From Fidelibacterota bacterium (GTDB taxonomy: Bacteria; Pseudomonadota; Alphaproteobacteria; Rhodospirillales; Rhodospirillaceae): a stretch of DNA of 64,000 nt. Of the stretch, positions 1 to 64,000 are shown piece by piece; position 1 is the first letter of the stretch, and every line of letters begins with the position of its first letter. A model generated the notes under the pieces. It was not told the DNA's origin. It ran no database searches and saw only the letters and a list, made by a program, of their open reading frames with translations. Location: contig CANJPG010000004.1 in NCBI GenBank assembly GCA_947476065.1, positions 1 to 64,000 of the forward strand, given 5' to 3'. The translations under genes were made by a program, and so were the position numbers.

Positions 1-210
1 TCAGCCGAACCTGACGAAGCCCCTGAGGAGCAGCAGCAATAGCAGGAGAACGACCGCGACGGCCTGAGCGCCGACGCGCAGCCGCATCAATTTGTTTCCA
101 TATTTGCGATTGAATTCGCCGCCCGCAATAAAACCGCTGACACCGATGACCAGCACAATGAGTACCGCGAACATCGTCACCGCGAGCAGAACTTGTAAAA
201 CCGCTTCCAT
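1..210 (-). CDS. HIG1-domain twin-transmembrane protein
   Basis: A 69-residue inner-membrane protein with two hydrophobic segments (about residues 4-27 and 49-66) joined by the short basic loop FNRKYGNKLMRLRVG. That loop with its GN-K-L-M-R pattern is the hallmark of the bacterial HIG1 / twin-transmembrane family, which is related to mitochondrial respirasome factors and linked to cytochrome oxidase assembly. The stop codon is the first codon of the window, so the gene is complete. It is transcribed away from the receiver gene at 402. The family call is confident; a role in oxidase assembly here is inference. Confidence 0.8.
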   Translation of the reverse strand: MEAVLQVLLAVTMFAVLIVLVIGVSGFIAGGEFNRKYGNKLMRLRVGAQAVAVVLLLLLLLLRGFVRFG

Positions 211-401
211 CTCTATCCTCCACAGACTTATCGGGCCCGTTAATCATCGCGCCCTGGCAGCTTGGCGTTATGCTGCTCGCTCATGCCGTGCAAAGCAATG
301 CCCTAAGCCTTGATATTTATACGCTATGCCGTTGCTCGCAAACGGCTATCCGCCTATGCTTAAAACAGCGGGGGGCCGTGGGCATACTTGGGGGTAGAGC
401 C

Positions 402-791
402 ATGTTGGGGCGCATACTCGTCGTTGACGATAATATTCTGGTGCGTGAGTCGTATACCGAACTTCTGCGCCATCGGGGCTACGAGGTTGTTGAAGCCGGC
501 GACGGCGAACAAGCCTTGGACGTTCTGCGCGCAGAATCTGTCGATCTTGCTATCGTAGACGTCATGATGCCGGTGATGGGCGGTCTTGAATTGCGCCAGC
601 GTCTGCAGGAAATGGCGCCGGTGGTCGAGACGATCCTGGTCACGGGTCAGCCGGACCGCCTTGAGAACCTGATGGAAGACGATTGCGAATTCCAGGCCGG
701 GCGTGTTGCCGTGCTGTACAAGCCCGTGCATCCCGTGAAGCTGCTGGCTGAAGTCGACAAACGCCTGACGCTGTCGCAAGCCGCACTCTAA
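402..791 (+). CDS. Stand-alone receiver-domain response regulator
   Basis: A 129-residue protein consisting only of a CheY-like receiver. The acidic pair is in RILVVDDN (residues 9-10), the phospho-acceptor is Asp53 in AIVDVMMP, the switch Thr lies in ILVTGQP and the conserved Lys in LYKPVHP near residue 107. There is no output domain, so it probably works by protein interaction in a phosphorelay. I place the start at the ATG at 402 because the receiver fold begins two residues later, although the frame is open upstream to 270. No histidine kinase gene is adjacent, so its partner is unknown. It converges on sufA with an eight-base gap. Confidence 0.85.
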   Translation: MLGRILVVDDNILVRESYTELLRHRGYEVVEAGDGEQALDVLRAESVDLAIVDVMMPVMGGLELRQRLQEMAPVVETILVTGQPDRLENLMEDDCEFQAGRVAVLYKPVHPVKLLAEVDKRLTLSQAAL

Positions 792-799
792 AATCCCGC

Positions 800-1183
800 C
801 TAGACCGAGAAGCTTTCGCCGCAGCCGCAGCGGCCCTTTTCGTTCGGATTATCGAACACAAAGCCGCTTTCCATCTTGCTCTCGCGGTAGTCCAGAAGAC
901 TGCCCAGCAAATACATCACCGCCTTCGGATCGATGAAGACCTTAGCGCCGTTGTGTTCAACCACGTCTTCGAATTTGCGCAGCTCTTCGGCGTATTCAAC
1001 GACATACTTATTGCCCGAGCAGCCTTTGGCCGAGACGCTGACACGCACGCCCAGGACCGGCTTGGTTGCCTTGGCGACGACGTCGTTGATGCGCTGGGCC
1101 GCCGCGTCGGAAATGCGGATGGCCGCCGGCGGCTTGCGGCCGGCTGGCTTGGACGACGCGGTATTGGTTGCGGTGTTGCTCAT
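800..1183 (-). CDS. sufA: A-type Fe-S carrier protein SufA
   Basis: A 127-residue HesB/IscA-family protein that binds and delivers Fe-S clusters assembled by SufBCD. The three cluster-ligating cysteines are in place: Cys55 in AKGCSGN and Cys119/Cys121 in the C-terminal RCGCGESF motif. About 20 poorly conserved residues (Ser/Thr/Lys/Pro rich) precede the fold, which starts near AIRISDAA. It is the last gene of the SUF operon, 19 bases after sufT. The SUF context favours the name sufA over iscA or erpA, which the sequence alone would not separate. Confidence 0.9.
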   Translation of the reverse strand: MSNTATNTASSKPAGRKPPAAIRISDAAAQRINDVVAKATKPVLGVRVSVSAKGCSGNKYVVEYAEELRKFEDVVEHNGAKVFIDPKAVMYLLGSLLDYRESKMESGFVFDNPNEKGRCGCGESFSV

Positions 1184-1202
1184 GGTAAAAACCTATATAG
1201 GT

Positions 1203-1601
1203 TCAAAACATATCCAGCGCCACTTTGGCGACTTCCGACATATTGGCCTGGGTCCAGGGCGGATCCCACGTCATGCTGACTTCAACCTCACCTACGCCCT
1301 CGACACGCGCCACAGCCTCGGCCACTTCCTTGGGCATGGAGCCCGCGACCGGGCAAGCCGGTGCCGTCAGCGTCATCTTGATGGCGACGTTGCCGCTTTC
1401 GGCGATCTTGAGGTCGTAGATCAGCCCGAGGTCGTAGATGTTGACCGGAATTTCCGGGTCGTAAACCGTACGCAATGCGCCGACCACGGCCTCTTCGTCG
1501 GCCACGGGAACGGCGGGGTCGCGGGGGCTGCCGGCGTATACGCTGTCGCCTTCCTTGGGCGGCTCGCCGTCGCCGGCTGACATTTCATAGGGGGGCATCA
1601 T
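1203..1601 (-). CDS. sufT: SUF-associated MIP18/DUF59 protein SufT
   Basis: A protein of about 132 residues of the MIP18 (DUF59) family, an accessory factor in Fe-S cluster maturation or transfer. The core motif DPEIPVNIYDLGLIY and the conserved Cys in TAPACPVAG are both present. The frame is open back to 1652, which would overlap sufU. I prefer the adjacent ATG codons at 1601/1598 because a GGAATGG/GGAAG ribosome-binding sequence lies just upstream and the extra 17 residues are unconserved and basic. It sits between sufU and sufA on the same strand. The exact biochemical role of SufT is less certain than for other SUF proteins. Confidence 0.88.
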   Translation of the reverse strand: MMPPYEMSAGDGEPPKEGDSVYAGSPRDPAVPVADEEAVVGALRTVYDPEIPVNIYDLGLIYDLKIAESGNVAIKMTLTAPACPVAGSMPKEVAEAVARVEGVGEVEVSMTWDPPWTQANMSEVAKVALDMF

Positions 1602-1617
1602 CTTCTGTCTTCCATTC

Positions 1618-2118
1618 CTATTTTTCAGTCGTCGTCTGGGTTTTGCCGTCAAGGCACGAGATCAAGGCATGCCACGGCAAGGTCGCGCATTTAACGCGTA
1701 CCGGAAACTGCCGCACGCCCGAAAGGGAGGCCAGCTTGTCGATGCTGTCGCCAAGCACCGGCGGCACGGCGGCCTTAGCCTGATCGGCATCAAGCTTGCC
1801 GGTGCACAGGTCATGCACGGCGGCAAACAATTGCTGCGCGACTGCAGCAGGCTGTCCGGCCAGGGCTTCGCTCATCATCGAGGCCGAAGCGATGGAAATG
1901 GCGCAGCCTTTGCCTTCGAAGGCCACGTCTTCCAGCACACCCGCGGGCGAGACACGGGCGGTCACGGTGACGCGGTCGCCGCACATGGGATTGTTGCCCT
2001 GGGCTTTGCAACTGGCGTGCTCGACGACGCGAAAATTCCGCGGGCTCTTTCCATGATCGAGGATGATTTCCTGGTACAGCGAGCGCAGATCGTCATTCAG
2101 CGGGGCCGACTGGTTCAC
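1618..2118 (-). CDS. sufU: Zinc-dependent sulfur-transfer protein SufU
   Basis: A 166-residue NifU-N/IscU-like protein of the SufU type, which accepts persulfide sulfur from SufS through a zinc site. All expected zinc ligands are visible: Cys46 and Asp48 (PMCGDRV), Cys72 (GKGCAIS) and Cys144 (RVKCATLPW). The start is a GTG at 2118 that shares the bases GTGA with the sufS stop codon and is preceded by a strong AGGAGGT ribosome-binding site. SufE, the usual proteobacterial partner of SufS, is not in this operon, so SufU probably fills that role. Translational coupling to sufS fits a functional pair. Confidence 0.92.
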   Translation of the reverse strand: MNQSAPLNDDLRSLYQEIILDHGKSPRNFRVVEHASCKAQGNNPMCGDRVTVTARVSPAGVLEDVAFEGKGCAISIASASMMSEALAGQPAAVAQQLFAAVHDLCTGKLDADQAKAAVPPVLGDSIDKLASLSGVRQFPVRVKCATLPWHALISCLDGKTQTTTEK

Positions 2119-3359
2119 AGCAGAACCTCCTGCGCGCGACGTAGCGCAGCGATCAGCGCATCGACCTCGGCCATGGTGTTGTATATGCCGAAAGAGGCGC
2201 GCGTGGTGGCGGTAACGCCCAGCACGTCCATCAGCGGCTGGGCGCAATGATGGCCGGCGCGCACGCAAACGCCTGAGCGGTCAAGTACGGTCGCCAGATC
2301 ATGGGGATGGGCGCCATCCATCACGAAGGACTGCACGGCAGCTTTACCCGGCGCGGTCCCAATAAGGCGTATACCCGGCACCTGCTGCAGGCTGCTCATG
2401 GCATAGCGCAGCAAAGCAGTCTCGTGTTTGGCCGCGGCGACGCGGTCGAGGGAGTTGAGATAATCAATTGCCGCACCTAATCCGATGGCCTGGACGATGG
2501 GCGGCGTGCCGGCCTCAAACTTCGCCGGCGGCGGCGCCCAGGTGGTCTTGGCGAAAGTGACAGTATCGATCATGTCACCGCCTCCCTGGTAAGGCGGCAT
2601 GGCCTCCAGCAGTTCCTGGCGCGCCCACAGCACGCCGATGCCGGTGGGGCCATAGAGCTTGTGACCTGAGAAAACATAGAAGTCGCAGCCGAGGTCCTGC
2701 ACATCGACATGCGCGTGCACGATGCCCTGGCAGCCATCGAGCAAAATCTTCGCGCCGGCGGCATGAGCGAGATCGGCAATGTCGCGGACCGGCAGCACCG
2801 TTCCCAGCACATTGGAGACGTGGGCGACGGCGACCAGCTTCGTTTTCGGGCCGATTGCTTTGGCGAATTCGGCGATGTCGATGCTGCCATCGGCTGCGAC
2901 CGGTACGACCGTCAGCACGCAGCCGACCGCCTCTCGCAGCAGCTGCCACGGCACGATATTGGAATGGTGCTCAACGGTAGTGAGAACGATTTCATCACCC
3001 TCTTTTAGGAACTTACGGCCCCACGTGGCGGCGACAAGATTGATGGCCTCGGTAGCACCCTTGGTGAAGACCACTTCGCTGACATGCGCCGCATTGATGA
3101 AACCGCGCACTTTCTCGCGAGCGGCCTCGTAGGCCGCCGTTGCCGTTTCACTTAGGTAATAGGCGCCGCGATGGACGTTGGCGTATTCATGACTATAGAC
3201 ACGCGTGATGGCGTCGATCACCTGCTGCGGTTTTTGGGCCGATGCGGCGCTGTCGAGGTAGACCAGCGGCTTGCCGTGGACTTCACGCGCAAGGATCGGG
3301 AAATCAGCCCGCACCTTCGTAACGTCATAGGACGACGGCGTGGTGAGTGGTTTGTTCAT
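2115..3359 (-). CDS. sufS: Cysteine desulfurase SufS
   Basis: A 414-residue PLP-dependent type II cysteine desulfurase that removes sulfur from cysteine and holds it as a persulfide. The PLP lysine is Lys234 in FSGHKLYGPTG and the catalytic cysteine is Cys372 in AGHHCAQPLM. THHSN-type and KGATEAIN cofactor motifs are also present. The start chosen is the ATG at 3359, which overlaps the sufD stop as ATGA; an upstream start at 3392 would invade sufD by 12 codons. The length matches the family. Sulfur should pass to SufU, encoded by the next, overlapping gene. Confidence 0.95.
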   Translation of the reverse strand: MNKPLTTPSSYDVTKVRADFPILAREVHGKPLVYLDSAASAQKPQQVIDAITRVYSHEYANVHRGAYYLSETATAAYEAAREKVRGFINAAHVSEVVFTKGATEAINLVAATWGRKFLKEGDEIVLTTVEHHSNIVPWQLLREAVGCVLTVVPVAADGSIDIAEFAKAIGPKTKLVAVAHVSNVLGTVLPVRDIADLAHAAGAKILLDGCQGIVHAHVDVQDLGCDFYVFSGHKLYGPTGIGVLWARQELLEAMPPYQGGGDMIDTVTFAKTTWAPPPAKFEAGTPPIVQAIGLGAAIDYLNSLDRVAAAKHETALLRYAMSSLQQVPGIRLIGTAPGKAAVQSFVMDGAHPHDLATVLDRSGVCVRAGHHCAQPLMDVLGVTATTRASFGIYNTMAEVDALIAALRRAQEVLL

Positions 3360-4573
3360 GCGTGACTCCCCACGGCGCGACGCTTGAGCCAAGTACCGAT
3401 GGCAACGCCGAAGATGTCGCGCACGACTTCGTCGCTCATTTCGTTCACTGCGTCAGCCAGGAAGCCTTCTACCAACAGCGCTCGCGCCGGCTCCGGGTCG
3501 ATGCCGCGGGCCTCCAGATAGAACATGTGGTTGGGATCGATCTCGCCGGTGGCCGCACCATGGGCGCACTGCACGTCGTCGGCGTAGATCTCCAGCTCGG
3601 GCTTGCAGTCGATCTGCGGCCCCCGCGACAGGAACAAGGCCTTATGCACCTGGCGGGCGTCGGTTTTCTGGGCGTCGCGGGCCACATGGATTCGGCCTTG
3701 ATAGACGCCATGGGATTCACCGTCGACCACGCCCTTGAAAACCTGCGACGAAGCGCAAGAAGGCATAACGTGATCCATCACGGTCGTGAAATCGTGGTGC
3801 GATGTTCCGCTCAGGGCATATGCGCCATTGAGACGCACGCTGGCGTTTTCGCCGGTCAAGGCGATACGGACTTCCTGGCGGGTCAAGGCACCGCCGAGGC
3901 CCAGATGAAAGGCTTCATACGTGCCGCCGCCCGCGACCTTCACCAGCGACGTGGCTAGGTGAAAAGCTTCGCTGTCTTCATCAACGCTGACATACCGCCG
4001 CACGGTAGCACCCTCGCCCACGGTGATGCTGGCGACGGGATTGGAAAAATACGTCTCGCCCGGAAGGCCGACGTGAGATTCAACCAGCGTCACCGCCGCG
4101 CCGGCTTCAGCCGTCACGGTGATGCGGGGATGCAGCGCCGTGGGGGCTGCGCCCGCCGCACCGATGGAAATAATATGAATGATTTTCTTGGCGGCACCGG
4201 TCACATGCAGAGCTAGGCTCTCGGGCGCATAGGCGGCGTTCAAAGCGATGAGGGAAGAGCCCTCCTTCGCAGCAACCTTGCCTTGGGAAAACTCAACACC
4301 CTTGCCGAGGTTGGCGTCGGACAGTTCTTTGCGATAAGCACCGTTCACCAGTACCAGGCGGGCGGCGCCCGGAATGACCGGTACGGTCCGCGGAACAGCA
4401 TCGACGTCGACATCATCGGCCGGGGCAAAGACGATCTTTGCCAGGCTGCGCAGCGGCGTGAAGCGCCACTCCTCGACCTTTGGGCCCGGCAAATTACCGC
4501 GCCAAGGCGCTACGCCAAGACGCTTGGCGTAAGCCTCTCCAAAAGAATGCTCTGTGATCAGCGACGGCTTCAT
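3356..4573 (-). CDS. sufD: Fe-S scaffold subunit SufD
   Basis: A 405-residue member of the SufB/SufD family, which forms the SufBC2D scaffold complex that builds Fe-S clusters in the cytoplasm. The N-terminal helical part contains the WRFTPLRSLAK segment typical of SufD. The C-terminal beta-helix carries CAHGAATGEIDPNHMFYL, which includes the conserved His of the SufB-SufD interface. It follows sufC by two bases and overlaps sufS by four. Its divergence from SufB and the absence of the SufB-specific Cys-rich region support SufD rather than a second SufB. Confidence 0.94.
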   Translation of the reverse strand: MKPSLITEHSFGEAYAKRLGVAPWRGNLPGPKVEEWRFTPLRSLAKIVFAPADDVDVDAVPRTVPVIPGAARLVLVNGAYRKELSDANLGKGVEFSQGKVAAKEGSSLIALNAAYAPESLALHVTGAAKKIIHIISIGAAGAAPTALHPRITVTAEAGAAVTLVESHVGLPGETYFSNPVASITVGEGATVRRYVSVDEDSEAFHLATSLVKVAGGGTYEAFHLGLGGALTRQEVRIALTGENASVRLNGAYALSGTSHHDFTTVMDHVMPSCASSQVFKGVVDGESHGVYQGRIHVARDAQKTDARQVHKALFLSRGPQIDCKPELEIYADDVQCAHGAATGEIDPNHMFYLEARGIDPEPARALLVEGFLADAVNEMSDEVVRDIFGVAIGTWLKRRAVGSHA

Positions 4574-4575
4574 GG

Positions 4576-5330
4576 TTATGCGGCGGCGTTCAAATACTTG
4601 GCGTAGCCTTCGGCCTCGAGCTCGAGAGCCAGTTCCTTTCCGCCACTGGCGACGATGCGGCCATGGGCCAGCACGTGCACATGGTCGGGCACAATGTAGT
4701 CGAGCAGGCGCTGGTAGTGGGTGATCACCAGGAAGGCTCGATCGGGCGACCGCAGGCTATTCACGCCCTCGGACACCACGCGCAACGCGTCGATATCGAG
4801 CCCTGAGTCTGTTTCATCGAGGATCGCCACGCGCGGCTCCAGCATGGTCATCTGCAGCACTTCGGCGCGCTTCTTTTCGCCGCCGGAAAATCCTACGTTC
4901 AGCGCGCGCTTGATCATGTCGTAGGGCATTCCGAGCTGGGCGGTCTTGGCCTTGACCAGCTTCAGGAACTCCATGGCATCGATCTCGGGCTTGCCTTCCT
5001 GGCGGCGCTTGGCGTTCAGCGCGGTCTTGAGGAACGCCGAGGTCGTCACGCCGGGAATTTCGACCGGGTACTGAAAGGCGAGAAAAATGCCGGCGCGGGC
5101 GCGCTCATCTGCAGCCATCGCCAGCACGTCTTCGCCGTCGAGCAACACTTCACCCTTGGTCACCTCATAGCCGTCGCGGCCGGCGATGACGTTCGACAAC
5201 GTGCTTTTGCCGGTCCCGTTCGGTCCCATGATGGCGTGCACTTCGCCGGGCTGCAGTTTGAGGGTGATCCCCTTGAGGATTTCCTTGCCCGCCACCGAGG
5301 CGTACAGATTTTTGATTTCAAGAAGAGCCA

Positions 5331-5331
<1 letters not shown>
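4576..5331 (-). CDS. sufC: SUF ATPase SufC
   Basis: A 251-residue soluble ABC-type ATPase that powers conformational change of the SufBC2D complex. Walker A is GPNGTGKST, the signature loop is [12 protein letters not shown] and Walker B leads into [11 protein letters not shown], which carries the Glu/Ser-Gly-Leu-Asp pattern characteristic of SufC. The ATG at 5331 shares one base with the sufB stop (TAATG), so the two are translationally coupled. There is no membrane segment, as expected. Confidence 0.96.
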
Positions 5332-6782
<1,451 letters not shown>

Positions 6783-6784
6783 GA

Positions 6785-7246
6785 CTAGTCCACCTTCGCG
6801 TCAAAAGTGAACACGGGCACCGCAGGGCGCAGTCCAAAAGCCGCCACGTCCTCGGCCATGTCGGCGAGGGTGACTTCTTCCAAGGCCGCGCGCACAGCGG
6901 TGTTGACCTTATTCCACTTGCCTTGCACCGGGCATACGGCCTCGATACCGCAATGTTCATCGGAGGTATCGGCGCAGGCCGTCAGTGCGATCGGGCCTTC
7001 GACGGCGTGAATGACGTCGGCGACGGAGATGGCGCCAGGCGTGCGTCCCAGCACATAACCACCGCCAGCCCCGCGCTGCGAGACCACCAGGCCGCCTTTG
7101 GCCAGACTTTTCATCAGCTTGGCCACCGTGGGCAGCGGAATGCCCGTACGCTCAGACAGGTGCTGGCTGGAGCGCACCACATTGCTGCGGGCGATCTCGA
7201 TCAGCACGACCGTGGCATAATCTGTTAACTTATTGACTTTAAACAT
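6785..7246 (-). CDS. Rrf2-family regulator of the SUF operon
   Basis: A 153-residue winged-helix repressor of the Rrf2/IscR family. The N-terminal helix-turn-helix ([16 protein letters not shown] to [14 protein letters not shown]) is followed by the family wing [10 protein letters not shown]. Three cysteines (CADTSDEHC then GIEAVCP) are at the place where Rrf2 sensors bind an Fe-S cluster. As the first gene of the SUF operon it most likely senses Fe-S status and represses its own operon. A palindrome covering the presumed -35 region supports autoregulation. It could be called iscR or sufR; sequence alone does not settle the name. Confidence 0.92.
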
Positions 7247-7265
7247 CTTTTACCATCCGCCGACG

Positions 7266-7295
7266 AGTATAGCACATCTCGGACTAAAACGGTCC
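7266..7295 (-). promoter_or_regulatory. Candidate SUF promoter and Rrf2 operator
   Basis: Read on the minus strand, TATACT (7266-7271) is a good -10 element about 20 bases upstream of the regulator start. With a 17-base spacer, the -35 position falls inside the inverted repeat GGAC-N7-GTCC (7281-7295). A repressor on this palindrome would block RNA polymerase. Palindrome and hexamer are visible; binding by the Rrf2 protein is inferred from position. Confidence 0.5.
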
Positions 7296-7364
7296 TGTTT
7301 ACCTGGGTGTAATAGTCATTGGTGTAGGTGTTTTCAAGAGGCAAACGCCTGAAAGGACGCGGTT

Positions 7365-8054
7365 TTGGCCCGGCTGATTCTTTTGACCCAACGCGCGTTT
7401 GCCGCCGCCATTGCACCGCCCCTCAAGGCTGCAGGCGCGGACATAGAGATTGCCGAGACTCTTGGCGATCTGCAGGCGGCCCTCAGTTCCGGTACCGACG
7501 ACACCCGCTTGATCTCCTTCGGCTCGGGCCTGATCGTGCCGGGCGAAATCCTCAACCGCCTGCAGGGTCCCGCCTATAACTTCCATCCCGGGCCGCCCGA
7601 CTATCCGGGAATCTTTCCGTCGGTCTTCGCGCTTTACGAGGGCGCAGCCGCATTCGGCGTCACGCTGCATGAGATGATCCGCGAGGTCGACAGCGGGCCG
7701 ATCGTCGCCGTTGTGCGATTTTCTATTCCCGCCCATGCAGACCGTTTGGCGCTGGATAGCGCAGCCTTCAGCGCACTCATGAAACTGCTCGAGCACAATG
7801 CGCGCGCCTTGGCTAATGTGAAGACGCCGCTGCCGCGCACTGACGAGCGTTGGCGAGCGCCCCGTCGGACGCGCAAGGACTTCGAGGCCCTGTGCCGCCT
7901 GCCCGAAGACGTCACGCCGGAAGAATTCGCTCGACGCTATCGCGCCGTGGGTGAAGGCCCCGAGCATGCCCTCACCCTCACCCGCTTCGGGCGCACCTTC
8001 AAGCTCGCCAGCATAACGAGTGGCGATGTCGTACGCGGCGGTCAACCCGTCTAA
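7365..8054 (+). CDS. Formyltransferase-family protein
   Basis: A 229-residue protein with the formyltransferase N-terminal fold. The formyl-tetrahydrofolate-binding and catalytic signature appears as YNFHPGPPDYPG (Asn and His) together with a downstream Asp in REVDSGPIV. It is shorter than methionyl-tRNA formyltransferase and lacks that enzyme's C-terminal OB domain, so it probably acts on a small molecule or sugar; the substrate is not predictable. The start is TTG at 7365 with a GAAAGGA ribosome-binding site. It runs divergently from the SUF operon and its stop overlaps the stop of the convergent TonB receptor gene by three to four bases. Confidence 0.72.
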   Translation: MARLILLTQRAFAAAIAPPLKAAGADIEIAETLGDLQAALSSGTDDTRLISFGSGLIVPGEILNRLQGPAYNFHPGPPDYPGIFPSVFALYEGAAAFGVTLHEMIREVDSGPIVAVVRFSIPAHADRLALDSAAFSALMKLLEHNARALANVKTPLPRTDERWRAPRRTRKDFEALCRLPEDVTPEEFARRYRAVGEGPEHALTLTRFGRTFKLASITSGDVVRGGQPV

Positions 8055-10051
8055 AACGCCGCCCGCAAGACAAACCGGATATCCCGGCCCGGCAGGACGA
8101 CGTCGTCTTTGTTCAAGGACACGGCGTTACGCTGCACCCGATCCGTCAGGTTACGGCCCACGACTGAGAACTCCACATCCGGATGTTCAGTAAAGGGACG
8201 CCAGGCGAGTTGCCCGTCCAGCGACGCATAGCCTTTGGTGGGTGTTTCGGCGAAGCCGACCTTGTTCTGCGTCCCCGCGTAGCGCAGCATGAAACTTGCG
8301 TCGAACGTAACGCTGTTCCATGCCAAGCCGCCGCCGACGTGGTAGGGCGGCATGCGCGGCACATCCAAGCCGCCGGCCAAAGTCGCGCGTACATAGTCGG
8401 CCAGCACCAAGGCCGCCACAGTTCCCGCCGCCGATTGATACAGGTGCACCGTCGTCTTGCCTTCCAGGCCATAGAAGGTCGCATCGCGTTGCCCGTAAAA
8501 CAGCTGCTTGAGGTGTTCGCCGTTGCCGATAGCGCAATTGCCGTTTTCGTCGCAGGTTGCCCCCGTCAGGCGGCCGTAGATGAAGTTGTTAAACTTGGCG
8601 CCCCAGGCGGCCCCCTCGATTTCAACGTCATGGACGTGGAACCGCAAAGTGGCCTCAAGCGAGGTCGCCCGCTCCATCCCCAGCGCCGGATCACCGGTTT
8701 CAAAGGTGGACGGTCCGTCGTGGGGCCCGCGCGCAAAAAGCTCGGTCTGCCCGGGAGTCCGCGCAGCACTCGCAAGAGTTAGCCCGAGCTTGACGGCCTC
8801 GGAGGCCTCCAACACAAATCCCGCCGAAGCGCTGATAGGCGTGAAAGTGCGCTGGGTGGCAAGGTTGGAGGCAGGTGTACCTTCGATCTCGAGGTGCTCG
8901 ACACGCACGCCCGCCTGGAGGATCAGCTTGGGCAGGAGCGGCGCCTCGGCGAAGCCGAAACCGGCCACGGTCTTGCTGGTTGTCGGCGACAGGTAGTCAG
9001 CGCCTTCGCCTAGGGCCGAGAAGTCCTTGTGCTGGACCTGCACGCCCAAGGCCGCCGATGACAGGGGACCCATTGCGCTGAACAAGGCTTCCGCGCGGCT
9101 GTCCCACTCCTTGTCGAGGAACGTAGCCAGCACCGTATTGGTGGAGTCCTTTTCGCTGTGCTTGTAGTCGGCATAGCCGCCGTCGACATTGAGTGTCGTC
9201 AGCGCTCCGGCATCGAGCGCGAAGGACGAGCCGAACACGCCCTTGGTCTGCTTCATATCGATATAGCTGTTGTCGCCGGGAATGCCGTACTTGGCGTCGT
9301 AGTGCACAATCGCGGCACCCACACGGCTGCCGCCGAAGAACCCCGAACTGCCGAAGGAAAATCCGTCGCCGCGGAAAAACGAGTTGCTCTCCGTGCCGCC
9401 GGGGATGGCGTAGTCGCCGGTGCGGCGGAGGAAGCCGTCAGCGTGAAAGGCGAACTGGCCGAGTTTGGTATCCAGAAGCGCCGAGCCCTGGCGGCTGCCT
9501 GCGCCGGTGCCGTAGCTGCTGGTGACCTCGGCTGAGTAAGGGGTGTCCGGCAAAACCAGCGGCACACGATTGTTGATAGCGTTGACCACGCCACCGATAG
9601 CCTGGCTGCCGAAGCGCAAGGTCGAGGCCCCGCGCACAACTTCCACCTTCTGCGCCGACAGGGGATCAATGGGCACGCCGTGGTCCGGTCCCACATCGGA
9701 GACGTCGAAGCTGCCGACGCCGTTCTCCAGAATGCGCACGCGGTTGGAATCAAAGCCCCTGATCACCGGCCGGCTTGCGCCCGAGGCGAAGCTGGACCCC
9801 GTCACGCCGGGAACCTCGCCCAGCACGTCGGCCAGGTTGGAGCCGCCGCTGCGCAGGATCTCGTCGCGGCTGACCTGGCCGATGATTGTGGCGATGTTGT
9901 CGGGATTGGTGGTGAAGGGCGAAGCGGTAATGACCAGTTGTTCGATATCGGCCGGCTTTTTAGGCTCGGCGTCGTCTGCGGCGGCCGTGTGACTTAGGAG
10001 TGCCGCCGACGCTGCAATATATGCAGCGGCGCAATTTTTGTGGCGAAACAT
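8051..10051 (-). CDS. TonB-dependent receptor, probably for zinc
   Basis: A 666-residue outer-membrane receptor. A signal peptide (about residues 1-25, ending HTAAADDAE) is followed by a TonB-box-like IEQLVITAS, a plug domain (LADVLGEVPGVTG, RPVIRGFDSNRVRILENG, VEVVRGASTLRFGSQAIGG) and a 22-strand-type barrel ending in aromatic-terminated FVLRAAF. An extracellular loop holds a CDENGNC pair. The start is ATG 10051 with GGAG upstream. It lies downstream of znuA and a small secreted protein on the same strand and presumably under the same Zur box, so a ZnuD-like zinc receptor is likely. Substrate is inferred from context only. Confidence 0.85.
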   Translation of the reverse strand: MFRHKNCAAAYIAASAALLSHTAAADDAEPKKPADIEQLVITASPFTTNPDNIATIIGQVSRDEILRSGGSNLADVLGEVPGVTGSSFASGASRPVIRGFDSNRVRILENGVGSFDVSDVGPDHGVPIDPLSAQKVEVVRGASTLRFGSQAIGGVVNAINNRVPLVLPDTPYSAEVTSSYGTGAGSRQGSALLDTKLGQFAFHADGFLRRTGDYAIPGGTESNSFFRGDGFSFGSSGFFGGSRVGAAIVHYDAKYGIPGDNSYIDMKQTKGVFGSSFALDAGALTTLNVDGGYADYKHSEKDSTNTVLATFLDKEWDSRAEALFSAMGPLSSAALGVQVQHKDFSALGEGADYLSPTTSKTVAGFGFAEAPLLPKLILQAGVRVEHLEIEGTPASNLATQRTFTPISASAGFVLEASEAVKLGLTLASAARTPGQTELFARGPHDGPSTFETGDPALGMERATSLEATLRFHVHDVEIEGAAWGAKFNNFIYGRLTGATCDENGNCAIGNGEHLKQLFYGQRDATFYGLEGKTTVHLYQSAAGTVAALVLADYVRATLAGGLDVPRMPPYHVGGGLAWNSVTFDASFMLRYAGTQNKVGFAETPTKGYASLDGQLAWRPFTEHPDVEFSVVGRNLTDRVQRNAVSLNKDDVVLPGRDIRFVLRAAF

Positions 10052-10126
10052 GAACGTCTCCGTCGAATGGGAAGATGCACGGCATTCCACGCACCGAAGT
10101 GCGACGGGATGGCCGAGTTGCGCGCG

Positions 10127-10435
10127 TCAGATGGAGACGGAAACGGGAGGCGCGCGGGACCGGAAGCCGGTGACAATCGCCGCAGAGAGGGGCACCGGCT
10201 GAAGGGTATGGTGGACGACGGCGAAAGCCTGGAAGGCCGGCGCAGCGATGGTGACGTCGGGCGCCGGCGCCATGGTCGCGGCAACCTGACACAGCGCGCA
10301 GTTGTCGGTGGCGGCGAGCGCATCGGGGCGGAACTTGTGCTCGAAGGAGTGCAGCGCGAGGCCGAACTGCGCCGCCATCAGAAGCGCGATGGCAAAGGCC
10401 CAGAAGCCCGACCGTTTTAAGCTCGGCAGCATCAT
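10127..10435 (-). CDS. Small secreted DUF2946-like protein
   Basis: About 102 residues with an N-terminal hydrophobic signal or anchor (FWAFAIALLMAAQFGLAL), two histidines just after it (LHSFEHKF), a central NCALCQ cysteine pair and a Pro/Ala-rich tail. This His-then-CxxC arrangement is that of DUF2946-type proteins, often found near metal-uptake receptors; a periplasmic metal-handling role is plausible but unproven. The ATG at 10435 overlaps the znuA stop as ATGA; a GTG at 10450 is an alternative start. It lies between znuA and the TonB receptor, so it belongs to the zinc operon. Confidence 0.7.
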   Translation of the reverse strand: MMLPSLKRSGFWAFAIALLMAAQFGLALHSFEHKFRPDALAATDNCALCQVAATMAPAPDVTIAAPAFQAFAVVHHTLQPVPLSAAIVTGFRSRAPPVSVSI

Positions 10436-11358
10436 GGCGTTGTAAGACACCTGACAAGATTGTCGGCCAAACCGCGCATCAGATTAAAATGCAGCTCGGG
10501 CCCGGACGCAAGGGTGCTGCCTTCAGGATCGAGAATGCCGGTCCGCGCGGCACTGCCATCGATCAGCGTGCGCACCAGTTTTGGCTCAAACTGCGGGTCG
10601 GCGAAGACGCAGATGAAATTCTTGTCAGCAATGTCATCTTTGATCTGCGCGAGACGCCGGGCACCCGGCGGGCGGTCCGGATCGGCCGCAACGGCGCCCA
10701 TGGCGCGCAAGCCGTAACTCGCCTCGAAGTACTGCGTGGCATCGTGAAAAACGATGAACGGCTTTTCTTTGACCGGCGCCAGCGTGCGGCGCAGTTCCTG
10801 GTCCAGGGCATCAAGCCGCAGGTTCATGGCCGCCAGATTCTGCCGGTAACGCGTGGTGTTGGCGCTGTCTGCCGCACTCAGCACGGCGGTCATTTGCGCG
10901 GCAATGATCTTGTCATTGGCGGGATCGAGCCAGATGTGGCCGTCGGCGCGGCTGGCGGCAAGGCTGTCGGCGTGGCTTTCGTTGTGATCATCGCCGCGCG
11001 ACCAAAGCCCGCCGGTGCGCAGCGGCATGATTTTCATGCCGGGTGCTTCTGCCAGCGCCACGACACGGGCCTTGCTGCCCAACGACGACAGCGGCCGCTC
11101 GAGAAAAATCTCGAAGCTCGGACCAATCCAAAAAATCACCTCGGCGCGGTTGAGGATTTCGGCGTCGGAGGGGCGCAGGCTGTAAGCATGGGCGGACGCA
11201 CCGCCCTTGATCAGCACGTCGGGAACCGCCACGCCCTCCATGATGCTGGCGGCGAGCGACTGCAGTGGCTTGACGGAGGTCACGACACGCAGGGTTGCTG
11301 CGTCTGCCGCGCCGACCACCATCACCGCGACGAACAAGGCCCCAAAAAGGGCTTTCAT
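10432..11358 (-). CDS. znuA: Zinc ABC transporter substrate-binding protein ZnuA
   Basis: A 308-residue periplasmic cluster A-I metal-binding protein with a signal peptide (cleavage near VVGAADA). Metal ligands expected for the family are visible: His in GASAHAYSLRPSD, His in DGHIWLDP, His in FHDATQYF and the acidic residue in FADPQFEP. The His/Asp-rich loop (DDHNESHAD) before the second ligand is short compared with enterobacterial ZnuA. The start is the ATG at 11358 with GGAG upstream. It is divergent from zur-znuCB across a Zur-type box, so zinc rather than manganese is the likely substrate. Confidence 0.9.
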   Translation of the reverse strand: MKALFGALFVAVMVVGAADAATLRVVTSVKPLQSLAASIMEGVAVPDVLIKGGASAHAYSLRPSDAEILNRAEVIFWIGPSFEIFLERPLSSLGSKARVVALAEAPGMKIMPLRTGGLWSRGDDHNESHADSLAASRADGHIWLDPANDKIIAAQMTAVLSAADSANTTRYRQNLAAMNLRLDALDQELRRTLAPVKEKPFIVFHDATQYFEASYGLRAMGAVAADPDRPPGARRLAQIKDDIADKNFICVFADPQFEPKLVRTLIDGSAARTGILDPEGSTLASGPELHFNLMRGLADNLVRCLTTP

Positions 11359-11412
11359 AGTCAAACTCCGCAGACGTACCCGGGTGACTTGCCCCCCGAG
11401 CCTGGACCGTAT

Positions 11413-11431
11413 AATGTTATGTTATAACATT
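11413..11431. promoter_or_regulatory. Zur-type operator between znuA and zur
   Basis: Perfect 8-bp inverted arms AATGTTAT (11413-11420) and ATAACATT (11424-11431) separated by three bases, with a perfect inner palindrome ATGTTATAACAT (11419-11430). This matches the general shape of proteobacterial Zur boxes. It is placed 54 bases from the znuA start and 27 bases from the zur start, so it can control both divergent operons. Confidence 0.85.
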
Positions 11432-11457
11432 TACAAGTCTCGAAGTAGTCACGTTCC

Positions 11458-11967
11458 ATGACCTCAAGCGCTCACGGTCACCCGTCCGCCTTCCCCAAGC
11501 CGGGCCACAACCACGCCCGCTGCACCTCCGACGCCTTGCGGCGGGCTGAGGCCGTCTGCGCAAGTCGCAAGGTGCGGCTAACGGAGATCCGCCGTCGCGT
11601 CCTCGAAGCTGTATGGCAAAGCCACGTTCCAGTCGGCGCCTACGACATTCTGTCGCAGCTGAATGCCGGCGGCGGGCGCACAGCCCCGATGCAGATTTAC
11701 CGTGCGCTCGAGTTCCTGATGGACAACGGCCTGGTCCACCGCATCGCCAGCCTCAATGCCTTCATCGGCTGCGCCCACATGGGCGAGGATAATCACGCCG
11801 CGCAGTTCCTCATCTGCCGCAGCTGCGGCACGACGGCGGAACTGGAGAGCGCACCTCTGAAGCGCGCCCTAATCCAAGCGGTTGCCGAGCGCGGCTTCAC
11901 CATCGACAGCCAGATCGTCGAGATCAGCGGCTTCTGCCCCCACTGCACGCCCAAAGGCAGAACATGA
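11458..11967 (+). CDS. zur: Zinc uptake regulator Zur (Fur family)
   Basis: A 169-residue Fur-family repressor. The helix-turn-helix spans roughly residues 42-95 (LTEIRRRVLEAVWQ through QIYRALEFLMDNGLVHRI). The structural zinc site is formed by CRSC and CPHC, and the regulatory-site residues around GCAHMGEDNHAAQF fit Zur. The N-terminus is His-rich (HGHP, GHNHARC). It is the first gene of zur-znuC-znuB, overlapping znuC by four bases, and lies next to a Zur-type box, so it most likely represses its own operon and znuA when zinc is ample. Confidence 0.93.
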   Translation: MTSSAHGHPSAFPKPGHNHARCTSDALRRAEAVCASRKVRLTEIRRRVLEAVWQSHVPVGAYDILSQLNAGGGRTAPMQIYRALEFLMDNGLVHRIASLNAFIGCAHMGEDNHAAQFLICRSCGTTAELESAPLKRALIQAVAERGFTIDSQIVEISGFCPHCTPKGRT

Positions 11968-12740
11968 GCACTACTCCGCTGCTCGACATCACCGGCGCCT
12001 GCCTGATGCGCGGCGGGCGGCGCATCCTCGACCATGTGGATATCGCCGTGCGTCCGCGCGAAATCGTCACGCTGGTCGGGCCCAATGGCGCGGGTAAGTC
12101 GACACTAATCCGGGCGGCTCTGGGTCTTGAGCGGCTTGATTCCGGCACGGTGCGCCGCGCGCCAAACCTGAAAATCGGTTATCAGCCGCAAAAACTGGCG
12201 CTCGACCAATCCCTGCCGCTGTCGGTGAAGCGCTTCTTGACGCTGACACAGACCGCGCCTCTCTTGCGCCTGCAACAGGTGCTGACGGAAGTCGGCGTAC
12301 CGCATCTGATGGAAGCCAGCGTGCACACCTTGTCAGGCGGCGAGTGGCAGCGCGTCATGCTGGCCCGCGCCGTGCTGCGCCAGCCCGGCCTGCTGGTGGT
12401 CGATGAGCCGACGCAGAACGTCGACATCGCCGGGGCCGTCGAGATCTATCAGATCATCGGACGGCTGCGCGATGAAATTGGCTGCGGTGTGTTGATGGTC
12501 TCCCACGACCTAAACGTCGTCATGGCGGCGACCGATCATGTTTATTGCCTTAACAGCCACATCTGCTGCTCGGGCCATCCCGCGGACGTCAGCCGCGACC
12601 GGGAGTTCCAGCGCCTCTTCGGCCCAAGCGCAGCGGCGACTCTGGCGATCTATCCCCACACCCACGACCACACCCATGCGCCCGACGGCCGTGTGGATCA
12701 CGTCCACGGGCCGCAGTGCGACCACGGCCATAGGCATTAG
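11964..12740 (+). CDS. znuC: Zinc ABC transporter ATPase ZnuC
   Basis: A 258-residue ABC ATPase with Walker A GPNGAGKST, signature LSGGEWQRVMLARA, Walker B LLVVDEPTQNVD and switch His in VSHDLNVV. The C-terminus is strikingly His-rich (HTHDHTHAPDG then VDHVHGP and DHGHRH), a feature of zinc-specific ZnuC proteins that may sense or buffer metal. The start overlaps the zur stop as ATGA. It energises import by ZnuB of zinc delivered by ZnuA. Confidence 0.94.
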   Translation: MSTTPLLDITGACLMRGGRRILDHVDIAVRPREIVTLVGPNGAGKSTLIRAALGLERLDSGTVRRAPNLKIGYQPQKLALDQSLPLSVKRFLTLTQTAPLLRLQQVLTEVGVPHLMEASVHTLSGGEWQRVMLARAVLRQPGLLVVDEPTQNVDIAGAVEIYQIIGRLRDEIGCGVLMVSHDLNVVMAATDHVYCLNSHICCSGHPADVSRDREFQRLFGPSAAATLAIYPHTHDHTHAPDGRVDHVHGPQCDHGHRH

Positions 12741-12748
12741 GGACCCGC

Positions 12749-13558
12749 ATGTCCTTTTCCCTTGATAGTTTTGCCGTCCGCGCCGTCATCGCCGGTATCG
12801 GTGTTGCCCTAATCGCCGGCCCCCTGGGTTGCTTCGTGGTCTGGCGGCGGATGGCCTACTTCGGCGATACGCTGTCCCATGCCGGACTGGTCGGCGTGGC
12901 CCTCGGCATCATCCTGGGCGTCGATCCGGCAATCGGCATCGTCGTCACCGGACTGGTGATCGGCCTTCTGCTGCTCGGGCTGCAGCAGCAGCGCAGCTTG
13001 CCAACCGACACGCTTCTGGGAATTCTTTCACATGCAGCATTGTCGATCGGGCTGTTGGTCGTCAGCCTCATGGACAAGGTGCGCTTCGATCTCACCGGCT
13101 ACTTGTTCGGCGACATCCTTGCCGTGACAACCACCGACCTCTTCTGGATCTACGGCGGCGGGGTCCTGGTGCTCGGTACGCTGGCGGCCGTCTGGCGCCC
13201 GCTGATTGCCCTGACCGTTCACCCGGACATGGCTATCGCGGAGGGCAGCGGCCGCCTGCCCATCCGGCTGACGTTCATGGTGCTAATGGCCGTCACCGTC
13301 GCCATCGCTATGAAGATCGTGGGGATACTGCTGGTCACCGCGCTCCTGATCATCCCGCCTGCCGCCGCCCGGCGCTATGCACGTACGCCCGAAACCATGG
13401 CTGGCGGTACGGTCCTGATCGGGATGGCCGCGGTGATCGGCGGCATCATCGCCTCGTTCACCTGGGACACCCCGTCGGGGCCGTCCATCGTGGCCGCGGC
13501 GACGGTCCTTTTTGTCCTCAGCCTCGGCGTCGGGCGCGATACGGCGCGCGCGCGCTGA
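12749..13558 (+). CDS. znuB: Zinc ABC transporter permease ZnuB
   Basis: A 269-residue ABC-3 family permease with about eight membrane segments. Family features include GCFVVWRRMAYFGDTLSHAG near the N-terminus and the coupling region LLIIPPAAARRYAR. It is nine bases downstream of znuC on the same strand. Together with ZnuC and ZnuA it completes the high-affinity zinc importer of the inner membrane. The gene ends 88 bases before the kdpD-like gene; I see no clear terminator between them. Confidence 0.93.
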   Translation: MSFSLDSFAVRAVIAGIGVALIAGPLGCFVVWRRMAYFGDTLSHAGLVGVALGIILGVDPAIGIVVTGLVIGLLLLGLQQQRSLPTDTLLGILSHAALSIGLLVVSLMDKVRFDLTGYLFGDILAVTTTDLFWIYGGGVLVLGTLAAVWRPLIALTVHPDMAIAEGSGRLPIRLTFMVLMAVTVAIAMKIVGILLVTALLIIPPAAARRYARTPETMAGGTVLIGMAAVIGGIIASFTWDTPSGPSIVAAATVLFVLSLGVGRDTARAR

Positions 13559-13646
13559 CCGGCGGCAACCGTGGTCGATATCGGGCGTTACTCAACCTGA
13601 CGAACCAGCCATAATGGGCCGTCCTTAGACCCTGGCGACCACACCC

Positions 13647-15686
13647 ATGACCAGCGTGATCGCGTCTTCCCTGGCGCCCGCCCCAACCGCCGCATCGACC
13701 CGCGCGCCGCATCTGCTTGCGGTCGCCACTCCTACGGCCGACCTCGATCAGTTTGCCCGCGAGGCCTTGTGGATGGCCCAGGAGCGCGACCTCGACCTCA
13801 CCCTGGCCGTGCGCAGTATGCCCGGCGCCTGGGCGGAATTGATGGGCTACACCACACTCGACGACCTCGACGAATTTGCGGCGCGCTGGGGTATTACTTT
13901 GGTGCTGTGGCGCCACAGTGAGGATATCGACGCTATCATCGACACCTGGCGGACGCGCGCGCCTGCAGCCGTCGTGCTTGGCCCGCGCAAAGGCTGGGCT
14001 CTGCGCGCCGGACTGTCCAAGGCCCTCACGGGCCGCATCGAGAAAGCCGCGCGGGCGCAAAACATCGAGGTCATTCCCGACCCAGCGCAGGAACGTGTCC
14101 AGACGCAGATCCTGGGGCTGGCCTGGCGGCTGGACGAACAGCGGCCGTGGTATCACGCCTATGTTCTCAGCGCCTTCGCGGTGTCGCTGGTGGCCATCCT
14201 TGTCAAATGGTTCTCGGGCATCCTGCCCGCGACCAGCTTGGCGCCACTGTTTTTGATGGCCGTGGTCTACAGCGCCAACGCCTACGGCATGGCGGCAGCG
14301 ACCTTCACCACCCTGCTCAGCGTCGGCTTGTTCAGCTACTTCTTCAGCACAAATCCCTATGAGCTGAATTTTGCCCCCGAGGATGTGGCGCTGCTGCTCC
14401 TCTTCCTGCTGGTGGCGGGCGTGACCAGCAATCTCTCCAGCGGATTGCGCCAGCAGGCCAGCCGCGCCCAGCGCCAAGCCCGCGAAGCCCGGGCGCTGTT
14501 CCAGCTTACGCGCGACATCGCCATCGCCGGCGACACCGCGGCGATATTTCGCGCCATCGTGCAGCAGTGCAACGACATCTTCGATTGCGACACGGTCCTT
14601 CTGACACCCTTCAGCGGCGGCGACGCCAGCACTTTAGCTTCGGGACCGGCAAAGTCTTCGTCGCTGCAAACCGCCTATCCGCCCAGCGCGACCTTGACCC
14701 AGGACGAAATCGAGGCAGCCCGCTGGACCTATAGCGAAGGCAGGCCGTCAGGCCGCGGCTTCGGCGTGTTCCAAAATATGAACGTGACCTTTCAGCCGCT
14801 TTCCACGACCGATACAACCGTGGCAGTGCTAGCCTTGAAGAACGTGGCCCCCGCGATGGTGAACTCCGCCGGCTTCCGGCGCGTTATCGGATCTATCTGC
14901 CGCCTGGCGGCCTTGGCCGTCGAGCACACGCTGCGCAAGCAGGAGCTGGAGACCGCGCGCGTGGTTTCGCAAACGGAAGGACTGCGCTCGGCGCTGCTGT
15001 CGGCGATTTCCCACGACTTCGGGACGCCCTTGGCGTCAATTATCGGCTCGGCCTCGAGCCTGCTTTCCTATGGCAAGACCTACACGCCCGAGGTCACTCA
15101 GGAGTTGCTGACGACGATCCTTGAGGAAGCGGAACGCCTGAGCCGCTTCGTGAAAAACGTCATGCAGATGACGCGGCTGGAAGCCGGCGTCATGGTGCCA
15201 CGTATGCAATGGGCCGATGTCGAGGATCTGATCTCCACCTCGCTGGATGCAGCGCACCGCCGCCTGCGCAATCATGAAGTTTATGTCGATATCGCCGACG
15301 TGCTGCCCCTCGTGCAGGTAGACTTCGTGCTCATGGAAAGCGTGCTGGTCAACGTCTTGGACAACGCGGCCAAATACGCGCCCGCCGAGAGCAACATCCA
15401 GGTGACGGCGCGCAAGTTCAACGGCGACGTCGTCATCAACATAACCGATCAGGGGCGCGGGATAGCGCCGGAAGATCTCGGCGCCATCTTCGACAAATTC
15501 TACCGCACCAAACGTCGCGACCGCACGGTTCCGGGAACGGGCCTGGGACTTGCCATCTGCAAAGGCATCGTCGAAGCCCACGGCGGCAGCATCGAAGCCT
15601 TGAGCGAAGGCCCGGGCCGCGGTACCACCATTCGCATTCGCCTGCCCATCCGGACGCCCGATGTGGCGGCCATTGCCGAGGTATGA
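13647..15686 (+). CDS. kdpD: KdpD-like sensor histidine kinase lacking the N-terminal KdpD domain
   Basis: A 679-residue kinase. It has a USP-like N-terminal region (about 20-150), a four-helix DUF4118 membrane domain (about 165-270), a GAF-like region (about 300-430), HisKA with SAISHDFGTPLASIIG (the H-box reads HDFGTP, as in KdpD) and an ATPase domain with DQGRGIAPED and GTGLGLAICKG. Full KdpD proteins are about 900 residues; the roughly 200-residue ATP-binding KdpD module that normally comes first is absent. The structural genes kdpFABC are not in the window, so potassium control of a Kdp pump is not shown. It overlaps the regulator gene by four bases. Confidence 0.85.
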   Translation: MTSVIASSLAPAPTAASTRAPHLLAVATPTADLDQFAREALWMAQERDLDLTLAVRSMPGAWAELMGYTTLDDLDEFAARWGITLVLWRHSEDIDAIIDTWRTRAPAAVVLGPRKGWALRAGLSKALTGRIEKAARAQNIEVIPDPAQERVQTQILGLAWRLDEQRPWYHAYVLSAFAVSLVAILVKWFSGILPATSLAPLFLMAVVYSANAYGMAAATFTTLLSVGLFSYFFSTNPYELNFAPEDVALLLLFLLVAGVTSNLSSGLRQQASRAQRQAREARALFQLTRDIAIAGDTAAIFRAIVQQCNDIFDCDTVLLTPFSGGDASTLASGPAKSSSLQTAYPPSATLTQDEIEAARWTYSEGRPSGRGFGVFQNMNVTFQPLSTTDTTVAVLALKNVAPAMVNSAGFRRVIGSICRLAALAVEHTLRKQELETARVVSQTEGLRSALLSAISHDFGTPLASIIGSASSLLSYGKTYTPEVTQELLTTILEEAERLSRFVKNVMQMTRLEAGVMVPRMQWADVEDLISTSLDAAHRRLRNHEVYVDIADVLPLVQVDFVLMESVLVNVLDNAAKYAPAESNIQVTARKFNGDVVINITDQGRGIAPEDLGAIFDKFYRTKRRDRTVPGTGLGLAICKGIVEAHGGSIEALSEGPGRGTTIRIRLPIRTPDVAAIAEV

Positions 15687-16396
15687 GCATGACCGCTGCC
15701 ACGTCAGCAGGGCCCAAGGTCTTGGTGGTGGACGACGAGCCGCAGATCCGCCGCTTCTTGCGTGCGAGTTTGCAGTCGCACGATTACGTCGTGGTCGAAG
15801 CAGAGAACGGCAAAGAGGCCGTACGCGTCTGCACGGTCCAGAAGCCCGACCTGCTGATCCTCGACCTGGGCTTGCCGGATATGGACGGACTCGACGTCAT
15901 CAAGCTTGTGCGCGAATGGTCACAGATCCCCATTATCGTGCTGTCGATCCGCTCCGACGACATCGACAAGATCGAGGCTCTTGACCGCGGCGCCAACGAC
16001 TACGTCACCAAGCCCTTCAGTATGGGCGAATTGCTCGCCCGCATGCGGGCCGCCTTGCGCCAGGGGCGCGGCGACGGCGCGGACAACAGCGCGGTGATCA
16101 CCGCCGGCGATATCTCCATCGACCTGGGCAAAAGACTTATCACCCTCGGGGGCACGCCCGTGAAGCTCTCACGCAAGGAATACGATCTCTTGAAAATCCT
16201 TGCCTCGCACCTGGGCAAGGTTATCACCCACCAACAGTTGCTGCAGGAGGTCTGGGGCCCGGCTTACGTCGAGGAGACTCAGTACTTGCGGGTCTATATC
16301 GGCCAGTTGCGCCAGAAGCTGGAGCGCGACCCAGCGAACCCAAAATGGCTGATCACCGAACCCGGCGTGGGCTACCGCCTCCAGACCGCGACATAA
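15683..16396 (+). CDS. kdpE: KdpE-like OmpR-class response regulator
   Basis: A 237-residue regulator with a receiver domain (VVDDEP near residue 17, phospho-acceptor Asp in LLILDLGLPDMDGLD, Lys in VTKPFSMGELLAR) and a winged-helix DNA-binding domain (about 140-235, ending NPKWLITEPGVGYRLQ). Sequence style and the kinase partner point to KdpE. The start ATG at 15683 overlaps the kinase stop; a second ATG six bases later is possible. Its targets are unknown because kdpFABC is not nearby. Confidence 0.9.
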   Translation: MSMTAATSAGPKVLVVDDEPQIRRFLRASLQSHDYVVVEAENGKEAVRVCTVQKPDLLILDLGLPDMDGLDVIKLVREWSQIPIIVLSIRSDDIDKIEALDRGANDYVTKPFSMGELLARMRAALRQGRGDGADNSAVITAGDISIDLGKRLITLGGTPVKLSRKEYDLLKILASHLGKVITHQQLLQEVWGPAYVEETQYLRVYIGQLRQKLERDPANPKWLITEPGVGYRLQTAT

Positions 16397-16425
16397 AAAA
16401 CCCCGCAGCGTTTCACGCTGCGGGG
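16395..16425 (-). terminator. Hairpin terminator between convergent kdpE and sigma gene
   Basis: Perfect 10-bp stem CCCCGCAGCG / CGCTGCGGGG (16401-16425) with a five-base loop. On the minus strand it is followed by six T residues, a textbook intrinsic terminator for the sigma factor gene. On the plus strand only a weak T stretch follows, but it may also end the kdpDE transcript. Confidence 0.88.
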
Positions 16426-16494
16426 CTCAAGTTTCCACTGGCGGCTGTTGGGGGGATGGGAGACGCCTAACCAGTGGATTCGGTAAACTCGAAA

Positions 16495-16998
16495 TTACGC
16501 CGTAACCAAAGCCCCCATATCGAGGCCAAGAATGGTACGCAGGTGAGCGCGGCCGCGGCACAGGCGCGATTTGACGGTGCCGACCGGCTCGCGGGTGCTG
16601 GGCGCGAGGTCATGCTGCGAGCCTTCGTGAATGCCGAGCGCGACAATCACCTGGCGTTCGCCGGCCGAGAGTTGGCCCAAGGCACGCACGGTCTCTTTGA
16701 GGAAAATGTCATTGATCTGGCCGGCGCGCTGCACACCGTGGCCTTCGTCCTTGATGCCGGCGACATAACGTTTGTCGATGGCAACGCGGCGGCGCTGGCT
16801 GATGAAGATGTTGCGCATCAGCGTGAACAGCCACGACTTCAGGCTCGTGCCGGTCTGGAAGAGTTGCTGTTTGCGCAGGGCGCGTTCGACGCAGTCCTGA
16901 ACCAGATCGTGAGCGTCGTCTTCGTTGCGCGTCAGGACACGTGCGAACCGTGTCAGGTCCGGCAGAAGCGTCTGTAAATCGCTTTGGAAGGCACTCAT
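16495..16998 (-). CDS. ECF-type RNA polymerase sigma factor
   Basis: A 167-residue two-domain sigma factor. Region 2 includes RFARVLTRNEDDAHDLVQDC and TSLKSWLFTLMRNIFIS; region 4 includes LSAGERQVIVAL and PVGTVKSRLCRGRAHL. The segment between these region 4 motifs (EGSQHDLAPSTRE) departs from the usual S-Y-E-E-I-A pattern and is about one residue shorter, so promoter recognition may be altered. A perfect GGAGG ribosome-binding site precedes ATG 16998. No anti-sigma gene is adjacent, and it is not accompanied by phyR/nepR, so I do not call it EcfG. Confidence 0.85.
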   Translation of the reverse strand: MSAFQSDLQTLLPDLTRFARVLTRNEDDAHDLVQDCVERALRKQQLFQTGTSLKSWLFTLMRNIFISQRRRVAIDKRYVAGIKDEGHGVQRAGQINDIFLKETVRALGQLSAGERQVIVALGIHEGSQHDLAPSTREPVGTVKSRLCRGRAHLRTILGLDMGALVTA

Positions 16999-17316
16999 GT
17001 GATCCTCCGCTGTCTCGTTGTCGTGAGAACAGCCTCGGGCCGGAGAGCGTAAAAATGCGATGCGGAATTACGTTGCCGCGCATAAAGAAAATATCGCCGA
17101 GGATGCCTGGGGACTTTTTCCCCGCATGCAGGAACGCCCGGCACGCGTGATACGGGGCTAATCTATGTAATTGAATTTATTGACTTTTTGTGTGGGCGCC
17201 GCAGGAAAGGTTGCGTTTTTCGCCGGGCACTTCGCGTAAGACAGGCATAAAGAGAACATAAAAATTCTGGCAATTGGGCGGGTGGATTTATGCCCTATTA
17301 CCCGTGCGCGTTATTT
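16999..17316. other. 318-bp intergenic stretch upstream of the sigma gene
   Basis: No convincing coding sequence. It must hold the sigma factor promoter on the minus strand. A small GGGGAC/TCCCC-type hairpin lies near 17110 and the stretch around 17160-17200 is AT-rich compared with its surroundings. I could not identify a sigma-factor consensus with confidence. Confidence 0.5.
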
Positions 17317-17499
17317 TTACGACCGACGTACACGCGTTGTTCCAATCGCCAATCCGCCCAACCCGGCGGCGGCAAAAATCAGTGCAAAGGCGTCCAGCGA
17401 CAGACGCGCGGTCGCGCTGGTGTCGGGCTTCGCGCCGTAAAGATCCAACAACACGGCGCAGATGATGGCGATATAGGCGAGATACTTGAGCTGCGGCAT
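17317..17499 (-). CDS. Small two-helix membrane protein
   Basis: A 60-residue protein with two hydrophobic segments (LKYLAYIAIICAVLLDLYG and LDAFALIFAAAGLGGLAIG) and a basic end TTRVRRS. The ATG at 17499 is preceded at suitable distance by GTAGGA. The frame is open to 17535, but the upstream part looks unconserved. It follows the MFS gene on the same strand. I do not recognise a family; it is called a gene because of its clean membrane topology and start signal. Confidence 0.6.
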   Translation of the reverse strand: MPQLKYLAYIAIICAVLLDLYGAKPDTSATARLSLDAFALIFAAAGLGGLAIGTTRVRRS

Positions 17500-17589
17500 C
17501 GCTGGATGTCCTACCCCTAGGTTCCACACAGCCACAAAACGCCCGGGTAAACAGCTTGGTTGCCTGAAGGATCGAAAAACCGGAAGGCG

Positions 17590-18873
17590 CTATACCGAGT
17601 GGCGCGCTTCGGTTTCGGATACAATTTCTGCTTCTTCCTGCGGCCTTAACGTGTGTAAAGGCCCGAGACGGGCCAGCGCCGGCCATAACAAGGCCACGGC
17701 AATGACGACCGCGATGGTGCCGATGCCGCCGCCGACGACCGATGCAATGGGGCCGAACATCCAGGCCGTCGTCCCGCTTTCAAAGGCCCCAAACTCGTTC
17801 GAGAAGCCGATGAAGACGTAGTTGATCGCCGAGACCCGTCCGCGCAGGCGGTCCGGAACGATCACCTGCTCCAACGTCAGCCGCACGATCACGCTGACGG
17901 AATCAAATACGCCGGTGAGGAACAGGCAGAACATCGAGAGGAAGAAGTTGGTCGACAGCCCGAAGCCGACCGTCGCCAGGCCGAAGCCGATCACCACCAG
18001 AAGCAACACGCGGCCCGGCCGCTGCATGGGCCTCAGGCGCGTGACGATCATCAACATCACCAAGCTGCCGGCTGACGGCGCCGCCCGCAGCCAGCCGAGC
18101 CCTTCGGGCCCGACCTGCAGAATGTCCTTGGCGAAGACCGGCAGCAGCACCACCGCCCCGCCCAACAGCACGCCGAACATGTCGAGGGTGATGGCCGCGA
18201 GGAACACGGGCGAGCGGCGGATAAAGCCGAAGCCTGCGAAGACATCGCTGAATTTGCGCTTTTCGGTGGCTTCCGGCGGCCTGATGGCGGGCAGCGTGGA
18301 GAAGGAGATGACAAAGATGACCTGGCAGACGCCGCCCACGAAATAGGCCGCCGTGGCACCGCCCGTCCAGGCGATGATGAGTCCGCCGATGGCCGGGCCC
18401 GAGATCGAGGCAAATTGAAAGGCCGACGACAGCCAGGCGTTTGCATTGACGAACTGATCCGGCTTCAACAGCTGCGGCATGATCGTACCGACGGCCGGCG
18501 ATGCGAAGGCGCGTGCAGCCCCCACCAGCACCAGCATGGCGTAGATCAGCGCCACCGGCGCCCCTAGCCAGGCCACCGCGGTTAGGCCGAAGGCGGCGAT
18601 CGCAGCAACGGACTGTGCCGCCATGGCGATATTGCGCCGGGCAAAACGGTCGGCGGCATTACCCGCCGGAATCATCAGGAAAAGGACAGGCGCCAATTCG
18701 AACAGGCCAACGAGGCCCAGCGACAGCGCGCTGCCGGTGCGCTCGTACAGCTGCCAGCCGACGGCGACGTTGATGATCTGGGTGCCGATCACGCCCGAGA
18801 CGCGCGCGAGAGCAATGGCGCGGACAACCGGATTGCGGATGGCGGAAAAGGCGTCGACGGGCGAGGCGGTCAT
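17590..18873 (-). CDS. MFS exporter (EntS-like, MFS_3)
   Basis: A 427-residue inner-membrane protein with about 12 hydrophobic helices. The first helices (RVSGVIGTQIINVAVGWQLYERTG) and loop NAADRFARRNIAM resemble the MFS_3 / EntS group of exporters, which includes siderophore and drug efflux pumps. It lies downstream of an OmpR-class two-component pair on the same strand, so it may be part of that regulon. Substrate cannot be deduced. Start ATG at 18873. Confidence 0.82.
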   Translation of the reverse strand: MTASPVDAFSAIRNPVVRAIALARVSGVIGTQIINVAVGWQLYERTGSALSLGLVGLFELAPVLFLMIPAGNAADRFARRNIAMAAQSVAAIAAFGLTAVAWLGAPVALIYAMLVLVGAARAFASPAVGTIMPQLLKPDQFVNANAWLSSAFQFASISGPAIGGLIIAWTGGATAAYFVGGVCQVIFVISFSTLPAIRPPEATEKRKFSDVFAGFGFIRRSPVFLAAITLDMFGVLLGGAVVLLPVFAKDILQVGPEGLGWLRAAPSAGSLVMLMIVTRLRPMQRPGRVLLLVVIGFGLATVGFGLSTNFFLSMFCLFLTGVFDSVSVIVRLTLEQVIVPDRLRGRVSAINYVFIGFSNEFGAFESGTTAWMFGPIASVVGGGIGTIAVVIAVALLWPALARLGPLHTLRPQEEAEIVSETEARHSV

Positions 18874-18954
18874 GGAACGCGGAAAGCTAAAGCATGACGG
18901 CCCGCGGCAAAAACACTATTTGCCAGCGTAGCCCAACAAATCACCGGTCGGAGA

Positions 18955-20442
18955 TCAAGCCGCCTGGGCGTCAGCAGGCGGTTTGGTTTCGGAAGCCGCC
19001 TCTGGACGAGGCTTAGCCTGGGGTTTCGGTGCCTTTGCGTCACCCTTGCCTTCGCCGACGGTGGCCAGGTGCGCCGGGAACCGCAGCACCACACGCAAGC
19101 CCGGCATATTGTCCTCGAGCCTGAGATCCAGCCCGTGCGACTTCGCAACCGCCGCCACAAGACTCAAACCCAATCCGCTGCCGGGCGATGTGCGGCTTTG
19201 CTCCAGGCGGAACAGGCGCTCGAGCACTTTGCCGCGGTAGGCTTCCGGCACGCCGGGACCGGTATCGGCGACGACGAAGGCCGGACGCCCCTCGATCTGC
19301 GATAGGGCAACGGTAACGGCACCTTTCTGCGTATACTTTACGGCGTTGTCGATCAGGTTGGCCAAGGCCTGGGCGATAAGGTTGGGATCGCCGCGAGCGG
19401 TCAGGCCTTCGTCGAACTGGGTGACGAACTCCAGGCCCTTCTCTTCGGCCAGCGGGCCGTAGAGATCGACAACTTCTTCGGCGAGGGCATTGAGATTGAT
19501 GTCGACAAAATTGCGTTGCGAGCCGGCCTCGGCCCGGGCAATGCGCAGGAGTGCGGCGAAGGTCGCGAGCAAGCTGTCGGCGTCGGCGATGGCACCTTCG
19601 ATGGTTTCGCGCTCGGCCGGATTGTCCATATGGCGCAAGGCGCTTTCCAGTCGGCTGCGCAGCCGGGTCAAAGGTGTGCGCAGATCGTGGGCGACGTTGT
19701 CGGACACTTGGCGCATGCCGTTCATCAGGCGCTCGATCTGATCCAGCATGGCGTTGATGCTGAGCGAGAGCTGGCCGAGTTCATCGTTCTGGCGCGAGAC
19801 CGCCACGCGCTGGCTGAGGTCGCCCGACATGATCCTGCGGCAGGTGCGGGTGATGGCGGCAATGCGCCGCATGATTGTGCTGCTGAAGATCAGCCCGCCG
19901 AATACGCCGAGCGCCAGCGTGATCGCCAGCCCGACGTTGAGGGAATCCAGCAGGCGACTACGAAATTCACGTGCGTCGCGAACGTCGCGCCCCACCAGTA
20001 GCATGTAATTCTGCTGGCCGCCTTGAACGACATATTGCTTGGCGCGCACGTCGGCGGTTTCCGCTTCGGCGCGGCGCAGGTCGTTGATGGTGAAGTTGAC
20101 CCATAGGTCGTCGGCGACGGCGTTGCGCGGCCAGCTGCGCAGATTGCCAGCCAGCGTATTGCCGACCGAGTCCACCAGCAGGTAGATCCCATCGCGGTTG
20201 GTGCCGGGACTCGCGCGCCTATTCACAGCGATGATAAGGCCGGTCACACCTGAGCGTTCAAAGGTCTCCTGGAAACCGGTGACGTCGGCCTCGATGGCGG
20301 CTTCCTTCTGCTGGACGACGAAGCCCGTCGTCGAGAAGTAGACGAAATAAAACAGCACGCCGACCGACACCCCGAAGATCAGGGTGTAGATCAGCGCCAG
20401 TTTGAACGTGATGGAGCTGAGGATGCCGGCGAGCCGCTTCAT
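18955..20442 (-). CDS. Sensor histidine kinase
   Basis: A 495-residue kinase: membrane helix 1 (about 12-33), periplasmic sensor (about 35-175), helix 2 (about 176-198), HAMP (about 199-250), HisKA with NVAHDLRTPLTRLRSRLE, and an ATPase domain with NLIDNAVKYT, DTGPGVPEAYRGK and SGLGLSLV. It ends in a long Pro/Lys/Ala tail (KAPKPQAKPRPE) of low complexity. It lies 50 bases downstream of its regulator gene. The periplasmic domain has no recognisable ligand motif, so the signal is unknown. Confidence 0.9.
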   Translation of the reverse strand: MKRLAGILSSITFKLALIYTLIFGVSVGVLFYFVYFSTTGFVVQQKEAAIEADVTGFQETFERSGVTGLIIAVNRRASPGTNRDGIYLLVDSVGNTLAGNLRSWPRNAVADDLWVNFTINDLRRAEAETADVRAKQYVVQGGQQNYMLLVGRDVRDAREFRSRLLDSLNVGLAITLALGVFGGLIFSSTIMRRIAAITRTCRRIMSGDLSQRVAVSRQNDELGQLSLSINAMLDQIERLMNGMRQVSDNVAHDLRTPLTRLRSRLESALRHMDNPAERETIEGAIADADSLLATFAALLRIARAEAGSQRNFVDINLNALAEEVVDLYGPLAEEKGLEFVTQFDEGLTARGDPNLIAQALANLIDNAVKYTQKGAVTVALSQIEGRPAFVVADTGPGVPEAYRGKVLERLFRLEQSRTSPGSGLGLSLVAAVAKSHGLDLRLEDNMPGLRVVLRFPAHLATVGEGKGDAKAPKPQAKPRPEAASETKPPADAQAA

Positions 20443-20492
20443 GCCTTCAACGTTAGTGCGGTGCGCGGGCGCATATCCGTCCGACCTACGCG

Positions 20493-21170
20493 CTAGGTCG
20501 CCGGATCAAGCTTGTACCCTGCACCGCGCACGGTTTGCAGGATGGGCTTGTCGAACGGTTTGTCGATCTTCTGGCGCAGACGGCTGATATGCACGTCGAT
20601 GACATTGGTCTGCGGATCGAAGTGATATTCCCAGACGTTTTCCAGCAGCATGGTGCGAGTCACTACCTGACCGGCGTGGCGCATTAAATACTCCAGCAGG
20701 CGGAATTCACGCGGATGCAGATAGACTCGTTTGCCCTGGCGCGTGACTTTGCGCGCGAGCAGGTCCATCTCGAGGTCGCCGACCTTGAGGAAGGTGTTCT
20801 CGGGCACGGCACCCGAGCGGCGCAGCAAGGCCTCGATGCGCGCGAGCAGTTCGGAGAAGGCAAAGGGTTTGGCGAGATAATCATCGCCGCCCGCCTTCAG
20901 GCCGGCGACGCGGTCTTCAACTTCGCCGAGGGCGCTGAGGAATAAAACGGGCGTCGGGATTGCCGCCTTGCGCACCGATTCAACGATCGACAGGCCGTCC
21001 GGGCCCGGCAGCATGCGATCGACCACCATTACGTCATAAGGCTCGGATAGGGCCAGGAACAGGCCGTCGCGGCCATCGGCGGCGTGATCGACGGTGTAGC
21101 CGCTCTCGCGCAGCCCCTTCACCAGGTAATCCGCGGCGTCCTTATCGTCCTCGATGACCAAAACCCGCAT
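20493..21170 (-). CDS. OmpR-class response regulator
   Basis: A receiver (VLVIEDDKDAADYLVKG, phospho-acceptor Asp in VMVVDRMLPGPDGLS, Lys in YLAKPFAFSELLARIE) followed by a winged-helix domain (LHPREFRLLEYLMRHAGQV to RGAGYKLDP), about 225 residues from the Met at 21170. The frame is open to 21335 with in-frame ATGs at 21263 and 21251, so up to 31 extra N-terminal residues are possible; they are not part of the fold. It precedes its kinase gene on the same strand. Probable targets include its own operon and perhaps the MFS gene. Confidence 0.88.
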   Translation of the reverse strand: MRVLVIEDDKDAADYLVKGLRESGYTVDHAADGRDGLFLALSEPYDVMVVDRMLPGPDGLSIVESVRKAAIPTPVLFLSALGEVEDRVAGLKAGGDDYLAKPFAFSELLARIEALLRRSGAVPENTFLKVGDLEMDLLARKVTRQGKRVYLHPREFRLLEYLMRHAGQVVTRTMLLENVWEYHFDPQTNVIDVHISRLRQKIDKPFDKPILQTVRGAGYKLDPAT

Positions 21171-21512
21171 CGCGCTATCCGTTTGTTGCGCCCGTTTTTG
21201 CGCCAGGAGGTCGGCGGTATCGCTCCGTCCGGAACTCCGCACTTCTGTCATACTTGCGTTCATTATACCGAACCTATTGAAATCCTGATGAAAAAATTGG
21301 GTAGGGGGATCGATGGCGGAAAAAGCGGGTATCAACGGCCATCTCTGCCGTTCGCACTAGGGTTGCGCCAGCACGTATTACCCAAGTGTTGCTGCGCCAT
21401 TACAAGGCTGTCAGGCCGTTCATGGATATAAATCAGGCCATCCTCGCCATAATTTGCGCCGGTCCGTGCCTTACTATTTGCCTCCATGCGTTCACTTTTA
21501 TCGAGGCTGATC

Positions 21513-21794
21513 ATGCGTCACGTTCTCCGTTCTGCACTCCTTGGATTAACGCTCCTGTCCGGCGCGAGTTTCGCGCTGGCCCCGCGGGCCGAAGCCCGCG
21601 GCGGCCACAGCCACAGCAGTTTCTCGCTCTCGATCGGCGTGCCGTTGGGCTATTACGGCGGCGGCTATTACAACCGCGGCGGCTTTTACGGCGCCTATGG
21701 TTATGCCCCGGCCTATTACGGCCCCTACTATGAGCCGCGCTATTACGGCTATTACGCCCCCGCCGCCTATCCGCGCGCAGCCTATCGGCCCTAG
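21513..21794 (+). pseudogene. N-terminal part of an amber-split surface protein
   Basis: A 93-residue open frame with a signal peptide (residues 1-28, ending FALAPRAEA) and a Gly/Tyr/Pro-rich low-complexity region (repeats of GYYGG, YAPAYYGP, YYGYYAP). Such Tyr-rich heads often precede a 17-kDa surface-antigen-like domain. Here a TAG at 21792-21794 ends the frame, but the same frame continues without another stop into such a domain up to 22106. Start ATG 21513 has GAGG upstream; an ATG at 21486 is also open. The gene is either broken by one nonsense codon or the head is a complete short protein. Confidence 0.55.
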
Positions 21795-22106
21795 CACGGT
21801 CCAATCGTCACCTTGGGTCTTTTCCCGGCCTATGTCGGCGACGCCATGAGCACCGAGGACCGCAACCTCTACCTCACCGCTTACGAACGCGCCCTCGCGG
21901 CGCCAATCGGCGAGCCGATCGCCTGGAATTCCAGACAGGCCAGCGGCGAGGTGACGACCACCCGCGACGGCTGGGCCGGGCAGCGCTATTGCCGTGAGTT
22001 CCGCCAGAACGTGCTGATCGACGGCAGATCCCAAGAGGCCTATGGCACCGCCTGTAAAACGCCCGACGGCGGCTGGCAGTTGGTCCAAAACCAGCACGAT
22101 CCCTAG
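21795..22106 (+). pseudogene. C-terminal surface-antigen domain after the amber codon
   Basis: In frame with the preceding Tyr-rich ORF and separated from it only by the TAG. The product would run HGPIVTLGLFPAYVGDAMS and then a domain of about 80 residues with LYLTAYERALAAPIGEPIAW, CREFRQNVLIDG and EAYGTACKTPDGGW. This is the pattern of the C-terminal domain of 17-kDa surface-antigen / outer-membrane lipoproteins. It has no signal peptide of its own. TTG at 21813 or ATG at 21846 could start an independent protein, but an exported domain without export signal is unlikely, so I treat it as the second half of one split gene. Confidence 0.55.
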
Positions 22107-22162
22107 TAAACCGGCCTCAAGCTCAAGCAAACGCTGGTATTTCCGGTAGCCAGCCGGCGCAA

Positions 22163-22195
22163 ATAGACTCAAATTTCCCCGCGGGGAGAGTCTAT
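22163..22195. promoter_or_regulatory. Nested inverted repeat overlapping a -10 element
   Basis: Outer 8-bp arms ATAGACTC (22163-22170) and GAGTCTAT (22188-22195) enclose the 10-bp palindrome CCCCGCGGGG (22177-22186). The right arm runs into a perfect TATAAT (22193-22198). It lies 85 bases upstream of the cyclic-nucleotide-binding protein gene. It may be an operator over that promoter or a hairpin near the transcript start; the binding factor is unknown. Confidence 0.5.
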
Positions 22196-22279
22196 AATGC
22201 CCAAGTATGTGTTCCGGGGATGTGTGATGACCGTCCGTCAATTCAGCGAGCGACCGCGATTTGTCGCGCCGAGGGCGCC

Positions 22280-22822
22280 ATGACCAACTTCGGCAGCGCG
22301 TCCATGCACGAGCCGGATTCGTCCGCAAACATGCGTACCAAGCATGGCGAACTCCTCAAGCGCGTGCCCTATGAAAAGGACAAGGTGATCTTTCGCGAAG
22401 GTCACGATGGCACCGATGCCTTCGTTCTGGAATCGGGCCGCGTCGGCGTCTTTAAGACCACCGGCGGCAAGGCCGTGCGTCTGGCTGTGCTGGAAAAAGG
22501 CGCCATGTTCGGCGAAATGGCGGCGATCACCGGCGAACGACGCAGCGCCACCATGATCGCGCTGGAGCCCTGTGTCGTAGTGCGCATCTCAAAGATTACT
22601 ATCCAGCAAAAGATCGCGGCCTGCGATCCGTTCGTAAAAGCGCTGATCAACAACCTGAGCCGCGTGAACGAGCGCTACGCCACCACCAACACCGTTGCGG
22701 AAAAACTGCTCAACGACCTCAAGGCGGCGCAGGCGGTCAAGGAGCCCGAGTCGGAGCCGGAGCCGGAACCCGCGGCGCCAGATCCTTCGGGCCCGCGTGG
22801 CAAAGACGGCGGCGCCTCCTAA
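22280..22822 (+). CDS. Single cyclic-nucleotide-binding-domain protein
   Basis: A 180-residue cytoplasmic protein. The cNMP-binding domain (about residues 24-140) carries the phosphate-binding cassette as FGEMAAITGERRSATM, with the conserved Glu and Arg. There is no DNA-binding or effector domain; a coiled-like segment and a Glu/Pro tail (EPESEPEPEPAAPDP) follow. It may be a cAMP or c-di-GMP-responsive adaptor. ATG at 22280 with GAGG upstream is preferred; GTG at 22220 is open in frame. Its domain resembles the two cNMP domains of the oxidoreductase at 49312, and a cyclase lies at 26093. Confidence 0.82.
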   Translation: MTNFGSASMHEPDSSANMRTKHGELLKRVPYEKDKVIFREGHDGTDAFVLESGRVGVFKTTGGKAVRLAVLEKGAMFGEMAAITGERRSATMIALEPCVVVRISKITIQQKIAACDPFVKALINNLSRVNERYATTNTVAEKLLNDLKAAQAVKEPESEPEPEPAAPDPSGPRGKDGGAS

Positions 22823-22873
22823 ACACCCCCCGTGTTATAGAGACGCTTCCACTCCCATTTATGATGGCGTCTG

Positions 22874-23647
22874 ATGTTGTTTGCCCTGCTCTCCCCGGCC
22901 AAGAAGCTCGACTTCAACCCCGCGCCCGATTTCGTCACCGCGACGACGCCGGCCTTGTTGCAAGACACTGCCCTCATGGCGTCGCGCGCCAAGGAGCTTT
23001 CGCGCGCGCAGCTCGCGCGCCTGATGGACATCAGCCCGAAATTGGCGGATTTGAACTACCAGCGCTTCCAGAGCTTCGACCCCGCCAACGCACGCGACAC
23101 CAAAGCGGCCATTTACGCCTTTGCCGGCGACGTATACTTGGGCTTTGACGCCAAGTCGCTGAGCAAGGACGACATCGCCTTCGCGCAAAAGCATGTCGGA
23201 ATCATTTCCGGACTCTATGGATTGCTGCGTTCGCTCGATGCCATCCAGCCCTACCGGCTGGAAATGGGATCAAGCCTCAAGAACGTCCGCGGCAAGGACC
23301 TTTACGCCTTCTGGCGCGAAAATCTGACGGCCCACATCAATGCCCTCACGGCGGCCGCAAAGGACATCACCCTCATCAACCTCGCCTCCGCCGAATACTG
23401 GAGCGCGGTGAATGCCAAGGCCCTGACTGCGCCGGTGATTACCGCGGCGTTCAAGGAAGTCAAAGGCGGCAAGGCCTCGATCGTGAGCTTCCTGGCCAAA
23501 AAAGCCCGCGGCATGATGGCGCGCTATATCGTGCAGCACCGCTTGACCGCACCGGATCAGATCAAAGCCTTCGATGTCGATGGCTATACCTTTGATCCGC
23601 GGACTTCCACCGCTGACACCTGGGTGTTCAGCCGGCCTGCCAAGTAG
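22874..23647 (+). CDS. yaaA: Peroxide stress protein YaaA
   Basis: A 257-residue DUF328/YaaA-family protein. The family hallmarks are the start MLFALLSPAKKLDF, the central FAGDVYLGFDA, the segment ISGLYGLLRSLDAIQPYRLEMG and the late VVSFLAKKARGMMARYI-type stretch. YaaA lowers free iron damage under hydrogen peroxide stress and binds DNA. It lies six bases upstream of a DNA glycosylase gene, which fits a joint role in DNA protection. The length is normal. Confidence 0.94.
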   Translation: MLFALLSPAKKLDFNPAPDFVTATTPALLQDTALMASRAKELSRAQLARLMDISPKLADLNYQRFQSFDPANARDTKAAIYAFAGDVYLGFDAKSLSKDDIAFAQKHVGIISGLYGLLRSLDAIQPYRLEMGSSLKNVRGKDLYAFWRENLTAHINALTAAAKDITLINLASAEYWSAVNAKALTAPVITAAFKEVKGGKASIVSFLAKKARGMMARYIVQHRLTAPDQIKAFDVDGYTFDPRTSTADTWVFSRPAK

Positions 23648-23653
23648 CAAGCC

Positions 23654-24313
23654 ATGGTCAATTCCGCCGACGAAATCAAACGGCACCTCGGCCTCGTGCG
23701 GCGGCGCGACAAACGCATTTCCCATGCCATCAAGTTTGCCGGCCTGCCCGAGTCGCGCGTAATCGGCCCCGGCTTCGCCACCTTGATCCGCATCATCGGC
23801 AATCAACAGGTCTCGACAGCGGCTGGTGCGGCCATCTGGGCCAAGCTCAAACGCAATGCGGGCGGCACCGTGACCGCCCAGCGTCTGTTGAAGCTGGGCG
23901 AGGATGGCATGCGCGCCAGCGGCTTCAGCGGCCAGAAGGCGCGCTACAGCCTTGGCCTCGCCGAAGCCGTCGATGCCGGCACGCTCGACTTCAAGGACCT
24001 AGGCAAGGCCAGCGACGACGACGTGCGTGCAACACTGACCGCGTTCAAGGGTATCGGCACATGGACCGCCGACATCTACCTGATGTTCGGCATGGGCCGG
24101 CCCGACGTATGGCCGGTGGGCGATCTGGCGCTGCAGATTGCCGTGCAAATGCTGCACGAGCTCGAGGCAAGGCCCAGTGCCAAGGAGCTGCTCGGCTTCG
24201 GCGAGGGCTGGCGGCCTTACCGCTCGAGCGTTTCGCTGCTGCTTTGGCGGTACTATGGGGCCAGTCTGGCGGCCCGCACGGCCGCCAAGCTAGCCGATCG
24301 TGGTGGCGTTTAA
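23654..24313 (+). CDS. DNA-3-methyladenine glycosylase II (AlkA-type)
   Basis: A 219-residue HhH-GPD base-excision glycosylase. The helix-hairpin-helix is LTAFKGIGTWTADIYL and the catalytic Asp lies in WPVGDLALQ. It lacks the N-terminal domain of E. coli AlkA and resembles the shorter bacterial MAG-type enzymes that remove alkylated purines. It is six bases downstream of yaaA and probably co-transcribed. It is not an EndoIII or MutY type, since there is no Cys4 cluster and no catalytic Lys. Confidence 0.88.
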   Translation: MVNSADEIKRHLGLVRRRDKRISHAIKFAGLPESRVIGPGFATLIRIIGNQQVSTAAGAAIWAKLKRNAGGTVTAQRLLKLGEDGMRASGFSGQKARYSLGLAEAVDAGTLDFKDLGKASDDDVRATLTAFKGIGTWTADIYLMFGMGRPDVWPVGDLALQIAVQMLHELEARPSAKELLGFGEGWRPYRSSVSLLLWRYYGASLAARTAAKLADRGGV

Positions 24314-24463
24314 ATCATTGTAAAGTAATAATATTTTTATGATTTTTGGGGGCCACATTTGGCTTTAAAACGCGCCTTGCGTTTGTCGGGCCCAGCACTA
24401 TTCTCGCTGGCCATTCAGGGGGTCTGCACCGGCCTCGCCGCCTAACCGAAGGATGAGACCGCC

Positions 24464-25225
24464 GTGACCGATACTTCAGCCACCCAGATTCAGCCCCAGA
24501 GCGTCGCACCGCTGTTCTATTCCTCCATCGAGCCGCTCTCGACCTCGCTGCACAAGGGTTTCAAGATCCGGCCCGAAGGCGAATATGGCTTTTCGGCAAA
24601 GTCGAACACCATCCCGATCACCGTGCCCGAGTTCACGCTCGCCGCGCGCCACTATCCGATCCTGCTGCTGGGTGACGATCTGGTTCCGACCGCGGCCCTT
24701 GGCGTGCAGCCTGAGCAGAATCTCTTCTTGAAGGCCGATGGCACCTGGGAACAGGGCTACTATGTGCCGGCTTATATCCGCCGCCATCCGTTCATCCTTC
24801 TGGGCGGCGCGCCCGACGATCCGCTGACGCTCGGCATCGACTCATCGGCGCAGTCCGACAAGCCTGATGCGCGCCCGCTCTTCAACGCCGACGGCACGCA
24901 GACCGACGCAATTACACAGGCCCTCGACCTGTGCAACCAGTTCCACGGCGCATTCCTGTTCACGCGCGACTTGTCCGAAGCGCTGAAGAAGACCGACATC
25001 GTCATCGATTGCACGCTGGAAATCGAACCGACCCCGGGCCAGCGCGTGACGCTGGGCTCGTTCAAGCGCATCGATGAAGAGAAGTTCAAGGCCCTGCCCG
25101 ACGCCACGGTCCTGGAATGGCGCAAGATCGGTTACCTGCACGCCGTCTACTTCCTGCTGCAGTCGATGAACAACTGGGACATCCTGCTGCTCAAGAACGG
25201 CATGACCTCCGCCAAAATGACCTGA
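24464..25225 (+). CDS. SapC family protein
   Basis: A 253-residue SapC-like protein, named after an S-layer-associated protein of Campylobacter; its biochemical function is not established. Recognisable parts are EFTLAARHYPILLLG, the segment YVPAYIRRHPFILL, CNQFHGAFLFTRDLSEAL and a C-terminal WRKIGYLHAVYFLLQSM. No signal peptide is apparent. It starts with GTG at 24464 after GAAGGATGAG. An AT-rich promoter region precedes it (around 24320-24350) and a hairpin follows it, so it is likely a single-gene transcript. Confidence 0.88.
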   Translation: MTDTSATQIQPQSVAPLFYSSIEPLSTSLHKGFKIRPEGEYGFSAKSNTIPITVPEFTLAARHYPILLLGDDLVPTAALGVQPEQNLFLKADGTWEQGYYVPAYIRRHPFILLGGAPDDPLTLGIDSSAQSDKPDARPLFNADGTQTDAITQALDLCNQFHGAFLFTRDLSEALKKTDIVIDCTLEIEPTPGQRVTLGSFKRIDEEKFKALPDATVLEWRKIGYLHAVYFLLQSMNNWDILLLKNGMTSAKMT

Positions 25226-25232
25226 GCGTAGA

Positions 25233-25260
25233 CCCGGGCGTAGAACAGCCCGGGCTCTTT
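25233..25260 (+). terminator. Hairpin terminator after sapC-like gene
   Basis: A 7-bp GC stem CCCGGGC (25233-25239) / GCCCGGG (25248-25254) with an eight-base loop followed by CTCTTT. It is a short intrinsic terminator with a modest T tract, seven bases downstream of the stop codon. Confidence 0.7.
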
Positions 25261-25342
25261 CCCAACTTATCGTTAAGGCGCTAGGTGGCCGGAGACCGTC
25301 GCGGTCTTTGCGCTCACCAAGGCCGTGGTGTTACACTGCAAA

Positions 25343-25411
25343 AAGCACGCACCCGGGCAATCGGGCGCCTGAGAAAAATGGCCCGCGCCCCGTGGCGGTG
25401 CGGGCGTGCTT
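25343..25411 (+). promoter_or_regulatory. Possible structured leader of the cyclase gene
   Basis: Arms AAGCACGC (25343-25350) and GCGTGCTT (25404-25411) are perfect complements and enclose further GC-rich complementary stretches. The element ends 16 bases before the ATG at 25428, so it may fold in the mRNA leader. It does not match a riboswitch class I know. Fold and function are inference. Confidence 0.3.
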
Positions 25412-25427
25412 GAGTGGTTGGGTATCA

Positions 25428-26324
25428 ATGAAGGCGATCACCTATTACGAGGTGTACGTCGTCAAGTTGGGGCGATGGACTCTGCATGCCCGGCTAAGTG
25501 AGGGCGAGCAGAACCGGGCCCTCGAAACCGCGCGCGCCTTTGAAGCTGAAACCGGCCGCGCCGCCCAGGTCCTCGAAGAACGCCTGGAGCCCGAGGCGGA
25601 ACGCCTCACGACCCGCGTCATCGGGCACTACGGCCAGCCGCCGGCCGAGATTAAAGGCCCCTCGCAAGAAACCGACATTACGTCGCGCATCATCATGGTC
25701 TGCATCAATGCCCTCGGCATCGGGGCGATCGTCACGGTGCTGATGGCGACGATGTTGTGGTCGTTCCGTGAGTCGGGTGCGGCCCCCGGCAACTCTTTCA
25801 ACATGCTGCTGATGTTCACCTTCGCCGCCACAGTTCTCACGGCGGGACTGACGTTGGTCAAAATCTATATCCCGATGGAATGGATTCTTTGGCGCGCCAA
25901 AAGTCAGGAATCCCAGAAGCGCGCCATCGACGTTTTGCTCTACGGCAACCGCGATCCGGCACCGCGCGGCGAGTGGGCACCACCGCCACTCGCTCCGCCG
26001 GCGGCCACTGAAGCAGAGGCTGATACGCCGGCCGCCGAAGGCGTCGCCCCCGCGCCCACACATGCCCCCCCCCTGCTGCCCCGGCGCAACGTATGGAAAC
26101 CAACGCCGACCAGGGCGAACAGACGTCATTTCAGATCAACGCCACACCTGCAGAGGCCGCCCCTGCCCCGCCGGTGCAAGAGAGCCTGGTCGACAGCGCG
26201 ACCGCGGTCATGGACTCCCTGCTCGAAAAAGAACGTGTGCAGCTTGCCGCCTTCGCCGATAAATGCGTCGCCGCGCTCTTGGCAACACGGCCTCAGATTC
26301 AGGCCTTTGAGCGCGTCGGGATGA
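25428..26324 (+). CDS. Membrane half of a split class III cyclase gene
   Basis: The reading frame from ATG 25428 encodes a soluble N-terminal part (YYEVYVVKLGRWTLHARL), two membrane helices (about residues 88-110 and 123-145) and a Pro/Ala-rich linker. From about 26070 the frame becomes Arg/Ser/Pro rich and loses natural character, because the following cyclase domain is in another frame. The change of frame coincides with a run of nine C residues (26065-26073). One extra C, or a -1 slip, would join this part to the cyclase ORF at 26093 through a continuous Pro/Ala linker. Real coding sequence in this frame therefore probably ends near 26070. Confidence 0.65.
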   Translation: MKAITYYEVYVVKLGRWTLHARLSEGEQNRALETARAFEAETGRAAQVLEERLEPEAERLTTRVIGHYGQPPAEIKGPSQETDITSRIIMVCINALGIGAIVTVLMATMLWSFRESGAAPGNSFNMLLMFTFAATVLTAGLTLVKIYIPMEWILWRAKSQESQKRAIDVLLYGNRDPAPRGEWAPPPLAPPAATEAEADTPAAEGVAPAPTHAPPLLPRRNVWKPTPTRANRRHFRSTPHLQRPPLPRRCKRAWSTARPRSWTPCSKKNVCSLPPSPINASPRSWQHGLRFRPLSASG

Positions 26325-27193
26325 ACTTGTACCTGGGCGGCGCGGCGACGGCCTTGAGCGAGCGCGGCAGCTATTCAGACAACATTCGCCTGGATTTGTT
26401 GCGCAAGGCGCTCGAACATTCAGGCACGAATGTCGCCGTGGCCGAAGCATTTGCGCAAAGACTGGATGTTTCCGCGCAAAGGCCGCGCTTTCGTCAGTTG
26501 ATCGACGCCGGCAAGGCCGCCATGAATGCAGCGCTGGACGGCATCGAGAATGCACCGCTGCCGACATTGCCGGACTTAATCCAGCAGTGGGCCGATCCGA
26601 ATGTGCGCGGCGCCGAAATAAAGAAAGTCACCTTCCTGCTGACCGATATCGTCGGCTCCACGGCGCTCACCAGCAAGCTGGGCAATTCGGCGGCTCAGCG
26701 CGTGGTGCGGGCGCACAATGCCGCGGTTCGCGCCGCGACCAAGAATTTCCGCGGCACCGAGGTCAAGCATACCGGCGACGGCATGCTGCTGACCTTCCCC
26801 GACGCCGCGGCGGCTGCCCGCGCCGCCATCGAGATCCAGCAAGAGGGCTCAGCCTACGCCAAGGACAATCCCGATGCGCCGCTGGTCATGCGCCTGGGTA
26901 TTCACACCGGCGAAGCCAGCTACGAGGAAGGCGAATATTACGGGCCGGCCTTGTCGGTTCTGAACGGCGTTTGCGCAGCCGCCGGCGATGGCCAGATCTT
27001 TTGCAGCGAAGAAGCCAAGTCCCGCAGCGTCGGTCCCGCCTTCCGGTTCCAGGAAATCGGCCGCCGCAAGCTCAAGGGCAGCCAGGCGGAGTCATTGCTG
27101 TTCAAGCTGGAGTGGACGCCCAAGATCAAGGCTGTCAAAGGTCCCTTGGAATACAAGCAAATCGGCGGAAAAACGCCGGCTTCGGCCTCTTAA
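26093..27193 (+). CDS. Class III adenylate/guanylate cyclase domain protein
   Basis: A 366-residue frame: a Pro/Ala-rich start, a helical region (about 30-160) and a class III nucleotidyl cyclase domain (about 180-345). Metal-binding Asp residues are present in FLLTDIVGSTAL and KHTGDGMLLTF, and LGIHTGEAS is conserved. By eye, the positions of the transition-state Asn and Arg, normally VNxAAR, read LSVLNG (Ser and Gly), so activity is uncertain. Probably the C-terminal half of one membrane cyclase with the ORF at 25428. ATG 26093 may be only the first Met after the shift. A product could serve the cNMP-binding proteins at 22280 and 49312, but that is speculation. Confidence 0.75.
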   Translation: METNADQGEQTSFQINATPAEAAPAPPVQESLVDSATAVMDSLLEKERVQLAAFADKCVAALLATRPQIQAFERVGMNLYLGGAATALSERGSYSDNIRLDLLRKALEHSGTNVAVAEAFAQRLDVSAQRPRFRQLIDAGKAAMNAALDGIENAPLPTLPDLIQQWADPNVRGAEIKKVTFLLTDIVGSTALTSKLGNSAAQRVVRAHNAAVRAATKNFRGTEVKHTGDGMLLTFPDAAAAARAAIEIQQEGSAYAKDNPDAPLVMRLGIHTGEASYEEGEYYGPALSVLNGVCAAAGDGQIFCSEEAKSRSVGPAFRFQEIGRRKLKGSQAESLLFKLEWTPKIKAVKGPLEYKQIGGKTPASAS

Positions 27194-27395
27194 GCCGGGG
27201 CGGCGGCGGCGCAGCCCGCCCGTAGCACCCGAGCTGGCGGCTCAGGGGCCGCCACGGACCACACAAAAATCGCCCAAACCTTTACCAAAAAACAGAAATT
27301 TCCCAAAAGGAGCCCCCGCAAGCGACCCTTCGGCTCTGGCCTTTACCCCGCGCTGCGGCAATAATAGTAGGGAAATCAATAGGGGGACACGAGGC

Positions 27396-28061
27396 TTGGG
27401 TACCGCCAAAGCTTATTCGGTGCGCGCGTCAATCGCTGCGGCATGTCTGGTGTTTGCGGCCTCCAGCCAGGCCGGGACGCTGAACGCGCACGTCACGACA
27501 TCCGACGGCACGCCCTTGCCGGCCGCGGTCGTCACCGCCATGCCCGTAGGCCAAGGGGCAATCGCCGTCAAAGCCGGGGCAAAAGCAATGATGGTGCAGG
27601 AAGGCAAGCAGTTCATGCCGTTTATCCTGCCCGTGCAGTTGGGCACGACGGTCGAATTTCCCAACCGCGATCCCTTCCGCCACCAGGTCTATTCGTTTTC
27701 GCCCGCAAAAACCTTTGAGCTCAAGCTGTACGGCAGCTCGGTCGTGGGCACGGCCACCTTCGACAAGGAAGGCGTCGTGCCGCTGGGGTGCAACATCCAC
27801 GACAATATGCTCGCCTACATCTACGTCGTCGGCACGCCATACTTCGCCTCCACCGAACCAAACGGCGAAACCAAAATCGGCCAACTTCCCGCTGGCAGCT
27901 ATACGGTGAAAGTGTGGCACCCCAACGAAAAAGCCGGGCAAGGTGATGCCGGCACCGTGCAAATCGGCGCCAACGACACCGTCGATGTCACAGTGAAGAT
28001 CGAGCTGAAACGTAATCGGACCCAACGCAAACCCGGGGCGGTCGACGAAAACGACTATTGA
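27396..28061 (+). CDS. Secreted cupredoxin-like protein
   Basis: About 221 residues with a signal peptide (cleavage near AASSQA), then a carboxypeptidase-regulatory-like beta fold (TSDGTPLPAAVVTA, GQLPAGSYTVKVWHP) combined with a plastocyanin-like copper site: His in FPNRDPFRHQVYSF and Cys, His and Met in LGCNIHDNML. Such proteins are often labelled methylamine utilization proteins, but no mau genes are here. The start is probably TTG 27396 with GGGGGA upstream; GTG 27420 is an alternative. Its stop overlaps or closely abuts the GGDEF-EAL gene, so the two are coupled. Confidence 0.78.
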   Translation: MGTAKAYSVRASIAAACLVFAASSQAGTLNAHVTTSDGTPLPAAVVTAMPVGQGAIAVKAGAKAMMVQEGKQFMPFILPVQLGTTVEFPNRDPFRHQVYSFSPAKTFELKLYGSSVVGTATFDKEGVVPLGCNIHDNMLAYIYVVGTPYFASTEPNGETKIGQLPAGSYTVKVWHPNEKAGQGDAGTVQIGANDTVDVTVKIELKRNRTQRKPGAVDENDY

Positions 28062-28087
28062 ACGCAGCTTTTGCGAGGCGAAGAAGC

Positions 28088-30511
28088 GTGTTTAGCAGCT
28101 TTCGACATTTTCAAGCGCGTCTGATCCTGTTTTTTGGGATGCTGTTTGTTGTCGTCGGCGCAGTCACGTTCTTGCTCGTCCAGAATGCGATCCAGCGTAA
28201 TATTTTCGAACAGGCCCGCGTCCAGCTCAGCGCCACCAACGATATCTTCAATCGCCGCCTGGCCGAGACGGCTGACGCATTGGCCGGCGGATCGACGCTG
28301 CTGGCGTCGGATTTCGCCTTCCGCCAAGCCGTGGCCACGGACGACAAGGCGACCATTCTGTCGGCGCTGCATAATCTCGAAGGGCGTATCAACGCCGACC
28401 GTGTGCTGCTGATTTCCTTGGAATCCTCCGTGCTCGCGGACACCGCCGATCCCGAACACGCAGCACCCGGCGCGGAAAAGCCATTCCGCTTCACCGATAT
28501 GATCGAGACCGCCGAAGACAAAGGCCGCGCCACCGCCACCACTGTGTTGGACGGTAAAATCTACGAACTGGTGATCGTGCCGGTGCTGGCGCCGGTTCCA
28601 ATTGCCTGGATCGTCGTCGGGCTTGAAAGCGGCAACGAATTAGTCTCCGAGCTGCAGCGCGTGACCACGGTACCCGTCGAAATCACGTTTGCCTATCAAG
28701 ACGACAATGGCAACTGGAACGCGCCGGCGTCGACCTTGCCGCCACACTTGAAGGACGTGCTGCTGCCGGAGTTTAAAAATCTTCCCCAGTTCGCGGCCGG
28801 CCCCAGGGCAATCCCCATGGAAGGCAGCGATTATGTGACGCTCGTCAAGGAACTGGTGGGCCCTAAGGACACCTCCCAGGTCCATATCGCCCTGCAATAT
28901 TCGCTGGATGTGGCGCTGCAGCCCTACCGGCCGCTCTTTCTGCTGCTGATCAGCTTGGCGGGTGCTGCACTGATTGTTTCGCTGGCAGGCGCCGTTTTCA
29001 TCGCGCGCAGCGTCACCAAGCCGATCCGCAACCTCGATGCAGCGGCCCGGCGTATTCAGGCCGGGCGCTACGGCGAAAAAATCCCGGTGGTGCAGCACGA
29101 CGAGATTGGACGGCTGTCGGACACCTTCAACCAGATGATGACCGGTATCGCCGAGCGCGAGGACCGCATCGCCTTCCAGGCCCGCCATGATTCACTCTCC
29201 GGTTTGCCCAACCGCATGTCCTTTGAGGGTCATGTCGCTGATCTCATAATTGCCCACCAGGAAGCGCGCCAGGTCTTCAGTGTGATCCTCCTGCAGATCG
29301 GCCGCTTCTCGGAGTTGATCAATACCCTGGGCCACGACACCGGCGACCAACTGATTCGCAAGATCGGCAAGACGCTGCGCCAGATCGTGCCGCAGCCCAA
29401 CGCCGTGGCCCGCCATGCCAGCAACATCTTTGCCTTGGCGCTCGACACCAACGACAGCGTTGCAGTCAGCCTGGTGATCGAGCGGGTCATGGGTGTTTTC
29501 GATAAAGCCGTCAGCGTCGCTGGCTTCAACATCGACGTCACGGCGACCATCGGCGAAGCGCGCTTTCCGGAACACGGCGCAACCGCCCGCACGCTGATGC
29601 AACACGCCGATACCGCGATTTATGAAGCCAAGCAGCAGGGCCGCTCCTACGCCGTCTACGATCCGCAGCTTGACCCGCACCGTCCGGAACGCCTGTCGAT
29701 GATGGGTGAACTGCGCGAGGGGCTGGATAAGGGCCAGTTCACCTTCTACTTCCAGCCGAAAGTCGATCTGTCCACCGAAACCGTCACCACCGTGGAGGCG
29801 CTAATCCGGTGGATGCACCCCGAGCGCGGCTTCATGCCGCCCGATCAGTTCATTCCCCTGGCCGAACAAACCGGCAATATCCGCAAGCTTACGGCCTGGG
29901 CCCTCGCGCCCGCGGTCAAACAATCGCGCCAATGGGCCGACAAGGGCATCAACGTCAAGATCGCCGTCAACCTATCGGCCCATGATCTTGGAAATCGCCA
30001 TCTGCCGGCCGAGATTTCCAATCTGTTGACCGCCTACGACGTAAGCCCGGGGCGCATCATCCTGGAGATCACCGAAAGCGCGATCATGGAAAACCCGGTC
30101 CAGGCGCAGGAGGTCTTGAAAACCCTGAGCGGCATGGGGCTTACCCTGTCGATCGATGACTATGGCATCGGGCATTCGTCGCTGGCCTATCTCAAGAGCC
30201 TGCCGGTCCAGGAAATCAAAATCGACAAATCCTTCGTGCTGAAGCTTTCGGACAGCCGTGGCGATCAGATACTGGTTAAATCGACCATCGAGCTCGGCCA
30301 TAACCTGGGCCTGCGTGTCACCGCCGAGGGCGTCGAAGACCGCGCATCGCTCGATATCCTGCAAAATCTGACCTGCGATACGGGCCAGGGCTATTTCATT
30401 AGCCGGCCGCTATCAGCCGAGGACTTTGAGATCTTTTTCACAACGTCGCGCTGGTCGCCGCACTTTGGCGGCCGGGGTATTACCGGAGTTGTCGCCGCTA
30501 CTGGGGGATAA
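28088..30511 (+). CDS. Membrane GGDEF-EAL protein, likely c-di-GMP phosphodiesterase
   Basis: About 807 residues: membrane helix (about 9-30), periplasmic sensor (about 31-290), second helix, HAMP (SVTKPIRNLDAAARRI), GGDEF-like domain and EAL domain. The GGDEF signature is replaced by RHASNIFAL, so cyclase activity is unlikely. The EAL domain keeps VEALIRW, NLSAHD, EITESA, DDYGIGHSS, KIDKSFV and AEGVED, so phosphodiesterase activity is likely. The start is uncertain: GTG 28088 has GAGG upstream, while TTG 28058 would overlap the cupredoxin stop (TTGA). The operon context suggests that the periplasmic cupredoxin informs this sensor. Confidence 0.88.
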   Translation: MFSSFRHFQARLILFFGMLFVVVGAVTFLLVQNAIQRNIFEQARVQLSATNDIFNRRLAETADALAGGSTLLASDFAFRQAVATDDKATILSALHNLEGRINADRVLLISLESSVLADTADPEHAAPGAEKPFRFTDMIETAEDKGRATATTVLDGKIYELVIVPVLAPVPIAWIVVGLESGNELVSELQRVTTVPVEITFAYQDDNGNWNAPASTLPPHLKDVLLPEFKNLPQFAAGPRAIPMEGSDYVTLVKELVGPKDTSQVHIALQYSLDVALQPYRPLFLLLISLAGAALIVSLAGAVFIARSVTKPIRNLDAAARRIQAGRYGEKIPVVQHDEIGRLSDTFNQMMTGIAEREDRIAFQARHDSLSGLPNRMSFEGHVADLIIAHQEARQVFSVILLQIGRFSELINTLGHDTGDQLIRKIGKTLRQIVPQPNAVARHASNIFALALDTNDSVAVSLVIERVMGVFDKAVSVAGFNIDVTATIGEARFPEHGATARTLMQHADTAIYEAKQQGRSYAVYDPQLDPHRPERLSMMGELREGLDKGQFTFYFQPKVDLSTETVTTVEALIRWMHPERGFMPPDQFIPLAEQTGNIRKLTAWALAPAVKQSRQWADKGINVKIAVNLSAHDLGNRHLPAEISNLLTAYDVSPGRIILEITESAIMENPVQAQEVLKTLSGMGLTLSIDDYGIGHSSLAYLKSLPVQEIKIDKSFVLKLSDSRGDQILVKSTIELGHNLGLRVTAEGVEDRASLDILQNLTCDTGQGYFISRPLSAEDFEIFFTTSRWSPHFGGRGITGVVAATGG

Positions 30512-30556
30512 CCATGGACGTGAGTACCATGGGCGGGCGGCGATGAGCGTGCCGTC

Positions 30557-31837
30557 ATGAGTCGCCACCTTGCCGCTAAGACGATCTTGTTGCCCATCGC
30601 GCTGATGGCGCAGATGACGGCTGCCCGGGCCCTGGACGACGTCCTGTCCGCCGGGTCCTTCAGCCTCGACGTCAGCGGCTACGGCGAGGGCCGCGTCATC
30701 ATGACCAGCACCACGCAGAGTTGGGAAAACGCCGGCCTGGGAAAGGTCCGCTACGGAGGCGGCGCCAGCGGCGGCCGCGACGTTCTGGCCCGCGCCGAGG
30801 GCGCTGTGGTGCTGCAGCCCAAGTTCGGCTTCGACTGGACGGGCACCGTTGTGCTTACCGCCGCCGCCGAACAGCGCCAGACCGTCGACATCACCGAGGC
30901 GTTTTTACAATACAAGCCGGCGCCCGCGGGGGAAGTCGGCTTCCGCGCCAAAGCCGGCGCCTTCTTCCCGCCCATTTCCGCCGAGAACAGCGGCTTGGCC
31001 TGGACCAGCCCCTACACGGTCACGTCATCGGCCATAAACAGCTGGGTCGGCGAGGAGCTAAAGACTATCGGCGGCGAAGCCACCATCTTCCGCCGCACCG
31101 AGGACCTGGAACTCGACCTGACCGGCGCGGTCTACATGGCCAACGATCCTGCCGGCACGCTGCTGGCCTGGCGCGGCTGGTCGTTCAATGATCGCGAAAC
31201 GGGTCTACTGGATCGCCTACAACTGGCGCCCATCCGCATCATTAGGCCGACCGGCAAGCTGGCAACGCAGGCGTCGACCGAGAAACCCTTCCATGAGGTC
31301 GACCAACGCGCCGGATTTTACGCCGCGCTGAGCGCCGAGCACGCCGACTTCGGCAAACTTTCGGTGCTCTGGTACGACAACCGCGCCAACGACCACGGCT
31401 TTGAGAAGGGCCAATGGGCTTGGCGGACAAAATTCCTCAGCGTCAGTTACAAAAACCAGCTTGCGAACGATATCGACGTGATCGCGCAATTCATGCAGGG
31501 CACAACGACGGTCATCACCATCCCCAAGCCGGTGGGGCCCATCGTTTATACGGCCTACTGGTCGGCCTTCGGGCTCGTCAGCAAGGATTGGGACCGCAAC
31601 CGCATCAGCCTCAGGGCCGAGTATTTCAAGACCACCGATCGGGACATCTTCCCCGACAATAACAACGAGCACGGCATGGCGCTGACGGCGGCTTACGTCT
31701 TCCGGCCCTCGCCGCATCAGCGGCTGACGTTCGAGCTGCTTTACGTTAATAGTTTGAGGCCGGAACGCACCTTCATGGCTCTGCCGGCGCGCGCCCAAGA
31801 AACGCAAAGCCAGATCAGCTATCGCTTTCTCTTTTAG
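30557..31837 (+). CDS. Outer-membrane beta-barrel protein
   Basis: A 426-residue protein with a signal peptide (cleavage near AARA-LDD) and alternating beta strands throughout, ending in aromatic SYRFLF, a typical outer-membrane insertion signal. Segments such as EAFLQYKPAPAGEVGFRAKAGAFFPP and late ISLRAEYFKT-type strands suggest a porin-like barrel. I recognise no specific family. It is 45 bases downstream of the GGDEF-EAL gene and is the third gene of the cupredoxin operon, so the set may sense and admit a periplasmic substrate such as copper. Confidence 0.7.
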   Translation: MSRHLAAKTILLPIALMAQMTAARALDDVLSAGSFSLDVSGYGEGRVIMTSTTQSWENAGLGKVRYGGGASGGRDVLARAEGAVVLQPKFGFDWTGTVVLTAAAEQRQTVDITEAFLQYKPAPAGEVGFRAKAGAFFPPISAENSGLAWTSPYTVTSSAINSWVGEELKTIGGEATIFRRTEDLELDLTGAVYMANDPAGTLLAWRGWSFNDRETGLLDRLQLAPIRIIRPTGKLATQASTEKPFHEVDQRAGFYAALSAEHADFGKLSVLWYDNRANDHGFEKGQWAWRTKFLSVSYKNQLANDIDVIAQFMQGTTTVITIPKPVGPIVYTAYWSAFGLVSKDWDRNRISLRAEYFKTTDRDIFPDNNNEHGMALTAAYVFRPSPHQRLTFELLYVNSLRPERTFMALPARAQETQSQISYRFLF

Positions 31838-31867
31838 ATCCCCTTTGGTTAGCCCTGCACGGTCAGC

Positions 31868-32932
31868 ATGAGCGCATCGTCCCACAATTCCGGCGTCGTC
31901 ACCCTGGCTGCCGCCCTCGGCATTGTCGCCTTGACGATTTATCTTCTGGTCGTGGGCGAATCCATTCTGATGCCTTTGGTCCTCGCGACCTTTATCGCCT
32001 ACCTGATAGCGGCCCTCGGACACCGTATCGAGCGCATCAAGATTGGCAAGCGGCGCCCGCCCCCTTGGCTCGGCCTGGCGGCCGCCATTATCATCCTGCT
32101 GATGGTCATTGCCGTGGCAGTGCAGATTGCCGCCGGCAACATCCAGGCGGTGGTTGCCGCCGCACCCGACTATCAAGAGCGCCTACAAGCCCTATTTACC
32201 GAGGGCATGGCGTATATCGCCAAGGTCCTGAAGCTGAAACGCACCCCGACGTTCGCAACCCTGGCGCAGGAAATCAATGTCAGCTCCCTCGTCGGACGGG
32301 CCGCCGCCGGGTTTCAGTCGATCGCCGCCAATACTTTCCAGGTCTTTGCCTACGTCGCCTTCCTGCTGCTCGAAATACGCATGTTCGACCGCAAGATAAG
32401 CCTGATTTTCACCGGGCCTGGCCGGGAACGGGCCGTGCGCTCGACGCTGGGCGCCATGGGCCGCAAGATTGAAACCTACGTCCTGATCAAGACCGGCATC
32501 AGCCTGACGAATAGTATCCTGAGCTACATCATCCTGCGGCTGTTCGGCGTCGACTTTGCTGGTTTCTGGGCGCTCCTGGTCTTTGTGCTGAACTTCATCC
32601 CATACATCGGCTCGCCTTTGGCCATGACCTTCCCGACAGTGATCGCACTGCTACAGTTCGGATCCTGGGTATCGGCGGCGCTGGTCTTGGGTTGTCTGGT
32701 CGGCGTGCAAGCCTTTGTGGAAAACGTTATCGAGCCGCAGGTGACGGGCAAAACCCTTAACCTCAGTCCCGTGGTCATGATCCTCTCGCTATCGACGTGG
32801 GGGGCAATCTGGGGGATCACCGGCATGATCCTCAGCGTACCGCTGATGGTGATCACGATGATCGTGCTCGCGCAGTTCCCCAAGACACGCCCCATCGCCA
32901 TCGTGATGTCGGCCAACGGTGAAATCGGCTGA
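31868..32932 (+). CDS. AI-2E family transporter (PerM/TqsA-like)
   Basis: A 354-residue inner-membrane protein with about eight hydrophobic helices, organised as two N-terminal helix pairs, a soluble middle (about 90-150) and a C-terminal bundle with FVLNFIPYIGSPLAM and ENVIEPQVTGKTLNLSPVV. These last two motifs are diagnostic of the family once called UPF0118. Members export the autoinducer AI-2 or exchange ions; the substrate here is unknown. It begins 30 bases after the outer-membrane protein gene and is followed by a hairpin with a T9 tract. Confidence 0.92.
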   Translation: MSASSHNSGVVTLAAALGIVALTIYLLVVGESILMPLVLATFIAYLIAALGHRIERIKIGKRRPPPWLGLAAAIIILLMVIAVAVQIAAGNIQAVVAAAPDYQERLQALFTEGMAYIAKVLKLKRTPTFATLAQEINVSSLVGRAAAGFQSIAANTFQVFAYVAFLLLEIRMFDRKISLIFTGPGRERAVRSTLGAMGRKIETYVLIKTGISLTNSILSYIILRLFGVDFAGFWALLVFVLNFIPYIGSPLAMTFPTVIALLQFGSWVSAALVLGCLVGVQAFVENVIEPQVTGKTLNLSPVVMILSLSTWGAIWGITGMILSVPLMVITMIVLAQFPKTRPIAIVMSANGEIG

Positions 32933-33012
32933 CGCAACGCGACTCCGAGTCGAGATTTTCACGCATCACCCCCTCTTTTAGCCGGCAGCGCCCGCCCCCT
33001 GACGCCGGACGC

Positions 33013-33034
33013 GCACCCCTCGTGCTTTTTTTTT
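33013..33034 (+). terminator. Terminator after the AI-2E transporter gene
   Basis: A short stem GCAC (33013-33016) / GTGC (33022-33025) with a five-base loop is followed by nine consecutive T residues (33026-33034), 80 bases after the transporter stop. The stem is short but the T tract is strong. Confidence 0.6.
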
Positions 33035-33623
33035 CGGTGAAGCCGCCGCCGCGGCGTGAAGGCCGCCCGTCCCCGTCATCGGCCGCCATCGCCGCCGGCA
33101 TTGCACGCCGCCGGCATCATCAGCCGACGACAATTTCCGCACGCGCGCGGCCGTTCGCGGCTGCCGTTGACGTAAAAAAACGGCGCAGTGGATGCAGACT
33201 GACGCTAGCCTGCCGCGCCGCATGGCCGCCGATTCAAAAATTCGTGCGCGGAAAATAAAAATAAGCGGCAAGGCGCGGAATTATTGAACTTCCGCGCGAA
33301 CGCACCTCGCTGCGCGGCAATCTCATTTTATCGCATGCCGGCGCCCGCGCGTGCGTGCGAGATGCGCATCACCCCGTGTGTGGCGCGCACGCGGCGGCGC
33401 GTTGAGATGTCTCGTGCGGCGCATGCGTGCGTGCGCGTCGCGCCGTGATCGGACGCGAGGCCTGTAGTTATTTTTTGGTAAATTTTCTGCGCGGCGGCGG
33501 CGCATTCGTGCCGAGCGGGAGTCGACTTCAAAGAGAAATCAAGAAAAAAATTCGGCGCCGTTACAAAATCACTTGTGAATTTTCGTCAAGTGCGTTTATC
33601 TCATCAGCGTTTGGATGTTTCAC

Positions 33624-33647
33624 ACCGAACGTGGTGTTCGGTTTTTT
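33624..33647 (+). terminator. Orphan intrinsic terminator
   Basis: Stem ACCGAAC (33624-33630) / GTTCGGT (33636-33642) with a five-base loop runs into TTTTTT. No protein gene ends upstream within 600 bases, so it must end either a long readthrough transcript or a small RNA. Confidence 0.75.
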
Positions 33648-33701
33648 ATGTTTCGAAGCATCCGGACTTAACCCAACTCCACTTGAACAGGGGATTTGAA
33701 C

Positions 33702-33773
33702 ATGGCTGCCAAGAAAAAAGCGAAGAAGAAAGTTGCCAAGAAGAAAGCCAAAAAGAAGGCAAAGAAGAAGTAG
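33702..33773 (+). CDS. 23-residue lysine-repeat micro-protein
   Basis: ATG at 33702 with AGGGG upstream opens a 23-codon frame: MAAKKK followed by repeated (A/V)xKKK units, with 16 Lys and otherwise only Ala, Val and Met. It resembles the tail of histone H1-like and AlgP-like DNA-binding proteins and would be strongly cationic. It is too short for ordinary gene finders. A clean ribosome-binding site, its own upstream terminator and a terminator downstream at 33907 support a real transcript. The function (nucleoid or RNA binding) is inference. Confidence 0.6.
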   Translation: MAAKKKAKKKVAKKKAKKKAKKK

Positions 33774-33906
33774 TCTAACTACTACTTTTTTTAGTAGGGA
33801 CAGCACACAAGAACGGTTACGAAGTCGGCGCGAACGGAAGGCCTAGCCTTTAAGGGCACCGCCCTGAACAGTTTGCACCGGATCGATATCCGATTGTGAT
33901 GGGAAG

Positions 33907-33935
33907 CCCGCCGAGCCAACGCTCGGCGGGTTTTT
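33907..33935 (+). terminator. Strong intrinsic terminator
   Basis: Perfect 10-bp stem CCCGCCGAGC (33907-33916) / GCTCGGCGGG (33921-33930) with loop CAAC and five T residues. It lies 134 bases after the lysine-rich peptide and faces the 3' end of the convergent aminotransferase gene. Confidence 0.9.
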
Positions 33936-33970
33936 CATTGTCCGCAGATAGGCCGATAAACAGCGGCTTT

Positions 33971-35161
33971 CTACGACCCCAATGCCGCGCGCGCCGCCGG
34001 TTGGGCCTTGCCGAGATTGATGGCAGCCCCCGCGCCCTGAAGCGCAGATTCGATGGCGGCCAGACAGGTCAGAACGTGGGTCGGCGAAGCGCTTTGCCCC
34101 ATCAGACCGATGCGCCAGACTTTGCCGGCCCAGGCGCCAAGACCCGCGCCGATTTCTAGGTTATACAGCGACAGCAATTGACGCCGGATCGCCGCTTCAT
34201 CCACGCTGGCCGGGATTTCGACGACATTCAGCTGCGGCAGGCGCACCGCCGCGTCCACCTTCATGGAAAGTCCCATGGCTTCGAAGCCCGCGACCAAGGC
34301 CGCGTGCATTGCGGCATGACGCTTCACCGAAGCCTCGACCCCCTCTTCCCGGAGCATGACCAGCGCTTCGTGCAGTCCATAAAGCGCGTTAACCGGCGCC
34401 GTGTGGTGATAGGTCCGGCTGCCGCCGCCCTTGTCGCCCCAATAGGCCGTTACCAGCGAGAGATCCAGGAACCAGCTTTGCACCTTGGTCTTGCGATTTT
34501 TGAGGGCTTCGACGGCGCGGGGGCCGAAGGTCACCGGCGATAGGCCGGGTGGACAGGACAGGCACTTCTGCGTTCCGGAATACACCGCATCGGCCCCCCA
34601 GGCATCGACCTCCACCGGGATTCCGGCCAGCCCCGTTACGGTATCGACGATGGACAGCACGCCAGCCGCCTGCGCAAGCCGGCAGATGGCGCCGGCATCC
34701 GACGCCACGCCGGTCGATGTCTCGGCATGAACAAAAGCCACGGCCTTGACGCCGGGATTGGCCTTGAGTGCCGCCTGGACCTTTACCGGATCAACCGGCT
34801 CGCCCCATGGATCCTCGACGACAATGGCTTTGGCGCCGCAGCGCTCGACGTTTTCCTTCATACGGCCGCCGAAGACGCCGTTGATGCAGACGATGACGCT
34901 ATCGCCCGGCTCGATGAGGTTAACAAAGCAGGCCTCCATACCCGCGGAACCGGGCGCCGAGATGGCAATGGTAAGATCATTCTCGGTCCGGAAGGCGTAT
35001 CGCAGCAGCGCCTTGATATCGTCCATCAGGGCGACGAAGGCGGGGTCCAGGTGACCGATGGTCGGGCGCGCCAGTGCGGCCAGCACCCGGGGATGGACGT
35101 CCGAGGGACCGGGGCCCATCAGGATACGGCGCGGCAAGTCGGGCAGTGCTTCATTGCGCAT
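33971..35161 (-). CDS. PLP aminotransferase, alanine/serine-glyoxylate type
   Basis: A 396-residue class V aminotransferase. The N-terminal LMGPGPSDVHPRVL is typical of the alanine-glyoxylate / serine-glyoxylate group, the PLP lysine is in YSGTQKCLSCPPGLSP and the substrate-binding Arg region is VWRIGLMGQSA. These enzymes transaminate glyoxylate to glycine using alanine or serine. It could act in photorespiration-like or C1 metabolism. The exact amino donor is not clear. ATG at 35161; an alpha/beta hydrolase gene follows upstream on the same strand. Confidence 0.87.
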   Translation of the reverse strand: MRNEALPDLPRRILMGPGPSDVHPRVLAALARPTIGHLDPAFVALMDDIKALLRYAFRTENDLTIAISAPGSAGMEACFVNLIEPGDSVIVCINGVFGGRMKENVERCGAKAIVVEDPWGEPVDPVKVQAALKANPGVKAVAFVHAETSTGVASDAGAICRLAQAAGVLSIVDTVTGLAGIPVEVDAWGADAVYSGTQKCLSCPPGLSPVTFGPRAVEALKNRKTKVQSWFLDLSLVTAYWGDKGGGSRTYHHTAPVNALYGLHEALVMLREEGVEASVKRHAAMHAALVAGFEAMGLSMKVDAAVRLPQLNVVEIPASVDEAAIRRQLLSLYNLEIGAGLGAWAGKVWRIGLMGQSASPTHVLTCLAAIESALQGAGAAINLGKAQPAARAALGS

Positions 35162-35187
35162 GGAATATTTTCCGCTGGGACAGGGCG

Positions 35188-36141
35188 TCAGATGACGCCG
35201 GTGATCTTGAGTTTGGTCAGGAAGGCCGCGGCCCCGAGGCTGCGGCTGAGAACCGTCAGCGGTCCGAGGCGGGACGGAAGGCCGGCGAGGAAGCTGTCAA
35301 TGGCCTGAGCCGCTTCGGGCTCGTCGAGGTAAGGTGTATGGCCATGCTGGGGCACGACCGCCTGCTGCAGATGCGGCACCTCGCGTTTCATGCGCGCGAA
35401 CACCTCGGCGCTCAGAAGATCCGAGGTGCCGCCACGGATGGCCAGCACCGGGATGCGTTTCAAGCGTAGGAAAAAAGGCCAGAGATCGACGGACGCCGAG
35501 CTTCCGACAAAGGGTTTGGATATATTGAGGTCGTAGTCAACGCGGAACGAGCCGTCGTCTGCCTGGATGAAACGCCGGCGCGCCATTTTCAGCCAGTCGG
35601 CCTGCTGGTAGCCGGGATAGATCGTGCCGTCGAGGAACTGGACGGCGGCGGCGGCATCATCCCAGCTGTTGATCGGCTTGGATTTGCCGAGGTAGGTGGC
35701 GATACGGGCCAGCCCCGCCGGATCGAGTTCGGGCCCGATGTCGTTCAAAATCACGCCAAGCAGGTGCTGGGGCATTACCCCGCCCAAGATCATCGAAATA
35801 ATCCCACCGAGCGAGGTCCCGATGAGGACGACCTGCGCCAGGCCGGCGGACTTAATGAGTGCTGCCATATCGCGCATGTAAACCGCCGGCACATAGGTCG
35901 CGGGATCCTTGGCGTATTCGGACAGGCCCCTGCCCCGCAACTCGGCGCACAGCACGCGGTATTTCTGGGCCAGATGCGGCGCCAGCTCTTCGAAATCCCG
36001 GGCGTTGCGGGTCAAACCCGGAATGCAAAGCACGGTAAAGGGGGCATCCGGCGGACCCGGATAGTCGCGGTAGTGGAGCTTCAATCCGTCCGGCGACGTA
36101 TAAAAGCGCGAAGTAAATGGCGCGGCGGTCGCGGCGGTCAT
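35188..36141 (-). CDS. Alpha/beta hydrolase
   Basis: A 317-residue hydrolase with the order expected of the fold: oxyanion region LCIPGLTRNARDF, nucleophile Ser in IGTSLGGIIS, an acid near RGGTSDLLS and catalytic His in PQHGHTPYLDEP. The lid (about 150-215) has no diagnostic feature, so the substrate is unknown. The preferred start is ATG 36141 with GGGGAC upstream; ATG 36183 is in frame but has poor spacing. It ends 26 bases before the aminotransferase gene and is likely co-transcribed with it. Confidence 0.85.
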   Translation of the reverse strand: MTAATAAPFTSRFYTSPDGLKLHYRDYPGPPDAPFTVLCIPGLTRNARDFEELAPHLAQKYRVLCAELRGRGLSEYAKDPATYVPAVYMRDMAALIKSAGLAQVVLIGTSLGGIISMILGGVMPQHLLGVILNDIGPELDPAGLARIATYLGKSKPINSWDDAAAAVQFLDGTIYPGYQQADWLKMARRRFIQADDGSFRVDYDLNISKPFVGSSASVDLWPFFLRLKRIPVLAIRGGTSDLLSAEVFARMKREVPHLQQAVVPQHGHTPYLDEPEAAQAIDSFLAGLPSRLGPLTVLSRSLGAAAFLTKLKITGVI

Positions 36142-36388
36142 GGGAGTGTCCCCGGGGCGGTTGGCGGCGGGGATTTTCGGCATCTTTCACGGGGCGATCA
36201 AGCCATGTTTGGCGGCCTCGCAAAGGGAGGAATTGGAGACTAGACTGCTAGGCCACGGTACAAAACAGAGGAACATTTTCTCTGCCGACCCCCGTCCAGC
36301 GCCGGACCGCCCATATGCGGCTTTCTGGCGACCCGGCGGTCGGTTTCAATGGCCTTCATAACCGCAATTAACGGCACTAATCATCTCC

Positions 36389-37414
36389 ATGTCAGCCAAT
36401 TACAGCTCTGCCGGCCTTTTTCCGGATGTTGTCGCCTCCATCGGCCACACGCCGCTGATCAAATTGCGCAAAGCCTCCGAACTGACCGGCTGCACCATCC
36501 TGGCCAAGGCCGAATACGCCAATCCGGGCGGTTCAATCAAAGACCGCACCGCAAAATTCATCATCGAGGACGCCGAAGCCAAGGGCCGCTTGCAGCCTGG
36601 CGGGGTGATCGTCGAGGGAACGGCCGGAAATACCGGCATTGGCCTGACGGTTGTCGGCAATGCCAAGGGCTACCGCTCGGTGATCGTGGTGCCCGAGACC
36701 CAAAGCCAGGAAAAAAAGGACTACCTTCGCCTATTGGGCGCCGACTTACGCGAAGTAAAGGCGGTCGCGGCCGCAGACCCCAATCATTATGTGAAATTCT
36801 CCCAGCGGCTGGCCGAAGAGCTGGCCCGTACCGAGCCCAACGGCGCCATTTGGGCCAATCAGTTCGATAACGTGGCCAACCGAGACGGCCATGCGCGGGA
36901 AACCGCCGCCGAAATCTGGAACGACATCAACGGCCATATCGACGGCTTCGTTTCGGCGGTGGGAACCGGCGGCACCCTGGCCGGGGTGGGCATCGGGCTG
37001 AAGGCCAGGCGCAAGGATATCGTCGTCGCCCTCGCCGACCCCATGGGGGCCGCGCTATTCAACTTCTACGCCCACGGTCAATTGAAAGCTGAAGGCAGCT
37101 CGATCACCGAAGGCATTGGCCAGGGCCGCATCACGGCCAACCTCGAGGGCGCGCCCATCGACGACCAATTCCAGATCCACGACAAGGAAGCCCTGCCGAT
37201 CGTATTCGATCTGGTGAAGGACGAGGGCATCTGCGTCGGCGGCTCCACTGGCGTCAATATCGCCGGCGCCATTCGCCTGGCCTACAAGCTGGGACCTGGG
37301 AAAACGATCGTCACGTTCCTCACGGACTCCGGCTCGCGCTATCAAAGCAAACTCTTCAATCCGGCCTTCCTGCGTTCCAAGGACCTGCCGGTACCGGCGT
37401 GGCTCGACAAATAG
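36389..37414 (+). CDS. cysK: Cysteine synthase A (O-acetylserine sulfhydrylase)
   Basis: A 341-residue PLP enzyme that makes cysteine from O-acetylserine and sulfide. The PLP lysine is in NPGGSIKDRTA, the phosphate loop is GTGGTLAG and the C-terminal GGSTGVNIAGA is present. The substrate loop reads EGTAGNTGIG where canonical CysK has TSGNT, a change seen in a longer subfamily; this and the extra 30 residues separate it from E. coli-type CysK. Cystathionine beta-synthase-like activity cannot be excluded. A GNAT gene follows 25 bases later. Confidence 0.87.
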   Translation: MSANYSSAGLFPDVVASIGHTPLIKLRKASELTGCTILAKAEYANPGGSIKDRTAKFIIEDAEAKGRLQPGGVIVEGTAGNTGIGLTVVGNAKGYRSVIVVPETQSQEKKDYLRLLGADLREVKAVAAADPNHYVKFSQRLAEELARTEPNGAIWANQFDNVANRDGHARETAAEIWNDINGHIDGFVSAVGTGGTLAGVGIGLKARRKDIVVALADPMGAALFNFYAHGQLKAEGSSITEGIGQGRITANLEGAPIDDQFQIHDKEALPIVFDLVKDEGICVGGSTGVNIAGAIRLAYKLGPGKTIVTFLTDSGSRYQSKLFNPAFLRSKDLPVPAWLDK

Positions 37415-37439
37415 TCGAGAGCCGCCGGGAGGGCCCGGC

Positions 37440-37883
37440 ATGACTTTTGCGCTTTCAGGATTTCACACCGACGACAGTACCTCCCTGGCCGCCGCGCGGC
37501 ACATCCGCGAGGTCGTGTTTTGCCACGAGCAGGGTGTCTCCGCCGCCGACGAATGGGACGGCAAAGACGGCCTGTGTGAACATTTTTTGCTGACCGCGGA
37601 TGACCATCCCATCGGCTGCGCCCGGGTACGGCCTTACGGGCCCGGCATATTCAAGATCGAACGCGTCGCCGTATTGAAGGCGCATCGCGGGCACGGCGCC
37701 GGAAAATTCATCATGCGAGCGCTGTTGCTGCGTCTAGGCGGCGGCACCGTTATTCTGAATGCGCAGCTAGCGGTCGAAGGCTTCTACACGCGGCTGGGAT
37801 TCTCGGTGGAAGGCGAGGTTTTTGAAGAGGCCGGCATTGCGCATGTCCACATGGCGCTGCGGCCTACGCCAGCTTCGCCTTGA
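37440..37883 (+). CDS. GNAT family N-acetyltransferase
   Basis: A 147-residue acetyltransferase. It contains IREVVFCHEQGV, a strand-turn FKIERVAVLKAHRGHGAGK with the acetyl-CoA pyrophosphate loop RGHGAGK, and a C-terminal FYTRLGFSVEGEVFEEAGI-type segment, as in the ElaA/YjcF group. The substrate is unknown. GGAGG precedes the ATG by about nine bases. It is downstream of cysK and converges on the DUF885 gene with a 20-base overlap of the 3' ends. Confidence 0.85.
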   Translation: MTFALSGFHTDDSTSLAAARHIREVVFCHEQGVSAADEWDGKDGLCEHFLLTADDHPIGCARVRPYGPGIFKIERVAVLKAHRGHGAGKFIMRALLLRLGGGTVILNAQLAVEGFYTRLGFSVEGEVFEEAGIAHVHMALRPTPASP

Positions 37884-39693
37884 CCCAGTCATCGACGATG
37901 TCGGCCAGGACGGTCAGCGGCACCGAGCCGTTGCTCAGCACCACATCGTGAAATTCACGCAGATCGAACTTGCCGGCCAGTCTGGTCTTCGCAGCCTCGC
38001 GCAGCTCCAGGATATTGGCCATGCCGATCTTGTAGGCCGTCGCCTGCCCGGGATCGACGATATAACGTTCGGCGGAGTTGGTGATGTCGGTCGCGGTGTT
38101 GGGTGTGTTCTCGGTCAGGTAAGCAATGACATCAGCCCGCGTCCAGCGCGTGCTGGGCATATGGATGCCCGTGTCTACCACCAGCCGGCAGGCGCGCCAC
38201 AATTCCGATGAAAGCCGGCCGAAATCGGAATAGGGGTCTTCGTAGAAACCCATCTCCTTGGCCAGCTGTTCACAGTAGAGCCCCCAGCCTTCATCATAGG
38301 CGGTGTAACCACCGAAGCGGCGGAACTGGGGCAGGTCCCCCTGCTCCTGGGCCAGCGCGATCTGCATGTGGTGACCGGGAATCGCTTCATGATAAGCGAG
38401 CGATTCCATTTCGTATTTGGACATGACTTTCATATCGAAGGTGTTGACGTAGTAGGTGCCGGGCCGGCCGTCGAAAGCGCCGGGGCTTTGGTAGAACGCC
38501 GCCGTCGCAGATTCTTCACGGAAGTCCTCGACCGCCTTTACCACAAGCTCGGCGCGCGGCTTGTGCGCGAACACCTCGTCAAGCCGCGCGCGCATGCGCG
38601 CAACGATCTGTTTTGATCGGGCGATATAGGCGGCTTTGCCTTCCGCTGTCTGCGGGTAATAGAACTGGGGATCGTTTTTGACGAAGGTGAAAAAATCCGC
38701 CAGGTCGCCGGCGAAGCCGACTTTGGTCATGATCGCGTGGATCTCGTCGTGGATACGGGCGACGTCGCGCAAACCAAAAGTGTGGATCTCTTCGGCGGAC
38801 ATATCCGTTGTCGTGTGTACGCGCAACACGTGGGCGTAATAGGCCTCGCCGTCGGGATGGCTCCATACGCCGTCTTCGGTGCTAGCGCGCTGCTGCTGCT
38901 CCTCGCACAGCGCGATGAGCTTGTAGAAAGCCGGACGTACGACGGTCACCAGAGCGCGCACCGCCTCGCCGCGCAGCATCTGCTTGACGGCGGAGTCGAT
39001 CGCCAGCGCATCGATCTTGCCGGTGATGTCGGCCCACAGCGGGCTCATGCCGGCACCGTCAAAAGGCGCGCCTGTCAGAAGATTGCGGCAGTCCCTGAGC
39101 ACGTTGGTATAGGCAAACTTCGGTGCCAGAACGCCCGCACCTTCGCCCAGACGCATTTGCTCCAATACCTGATCGACCAGGGCCCCCACGCCATTGAGCC
39201 GGGCGATATAATTGTTCGCATCCTGGACGGTATCCACTTTGTGGATATTCATCAGGAAGGTGGGAATTTCCTGCTGCCAGCCTTGCACTTGATTGACGGG
39301 GTACTGATGGCGGCGCCAGGGATAGCTGCGCAGCAAGGTCTCGCAGCGGTATTCATAGAGGCGGTAATTGAGCTGGCCCGCGGGCGTCAATCCTGCCGGG
39401 TGAAAGTTTTCCCGCAGGTCGGCGAGTTCTTTTTGGACGCGGTCGTGATCGTCCTGTTGATGGGCTTCGCCGATGTTGTCCCATTTATCGGCATTGCTCT
39501 TGAGGCCGAGGTAGGCCTGCTCCATAGGACTGCGGCCCAGCCAGAACTGGTAGCGGCTTTCGAGCCAGCCATTCAGCCGCTGGGTGGCGGGCAAGGGATC
39601 GTCTTCACTGGCGCGCAGCAGGCGCGGCAAGCCCGCAGCGCCGAGGACGGCGGCGGATACAAGCAGGCGGCGGCGAGACAGGTGGTTTAACAA
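37864..39693 (-). CDS. DUF885 family protein, putative zinc peptidase, Tat-exported
   Basis: About 609 residues. The C-terminal half contains SLAYHEAIPGHHMQ, the HExxPGHH-like signature of DUF885, thought to be a metal-dependent peptidase fold. The N-terminus LSRRRLLVSAAVLGAAGLP is a good twin-arginine signal. I place the start at TTG 39693, which has GAGGAAA five bases upstream; the frame is open to a TTG at 39723. Export followed by peptide hydrolysis would match the neighbouring, divergent peptide-binding protein at 39866, but that is inference. Confidence 0.82.
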   Translation of the reverse strand: MLNHLSRRRLLVSAAVLGAAGLPRLLRASEDDPLPATQRLNGWLESRYQFWLGRSPMEQAYLGLKSNADKWDNIGEAHQQDDHDRVQKELADLRENFHPAGLTPAGQLNYRLYEYRCETLLRSYPWRRHQYPVNQVQGWQQEIPTFLMNIHKVDTVQDANNYIARLNGVGALVDQVLEQMRLGEGAGVLAPKFAYTNVLRDCRNLLTGAPFDGAGMSPLWADITGKIDALAIDSAVKQMLRGEAVRALVTVVRPAFYKLIALCEEQQQRASTEDGVWSHPDGEAYYAHVLRVHTTTDMSAEEIHTFGLRDVARIHDEIHAIMTKVGFAGDLADFFTFVKNDPQFYYPQTAEGKAAYIARSKQIVARMRARLDEVFAHKPRAELVVKAVEDFREESATAAFYQSPGAFDGRPGTYYVNTFDMKVMSKYEMESLAYHEAIPGHHMQIALAQEQGDLPQFRRFGGYTAYDEGWGLYCEQLAKEMGFYEDPYSDFGRLSSELWRACRLVVDTGIHMPSTRWTRADVIAYLTENTPNTATDITNSAERYIVDPGQATAYKIGMANILELREAAKTRLAGKFDLREFHDVVLSNGSVPLTVLADIVDDWVKAKLA

Positions 39694-39865
39694 GGCTTTC
39701 CTCAGCACGACCGAAGGCCTCAAGTCCCAGGGCCGTCATCTGCGGCCAAGATACACTATTTTCGAAACCTATGGCCTGGGCGTTGCATTTTTTTAGTGTG
39801 ACGGGCGCTGCCTCGTGCCTCGCCCGCGCGTGACCGGCGGCAGCGTTTCGAGGTAGGCTTTAGCC

Positions 39866-41491
39866 ATGAACGCAGCACTGAAACGGCGGCGCTTCGCGGC
39901 CGGTCTGTTGGGACTTTCGGCAGCCTGCCTTTTGGCGCCTGTTGCCGGGCCACCGGCCTATTCCAAAGACCCCGTGGTCTTGCGCCGCGGCAACCAGGCC
40001 GAGCCTTCTACCCTCGACCCCCACCTGTCCGGCGCCGCGTGGGAAAACAATATCATCGGCGATCTGTTCCTTGGCCTGACCACAGAAAACATTAAGGGCA
40101 AACCCATCGCAGGGGCCGCCGAAAGCTGGACTGTGAGCCCTGATGGCCTCCTGTGGACCTTCAAGCTACGGGCGAACCTCAAGTGGTCGGACGGTGAGCC
40201 CTTGAAGGCTTCGGACTTCGTTTTTGGCTTCCGCCGCCTACTCGATCCCAAGACCGCCGCCCAATACGCCTCCATCCAGTACGTCGTGAAGAATGCCGAG
40301 GCGGTCAACAGCAGCAAGCTGCCGGTGACGGAGGTCGGCGTACGCGCCGTCGACGACCGCACGCTGGAGATCGCGCTCGAGGCACCTACGCCCTATTTGT
40401 TGGGCCTGCTCACCCATTACACGTCCTTTCCGCTGCCCGAGCATGTCGTCAAGAAATACGGCGATGCCTGGGTCAAGCCGGGCAACATGGTTTCCAATGG
40501 CCCCTTCAAGCTGGTGGACTGGAAAGCGCACGAGGAAGTCAAGGCGTTGAAGAACCCCTTCTTTTACGATGCCGTCAACGTCGCCATCGACGAGGTCATC
40601 TACTACCCCACTGACGACCAGACAGCCGCCCTCAACCGCTTCCGCGCCCAGGAACTGGACGTCAATCTGGGCACGCGCGGCTTTCCCATCAGCCAGTATC
40701 CCTGGCTGCAGGAGAATTTGCCCGGCCAGGCCCGCATCGCGCCTATGCTGGGGACCGAATACATCGCTTTGAATGTCCGCAAGGCCCCGTTCAAGGATGC
40801 GCGCCTGCGCAAGGCCGTCTCCCTGTGCCTCGACCGTCCGCTGCTGACCGACAAGGTGCTCCGAGACGGCCAGATTCCTGCCTATTCTTTTGTGCCCACC
40901 GGCATCGACAACTATCACAACACGGCGCGGCTGGATTTCTTCGCCCAGTCGATGGAGCAGCGGCGCGCCGAGGCCTGGCGGCTGCTGGCCGACGCCGGCT
41001 ACACCGCCGATAAGCCGTTCATCTTTGAATACCTGTACATGATCAGTATCGACTCGCGGCGATCGGTCGTCGCCCAGGCGGCCATGCTGAAGGAATGCGG
41101 CATGATCGTGCGGCTGATCGGGAACGAACCTAAGATCCACTATGACGCCCTGCGCCAGTCGGATTTCACAGCCGCCCAGGCGCGCTGGGGTGCCGACTTC
41201 AACGACCCCCAGACCTTCCTCTTCCTGCTAGAGACCCGCGCGGGCGCCTACAATTACGGCAGCTACAGCAGCCCGGCCTACGACAAGCTTATCGACGAGG
41301 GCCGCACCACCCTCGACCTTGAGAAGCGAGCCCAGATCCTCGGCCAGGCGGAACAGACCGCGCTTGATGACAACGCCGTCGTCCCTTTGAGCTTTTTCAG
41401 TTCCAAAAGCCTGGTGGCACCCTATGTGAAGGGCTACGAGGACAACGCCGCCGACATCAACCGCACCCGCTGGATGCGCCTTGAGCGCTGA
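39866..41491 (+). CDS. Peptide ABC transporter substrate-binding protein (OppA-like)
   Basis: A 541-residue family 5 solute-binding protein with a signal peptide (RRRFAAGLLGLSAACLLAP). Family motifs include NQAEPSTLDPHLSG near the N-terminus, WTFKLRANLKWSDGEP, TASDFVFGFRRL-type sequence and MVSNGPFKLV. It should bind oligopeptides in the periplasm. No permease or ATPase genes lie next to it, so it must use a transporter encoded elsewhere. Its 3' end overlaps the DUF3445 gene by 11 bases. Confidence 0.9.
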   Translation: MNAALKRRRFAAGLLGLSAACLLAPVAGPPAYSKDPVVLRRGNQAEPSTLDPHLSGAAWENNIIGDLFLGLTTENIKGKPIAGAAESWTVSPDGLLWTFKLRANLKWSDGEPLKASDFVFGFRRLLDPKTAAQYASIQYVVKNAEAVNSSKLPVTEVGVRAVDDRTLEIALEAPTPYLLGLLTHYTSFPLPEHVVKKYGDAWVKPGNMVSNGPFKLVDWKAHEEVKALKNPFFYDAVNVAIDEVIYYPTDDQTAALNRFRAQELDVNLGTRGFPISQYPWLQENLPGQARIAPMLGTEYIALNVRKAPFKDARLRKAVSLCLDRPLLTDKVLRDGQIPAYSFVPTGIDNYHNTARLDFFAQSMEQRRAEAWRLLADAGYTADKPFIFEYLYMISIDSRRSVVAQAAMLKECGMIVRLIGNEPKIHYDALRQSDFTAAQARWGADFNDPQTFLFLLETRAGAYNYGSYSSPAYDKLIDEGRTTLDLEKRAQILGQAEQTALDDNAVVPLSFFSSKSLVAPYVKGYEDNAADINRTRWMRLER

Positions 41492-42245
41492 CGTTAGCGC
41501 TGACGCGGCGTCGCCCTATTACCCGGCCCGCATGGGGCTCGAGCCATTGCCGCCAGAGGCGTGGTTACTGCCCCAGCCCGGCGACGGCGCATTGCTGCGC
41601 CTGCGGGCGCAGCTGATCGAAGCCCACGGCCCCGAGGTCATTGCGGCGTTGCCTGAAGCCGATGCTGCCGTCGCCGAGCTGATGGACGAACTCCGCCGTC
41701 GTGGATACGCGATTGCGCAAACTGCGGGCGGACCGACGTCCCTTGAAGCCCTAGGCCGCGCCGTCGCCGAGGACATCTGCGTGCTCACCGAAAAGGGCGG
41801 CGGCTTTCGCCTGACCGCCGGCGTGTTGTGTTTTCCCAACCGCTGGCGGCTGTGCGAGAAGATCGGCGGTAGCGTGCTTGACGTGCATGGGCCGGTGCCC
41901 GACTACGCCGAGCACCTCAGCATCGGCGTCGATCGCTTTCTAGCAAGGCTCAAACCCGCGCGCGCCTATCTGCGGCGGAATTGGGGGCTGTCATCCTCGT
42001 CAGCCTTGTTCCTGCCCGCGCCGACACCGCCGGTAGATCCGCGACACGACGCCGATATATTTTTCCGCCGCGAAGATCAGAGCTTTTTCAAACTGCCAAA
42101 CACGGGCGCGGTGATCTTTGCCATTCGCACGGCGGTTACCCCATGGGCTGATATGCCGGAGCTGATTCGGGCGGAAATTTTGGCTATGATCGACGCTCTG
42201 CATCCCGCATGGCTGGACTACAAATCCATCAAACCAGTAAGTTAA
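41481..42245 (+). CDS. DUF3445 / heme-dependent oxidative N-demethylase family protein
   Basis: A 254-residue protein of the DUF3445 family, related to the alpha subunit of heme-dependent dimethylamine oxidative demethylase. Typical features are MGLEPLPPEAWLLPQ, a central CVLTEKGGGFRLTAGVLCFPNRW, the HGPVPDYAEHL segment and WGLSSSSALF. The substrate is unknown; the other demethylase subunits are not nearby. The start is TTG 41481, which overlaps the oppA-like gene; ATG 41532 would cut conserved residues. The stop codon sits inside a GTTAACC inverted repeat. Confidence 0.85.
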   Translation: MSADVSADAASPYYPARMGLEPLPPEAWLLPQPGDGALLRLRAQLIEAHGPEVIAALPEADAAVAELMDELRRRGYAIAQTAGGPTSLEALGRAVAEDICVLTEKGGGFRLTAGVLCFPNRWRLCEKIGGSVLDVHGPVPDYAEHLSIGVDRFLARLKPARAYLRRNWGLSSSSALFLPAPTPPVDPRHDADIFFRREDQSFFKLPNTGAVIFAIRTAVTPWADMPELIRAEILAMIDALHPAWLDYKSIKPVS

Positions 42246-42256
42246 CCTTGGTTAAC
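42241..42256. repeat. Inverted repeat overlapping the DUF3445 stop codon
   Basis: 7-bp arms GTTAACC and GGTTAAC flank a TT dinucleotide. It overlaps the TAA stop at 42243-42245. It is followed at 42371-42384 by the perfect 14-bp palindrome ATCAATATATTGAT. Both are in an AT-rich convergent intergenic region. They could bind a regulator or be chance. Confidence 0.4.
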
Positions 42257-42464
42257 ATCATCGTCCCGCACCCTTACATATATAGAGTGTAGCGGTTCAC
42301 AGGGGTTTCCCGATATTCAGCTCCCAGTTAGGCTTTCAACACATCATGTAGGGAGAATAGGACCTTATAGATCAATATATTGATGTGATATCCCATCTCG
42401 GATCGAAACGACCACTTCGCGGATGATTTTCTATCTGGAATAGAAATTTTGCGGCGAATTCCTC

Positions 42465-42496
42465 AAAAAAAACGGGCCCACCGAGGGGCCCGTTTT
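42465..42496 (-). terminator. Terminator of the GH17-GT2 gene (bidirectional)
   Basis: 8-bp stem ACGGGCCC (42472-42479) / GGGCCCGT (42486-42493). On the minus strand it is followed by eight T residues, 23 bases after the glucan synthase stop; on the plus strand by four T residues, so it may also end the DUF3445 transcript. Confidence 0.88.
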
Positions 42497-42518
42497 CGTC
42501 AAAAATTAGAGCGGAAAG

Positions 42519-45143
42519 TTAGGCGGCGAGATCGGCCTTCGACGCGCCATAGGCCTCCGCCGGAGCAGCTTCGGGTTCGCTGGCGACGACTGGATGCCAG
42601 CCGAATTTCAGCGTCGAGCCCAGCGCGACCAGCAATGACGCCGCGTAGGGGATCGCCATGATCACCAGTGCGGTCACCCAAATGCGCTCGGCGGGATCTT
42701 CCAGACGGCGAATGTGGATGGTGCCGGCGATGGCTATGATCGTGCCGACGAGCATCACTGTTTCCGTGGCCGCGATGCGCAGCGCGTGAGTCCAAGGTGC
42801 AGTGTCCTCGCACTTTGGTGTGCGCATAAAGGGCTTCGACGACGTGAACAGGCCGGCAAGCACGCCGCGGCCAACCGTGTAGGCCAGCGAAAGGCCGGTA
42901 ACGGCCGAGGCCATCGCGCCCAGGAAGCCCGTGCCAACCTTGGCGCGGTGCAGGAGAACCGTCTTGATGGTCTTCACGGTGAAGATCGCCAAGGCCACCG
43001 AGGACAGCGCCGTCAGCGGCACGTCGAAGTATTTCGGGGCGAAGGCCATCAGCAGCGACCAGATCAACGCCAGCACGCCGAAGATCAGCGCGAAGCCGTC
43101 AGCGAACCACGGCAGCCAGCCAGCCACGAAGTGATAGCGCTGGGCCAGCGTCAGTTTGGACTTGCCGCGGAAGAGCTGTGCCGAATGGCGCTTCATGATC
43201 TGCATGGCGCCATAGACCCAGCGATATCTTTGGGACTTGTAGGCGTCGTAGGTATCGGGCATCAGGCCGCGGCCCATGGTCTCGGAGGTGTAGTGCGCCG
43301 TGTAGCCGGCTTCAAAGAGTCGCAAGCCTAGTTCGGTGTCTTCGGTGATACACCATTCGGCCCAGCCGCCCACTTCTTCCATCGCCGCGCGACGGACCAC
43401 ACACATGGTGCCGTGCTGGATGATGGCGTTGTGTTCGTTGCGCTCGACCATGCCGATGCGGAAGAAGCCGGTGTATTCCTCGTAGCAGAGCTTTTTGAAC
43501 AGGCTTTCGTCGGCGTCGCGATAGTCCTGCGGGCCCTGGAAGATGGCGACCTTCGGATCGGCAAAGCCCGGCATAGCGGTCTTCAGCCAGTGCGGCATCA
43601 CCTGGTAGTCGCTGTCGATGACGCCGATGAAGGTCGCATCGGGGTGCGTCAGTTCGAGCGCCTTGTTAAGCGCGCCGGCCTTGAAGCCCTTCATGTTGTC
43701 GAAGTGGAAGAAGCGGAACTTCGGCCCGAGCGTGGCGCAGTGGGCTTCCACCGGCTTCCAATCGGCCGGGTCCTTGGTGTTGTTGTCGAGCAGGATGACT
43801 TCGTAGTCCGGATAGTCGAGACGCGCGAGCGCGTTCAACGTCTGGATCACCATCTGCGGCGGCTCGTTATAGCTGGGCACGTGGATCGAGACTTTCGGAT
43901 AGGACGTCATGAGCCCGTCAGGCACGCGCTTGCGGCCCTTGCGCCACAGGCTTAGCGCCCATTCCGAGGTTTCGGTGATCAGCAGGAGGCCAGTGAACAG
44001 GCCCGCCGGCACGATGAACATGGCACCGCCGAAGGTGCCCCAGTCGACGTAGCGCAGCGACGATGCTTCGACGATGAAGAGCGCACCGGAGACCACCAGG
44101 CCGATGATGCCGCTAAGCAGCAGATAGCCCTGCAGGCCAACCGCCGGGATAAGCATCAAGACAATCATACCGATGATTAGGCTGCCCGCGACGGCGACGC
44201 CGGCGTAGCTGGCCCAGTCTTCAAATGAAGTGAGCGTGCCGGTGAAGCTGAACTTCGGATTGCCTTCGGCGTCCATAATGCCCCAGAACGCGCCGACAGA
44301 GCCTTCCTTCACGGCTTTGAACGGCTGGTCGAAGGCTTCGATGACGTAGTAGTCGTAGTTCTTGGCAGTCGCAAGGTTGAGGAAGTGACGATAGAAGTAG
44401 GCGGCCATGGCCGGCGACGGCACTGCGCCGCGCTTGACGCGGCCTTCCGAGGGCCAGCCGGCTTCGGTGATGACGATCTTCTTGCGCGGGAATTCTTTCT
44501 GCATCTGGGTGACGTAGTCTTCGACCCAGTCCATGGACTTGTCGGCGGCCACACCTTCCCAGTAGGGCAGCAGGTTGATGCCGATGAAATCGGACTCGCG
44601 CGCCATCTTCGGGTTGTTGGTCCAAAGGGCCGGCACGTCGACGGTGCCGATCTCGACCTTCTTGTTGGTGATGGCTTTTTTGACGCGCAGGATGTAGGCC
44701 GACAGCTCATCGGCGGTCAGTTCGCCGCGCAGGATGACTTCGTTGCCTACGAACACGCGGTCGACAACCCCGGGATTGTCGTTGACGGCTTTGATGCCCT
44801 TCGCCATCAGCTTCTCGTTCATCTCGAGGTCGTCGCTGAGCCAGATGCCGAGGGAAACCTTCAGGCCGTATTCCTTGGCGATATAGGGCACCCGGTCGAT
44901 GCCGGCGTCGGTGGTATAGGTACGCACGCGCTTGGTGATCGTGGACAGGCGAGCCATGTCCTGGCGAAGGACTGATTCAGGTATTGTTTCCTGAAGCTGG
45001 GATTCGTTGTAAAGGCCGCTCGGGCTGTAGGAGAGGCCCTTCATTTCACCGCGCCAGTCAGGGGCATCGAGCGGTCGGTCGAGGGAGGCCCAGAGGACAG
45101 CCGAACCGAGGCACACTGCCAACAGCGCAATCAGGATCCGCAT
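42519..45143 (-). CDS. GH17-GT2 fusion, beta-1,3-glucan synthase (NdvB-like, Bradyrhizobium type)
   Basis: An 874-residue inner-membrane protein. An N-terminal anchor is followed by a glycoside hydrolase family 17 domain (about 30-310) with both catalytic Glu motifs, FVGNEVI and ITEAGWPSEG. After four membrane helices comes a cellulose-synthase-like GT2 domain (about 410-680) with VIDSDYQV, CITEDTELG and QRYRWVYG, i.e. the D, DxD, TED and QxxRW set. Five or so helices finish the protein. This architecture matches enzymes of cyclic beta-(1,3)(1,6)-glucan synthesis, where the GH17 domain remodels the nascent chain. Periplasmic osmoregulated glucan is the likely product. Confidence 0.85.
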   Translation of the reverse strand: MRILIALLAVCLGSAVLWASLDRPLDAPDWRGEMKGLSYSPSGLYNESQLQETIPESVLRQDMARLSTITKRVRTYTTDAGIDRVPYIAKEYGLKVSLGIWLSDDLEMNEKLMAKGIKAVNDNPGVVDRVFVGNEVILRGELTADELSAYILRVKKAITNKKVEIGTVDVPALWTNNPKMARESDFIGINLLPYWEGVAADKSMDWVEDYVTQMQKEFPRKKIVITEAGWPSEGRVKRGAVPSPAMAAYFYRHFLNLATAKNYDYYVIEAFDQPFKAVKEGSVGAFWGIMDAEGNPKFSFTGTLTSFEDWASYAGVAVAGSLIIGMIVLMLIPAVGLQGYLLLSGIIGLVVSGALFIVEASSLRYVDWGTFGGAMFIVPAGLFTGLLLITETSEWALSLWRKGRKRVPDGLMTSYPKVSIHVPSYNEPPQMVIQTLNALARLDYPDYEVILLDNNTKDPADWKPVEAHCATLGPKFRFFHFDNMKGFKAGALNKALELTHPDATFIGVIDSDYQVMPHWLKTAMPGFADPKVAIFQGPQDYRDADESLFKKLCYEEYTGFFRIGMVERNEHNAIIQHGTMCVVRRAAMEEVGGWAEWCITEDTELGLRLFEAGYTAHYTSETMGRGLMPDTYDAYKSQRYRWVYGAMQIMKRHSAQLFRGKSKLTLAQRYHFVAGWLPWFADGFALIFGVLALIWSLLMAFAPKYFDVPLTALSSVALAIFTVKTIKTVLLHRAKVGTGFLGAMASAVTGLSLAYTVGRGVLAGLFTSSKPFMRTPKCEDTAPWTHALRIAATETVMLVGTIIAIAGTIHIRRLEDPAERIWVTALVIMAIPYAASLLVALGSTLKFGWHPVVASEPEAAPAEAYGASKADLAA

Positions 45144-45672
45144 TTTGTTTAGACTTTCCTTGCCCGTGCTTTGTTTTTGTTTTTACCCCGCCGCCCCCCG
45201 AACCTGTGACTCACCAGGCGCGGCTCACGGACGTCTTACGAACCCAGTTTTTGAACGAGAAAGATGGCGGGAAGATGAACGCATCTGGGCACGTTGATGA
45301 AAACGGTGCCATGGCGTTATCGCCTGCCTTTCAGAACGGTGTGCGGAAGGTCGGTTGCGAGGCCGTTGGCTTCCGTCAGCTTTATATCAAAGGTAGCGTT
45401 GGCCTCAAAGTGCGATTTGTGCAGTGCACCAACGACATAAACCCATTGGTTTGATGGATAATTTTGTAATTAAATTATTAAATTCAATGATATGGCATAA
45501 TTAGACGTCGTGCCGCAAAAGGAGGTGGCTCAGCCTTCATCGCCATGCGAACAACCGCGTTCAAAGATGCAAATTCCGATTCCAAAAGACATACAATTAA
45601 TATGCCTATTCTAACCCCCCGCGTTGAGAATCACGTTCCCAGCGTGGCCCGGCCAATTGCGCACAGCCAGCC
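45144..45672. other. 529-bp intergenic region between glucan synthase and rlmJ
   Basis: It carries divergent promoters for the two flanking genes. No coding sequence is convincing; the plus-strand frame ending at 45454 is not. An AT-rich block (about 45455-45500) and an AGGAGG-like AAAGGAGGTGG (45520-45530) that leads to no clear ORF are visible. GC drops clearly compared with its neighbours. Confidence 0.5.
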
Positions 45673-46518
45673 ATGCTGAGCTACCAGCACGCCTACCACG
45701 CCGGCGGCCCGGCCGACGTGCACAAGCACGTCGCGCTCAGCCTCTTGCTCGCCGCGCTCGTCAAGAAGGACAAGCCCTTCGCGGTGATCGACCTCTACGC
45801 CGGCGAGGGCGAATACAACCTCACCCACTTCGCCGCTCAAAAGACCGAGGAATTCAAACAGGGCATCGGACAGGTGTGGGAGGCCAAGAGCCCGCCGCCG
45901 GCGCTGCAAGAGTATCTCGGCGTCCTGCGCCACATGAACCCCGACGGGGAGCTACGGCGTTACCCCGGCTCGCCCGCCCTCGCCCGCGCCTACCTGCGTG
46001 AGCAAGACCGGCTGATCCTCAACGAACTACACAGCACCGCCTTTCCCAACCTTGGGCGTTGGGCACGCAAGGATGAACGCATCGTCGTGCATAAACGCGA
46101 CGGCCTTGAGGCGCTGCTCGGCCTGACGCCGCCCAATCCGCGGCGCGGGCTGGTGCTGATCGATCCCAGCTACGAAGTGAAAACCGAATACGCCGGCGTC
46201 GCCGAGAAAACCGCGGCCGCCGTGAAAAAGTGGCGCGAGGGGGTCTTTGTCATCTGGTACCCCATCCTGAAGGAGGCGCGCCACAGCGCCATGATCGAGG
46301 CCCTAAAGGCCAACGTCAGCGAAGAGATGGTGATCGACGAGTTGTCCTTGAGCACGAAGCGCGGCGATGCCGTATCGGGCTTGCTGGGAACCGGGCTGGT
46401 CGTGATCAACCCGCCGTGGCAGTTCGAAGTCGCCCTGCGTGACGCGGGGTTGTGGCTGGCGCGCACCTTCGAGCGGAGCAAACATAGCCAGACGTCCCTC
46501 AACCGCGCCGCGGCCTAA
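45673..46518 (+). CDS. rlmJ: 23S rRNA A2030 N6-methyltransferase RlmJ
   Basis: A 281-residue SAM-dependent methyltransferase of the RlmJ family, which methylates A2030 of 23S rRNA. The start MLSYQHAYHAGGPADVHKH is diagnostic, VIDLYAGEGEY is the SAM-binding motif and the catalytic tetrad is DPSY in VLIDPSYEVK. The length is normal. Its 3' end overlaps the convergent hrpB gene by four bases. Confidence 0.95.
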   Translation: MLSYQHAYHAGGPADVHKHVALSLLLAALVKKDKPFAVIDLYAGEGEYNLTHFAAQKTEEFKQGIGQVWEAKSPPPALQEYLGVLRHMNPDGELRRYPGSPALARAYLREQDRLILNELHSTAFPNLGRWARKDERIVVHKRDGLEALLGLTPPNPRRGLVLIDPSYEVKTEYAGVAEKTAAAVKKWREGVFVIWYPILKEARHSAMIEALKANVSEEMVIDELSLSTKRGDAVSGLLGTGLVVINPPWQFEVALRDAGLWLARTFERSKHSQTSLNRAAA

Positions 46519-49046
46519 GTCCCACGCGGCTTGATGGTACGGCGAACCGCCTGCGCTTCTAGGGGATTTTCCGGCCAGATGTGGCGCGGATATTGCCCGC
46601 GCATTTCGCCGCGCACCTGCGGATAGATATTCGCCCAAAAACTCGGCAGATCACGTGTCACGGCCAGTGCCCGGCGTGCCGGCGACAGCAGATGCAGCGT
46701 CACCGGCACACGCCCGCCGGCCACGGAGGGCGTCGTGCGCAGGCCGAAGACTTCCTGCAATTTCACATGCAACGCCGGCCCACCGTCGGCGCTATAATCC
46801 ACGGCGATATGTGAGCCCGACGGGACGGTCAGATGCGTCGGCGCCAACTCATCCAGCTTCTGTGGCTGCGGCCATACCAACAAGCTGCGCAGCGCTTCGG
46901 TGAGATCAACGTTGGCCAGATGACTGCGGCGTGTGACGCCGTCGAGATATGGACCAAGCCATTGGTCGAGGTTCGCCGTCAGCGCCGTATCCGACATGTC
47001 AGGCCACGTCTCTTCCGGAAAGGCTCGGCGCATAACCGCCACGCGCTGCTGCACATTGCGCGCGGCGTCGCTCCAGGGCAGCGCGGCGAGGCCTATATTA
47101 CGGATGCCGGTGATCATCGCGGCCTGAACCGCCACCGGGTCGGCTTTGGCCAGCGGCCGGTCGGACAGGATCAGCGCGCCTAATCTTCTTTGGCGCCGGC
47201 TCTGGACGATTTGCTCGCGGGCATCCCAGGCAATGTCGTCGGCCTCTGCGATATCGGCAGAGAACGCCGTTTCGATCTCGGTTTGGGTTATCGGGGCGGC
47301 AAGATAAATCCGGGCATCACGGGCCGCGCCATCGAGATCGGCCACAGCCAGAAAGTCCTGCGCGGCTAGGGGATCGGCAGGATCGACGAAGGCCCCGCCG
47401 CCGCCCGAAAGCCGGTAGCGGCCCTGCCCGCGGCGCTGGGCGATGCGGTCGGGATAGGCCAAGGCCACCAGCACGCCCGCCTGCTCCGCGCTCGCCGCGG
47501 CATCGTTGCCGGACTTGCGCACCAGACCGCGGATTTGGCGCGCCGCCGCTTTGACCCGCGCGAGGGCTGCATGGTTGACGCGGCCTTCGCGCCGGCCAAT
47601 GACCGCCTCGAGCCGCAGGCGCAGATCTGGGTCACGCGTGCCGACTAGGATATCGCGCTCTGCCAGCAGCGCGGCGGTGTCGCAGGCGAGATTCCCGAAG
47701 CCGAGGTCGTGTCCGCGATGGACAAGGTGAGCCAAACGCGGATGCAGCGGCAAAGCCGCCATCGCCTTGCCCTCAGCGGTGATCCGCCCGGCGGCATCCA
47801 GCGCATCCAAACGCCGCAACAAGTCTTGCGCTTGCGCCACAGCGCCGGGCGGCGGCTGGGTCATCCAGGCCAGCGATGCCGGGTCGCTCACGCCCCAGGC
47901 GGCGAGATCGAGCACCAGGGGCGCGAGATCGGCCTGCTGCATTTCAGGTTCGTCGTAGGCTTTAAGCCCGCGGTCTTCGGGCGCCGTCCACAAGCGATAA
48001 CAGACCCCGGGCTCAAGGCGGCCCGCGCGGCCACGGCGCTGCTCGGCCGCCGCTTTCGAGACCCGTACCGTCGCCAGTTCCGTCATGCCGCGGCTGACGT
48101 CAAAGCGCGGCGCGCGCTTGTAACCGCAGTCCACCACGACGCGCACGCCTTCGATGGTCAGGCTGGTTTCGGCGATGGTGGTCGCCAGAACGACTTTGCG
48201 GATGCCCGGCGGCGGCGGGTCGACCGCTAGCTGCTGGTCTTCCGGTGATAGCGCTCCGAATAGCGGGGCGACGTGCACATGCTTGGGCAACTGCGCCTCG
48301 CCAAGCGCGGCCGCCGCGCGCCGGATTTCACCTTCACCGGGCAGAAACGCAAGGATACTGCCGCTTTCTTCGTCGAGTGCGCGCCTGATCAGTGACACGG
48401 TTTCGCCCGTCAGGTCGTCGCCGGCAGGCTTATCCAGATAGCGCGTCTCAACCGGAAACGGCCGGTGATCGCAGGCAATCACGGGCACGCCGCCGAGCAG
48501 TTGCGATACCGCCTGATCGTCCAATGTCGCCGACATCACCAGGATCTTCAGATCGGGCCGCAAGCCGCGCTGCACGTCCAGCGCCAGCGCAAGGCCAAGG
48601 TCGGCGTCCAGACTGCGTTCGTGGAATTCGTCGAAAATCAGCAGGCCGACACCGGCCAAGTCGCTATCGGTTTGCAGCCGGCGTGTCAGAATACCTTCGG
48701 TCACGACTTCGACGCGCGTGCGCGCGGAGACTTTTGACTCGAGCCTGACGCGGTACCCGACCGTGCCGCCGACGCCTTCGCCGAGGGTATCGCTCATGCG
48801 CTTGGCCGCCATACGGGCAGCCAGACGGCGCGGCTCGAGCATCAGGATGGTCTTGCCCGCGAGCCACGGGGCTTCGAGCAATGCCAATGGAATACGCGTG
48901 GTTTTACCAGCGCCGGGGGCGGCCAGCACCACCGACGCCGGTTGCATGGCAAGGGCCGTTGCGACGTTCGGCAAAATGCGGTCGATTGGCAGCGGCGGCG
49001 TGAAGTTCAAGAATGTAATTCCGGCTACAAAAGGCAGCGTTTCCAC
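46515..49046 (-). CDS. hrpB: ATP-dependent helicase HrpB
   Basis: An 843-residue DEAH-type helicase. Motifs in order: APGAGKTTRIP (Walker A), EPRRLAARMAAKR, TEGILTRRL, IFDEFHERSLD (a DEFH box), MSATLD and AEQRRGRAGRLEPG (motif VI), then the HA2-like and HrpB C-terminal domains (WPQPQKLDELAPTHL, then PGGGRVP-like and YPQVRGEMRGQYPRH). It probably acts on RNA; its exact role is poorly defined. The start is GTG 49046; TTG 49010 is an alternative. Confidence 0.93.
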   Translation of the reverse strand: METLPFVAGITFLNFTPPLPIDRILPNVATALAMQPASVVLAAPGAGKTTRIPLALLEAPWLAGKTILMLEPRRLAARMAAKRMSDTLGEGVGGTVGYRVRLESKVSARTRVEVVTEGILTRRLQTDSDLAGVGLLIFDEFHERSLDADLGLALALDVQRGLRPDLKILVMSATLDDQAVSQLLGGVPVIACDHRPFPVETRYLDKPAGDDLTGETVSLIRRALDEESGSILAFLPGEGEIRRAAAALGEAQLPKHVHVAPLFGALSPEDQQLAVDPPPPGIRKVVLATTIAETSLTIEGVRVVVDCGYKRAPRFDVSRGMTELATVRVSKAAAEQRRGRAGRLEPGVCYRLWTAPEDRGLKAYDEPEMQQADLAPLVLDLAAWGVSDPASLAWMTQPPPGAVAQAQDLLRRLDALDAAGRITAEGKAMAALPLHPRLAHLVHRGHDLGFGNLACDTAALLAERDILVGTRDPDLRLRLEAVIGRREGRVNHAALARVKAAARQIRGLVRKSGNDAAASAEQAGVLVALAYPDRIAQRRGQGRYRLSGGGGAFVDPADPLAAQDFLAVADLDGAARDARIYLAAPITQTEIETAFSADIAEADDIAWDAREQIVQSRRQRRLGALILSDRPLAKADPVAVQAAMITGIRNIGLAALPWSDAARNVQQRVAVMRRAFPEETWPDMSDTALTANLDQWLGPYLDGVTRRSHLANVDLTEALRSLLVWPQPQKLDELAPTHLTVPSGSHIAVDYSADGGPALHVKLQEVFGLRTTPSVAGGRVPVTLHLLSPARRALAVTRDLPSFWANIYPQVRGEMRGQYPRHIWPENPLEAQAVRRTIKPRGT

Positions 49047-49120
49047 TGCAGGTGTAAAGGCCTATGGCCCTCTTTTTAGCAATGCAAAACAGCGCCGCAC
49101 ACTGTCCAGATGCAGGAATA

Positions 49121-49136
49121 TGTCAAATTGTGTCAA
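49121..49136 (+). promoter_or_regulatory. Direct repeat TGTCAA-N4-TGTCAA upstream of the multiheme cluster
   Basis: Two identical hexamers (49121-49126 and 49131-49136) with a period of ten bases, about 175 bases before the first gene of the electron-transfer cluster. Direct repeats one helical turn apart are the usual target shape of OmpR-class regulators. It could equally serve the divergent hrpB gene; function is inference. Confidence 0.3.
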
Positions 49137-49311
49137 GCCGCACGCGCCGCTTGCTCAACCACACGGCGATGCAGCAAAAATGCCTGGAAAGTTAGGCCCG
49201 CCGCCGGTACGACTAACGATGGAAGAGGCTTGAGCTCAGGCTTCGATCCGGGGGCGACAAGGGTATACGTCTGCGATCCTGAAAGGGTCGCCAGCACGCT
49301 AGGTAAAAGCA

Positions 49312-51717
49312 TTGGGGGACGTCTATAAGATCGCGATCGTCGGGTCAGGTCCCGGCGGTCTCAGCGCCGCAGCTCATGCTGCGAAGCTTGGGGTCAGGCA
49401 CGTTCTACTCGAACGCACCGACCACCTCTCGGACACCATCTACAAGTACCAGAAAGGCAAGTACGTCATGTCGACGCCCGACGTGCTGCCGCTGCGCGCC
49501 GACGTCACTTTCAATGCCGGCAAGCGCGAAACCATCCTCGACGCCTGGAACAAACAAATCGCCGACGTGAAGGCCAACGTTCGCTACAACGCTGACGTCA
49601 CCGCCGTGAACAAGGACGGCGAGATTTTTAAAATAAAGCTGGCCGACGGCGCCGTGATCGAAGCCGAGGCCGTCGTGTTGGCCATCGGGCTGCAGGGCAA
49701 TTTGAACAAGCTGCGCTGCGAAGGCGCCGGCCTGCCGCTGGTGCAATATCAGCTGGACGATCCCGACGAATACGAGGCCGAGACAATCGTCGTTATCGGC
49801 GCGGGCGACGCCGGCATCGAGAATGCCATCGCGCTGTCGAAGCAGAACACCGTCATCATGGTGAACCGCTCGAGCGAATTCGCCCGCATCAAGCAGGGCA
49901 ACCTCTCGCTGATCACCAACGCCATCGAGAAGGGCGATATCCAGTGCTACTTCAGCGCCGAGACCCATAAGATCGAGGAGAAAGCGATCATCCTACAGAC
50001 CGCCGACGGCCAGGCCCGCGTGGCCTGCGACCGCATCATCGCGCGCCTCGGCGCCGCTGCGCCGCGCAAGTTTGTGGAGTCCTGCGGCATCAAATTTCCC
50101 AACGAGGATCGCACCTCATTGCCCGAGGTCAGTCCGACCTATGAATCCAATGTTCCGGGCCTTTACATCATCGGCGCCCTCGGAGGGTATCCGCTGATCA
50201 AACAGGCGATCAACCAGGGTTTTGAGGTTGTCGAGTACATCCTCGGCAACCCTATTGCGCCCGCCGATCAGCCGCTGATAGAACGCAAGTTCGCCGGCCT
50301 GAAGCCGGCGACCGTCGAGGAGGTGCTGGCGGAAATCCGCGACGTCATTCCGGTCTGGCACAGCCTGAACCCCTTGCAGCTGCGCGAAGCCATGCTGGAT
50401 TCGGAAATGCATGTCCTGAAGACGGGTGCGACGGTCTTCAAACGCAACGACTACACCAGCTCGTTCTTCACCGTGCTGCGCGGCACCGTCGGCATTCAGA
50501 TCGATGCCAACGACCCGAAAAAGATGATCACACTGGGTCCGGGCGCTTTCTTCGGCGAAATGGGCCTGATCTCTGGCCGCAGACGTAGCGCCACCGTGGT
50601 CACCGTCGGCGACTGCGTGCTGTTCGAAACGCCGCGCCGCACGATGCTGAAGTTGATCGGCTCGGTCGACAGCCTGCGCCGCACCCTGGACCAGGTCGCT
50701 ATCATGCGCCAGGTGCAGACTCACCTCGCACCCGGTGTTCCGGTCGCCGATCTGATGGAACTGGTGGAGACCGCCGAGATCCAAAAGTTCAAGGCCGGCG
50801 ATGTCATCTTTGCCCAGGGCGACAAGGGCGACCACATGCACCTGATCCGTTCGGGCTCGTGCACTGTATCGATGCGCGTCGGCGGCAAGGATGTGGTGCT
50901 CAGCTACGTGCCGTCGGGCAACTATATCGGCGAGATGGCGCTGCTTTCGGATATGCCGCGCTCGGCAACCGTCAAGGCTGCCCATGCCACCGAGACGGTC
51001 TGCATCAAAGGGGAATCCTTCAAAACTCTGCTCGAACGCAACGCGCCCCTAAAGGCCAGCGTCGAAGCCAAATTCCGCCAGCGCATCAAAGCCAACGAAC
51101 AGATGCAGAAGCAGCCCGAAGCGGGCAGCATCATCGAGTTCCTGATTGCCCAAGGCGTCGGCGAAGGCACCGACGTGCTGCTGATCGATGAATCGCTCTG
51201 CGTCCATTGCGACAATTGCGAAAAAGCCTGCGCCGAAACCCACGGCGGCATTTCGCGCCTCGACCGAGAGGCCGGCCCCACCTTCGCCACACTGCATGTG
51301 CCCACGTCCTGCCGTCACTGCGAGCATCCGCACTGCATGTCCGATTGCCCGCCCAACGCCATTCACCGCACGCCCGGCGGCGAGGTCTATATCGACGACA
51401 GCTGCATCGGCTGCGGCAACTGTGAAAGAAACTGTCCCTACAAGGTCATCCAGCTGGCCTACCCGCCCGATGAGAAGTTCAACATCTTCTCCTGGCTGCT
51501 GTTCGGCAAAGGGCCGGCGCCTGGGGAGGCCATGTCCTACAAAAGCAAGAACGGCCGCGACGACCACGGCCACAGCGAGAAGACCAAACGCGCCGTGAAG
51601 TGCGATATGTGCAAGGGCATTCCCGGCGGCGCCTCCTGCGTGCGCGCCTGTCCCACGGGTGCCGCGCTGCGCGTGAGCCCGGAAGAATTCATGTCCGTCA
51701 CCACGCTGTCGGGCTAG
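49312..51717 (+). CDS. Flavin oxidoreductase - 2x cNMP-binding - 4x[4Fe-4S] fusion protein
   Basis: An 801-residue cytoplasmic protein with three modules. Residues 1-335: thioredoxin-reductase-like flavoprotein with FAD motif IAIVGSGPGGLSAAAH and second nucleotide site VVIGAGDAGIENA; no CxxC disulfide is seen. Residues 350-590: two cyclic-nucleotide-binding domains, each with an intact phosphate cassette (FGEMGLISGRRRSATV and GEMALLSDMPRSATV). Residues 620-790: a DmsB/NrfC-like module with four Cys groups (CVHCDNCEKAC, CRHCEHPHCMSDCP, CIGCGNCERNCP and CDMCK...CVRACP), enough for four clusters. The start is TTG 49312. First gene of the cluster; likely NAD(P)H-driven electron input under second-messenger control. 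Confidence 0.88.
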   Translation: MGDVYKIAIVGSGPGGLSAAAHAAKLGVRHVLLERTDHLSDTIYKYQKGKYVMSTPDVLPLRADVTFNAGKRETILDAWNKQIADVKANVRYNADVTAVNKDGEIFKIKLADGAVIEAEAVVLAIGLQGNLNKLRCEGAGLPLVQYQLDDPDEYEAETIVVIGAGDAGIENAIALSKQNTVIMVNRSSEFARIKQGNLSLITNAIEKGDIQCYFSAETHKIEEKAIILQTADGQARVACDRIIARLGAAAPRKFVESCGIKFPNEDRTSLPEVSPTYESNVPGLYIIGALGGYPLIKQAINQGFEVVEYILGNPIAPADQPLIERKFAGLKPATVEEVLAEIRDVIPVWHSLNPLQLREAMLDSEMHVLKTGATVFKRNDYTSSFFTVLRGTVGIQIDANDPKKMITLGPGAFFGEMGLISGRRRSATVVTVGDCVLFETPRRTMLKLIGSVDSLRRTLDQVAIMRQVQTHLAPGVPVADLMELVETAEIQKFKAGDVIFAQGDKGDHMHLIRSGSCTVSMRVGGKDVVLSYVPSGNYIGEMALLSDMPRSATVKAAHATETVCIKGESFKTLLERNAPLKASVEAKFRQRIKANEQMQKQPEAGSIIEFLIAQGVGEGTDVLLIDESLCVHCDNCEKACAETHGGISRLDREAGPTFATLHVPTSCRHCEHPHCMSDCPPNAIHRTPGGEVYIDDSCIGCGNCERNCPYKVIQLAYPPDEKFNIFSWLLFGKGPAPGEAMSYKSKNGRDDHGHSEKTKRAVKCDMCKGIPGGASCVRACPTGAALRVSPEEFMSVTTLSG

Positions 51718-51730
51718 GGGGATCAGGCCC

Positions 51731-52552
51731 ATGCATGAGTCAATCCTGATCTACCGCAAGCACCGCTACTTGAAGTGGGCGCTCGCCTTGGCGGCCGTCA
51801 GCGCCGTGATCTACCTGATCGATCGGCCGCTGGGCGCACCCAACGGCGGCACCTGGCTCGGCTATGCGCTGGGAACCGCCGCTGGCGGCCTGATGCTATG
51901 GTTGGCGTGGTTCGGCGTGCGCAAGCGGCGCTACGGCGTCGGCAAAGTCCCGCTGGAGGATTGGCTGTCGGCGCACATCTATCTCGGCACCGCGCTGGCC
52001 CTCATCGCCACGCTGCATTCGGGTTTCCAGCTCGGGCTCAACATCCATTCGGTGCTCTATGTCACGATGATGATCACCATCATCAGCGGCATGGTCGGGC
52101 TTTATTTTTACGTCAGCTATCCGCGCCTGCTGACCGAGAACCGGCGCGGGCTATCGACCGAAGTAATGCTGGGCCAGATCGCCGAGCTTGACCGCGATGT
52201 GCGCCAGATCGCCATGGCCACGGATGACGCCACCAATGCCATGGCGCTGAAATCGACGCAGGACACCATCCTCGGCGGCACCGCGCTTCAACAGTTGCGC
52301 GGCTTCGATGAACATTGCCCGACCACGCTGGCCCGCCAGTTTGTCGAGAGCAGCGTCTCCAGCCAGCACGACGCCCAGCGGCGCCAGCTGTTGACCCGCC
52401 TTATCCGCAAGGAGGATTTGCTCAAACGTATCCGCCGCGACGTGCAGCTGCGCTGCCTGTTGAAGGTTTGGCTTTACGTGCATGTGCCCTTTTCCATCGC
52501 CGCCTTGGCCGCACTCGTCACCCATGTGGTGACGGTGTTTTATTATTGGTGA
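51731..52552 (+). CDS. b-type cytochrome-like membrane protein
   Basis: A 273-residue inner-membrane protein with about five helices. His residues that could ligate heme sit in helix positions: SAHIYLG, TLHSGFQLG, NIHSVLYV, YVHVPFS and VTHVVTVFYYW. A soluble loop of about 85 residues (about 145-240) separates helices 4 and 5. It is not a typical NrfD or cytochrome b561 sequence. It starts 13 bases after the Fe-S oxidoreductase gene, so it is the natural membrane partner that takes electrons from the Fe-S module across the membrane. Heme binding is inference. Confidence 0.7.
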   Translation: MHESILIYRKHRYLKWALALAAVSAVIYLIDRPLGAPNGGTWLGYALGTAAGGLMLWLAWFGVRKRRYGVGKVPLEDWLSAHIYLGTALALIATLHSGFQLGLNIHSVLYVTMMITIISGMVGLYFYVSYPRLLTENRRGLSTEVMLGQIAELDRDVRQIAMATDDATNAMALKSTQDTILGGTALQQLRGFDEHCPTTLARQFVESSVSSQHDAQRRQLLTRLIRKEDLLKRIRRDVQLRCLLKVWLYVHVPFSIAALAALVTHVVTVFYYW

Positions 52553-52556
52553 GCCC

Positions 52557-54347
52557 GTGCGCACGCTGATACGCCACGTCACACGCAAAAGCCGCGGCGG
52601 CACCGCCGTCCGCGATGAGGTTGCCGAAGGCGAGAAGATTCTCGCCGGCCGCGGCAACGACTGCGCCATCCATCTGCCCGACCCGCGCGTCATGCTGCAT
52701 CACGCCGACCTGACGATACGCGACGGCAAGCTTTATGTTTTGGCCGCACCCGGCGCCGACCTGCGCGTGGGTGACAGCCTCACGCAAATCTCGAAACTCG
52801 ACGTCGGCAGCAAAATCCGCATCGGCCCTTACGAAATAGAATTTGCCGAGAAGGGCGGAGACTTCGATTTCACCCTGCACGTCGAACTGGTTCTGGCTCT
52901 GGGCGACGACCTTGAAAAGCTGGTGGCGCGGTCGCGCATACACATCGACCGCATAGGCCTGTCGATGCGCGCGTGGGTATGGCTGTTGGCGAGCGTCGTC
53001 CTCATTGGGACTTTTGTAGCGCCTTTCGTATTCAACCTTCTCGTCGGCCCGCCGCCGGATAAATTATCGTTGGCGCCCGGAAAGCAGCATTATGTCGCGG
53101 CGCCAACCAAAGTCTGGACCAGCGGCTCGATCTCGGCGGCCCACAAGTTCTTTGGCGATTCCTGCGAGAGCTGCCACGAAAAGCCCTTTGTGCCGGTGCG
53201 CGACCGGGCCTGCCTGACCTGTCACGCCGGCGTGCAGAACCATGCGCAGCCGGCCATCTTCCCCTTCGCCGATCTTTCGGAGCGCACCTGCCAAAGCTGT
53301 CACAAGGAACATCAGGGCAATGTAACCATCGTGTTGGGCGATGAGGGCTTCTGCGCCGACTGCCACAAGGACATGGGCGCCAGGACAACACGCAGTACAC
53401 TCGCCAATGCCTCCGATTTTGGCCTTCACCATCCCGAGTTCCGGCCGACCATGGTGAAGGATCCAGCGCTGCACAGCATGGACCGCAGCCGCAGTATCGG
53501 CGGCACGCCGCCGCCGGTTGAAAATTCCGGTTTGAAGTTCCCTCACGACAAGCACCTGCGCACTACCGGCGTCAAAGACCCGGGGCGCGGCGTCGTCACC
53601 CTGCAATGCGCCGATTGCCATACGCCGAACGAGACCGGCGAGACCATGCAGGCGGTGTCGTTCGAACAAAATTGCCATAGCTGTCATATCCTGCGCTTCG
53701 ACACCTTCGTGCCCGACCGTGAGCTGGCCCACGGCAAACCTGATGAGGTTTTCAAGCAAGTCCGCGATGTTTACGACGCTCTCGCCATGCGCGGCGGTTA
53801 TGAGGAGCCGACGGCGCCTGCGCTCCTGCGGCGCAAACCCGGCGAGCCGCTCAGCCCGGTCGAAAAGGTGACCGCGACAAATTGGGCGGCGTCCAAAACT
53901 GCCGACGTCTTCAATGGCCGCTTCGGACGGGGGCTGTGTGAGGAATGTCACCGCACGTTTGATACCAATACAGGCAAGCCCACGCCCACCGCATTGCCTG
54001 AACCCAAACCGTGGAGCATCGAGCCGCCCACCGTTACGACCCTGTGGATGCCCAAGGCCTATTTCACTCACGCGCGCCACGCCGACGTGCCCTGCGCTGA
54101 ATGTCACGCCGCTAAAGCTTCGACATCGTCCACCGACGTCTTGATTCCCGGCATCGCCATCTGCCAGTCCTGTCACGGCGGCGAAAAAGCCGCCGACCGC
54201 GTGCCGTCCACCTGCGTGTCCTGCCACCGCTTCCACCGCAAGGATCTGGAGCCGATGCGCCCCGAAAAAGCCGATGCCGCGCCTCACATCCTGCCGCGAG
54301 AGCGAACCTTCGCCGGCGGAACTTTGCCCATGTGGGAGAAGCCATGA
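52557..54347 (+). CDS. FHA-like domain - membrane helix - ten-heme cytochrome c fusion
   Basis: A 596-residue protein. Residues 1-135: an FHA-like domain (ILAGRGNDCAIHLPDP then VMLHHADLTIRDGKLYV) that keeps the first Arg and the HxA strand but not the usual Ser. Residues 138-163: one membrane helix. The rest is periplasmic with ten CxxCH heme motifs: CESCH, CLTCH, CQSCH, CADCH, CADCH, CHSCH, CEECH, CAECH, CQSCH and CVSCH. The helix acts as signal anchor, putting the FHA domain in the cytoplasm and the hemes in the periplasm. The start is GTG 52557, five bases after the previous stop. Confidence 0.88.
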   Translation: MRTLIRHVTRKSRGGTAVRDEVAEGEKILAGRGNDCAIHLPDPRVMLHHADLTIRDGKLYVLAAPGADLRVGDSLTQISKLDVGSKIRIGPYEIEFAEKGGDFDFTLHVELVLALGDDLEKLVARSRIHIDRIGLSMRAWVWLLASVVLIGTFVAPFVFNLLVGPPPDKLSLAPGKQHYVAAPTKVWTSGSISAAHKFFGDSCESCHEKPFVPVRDRACLTCHAGVQNHAQPAIFPFADLSERTCQSCHKEHQGNVTIVLGDEGFCADCHKDMGARTTRSTLANASDFGLHHPEFRPTMVKDPALHSMDRSRSIGGTPPPVENSGLKFPHDKHLRTTGVKDPGRGVVTLQCADCHTPNETGETMQAVSFEQNCHSCHILRFDTFVPDRELAHGKPDEVFKQVRDVYDALAMRGGYEEPTAPALLRRKPGEPLSPVEKVTATNWAASKTADVFNGRFGRGLCEECHRTFDTNTGKPTPTALPEPKPWSIEPPTVTTLWMPKAYFTHARHADVPCAECHAAKASTSSTDVLIPGIAICQSCHGGEKAADRVPSTCVSCHRFHRKDLEPMRPEKADAAPHILPRERTFAGGTLPMWEKP

Positions 54348-54748
54348 AAAGGCTTCTGTTTCTCGGCATTTTGATGCTTGCTACGCCGGTCTCGGCGGCG
54401 ACGCTGTCGCCGGACGACACCGATCTTGGCCGCATCACTGCTGCAAAGGCAGCCGACGGACTGGTCATCGCGGTGGACGCCGATGACAAAATGCCGCTGG
54501 CGACGCACGTCGTTGCGCGCTTTCAAAACAATCAGCCGCTCATGCGCGGACGTGACGGCCTTTGGGCGGTGTGGGACGGTGATCCGGCGCATCTCGACGA
54601 CGTTGGCGTGATCCCGGCGGAAGGTAAATTCAGCTTCGCCATTTTCGATCGTTTGCCCGCGGGTCTTTTCTTCCCCGTGAGTTTTACGGTCATTGTGCAG
54701 GGCGCAACGGGACTGACGTCCGGCACGCTTGTGGTGGATGGTCCATGA
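54344..54748 (+). CDS. Small secreted protein of the multiheme cluster
   Basis: A 134-residue protein with a signal peptide (MKRLLFLGILMLATPVSAA). The mature part is a beta-rich stretch (VVARFQNNQPLMRGRDGLWAVWDGD, SFAIFDRLPAGLFFPVSFTVIV). There are no Cys and no heme motifs. I recognise no family. The ATG overlaps the stop of the ten-heme gene (ATGA), and its own stop overlaps the next start (ATGA), so it is tightly coupled into the operon. It may be a periplasmic accessory or chaperone. Confidence 0.72.
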   Translation: MKRLLFLGILMLATPVSAATLSPDDTDLGRITAAKAADGLVIAVDADDKMPLATHVVARFQNNQPLMRGRDGLWAVWDGDPAHLDDVGVIPAEGKFSFAIFDRLPAGLFFPVSFTVIVQGATGLTSGTLVVDGP

Positions 54749-56613
54749 GACTCATCACCGCCCTATGGTTTGTGCTGGCGGTGGCTTGCGACGCCCGGGC
54801 GCAAACGGCGCCCAGCCTGACCGTCGCCGATGTCGACAAAATTATCGGCCAAGCTCTCGGTGAAGCTGCGGCGCGCGGTACAAATAATGGCGCCATCGCC
54901 GTGGTCGACCGCGTCGGCAACGTGCTGGGTGTCTATGCGCCGAACCCCGCGAATATTCCGCTGCTGACCATCACGTCAGGCCGCGGCATACCGGCGAACA
55001 ACGGCCTCGAGGCTGTGAACATCCTGCCCGCGACCTACGGCGCCTTGGCCAAGGCAATCACCGGCGCATACCTGTCGTCGTCGGGCAACGCCTTCACTAC
55101 CCGCACCGCCAGCCAGATCGTGCAGGAACATTTTAACCCCGGCGAAAAAAACACGCCCAGCGGGCCGTTGTTCGGTGTGCAATTCAGCCAGCTGCCGTGC
55201 TCCGACCTCGCACGCTTTGGTGAAGCCCCGGGTATCGGCCCGCGCCGCTCGCCGCTGGGCCTTTCGGCCGACCCTGGCGGTGTACCGCTGTATAAAGACG
55301 GCCAGGTCGTGGGCGGCGTCGGCGTGCTGTTCGACGGCGTCTATGGGCTTGATCTCAAGATCGAGGACTACGATCAGAACCTCGACGAATTGATTGCCGT
55401 CGCGGCGCAGCAGGGCTTCGAGCCGCCCGCCGACATCGCCAGCCGCATCACCGCCGACGGCAAATTCCTCACTTACGCCGATGTCGACAAACGCGACCTT
55501 AAGTCAACGGCCGCCGTGGCGGTCAACCCCGCGAACTACGTCGCCGTCGCCGGTTATACGCCGGCAGGGCGCCGCGCCGGCGCGGCCTTTGGCACAGTTG
55601 GCGCCGGCCTACGCCCCGAAGGCCGCGTCGAATATCCGGCAGTGGACGCCTGGGTGCTCGACGACGGGTTGGGTAACAACCGCTATGCGCCGCGCAATGG
55701 GCTTGCGCCAGCCGCAGCCAATGGCGGGCTTGCCGCCGCTGAAGTGCGCACGATTGTCTCCGAAGCGCTGAAGGTCGCCTTCGCCGCCCGCGCGCAGATC
55801 CGCAGGCCTCTGGGCAGTTATGCCCAAGTCACCGTATCGGTGGTCGATGCCGAGTCCAATATTCTCGCCGTCGCGCGCACTCCCGATGCGCCGGTCTTCG
55901 GAACCGACGTCTCGCTGCAGAAAGCGCGCACCGCCGTCTTTGCTTCACGGCCGACGACCACCTCCGAACTGCGCGCCGTGCCTGCCGTGACGTTGATCCC
56001 AGGCACGCTCTCGACACCGCCCCTCGCGTCCTACGTCGATGCCGCCCAGGCCTTGTTGGGGCCGACGGCGTTCGCGGACGGCGTGGCTTTCAGCGACCGC
56101 GCCATAGGCCTCCTCGCCCGCCCCTTCTATCCCGACGGCATCGAGAAGCAGCCCCCCGGCCCGTTGAGCAAACCCTACGCGGTGTGGAGCCCCTTCAACG
56201 ACGGCCTGCAGCTCGATCTCGTGCTGCCCGATATCGTCGCGCGCCTCGACGGCAGCCCGCCGCCGCCGCAAGGCTGCACCGCCCTGCCCCGTTCAGCGGC
56301 TGCCGGGCCCGGGCCGGGTCCGACGCGGCTTGCCAACGGCTTGCAGATTTTCCCCGGCGGCGTGCCGATCTATCGCGGCAGCACGCTCATTGGCGGCGTT
56401 GGGGTTTCGGGTGACGGCGTCGACCAGGACGACATGATCTCGTTCCTGGGCCTCCACAATGCCGGCCTCGCGCTGAACTCAGGCGTTGGCCACGCGCCGA
56501 AGGAACGCCGTGCCGACACATTGGATGCCGCAGGCTTAAATCCGCGTTACGTGCAGTGTCCCTTTACACCGTTCAATACATCGCGGGAGCAGAACGTATG
56601 CTCCGGCAAATAA
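54745..56613 (+). CDS. Tandem GlcG/HbpS-type domain protein, secreted
   Basis: A 622-residue protein with a signal peptide (VLAVACDARAQ). Two GlcG/HbpS-like domains are visible, each with the AxAVVDRxGNVLGVY- or VTVSVVDAESNILAVAR-type strand and a late GGVPLYKDGQVVGGVGV / GGVPIYRGSTLIGGVGV segment; they are at about 30-200 and 340-590. Such domains bind heme or cofactors and can sense redox. Cys residues are few (LPCSDL, QGCTAL, VQCPF, NVCSGK). It overlaps its neighbours by 4 and 16 bases. A heme-handling role in cytochrome maturation or sensing is inference. Confidence 0.75.
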   Translation: MRLITALWFVLAVACDARAQTAPSLTVADVDKIIGQALGEAAARGTNNGAIAVVDRVGNVLGVYAPNPANIPLLTITSGRGIPANNGLEAVNILPATYGALAKAITGAYLSSSGNAFTTRTASQIVQEHFNPGEKNTPSGPLFGVQFSQLPCSDLARFGEAPGIGPRRSPLGLSADPGGVPLYKDGQVVGGVGVLFDGVYGLDLKIEDYDQNLDELIAVAAQQGFEPPADIASRITADGKFLTYADVDKRDLKSTAAVAVNPANYVAVAGYTPAGRRAGAAFGTVGAGLRPEGRVEYPAVDAWVLDDGLGNNRYAPRNGLAPAAANGGLAAAEVRTIVSEALKVAFAARAQIRRPLGSYAQVTVSVVDAESNILAVARTPDAPVFGTDVSLQKARTAVFASRPTTTSELRAVPAVTLIPGTLSTPPLASYVDAAQALLGPTAFADGVAFSDRAIGLLARPFYPDGIEKQPPGPLSKPYAVWSPFNDGLQLDLVLPDIVARLDGSPPPPQGCTALPRSAAAGPGPGPTRLANGLQIFPGGVPIYRGSTLIGGVGVSGDGVDQDDMISFLGLHNAGLALNSGVGHAPKERRADTLDAAGLNPRYVQCPFTPFNTSREQNVCSGK

Positions 56614-58337
56614 CCGCGGCGCTTGTTCTTGCCATATGCGCGGGAAACGCCGTCCAGGCCCAGGAGGAGCCGCCGCGCCGGCGTCCCGGCGCCGAGCAGG
56701 CTCCCGACCTTCCGCCCATCGACCCCACTGCGGTTTCACCGCCGCTGCGCGATGTGCCGCGAGAGAGCCTGCCGATCCCCGACCGCTGGCGGCTCGTCGA
56801 TGCAGTCGGCGTGAAGACCAACTGGTGGGACCCCTATAACCAGAACGCCCTGAAGGCCGACCGTCCGCTGTTCTACGACTGGTTCATCAATGTCGGCGTG
56901 GTTTCTGATACGGTTTATGAACTGCGCGGCTTGCCGGTCCCCGTAGGGCCTCAAGGCGCAGGACCCAGCAGCGTCGATATCTTCGGCCAGATCAGCCAGA
57001 ACATTTTCGTGCAAAGTCTGATCCCATCACTGTCGCTCATCAAGGGCGACACCGCGTTTCGCCCGCCGGACTATGAAATTCGCCTGACGCCGGTGATCAA
57101 TTACAACCGTGTCGCGGTCAAAGAAAACCGCCTGCTGAATATCAACCCCCTGGCCAGAAATGTCCGCGACGACGCTCATATCGCGTTGCAGGAGGCGTTC
57201 CTCGACTACCACCTGCGCAACGTCTCTGACCGGTTCGATTTTGACTCCCTGCGGGTCGGCATTCAGCCGGTCAATCTCGATTTCCGCGGCTTTCTGTTTC
57301 TTGATCAGCAGCTCGGCGTGCGGTTCTTCGGCAACCGCGACAATAACCACATCCAATACAATCTCGGCTGGATGCGCCGGCTGGAGAAGGACACCAACTC
57401 GGGCCTTAACGACCTCGGCAAACGCCTCCGCGATGACGACGTCTTCTTCGCCAATCTCTATTGGCAGGACCTGCTGGTCGCGGGCTTCACCACTCAGTTT
57501 GTCGTCGCCTATAACCGCAACCGTGAAGGCAACGACGCACCCTTTTATAATGAAAACGGATTCCTCGAGCGGCCGGCGTCGCTCGGGTACGAACGCCCGC
57601 TCGACTATGACGTGGTCTATCTCGGCCTTAATGGCGATGGTCATCTTGGCCCGGTAAATCTCACGCACTCATTCTACGGCGCCTTCGGCAACATCAGCGC
57701 CAACCCGTTCACGTCGCGCACGCGCGCGGAGCCTGCGAAAATCCGCGCTTTCTTCGGCGCTGTTGAACCTTCCTTGGACTTCGATTGGATCCGCCTGCGC
57801 GGCCAAGCCCTTTATGCCTCCGGCGACGGTGATGCCTTCGACAACACCGCCGGCGGCTTCGATGCCATTTTCGAGAACCCGCAATTCGCCGGGGCCGAGA
57901 CCAGTTATTGGATCCGCCAGCCGGTACCTCTGATCGGCGGCGGCGGCGTGGCGCTGTCGGCGCGCAACGGGGTGCTCAACAGCCTGCGGACTTCCAAGGA
58001 ACAGGGGCAACCCAACTTCGTCAGCCCCGGCACGATGCTTCTGGGCGCCGGCGCGGACTTCGACTTGCTGCCGGAACTGCGGGTATCCGCTAACGTCGAT
58101 CATCTATGGTTCGCCGAGAAGGCCGTGGTCGAAGTGCTGCGCAACCAGCCGCTGGAATCAAAATCCATTGGTTGGGATACGTCGCTCTCGGCGATCTATC
58201 GGCCCACCTTTATTCAGAACGTCGCCTTCCGCGCCTCGGGTGCGACGCTGTTCGGTGGTAAAGCTTTCGATGCGTTGTTTAATACGGACGGCAAGACGTT
58301 CTACTCAGTGCTGCTCAACCTGATCCTGACCTATTGA
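56598..58337 (+). CDS. Predicted outer-membrane beta-barrel of the multiheme cluster
   Basis: About 579 residues with a signal peptide (ending GNAVQAQEE) and a Pro-rich start (PPRRRPGAEQAPDLPP). The rest is rich in alternating amphipathic strands and ends in TFYSVLLNLILTY, an aromatic-terminated last strand typical of outer-membrane barrels. It lacks the CxxC of MtrB and I do not recognise a named family. The start ATG 56598 has GGGAG upstream and lies inside the preceding gene. Placed between two ten-heme cytochromes, it is the best candidate for the porin sheath of an electron conduit. Confidence 0.7.
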   Translation: MLRQITAALVLAICAGNAVQAQEEPPRRRPGAEQAPDLPPIDPTAVSPPLRDVPRESLPIPDRWRLVDAVGVKTNWWDPYNQNALKADRPLFYDWFINVGVVSDTVYELRGLPVPVGPQGAGPSSVDIFGQISQNIFVQSLIPSLSLIKGDTAFRPPDYEIRLTPVINYNRVAVKENRLLNINPLARNVRDDAHIALQEAFLDYHLRNVSDRFDFDSLRVGIQPVNLDFRGFLFLDQQLGVRFFGNRDNNHIQYNLGWMRRLEKDTNSGLNDLGKRLRDDDVFFANLYWQDLLVAGFTTQFVVAYNRNREGNDAPFYNENGFLERPASLGYERPLDYDVVYLGLNGDGHLGPVNLTHSFYGAFGNISANPFTSRTRAEPAKIRAFFGAVEPSLDFDWIRLRGQALYASGDGDAFDNTAGGFDAIFENPQFAGAETSYWIRQPVPLIGGGGVALSARNGVLNSLRTSKEQGQPNFVSPGTMLLGAGADFDLLPELRVSANVDHLWFAEKAVVEVLRNQPLESKSIGWDTSLSAIYRPTFIQNVAFRASGATLFGGKAFDALFNTDGKTFYSVLLNLILTY

Positions 58338-58341
58338 CCAG

Positions 58342-61300
58342 ATGATCAAGAAACTCGCATTAGCGCTAGGATTGGCGGTGCTGGCTGGAGCCAGTGCCCA
58401 CGCCGCTGGCCATGGTGAAACCGCGCGGCACATCACCTATCCATTTTACCCCGCTTCGCCGCGCCAGCAAAGTCAGGAGGAAGCCGATGCCAAAAGCGCC
58501 GGTTGCCTGTCCTGCCACAGCGCCACCGATATGCCGAGTATGCATGCCAATCCGGCGATCATTCTCGGTTGCACCGACTGCCACGGCGGCGATCCGAAAG
58601 TCGCCTTACCCGCAAGCACAGCCAAAGACACGCATGGCTACCGCGCGACCCTCGACAAAGCGCATGTACAGCCGCTGTTCCCCGAGAGCTGGCACTATCC
58701 GAAAAGCGCCAATCCGGAACGCAGCTACACGCTGCTCAACCGCGAGAGCCCGGAATTCGTCCGTTTCATCAATCCGTCCGACTACCGCGTGGCGCGCGAA
58801 AGCTGTGGCGCCTGCCACATGGAGGAAATCCAGGCGACCGAGCGCAGCCTGATGTCCACAGGTGCCATGCTGTGGGGCGGGGCCACCTATAACAACGGAA
58901 TCTTGCCCTTCAAGAATTATATTCTGGGCGAGGCCTACACGCGTGAAGGCGAAAGCGCCTTCATTAAGAGCCCCGGCAGGATCGAGCCGTGGATGACGCA
59001 GAAGCGCGGCATCCTGCCTGGCCTCTATCCCCTGCCCTCGTGGGAAACCACGCCGCCCTCCGACGTCTTCCGCGTCTTTGAACGCGGCGGGCGCAACATC
59101 GGCACACAGTTTCCGGAAATCGGTCTTCCCAACATTCAGACCTTGCTTGGCAACATTTCGCGGCTGGAGGAACCGGGCCGCCCCGACATCCGGCAAAGCA
59201 ACCGCGGGCCCGGCACAGGTTTGCGCATCGCCGTGCCCAGCATCAATATCCACAAGTCGCGGCTGAACGATCCCTACACCTGGTTCATCGGCACCAACGA
59301 CCAGCCAGGCGACTATAGGCACTCAGGCTGCGCATCGTGCCACGTGATCTACGCCAACGACCGCGACAAGGACCATAGCGGTCCCTACGCCCAGTTCGGC
59401 AACATGGGCATGACTCAGACCAAGGACCCAACGATCCCGAAGAACGAGCCCGGCCATCCGCTCACCCACGGCTTCACGCGTGCCATCCCCACCAGCCAGT
59501 GCATGGTTTGTCACATGCACCAGCCCAACATCTTCCTGAACTCGATGCTGGGCTACACCATGTGGGACTACGAGTCCGATGCGCCAGCCATGTGGCCCGA
59601 GAAGCAGCGATATCCCTCGGCCGAGGAGATGCACCAGACCCTCGAGCGCAATCCCGAGGAGGCCGCCGTGCGCGGCAAATGGGCGGACCTCGCGTTCCTC
59701 AAGGACGTGAGCAAACTGAACCCGACACTGAAGGACACGCAATTCGCCGACTACCACGGCCACGGCTGGAACTTCCGCGCCATCTTCAAGCGCGACCGCA
59801 AAGGCAACCTGCTCGACAAAACGGGCCAGAAGGTCGCCAACGACGATCCGCACAAATTCGACAAAGCCGTGCATATGAAGTCGATTCACGTCGAACTGGG
59901 AATGCAGTGCGTCGATTGCCATTTCGGCCAAGACGCCCACGGCAACGGCTATATCCAAGGCGAAGTCGCCAATGCCATCGAGATCCGCTGCGTCGATTGT
60001 CACGGCGATGCCGATAAGTACCCCACTTTGCGTACGTCCGGTCCGGCGGCGCGTGCAGGCGGTTCCGACCTTTCCACGCTACGTGTTCAAGATGGCCGCA
60101 AGCGGTTTGAATGGAAAGGCACCGAGTGCGACCGTCCGGTCACGCAAAACCGCGACTGCAAGCTGTTCCAGCGCTCGGCGGTCGATCCCAAACTCGAATG
60201 GGACGTCAGCCTCGTCAAGGACAGCATCAACCCCGACAACGCCCGCTACAACGCCAAGGCCGCGCGGGCGAAACTGATGAGCGCCAACGTCAATCAGAAG
60301 TGGGGTCCGGGTGTCGCGCCCGAGAACCGCGCCCACAAAAGCAGCGAGATGGAGTGCTACACCTGCCATCTGTCGTGGACCACCGCCTGCGCCGGCTGCC
60401 ATCTGCCGATCCAGGCCAACTGGAAAACCGAACGCCACCACTTCGAAGGCGGCGAGAGCCGCAACTTCGCGACTTACAACCCGCAGGTGGCGCGCGACGA
60501 CATGTTCCAGCTGGGCATCCACCAGACCACCAAGGGCAACACCATCGCCCCCGTGCGCTCGACGTCGGCGCTAATCCTGTCATCGACCAACATTAACCGC
60601 GAAAAACTCTACATCCAGCAGCCACCCATCGCGGCCTCGGGCTATTCAAGCCAGGCCTTCGCGCCCCACTACCCCCACACCGAACGCAAGGAAGAGACCA
60701 AGACCTGCACCGATTGCCATGTCTCGCAGGCCAAGGACAACAATGCCATCATGGCGCAGCTCCTGTTGCAGGGAACCAATTTCGTCAATTTCGTCGGCTA
60801 CAACGCCTGGGTCGGCGGAAAGGGCGGCATCGAAGCGGTGAACGTCACCGAGTGGGATGAACCGCAGGCGGTCATCGGCAGCTACCTGCAGCGTTACGCC
60901 TACCCCGACTGGTACAGGCAGCACCAAGACCGCGGCCGCAAGCTGAAGGAAAGCCACACCCACAGCGGCGGCGAAGCCAACTGCCTGCAGCTGCGCGGCG
61001 AATACCTGTTCGTCGCCGAAGGCACCGACGGTATGCAGGCCTACGATGTCGCCTCTATCGCCAACAAGGGGGTCTCCCAGCGCATCATCACCGCCCCCTT
61101 CTCGCCGCTTGGCCACGATACGCGCGTCGCCAGCAAGAACGCCACCTGCGTGGCGCTGCCCACCAATCAGCCGATCGCGCCGACGCGCATGAATGAAAGC
61201 GAAGAGAAAAAGAAGCTGATGCAGGAGGACAATCAGGAACAGCCGATCCACCCGCTGTATTCCTACGCCTTCGTCACCGATGCGGTGGAAGGCCTGATTG

Positions 61301-62181
61301 CCATCAACGTCGATACCCTGGCCGACGGCGAGCCGCGCAATAACTTCCTGAAACGCGCCATGGCCTGGAATGAGGGCGGCGTGCTCACCGGCGCCCGCCA
61401 TATCACCATCGCCGGCACCATTTTTTACATCGCGACAGATGCCGGCATTGTAATGCTCGACATGGACGATCCGCTGAAACCCAAGCTCATCACCACTCTG
61501 CCCTTCGACGGCGCCCGAGCCACCGCCGTGCAGTTCCGCTACCTCTACGTCACCGATAAAAATGGCCTGCACACCGTAGATGTCACCGATCCGCGCAAGC
61601 CTGTGAGCGTGATGGGCGCCGACATTGCTTTGGGTGATGCGCACAAAATCTATCTGGCCCGCACATTTGCCTATGTCGCCGCCGGCAAGGACGGACTGGC
61701 CATCGTCGATATTGAAAAATCCGAGAAACCGAAGCTCTTCCAGATGTTCACCGGCGATGGGAAGATCACGGATGCGCGTGACGTCATCGTCGGCACGACC
61801 AACGCATCGCTGTTTGCCTACGTCGCCGATGGCGCGAACGGCCTGAAGGTCGTGCAGCTGACCTCACCCGAGCGCCAGCCCAACTTCTACGGCTTCAGCC
61901 CCGACCCCAACCCCGAGGTCATCGCCTGGTGGCCGACAAGGTGGCCGGCCTTGGCGTTGTCGAAGGGCCTGGACCGCGACCGCGCCGTCGACGAAACCGG
62001 CCACCAGATCGCCGTCTTCGGGCGCCTGGGCTCACGCCCGATGACGCTGACGGAACAGCAGATCCTTTATATGAAGGACGGCAAAGTCTGGGGCGTGACG
62101 GACGACGTGACCATGGCCGACTTCGTGCGCGGCGAAGTCAAACGCAAATTGGAATTCGAACGGCCCGCGGCGAGGGAGTGA
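58342..62181 (+). CDS. Ten-heme cytochrome c with C-terminal LVIVD-type repeats
   Basis: A 1279-residue exported protein with signal peptide (LAGASAHAAG; no lipobox seen). Residues 1-830 hold ten CxxCH motifs: CLSCH, CTDCH, CGACH, CASCH, CMVCH, CVDCH, CVDCH, CYTCH, CAGCH and CTDCH. Residues about 880-1180 hold six LVIVD-like beta-propeller blades (for example YLYVTDKNGLHTVDVTDP and AYVAAGKDGLAIVDI). Such a propeller may bind a partner or substrate at the cell surface. It is the last gene of the cluster, four bases after the barrel gene, and is the likely terminal reductase or oxidase face. The true acceptor is unknown. Confidence 0.88.
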   Translation: MIKKLALALGLAVLAGASAHAAGHGETARHITYPFYPASPRQQSQEEADAKSAGCLSCHSATDMPSMHANPAIILGCTDCHGGDPKVALPASTAKDTHGYRATLDKAHVQPLFPESWHYPKSANPERSYTLLNRESPEFVRFINPSDYRVARESCGACHMEEIQATERSLMSTGAMLWGGATYNNGILPFKNYILGEAYTREGESAFIKSPGRIEPWMTQKRGILPGLYPLPSWETTPPSDVFRVFERGGRNIGTQFPEIGLPNIQTLLGNISRLEEPGRPDIRQSNRGPGTGLRIAVPSINIHKSRLNDPYTWFIGTNDQPGDYRHSGCASCHVIYANDRDKDHSGPYAQFGNMGMTQTKDPTIPKNEPGHPLTHGFTRAIPTSQCMVCHMHQPNIFLNSMLGYTMWDYESDAPAMWPEKQRYPSAEEMHQTLERNPEEAAVRGKWADLAFLKDVSKLNPTLKDTQFADYHGHGWNFRAIFKRDRKGNLLDKTGQKVANDDPHKFDKAVHMKSIHVELGMQCVDCHFGQDAHGNGYIQGEVANAIEIRCVDCHGDADKYPTLRTSGPAARAGGSDLSTLRVQDGRKRFEWKGTECDRPVTQNRDCKLFQRSAVDPKLEWDVSLVKDSINPDNARYNAKAARAKLMSANVNQKWGPGVAPENRAHKSSEMECYTCHLSWTTACAGCHLPIQANWKTERHHFEGGESRNFATYNPQVARDDMFQLGIHQTTKGNTIAPVRSTSALILSSTNINREKLYIQQPPIAASGYSSQAFAPHYPHTERKEETKTCTDCHVSQAKDNNAIMAQLLLQGTNFVNFVGYNAWVGGKGGIEAVNVTEWDEPQAVIGSYLQRYAYPDWYRQHQDRGRKLKESHTHSGGEANCLQLRGEYLFVAEGTDGMQAYDVASIANKGVSQRIITAPFSPLGHDTRVASKNATCVALPTNQPIAPTRMNESEEKKKLMQEDNQEQPIHPLYSYAFVTDAVEGLIAINVDTLADGEPRNNFLKRAMAWNEGGVLTGARHITIAGTIFYIATDAGIVMLDMDDPLKPKLITTLPFDGARATAVQFRYLYVTDKNGLHTVDVTDPRKPVSVMGADIALGDAHKIYLARTFAYVAAGKDGLAIVDIEKSEKPKLFQMFTGDGKITDARDVIVGTTNASLFAYVADGANGLKVVQLTSPERQPNFYGFSPDPNPEVIAWWPTRWPALALSKGLDRDRAVDETGHQIAVFGRLGSRPMTLTEQQILYMKDGKVWGVTDDVTMADFVRGEVKRKLEFERPAARE

Positions 62182-62418
62182 CTATAGCGGTGCGCTGGCA
62201 ACACCCGCGGCCGTCAACCGGCCTTCGATGGTGATCCAGCCGCGTTCCTGGGCGTGCACCAGGGCGGGCCGCAAGTCGGACTGTCTCCAGGGCAGATTGT
62301 TGAAGTGCTGGATGATCGGGTTGGCATCAATCGCCTGATTAGCCTGCAGGCGCAACTCGCGCACAGCGATGCGCAGGATTTCCTTGGCGGCGTCTTCGAG
62401 GCTGGGTCTGTTGTCCAT
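62182..62418 (-). CDS. Small conserved-looking hypothetical protein
   Basis: A 78-residue soluble protein with a mixed helical pattern (EDAAKEILRIAVRELRLQ, HAQERGWITIEG). The C-terminal part (ALVHAQERGWITIEGRLTAAG) looks like a small winged-helix hairpin, but I cannot assign a family. ATG at 62418 is preceded by AAGGACC. It converges on the ten-heme gene with no gap. It lies between the cluster and the MFS gene and has no clear tie to either. Confidence 0.6.
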   Translation of the reverse strand: MDNRPSLEDAAKEILRIAVRELRLQANQAIDANPIIQHFNNLPWRQSDLRPALVHAQERGWITIEGRLTAAGVASAPL

Positions 62419-62486
62419 AAACGGTCCTTCGCTGGACCTGGATCATAGACGAACGACGTCCGTCCGCCTACCCAATAGCGCAGCCC

Positions 62487-63755
62487 CTATGTCTCGATAC
62501 GGGAATGTTTTTTCGTGTCGGGCATGATCGCATAGATCACCAGCGACAGCGCGATGCAGGTACTGACGTACCAATAGAACCACGGCTCGTGCCCCGAAAC
62601 CTTCAGCCACAACGCCACGTATTCGGCGCTGCCGCCGAAAATCGCCACGGTCAGCGCGTACGGCAGACCCACGCCCAGCGCGCGTACGTGGGCCGGAAAC
62701 AGTTCGGCTTTGACGACCGCATTGATCGACGTGTAGCCGCTGACGGCCACAAGCCCCGCCATAATGAGAGCGAAAGCGATCCAGGTGTCCTTGGTGCCGC
62801 CAAGGGCGGTCAGCAACGGCACCGTTCCGAGCGTACCCAACACACCAAAGGCCAGCAGCAGCGGCCGCCGGCCGATACGGTCGGACAAGGCTCCCACCAC
62901 CGGCTGCAGCAGCATGAACACAAACAGCGCCGCAGTGGAGATCAGCGTGGCGTCATCCTTGCTGAAACCCGATGTATTCACCATGAACTTCTGCATGTAG
63001 GTCGTATATGTGTAGAAGGCCACCGTACCGCCCAGAGTAAGGCCGAACACCGTCAGCACAGCGCGCGGATGGCGCAGAAGTTCGCGCAGCGTTCCGCGCT
63101 CTGCCCGCTGCGAGGCGACGGTGAAGGCTTCGGTTTCGGCGATGCCCCGGCGCAGGTAGAACGCCACCAGGGCGCAGGCCGCGCCGATAAAAAACGGAAT
63201 ACGCCATCCCCAGGACGACAGCTGCGCCGGCGTCAGCACAAACTGCTGCAGGATGATGAGCAGCGCCAAGGCGAGCAGCTGCCCCATGATCAGCGTGACG
63301 TACTGGAAGCTGGAGTAGAAGCCGCGGTGCTTTTCCAATGCCATTTCGCTGAGGTATGTGGCGCTGGTGCCGTATTCGCCGCCCACGCTCAAGCCTTGCA
63401 GCAGCCGGGCGAGCAGAAGGATAGCCGGCGCGGCGATGCCGATCTCGGCGTATCCCGGCGTGACCGCGATGACCAGCGAACCCAGGCACATGAAGGTCAC
63501 CGACACGGTGAGTGCGGCCTTGCGGCCATGGCGATCGGCATAGAGCCCCATGAGCCAGCTGCCCGCCGGGCGGGCGAGAAAACCCACGGCAAAGATTGCG
63601 GCGGTATTCAGCAGCTGGGCGGTGAAGTCAGCGTTGGGGAAAAACACCGGCGCGAAATACAAGGACAGCGCCGAATAGATGTACCAGTCGTACCACTCCA
63701 CCAGGTTGCCGATGGATCCGCCGATAATCGACTTCAGGCGGTGAAGAGGCGTCAA
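62487..63755 (-). CDS. MFS transporter, metabolite:H+ symporter type
   Basis: A 422-residue inner-membrane transporter with 12 helices. Typical metabolite:H+ symporter segments are IGNLVEWYDWYIYSALSLYF, FLARPAGSWLMGLYADRHGR, LSVGGEYGTSATYLSEMA and the late LFPAHVRALGVGLPY. This group imports organic acids such as citrate, alpha-ketoglutarate or shikimate; the substrate here is open. The start is probably TTG 63755, overlapping the stop of the upstream gene (TTGA); the longer open frame to 63851 is an artefact of that overlap. Confidence 0.88.
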   Translation of the reverse strand: MTPLHRLKSIIGGSIGNLVEWYDWYIYSALSLYFAPVFFPNADFTAQLLNTAAIFAVGFLARPAGSWLMGLYADRHGRKAALTVSVTFMCLGSLVIAVTPGYAEIGIAAPAILLLARLLQGLSVGGEYGTSATYLSEMALEKHRGFYSSFQYVTLIMGQLLALALLIILQQFVLTPAQLSSWGWRIPFFIGAACALVAFYLRRGIAETEAFTVASQRAERGTLRELLRHPRAVLTVFGLTLGGTVAFYTYTTYMQKFMVNTSGFSKDDATLISTAALFVFMLLQPVVGALSDRIGRRPLLLAFGVLGTLGTVPLLTALGGTKDTWIAFALIMAGLVAVSGYTSINAVVKAELFPAHVRALGVGLPYALTVAIFGGSAEYVALWLKVSGHEPWFYWYVSTCIALSLVIYAIMPDTKKHSRIET

Positions 63756-64000
63756 CCTTCGGCCTTCGCCACGGCGGTCTCGAGGGATTGCAGTGCGCCC
63801 AGGAATTTCTTGGGCTCGAAAGCTTCGTCCTTTTCCACGGCGTCGTAACACTTGTCGAGCACCGCCAGCAGCCCCTTGTGCTGCGCCGGCGACAACATGC
63901 GCTCGTCCTTCATGGCGTCGATGATCGCCGCCAGCGCCATGGTCGCCTGTTCGGCGGCGGCATAGTCCACGTACTCGCCGCGCAGGCCGTGGCTGATGAC
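63752..64000 (-). CDS. Partial gene running off the window, unknown function
   Basis: The C-terminal 82 residues are visible; the frame stays open to the window edge (SHGLRGEYVDYAAAEQ), so the true start lies beyond 64000 or at an internal codon (GTG 63970 or the Met in EQATMALAAI). The visible part is helical (LSPAQHKGLLAVLDKCYDAV, FLGALQSLETAVAKAEG) with one Cys. I recognise no family. Its stop overlaps the TTG start of the MFS gene, so both are likely co-transcribed. Confidence 0.65.
   Translation of the reverse strand, partial: VISHGLRGEYVDYAAAEQATMALAAIIDAMKDERMLSPAQHKGLLAVLDKCYDAVEKDEAFEPKKFLGALQSLETAVAKAEG

Follow-up and report, generated by a model that had tools for sequence, protein, structure and literature searches.

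A conserved gene set that may form a trans-envelope electron conduit with a predicted NAD(P)H input module

The window, that is, the whole stretch of 64,000 nucleotides analysed here, contains seven open reading frames at positions 49312-62181, all on the plus strand, and its edge cuts an eighth gene, g8. As the first-pass annotation had claimed, these genes lie at most 13 bases apart or overlap. The gaps measure 13 bp between g1 and g2, and 4 bp both between g2 and g3 and between g6 and g7. The genes g3 and g4 overlap by 4 bp, with the start of g4 placed at the ATG at 54344 in place of the GTG at 54332; g4 and g5 also overlap by 4 bp, and g5 and g6 by 16 bp if g6 starts at the ATG at 56598, a start for which the M15 alignment column is at least 90% conserved. 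The features are as follows.

g1, 49312..51717, plus strand: FAD/NAD(P) oxidoreductase with two cNMP domains and four sets of 4Fe-4S cysteines; 801 aa; cytoplasmic
g2, 51731..52552, plus strand: inner-membrane protein, candidate di-heme b-type cytochrome
g3, 52557..54347, plus strand: FHA-like head, one membrane segment and periplasmic ten-heme cytochrome
g4, 54344..54748, plus strand: small secreted protein
g5, 54745..56613, plus strand: secreted protein with two HbpS-like domains
g6, 56598..58337, plus strand: outer-membrane beta barrel, AlgE-like, with a C-terminal Tyr
g7, 58342..62181, plus strand: ten-heme cytochrome with a C-terminal LVIVD beta-propeller; 1279 aa
g8, 3' part, 63752..64000 (full gene, C4 63752-65089), minus strand: c554-like cytochrome; 445 aa

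The predicted NAD(P)H input module is encoded by g1, in which Pfam recognises Pyr_redox_2/3, two cNMP_binding and Fer4 domains, the flavin domain being YpdA/TrxR-like. PF13247 is also found in this gene, which lies directly upstream of g2, with 34.0 bits (cutoff, 26.2). Together with four sets of four 4Fe-4S cysteines, conserved in 61 of 61 homologues, these domains bear out the earlier description of a flavin/Fe-S protein with two cNMP-binding domains. The phosphate-binding Glu and Arg are both kept in 60 of 61 homologues for the first cNMP domain and in 57 of 61 for the second; judged by these residues, g1 carries the phosphate-binding cassette of cyclic-nucleotide-binding proteins, cNMP binding itself being putative. 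In two genomes, G302 and G183, g1 and g2 are fused into one gene.

The protein encoded by g2 contains two WX3HX13H motifs, namely, W78/H82/H96 and W247/H251/H265, and one SGxxG motif (S119-G120/G123). The four motif His, as well as the Gly of SGxxG, are invariant in 63 of 63 homologues, and W78 and S119 are conserved in 98% and 97%, respectively. The initial label of a His-rich membrane protein is corrected here, g2 being better described as a candidate di-heme b-type cytochrome with four invariant His. Its AF2 model (pLDDT 90.1) matches helical bundles with Z up to 10.9, which is not decisive; the list includes cytochrome b of b6f (Z 7.9) and of complex III (Z 6.5-6.7). A search for sequence relatives in the PDB returned weak matches only, the best being ATP synthase subunit b at E 0.041.

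Two ten-heme cytochromes had also been recognised, and ten CXXCH motifs are indeed found in each of g3 and g7. In g3, a single membrane segment (at about 133-163) follows a degenerate, N-terminal FHA-like head on the cytoplasmic side. Across 61 sequences, its ten CXXCH and ten further His reach at least 97% conservation, and the ten hemes are probably bis-His ligated; homologues have ten CXXCH in 51 of 52 cases, and nine in one. A phosphothreonine-binding FHA domain was considered for the head and rejected, since PF00498 scores 19 bits, below its cutoff of 20.7, and an inspection by eye of 25 sequences showed GR to be kept and the Ser-Arg needed for binding to be absent from the expected place. 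The c554-like g8 has four CXXCH and one CX4CH, and was found in 23 of 33 well-flanked homologous loci, namely, those flanked on either side by 9 kb or more, among the best 80 loci with g7 relatives; it is missing from the other 10.

The outer-membrane module is predicted to consist of g6, g7 and g5. The AF2 model of g6 has 18 strands, counting those of at least nine residues, and its list of fold matches is filled by AlgE/OprD types, with AlgE itself at Z 28.7 (rmsd 2.7-2.8 over about 360 residues, 15% identity). Therefore, the suggested beta-barrel stands, and g6 models as an outer-membrane rather than a soluble protein. The model places g6 in the 18-strand AlgE fold, a match that speaks for fold and not for function; Pfam and NCBIfam gave no match. 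AlgE is a polysaccharide exporter, and g6 could therefore be a solute pore.

The ten CXXCH of g7 are invariant in 12 aligned homologues, and among the best 80 homologues listed, 79 have ten and one has eight; no CX3-4CH heme site was found in this protein. At least ten extra His in its heme part are invariant, enough for bis-His ligation of every heme. A lipobox-like motif is present in 2 of the best 80 homologues listed, and also in L042, a match with the same gene order; g7 may thus be periplasmic, since it has no general lipid anchor. No relative was found among solved structures at E 0.1. The heme region is distantly related to ExtM, scoring 76.1 bits with the ExtM model NF040943 (cutoff, 800). 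Separately, weak g7 matches at six loci (L053-L058) are lone proteins of 10-12 hemes without the cluster, four of which score 169-238 bits with the same model, also below its cutoff.

Of the two secreted proteins, g5 has two tandem HbpS-like domains; all 75 homologues compared keep four Cys, and 28 of 61 have a lipobox-like motif. No Pfam family matched g4, which was recognised, with a model built from one sequence, in 12 of the best 80 loci listed, so that it is not detectably part of the core.

The genes g1, g2, g3, g5, g6 and g7 occur together in 31 of the 33 well-flanked loci, in at least three gene orders. The seven-gene set previously proposed as a unit therefore holds for g1-g3 and g5-g7, but not for g4, and g8 has to be added as an eighth component. 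The expected co-occurrence is seen again in a sample of 398 genomes, apparently shared by the counts for both genes, since the tallies are identical: g7 at full-length scale was found in 11, g2 (E <1e-100) in 12, with an overlap of 11 (hypergeometric P ~1e-20, a value that ignores kinship and the cytochrome richness of genomes). The one further genome with g2 at this level, G303, has g1, g2, g3, g5 and g6 on a contig that ends 333 bases after g6.

The two modules can also be parted. First, g1-g2-g3 lie as a unit away from g7, with both retained, in G361 (22 and 693 kb of C3), G494 (1007 and 385 kb of C1) and G539 (C1 and C2). Second, in G302 and G183 the fused g1-g2 and g3 are present, g5-g8 are absent from the stretches fetched, and the whole genome gave no match to g7; in G150, g1-g2-g3 run almost to the end of a contig, and the genome, listed as 98% complete, likewise gave no match to g7. 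Because these three genomes carry g1-g3 without g7, the inner module may work with other partners. Third, L136 has g5, g6 and g7, with g1-g3 and g8 absent within the flanks. Overall, the gene set appears to be widespread in environmental Proteobacteria and inherited together.

We lean, with moderate confidence, towards a trans-envelope electron conduit that would run outward from NAD(P)H to the outer-membrane module. What can be read directly from the sequences is the composition of the set, its conserved cofactor motifs, the co-inheritance of two modules and the g1-g2 fusions. In such a conduit, NAD(P)H would reduce the flavin of g1, and electrons would pass through its 4Fe-4S clusters to the pair of b hemes in g2 and from there, across the inner membrane, to the ten hemes of g3, before hopping via g8 in the periplasm. 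The outer-membrane module, with its barrel (g6), ten-heme/propeller protein (g7) and HbpS-like protein (g5), would then reduce an acceptor located either at the outer membrane or beyond it. The paired cNMP domains of g1 would probably act as an on/off switch for the input. We infer the outward direction, the acceptor, the gating by cNMP, the localisation of g7, and the path through or beside the barrel. The first-pass annotation had drawn this conduit from the cytoplasm to the surface; its course from cytoplasm to outer membrane fits both the anatomy and the co-inheritance, but surface exposure of g7 is not borne out, given the scarcity of lipobox-like motifs.

The closest likeness is to PCC3 and PCC4, putative porin-cytochrome clusters for which inward flow to the quinone pool has been proposed (He et al., 2017; PMC5566968). 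The inner half of the present set is homologous, by sequence comparison, to parts of these clusters, whereas the outer half differs. The IMP of PCC4 has two WX3HX13H and an SGXXG, and subgroup II has a PF13247 Fe-S protein upstream of the IMP gene (PMC5566968), as do g2 and g1 here. L176 and L179, two loci whose make-up fits PCC4 as described, carry homologues of g2, g3, g8 and the cNMP/Fe-S C-terminal part of g1, and the g2 profile matches the IMPs of these two presumed PCC4 loci at E 7.5e-17. Family scans agree with the first-pass statement that the input module is unlike those of CymA, CbcL or PioC systems, but it is not unique, since these loci share its cNMP/Fe-S part. PCC4 is described with three periplasmic cytochromes of 4, 5 and 10 hemes, none extracellular, and with a redox gene that stands separately, upstream of the one for the tetraheme (PMC5566968); here, g3 has ten CXXCH, g8 four plus one CX4CH, and the third would be the ten-heme g7, possibly periplasmic. 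L176 and L179 have a separate FNR-type 2Fe-2S/FAD/NAD gene, whereas none was seen in the seven-gene row, where a YpdA-like domain is fused inside g1. Their two porins, presumed by position only, are unrelated to g6 by profile (probability 0.1%, E 0.65), and no homologues of g5, g6 or g7 were found at E 1e-3 in the L176 and L179 stretches, that of L176 spanning 9 kb. With PCC3, the set shares the IMP motifs, partial profile similarity of g2 to the IMP of PCC3-like loci, and an adjacent multiheme gene. However, the multihemes of two PCC3-like loci have 21 to 27 CXXCH, compared with ten in g3 and g7, and heme medians of 34 and 21 are given for PCC3 (PMC5566968). The Leptothrix cholodnii cluster of He et al., with a multiheme, an IMP and a 24-strand porin (PMC5566968), might be this same system.

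These likenesses bear on an inward conduit, which we consider improbable here, in which g7 would oxidise an extracellular donor, such as Fe(II), Mn(II), humics or a cathode, and electrons would reach the quinone pool or NAD(P)+. The motifs that g2 shares with the PCC3/PCC4 IMP, read by He et al. as possibly a quinone-active cytochrome b (PMC5566968), point in this direction, as does the isolate name at L129, Haliea Biocath_Gamma_022, which suggests a biocathode. However, it is an NAD(P)H-type flavo-Fe-S protein that adjoins g2 or is fused to it, and no quinone enzyme was recognised in the cluster; moreover, reduction of NAD(P)+ from Fe(II) is uphill, and no coupling subunit was recognised. The biocathode name also raised the Uet undecaheme conduit, which we set apart by heme count, g7 having ten CXXCH and no CX3-4CH; the available part of PMC13386937 mentions UetJ with a porin, and that of the Tenderia paper an undecaheme cytochrome, without the name Uet.

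A dedicated reductase of a soluble substrate, for instance an oxyanion, is likewise an unlikely reading. It would have g6 as a solute pore, with g7 and g5 acting either periplasmically or at the outer membrane, in a manner comparable to the Geobacter ext cluster with ExtI/ExtM, and it finds favour in the distant ExtM relationship of g7, at a score far under the cutoff, in the AlgE-like, 18-stranded g6, and in the lack of a general lipid anchor on g7. Against it, Pfam and NCBIfam recognised no catalytic centre besides the hemes, and the extra His of g7 suffice for bis-His ligation of them all, although a catalytic heme could still be among them. As far as the accessible descriptions go, Geobacter extABCD and extHIJKLMNOPQS share a barrel and multihemes with the present set, the second also a b-type cytochrome, and an 18-strand barrel is predicted for ExtB (PMC6148476); the same descriptions contain no LVIVD, cNMP or NAD(P)H module, and g7 is not an ExtM by cutoff. 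An FNR-controlled dissimilatory operon was rejected, as none of the FNR, CRP, sigma-54 and Dnr-like patterns was conspicuous in the 73 upstream regions when compared with simple base shuffles (FNR with up to two mismatches, 9 vs 6.4; Dnr-like with two mismatches, 12 vs 6.4; CRP, 6 vs 6.4; sigma-54, 14 vs 15.2).

Returning to the outward conduit, MtrCAB, MtoAB and PioAB share with it the idea of a barrel plus a multiheme. However, g3 scores 27.4 bits with TIGR03508 (cutoff, 192.2), which sets it apart from MtrA/DmsE-type decahemes, and MtrB has 26 strands, compared with the 18 of the much narrower barrel modelled here, a point against the conduit. In NOX and ferric reductases, a flavin feeds two stacked b hemes across the membrane, which is the likeness to g1 and g2, but PF01794 scores 15.1 bits (cutoff, 28), and an Fe-S relay and c-type hemes are added here. 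In the literature searched, most of it judged by listing alone, we found no description of this assembly; its parts resemble known electron conduits, and this particular assembly seems to be undescribed.

Known conduits such as Mtr are quinol-fed and described mostly in metal-respiring bacteria; here, the input is of the NAD(P)H type, and its cNMP-binding motifs are conserved. It is tempting to speculate, as a possibility we hold only tentatively, that this is a common, overlooked, NOX-like machine spanning both membranes, by which mostly aerobic environmental Proteobacteria would export NAD(P)H electrons outside, bypassing the quinone pool under an allosteric cAMP or cGMP switch. Should the conduit work as proposed, ordinary bacteria of soil and fresh water would possess extracellular electron transfer as a regulated trait, and one testable in easily grown strains. 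Relatives of g7 are encoded in at least 594 stretches of species genomes, with 80 distinct loci listed, and carriers among the matches listed include cultured Duganella, Steroidobacter, Limnobacter and Tahibacter. In culture, most of the named hosts are grown as aerobes, and anaerobic respiration is therefore not an obvious role. Relatives of g7 are also found on Sphingobium and Sphingopyxis plasmids.

All seven genes of the row proposed in the first-pass annotation were found in place, on the plus strand and nearly contiguous. Pfam searches identified pyridine-nucleotide oxidoreductase, two cNMP-binding and Fer4 domains in the first product (g1), cytochrome c7/c3 domains preceded by a sub-threshold FHA match in g3, HbpS-like domains in the secreted protein g5, and LVIVD repeats plus cytochrome c7 in g7, with ten CXXCH motifs in each of g3 and g7. 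The membrane protein g2 had a sub-threshold ferric-reductase match as its sole Pfam match, and the small secreted protein g4 and the putative barrel g6 had none. An eighth gene, g8, was missed by the annotation because the window edge cuts it; it is convergent with g7, with an MFS gene between them:

G000:C4:63752-65089 (63752-64000 inside the window), minus strand, c554-like cytochrome gene (g8)

Cytochrome c554 is both the family that Pfam assigns to g8 and its best match in the PDB, and a c554-like gene occurs near homologous clusters in 13/13 loci searched, own genome aside. Since its homologues have one CX4CH motif (60/60 examined) and four CXXCH motifs (each of 47 counted, from named-collection loci), g8 may bind five hemes.

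To evaluate conservation, a profile of 12 aligned g7 sequences was scanned against named genomes, yielding at least 594 stretches with relatives, of which the best 80 loci were kept. For 33 of them, the flanks on both sides of g7 measure 9 kb or more; in this set g6 was present in 33, g1, g2, g3 and g5 in 32 each, g8 in 23 and g4 in 5. Together, g1, g2, g3, g5, g6 and g7 occur in 31/33 neighbourhoods (22/33 with g8), although, these loci being the best-scoring relatives, conservation among remoter ones is possibly overstated. The exceptions are L122, which lacks g5, and L136, which lacks g1-g3 and g8. At least three gene orders occur, namely, g1-g2-g3-g5-g6-g7; g2-g3-g5-g6-g7-g8-g1; and g8-g5-g6-g7 with g3-g2-g1 on the opposite strand. 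Distances between proteins correlate at 0.71-0.91 (no control comparison), as would be expected for co-inherited genes. Record titles of five metagenome-assembled loci (L127, L139, L140, L105 and L062; Bordetella parapertussis, Klebsiella pneumoniae, Mycobacteriaceae, Marinimicrobia) seem mislabelled, which makes title-based taxonomy unreliable.

A g7 match of some kind was found in 19/398 sampled genomes of the phylum, and on a full-length scale in 11. The same 11 genomes, plus G303, have g2 at E < 1e-100 in a sample of 398 that is apparently identical, judged from tallies; this overlap has a hypergeometric P of ~1e-20, relatedness of genomes ignored. In G303, g1, g2, g3, g5 and g6 are present as far as the contig end. 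In G361, G494 and G539, g1-g2-g3 form one unit separate from g7. G150, G302 and G183, where g1-g3 are present with zero g7 matches, speak against a strict partnership of g1-g3 with g7. Among 150 genomes of the order, full-length g7 was found in the own genome and G028 only, and G080, of the same genus and given as 100% complete, had zero g7 matches. In thirteen plasmid records (12 Sphingobium, 1 Sphingopyxis), two of which were inspected, the match spans 80% or more of the g7 length.

Within the inner module (g1-g2-g3), H82, H96, H251 and H265 of g2 are invariant in 63/63 sequences and lie in two WX3HX13H motifs, accompanied by SGxxG. For inner-membrane proteins (IMPs) with this motif set in PCC3 and PCC4, two putative porin-cytochrome clusters, two b hemes were proposed in the part of He et al., 2017 (PMC5566968) used here. 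In g3, ten histidines beyond the ten CXXCH motifs are at least 97% conserved across 61 sequences, consistent with bis-His ligation of all its hemes. Four sets of four cysteines in g1 are kept in 61/61 sequences, and the phosphate-binding cassettes of its two cNMP-binding domains retain their Glu and Arg in 60/61 and 57/61. The occurrence of g1 and g2 as a single protein in G302 and G183 argues for direct passage of electrons between them. Fused g1-g2 genes (~1120 aa), at L174:3052-6420 and L175:7850-11203, are followed by a nine-CXXCH g3, with g5-g8 absent from the stretch; from these, the inner module seems portable.

As for the outer module (g5/g6/g7), the annotation of g6 as a barrel is supported by its model, which has 18 strands of at least 9 residues (mean pLDDT 81, N-terminus poor) and AlgE as best fold match (Z 28.7; E 4.9e-17). 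Since Geobacter ExtB is likewise predicted with 18 strands, in the portion of PMC6148476 used, the size of the modelled g6 would by itself be compatible with a conduit; hemes inside its lumen are hypothetical. A lipobox-like motif (loose pattern) occurs in 2/80 g7 and 28/61 g5 homologues, and also in g7 of L042; surface display of g7 is putative only. At L053-L058, proteins with 10-12 hemes that are relatives of the g7 heme part stand alone, without the cluster; the four tested are ExtM-like.

Weaker g2 matches led to two loci, L176 and L179. In each, four genes stand in a row, encoding a c554-like protein with four CXXCH, a cNMP/Fe-S protein, an IMP and a ten-heme protein; an FNR-type redox gene lies upstream, and L179 has a five-heme gene as well. 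This content fits the PCC4 description in the part of PMC5566968 used, and the loci were therefore taken as PCC4. Their IMPs are homologous to g2 by profile (E 7.5e-17) and their Fe-S protein to g1, whereas their presumed porins show no homology to g6 by profile and their stretches yielded no g5, g6 or g7 homologues. This makes the present cluster a sister of PCC4, set apart by the YpdA-like NAD(P)H domain that is fused into g1 and by a different outer module. The L179 Fe-S protein also has cNMP-binding domains (Pfam), which may have gone unremarked so far, since the word 'cyclic' is absent from the main text of PMC5566968. L177 and L178, with genes of 21 to 27 CXXCH, look like PCC3. About 4 kb from the IMP of L177, a protein matching the flavin/NAD(P) region of g1 (E 2e-69) is encoded at L177:3480-4925 (minus), so an NAD(P)H-type partner may exist for PCC3 as well.

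The most economical reading is an outward, NAD(P)H-fed conduit under cNMP control, with a direction and an acceptor that we infer. Electrons would pass from NAD(P)H through FAD and the Fe-S centres of g1 to two b hemes in g2, then to g3, and outward through g8 to the g5/g6/g7 module, with cNMP controlling the flow. Rival readings are inward electron flow and a reductase for a soluble compound. No description of the cluster was recognised in a partial survey of the literature, and there may be overlap with a case in Leptothrix cholodnii treated by He et al. (PMC5566968). Elsewhere in the window, a class III adenylate/guanylate cyclase domain (PF00211) at 26093-27193 is a possible source of a cNMP signal. 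A row of three genes lies at 27390-31837; one product has a weak carboxypeptidase-regulatory-like match and the next is a GGDEF-EAL sensor protein, while the last, of 426 aa and without Pfam match, looks by eye like an outer-membrane protein.
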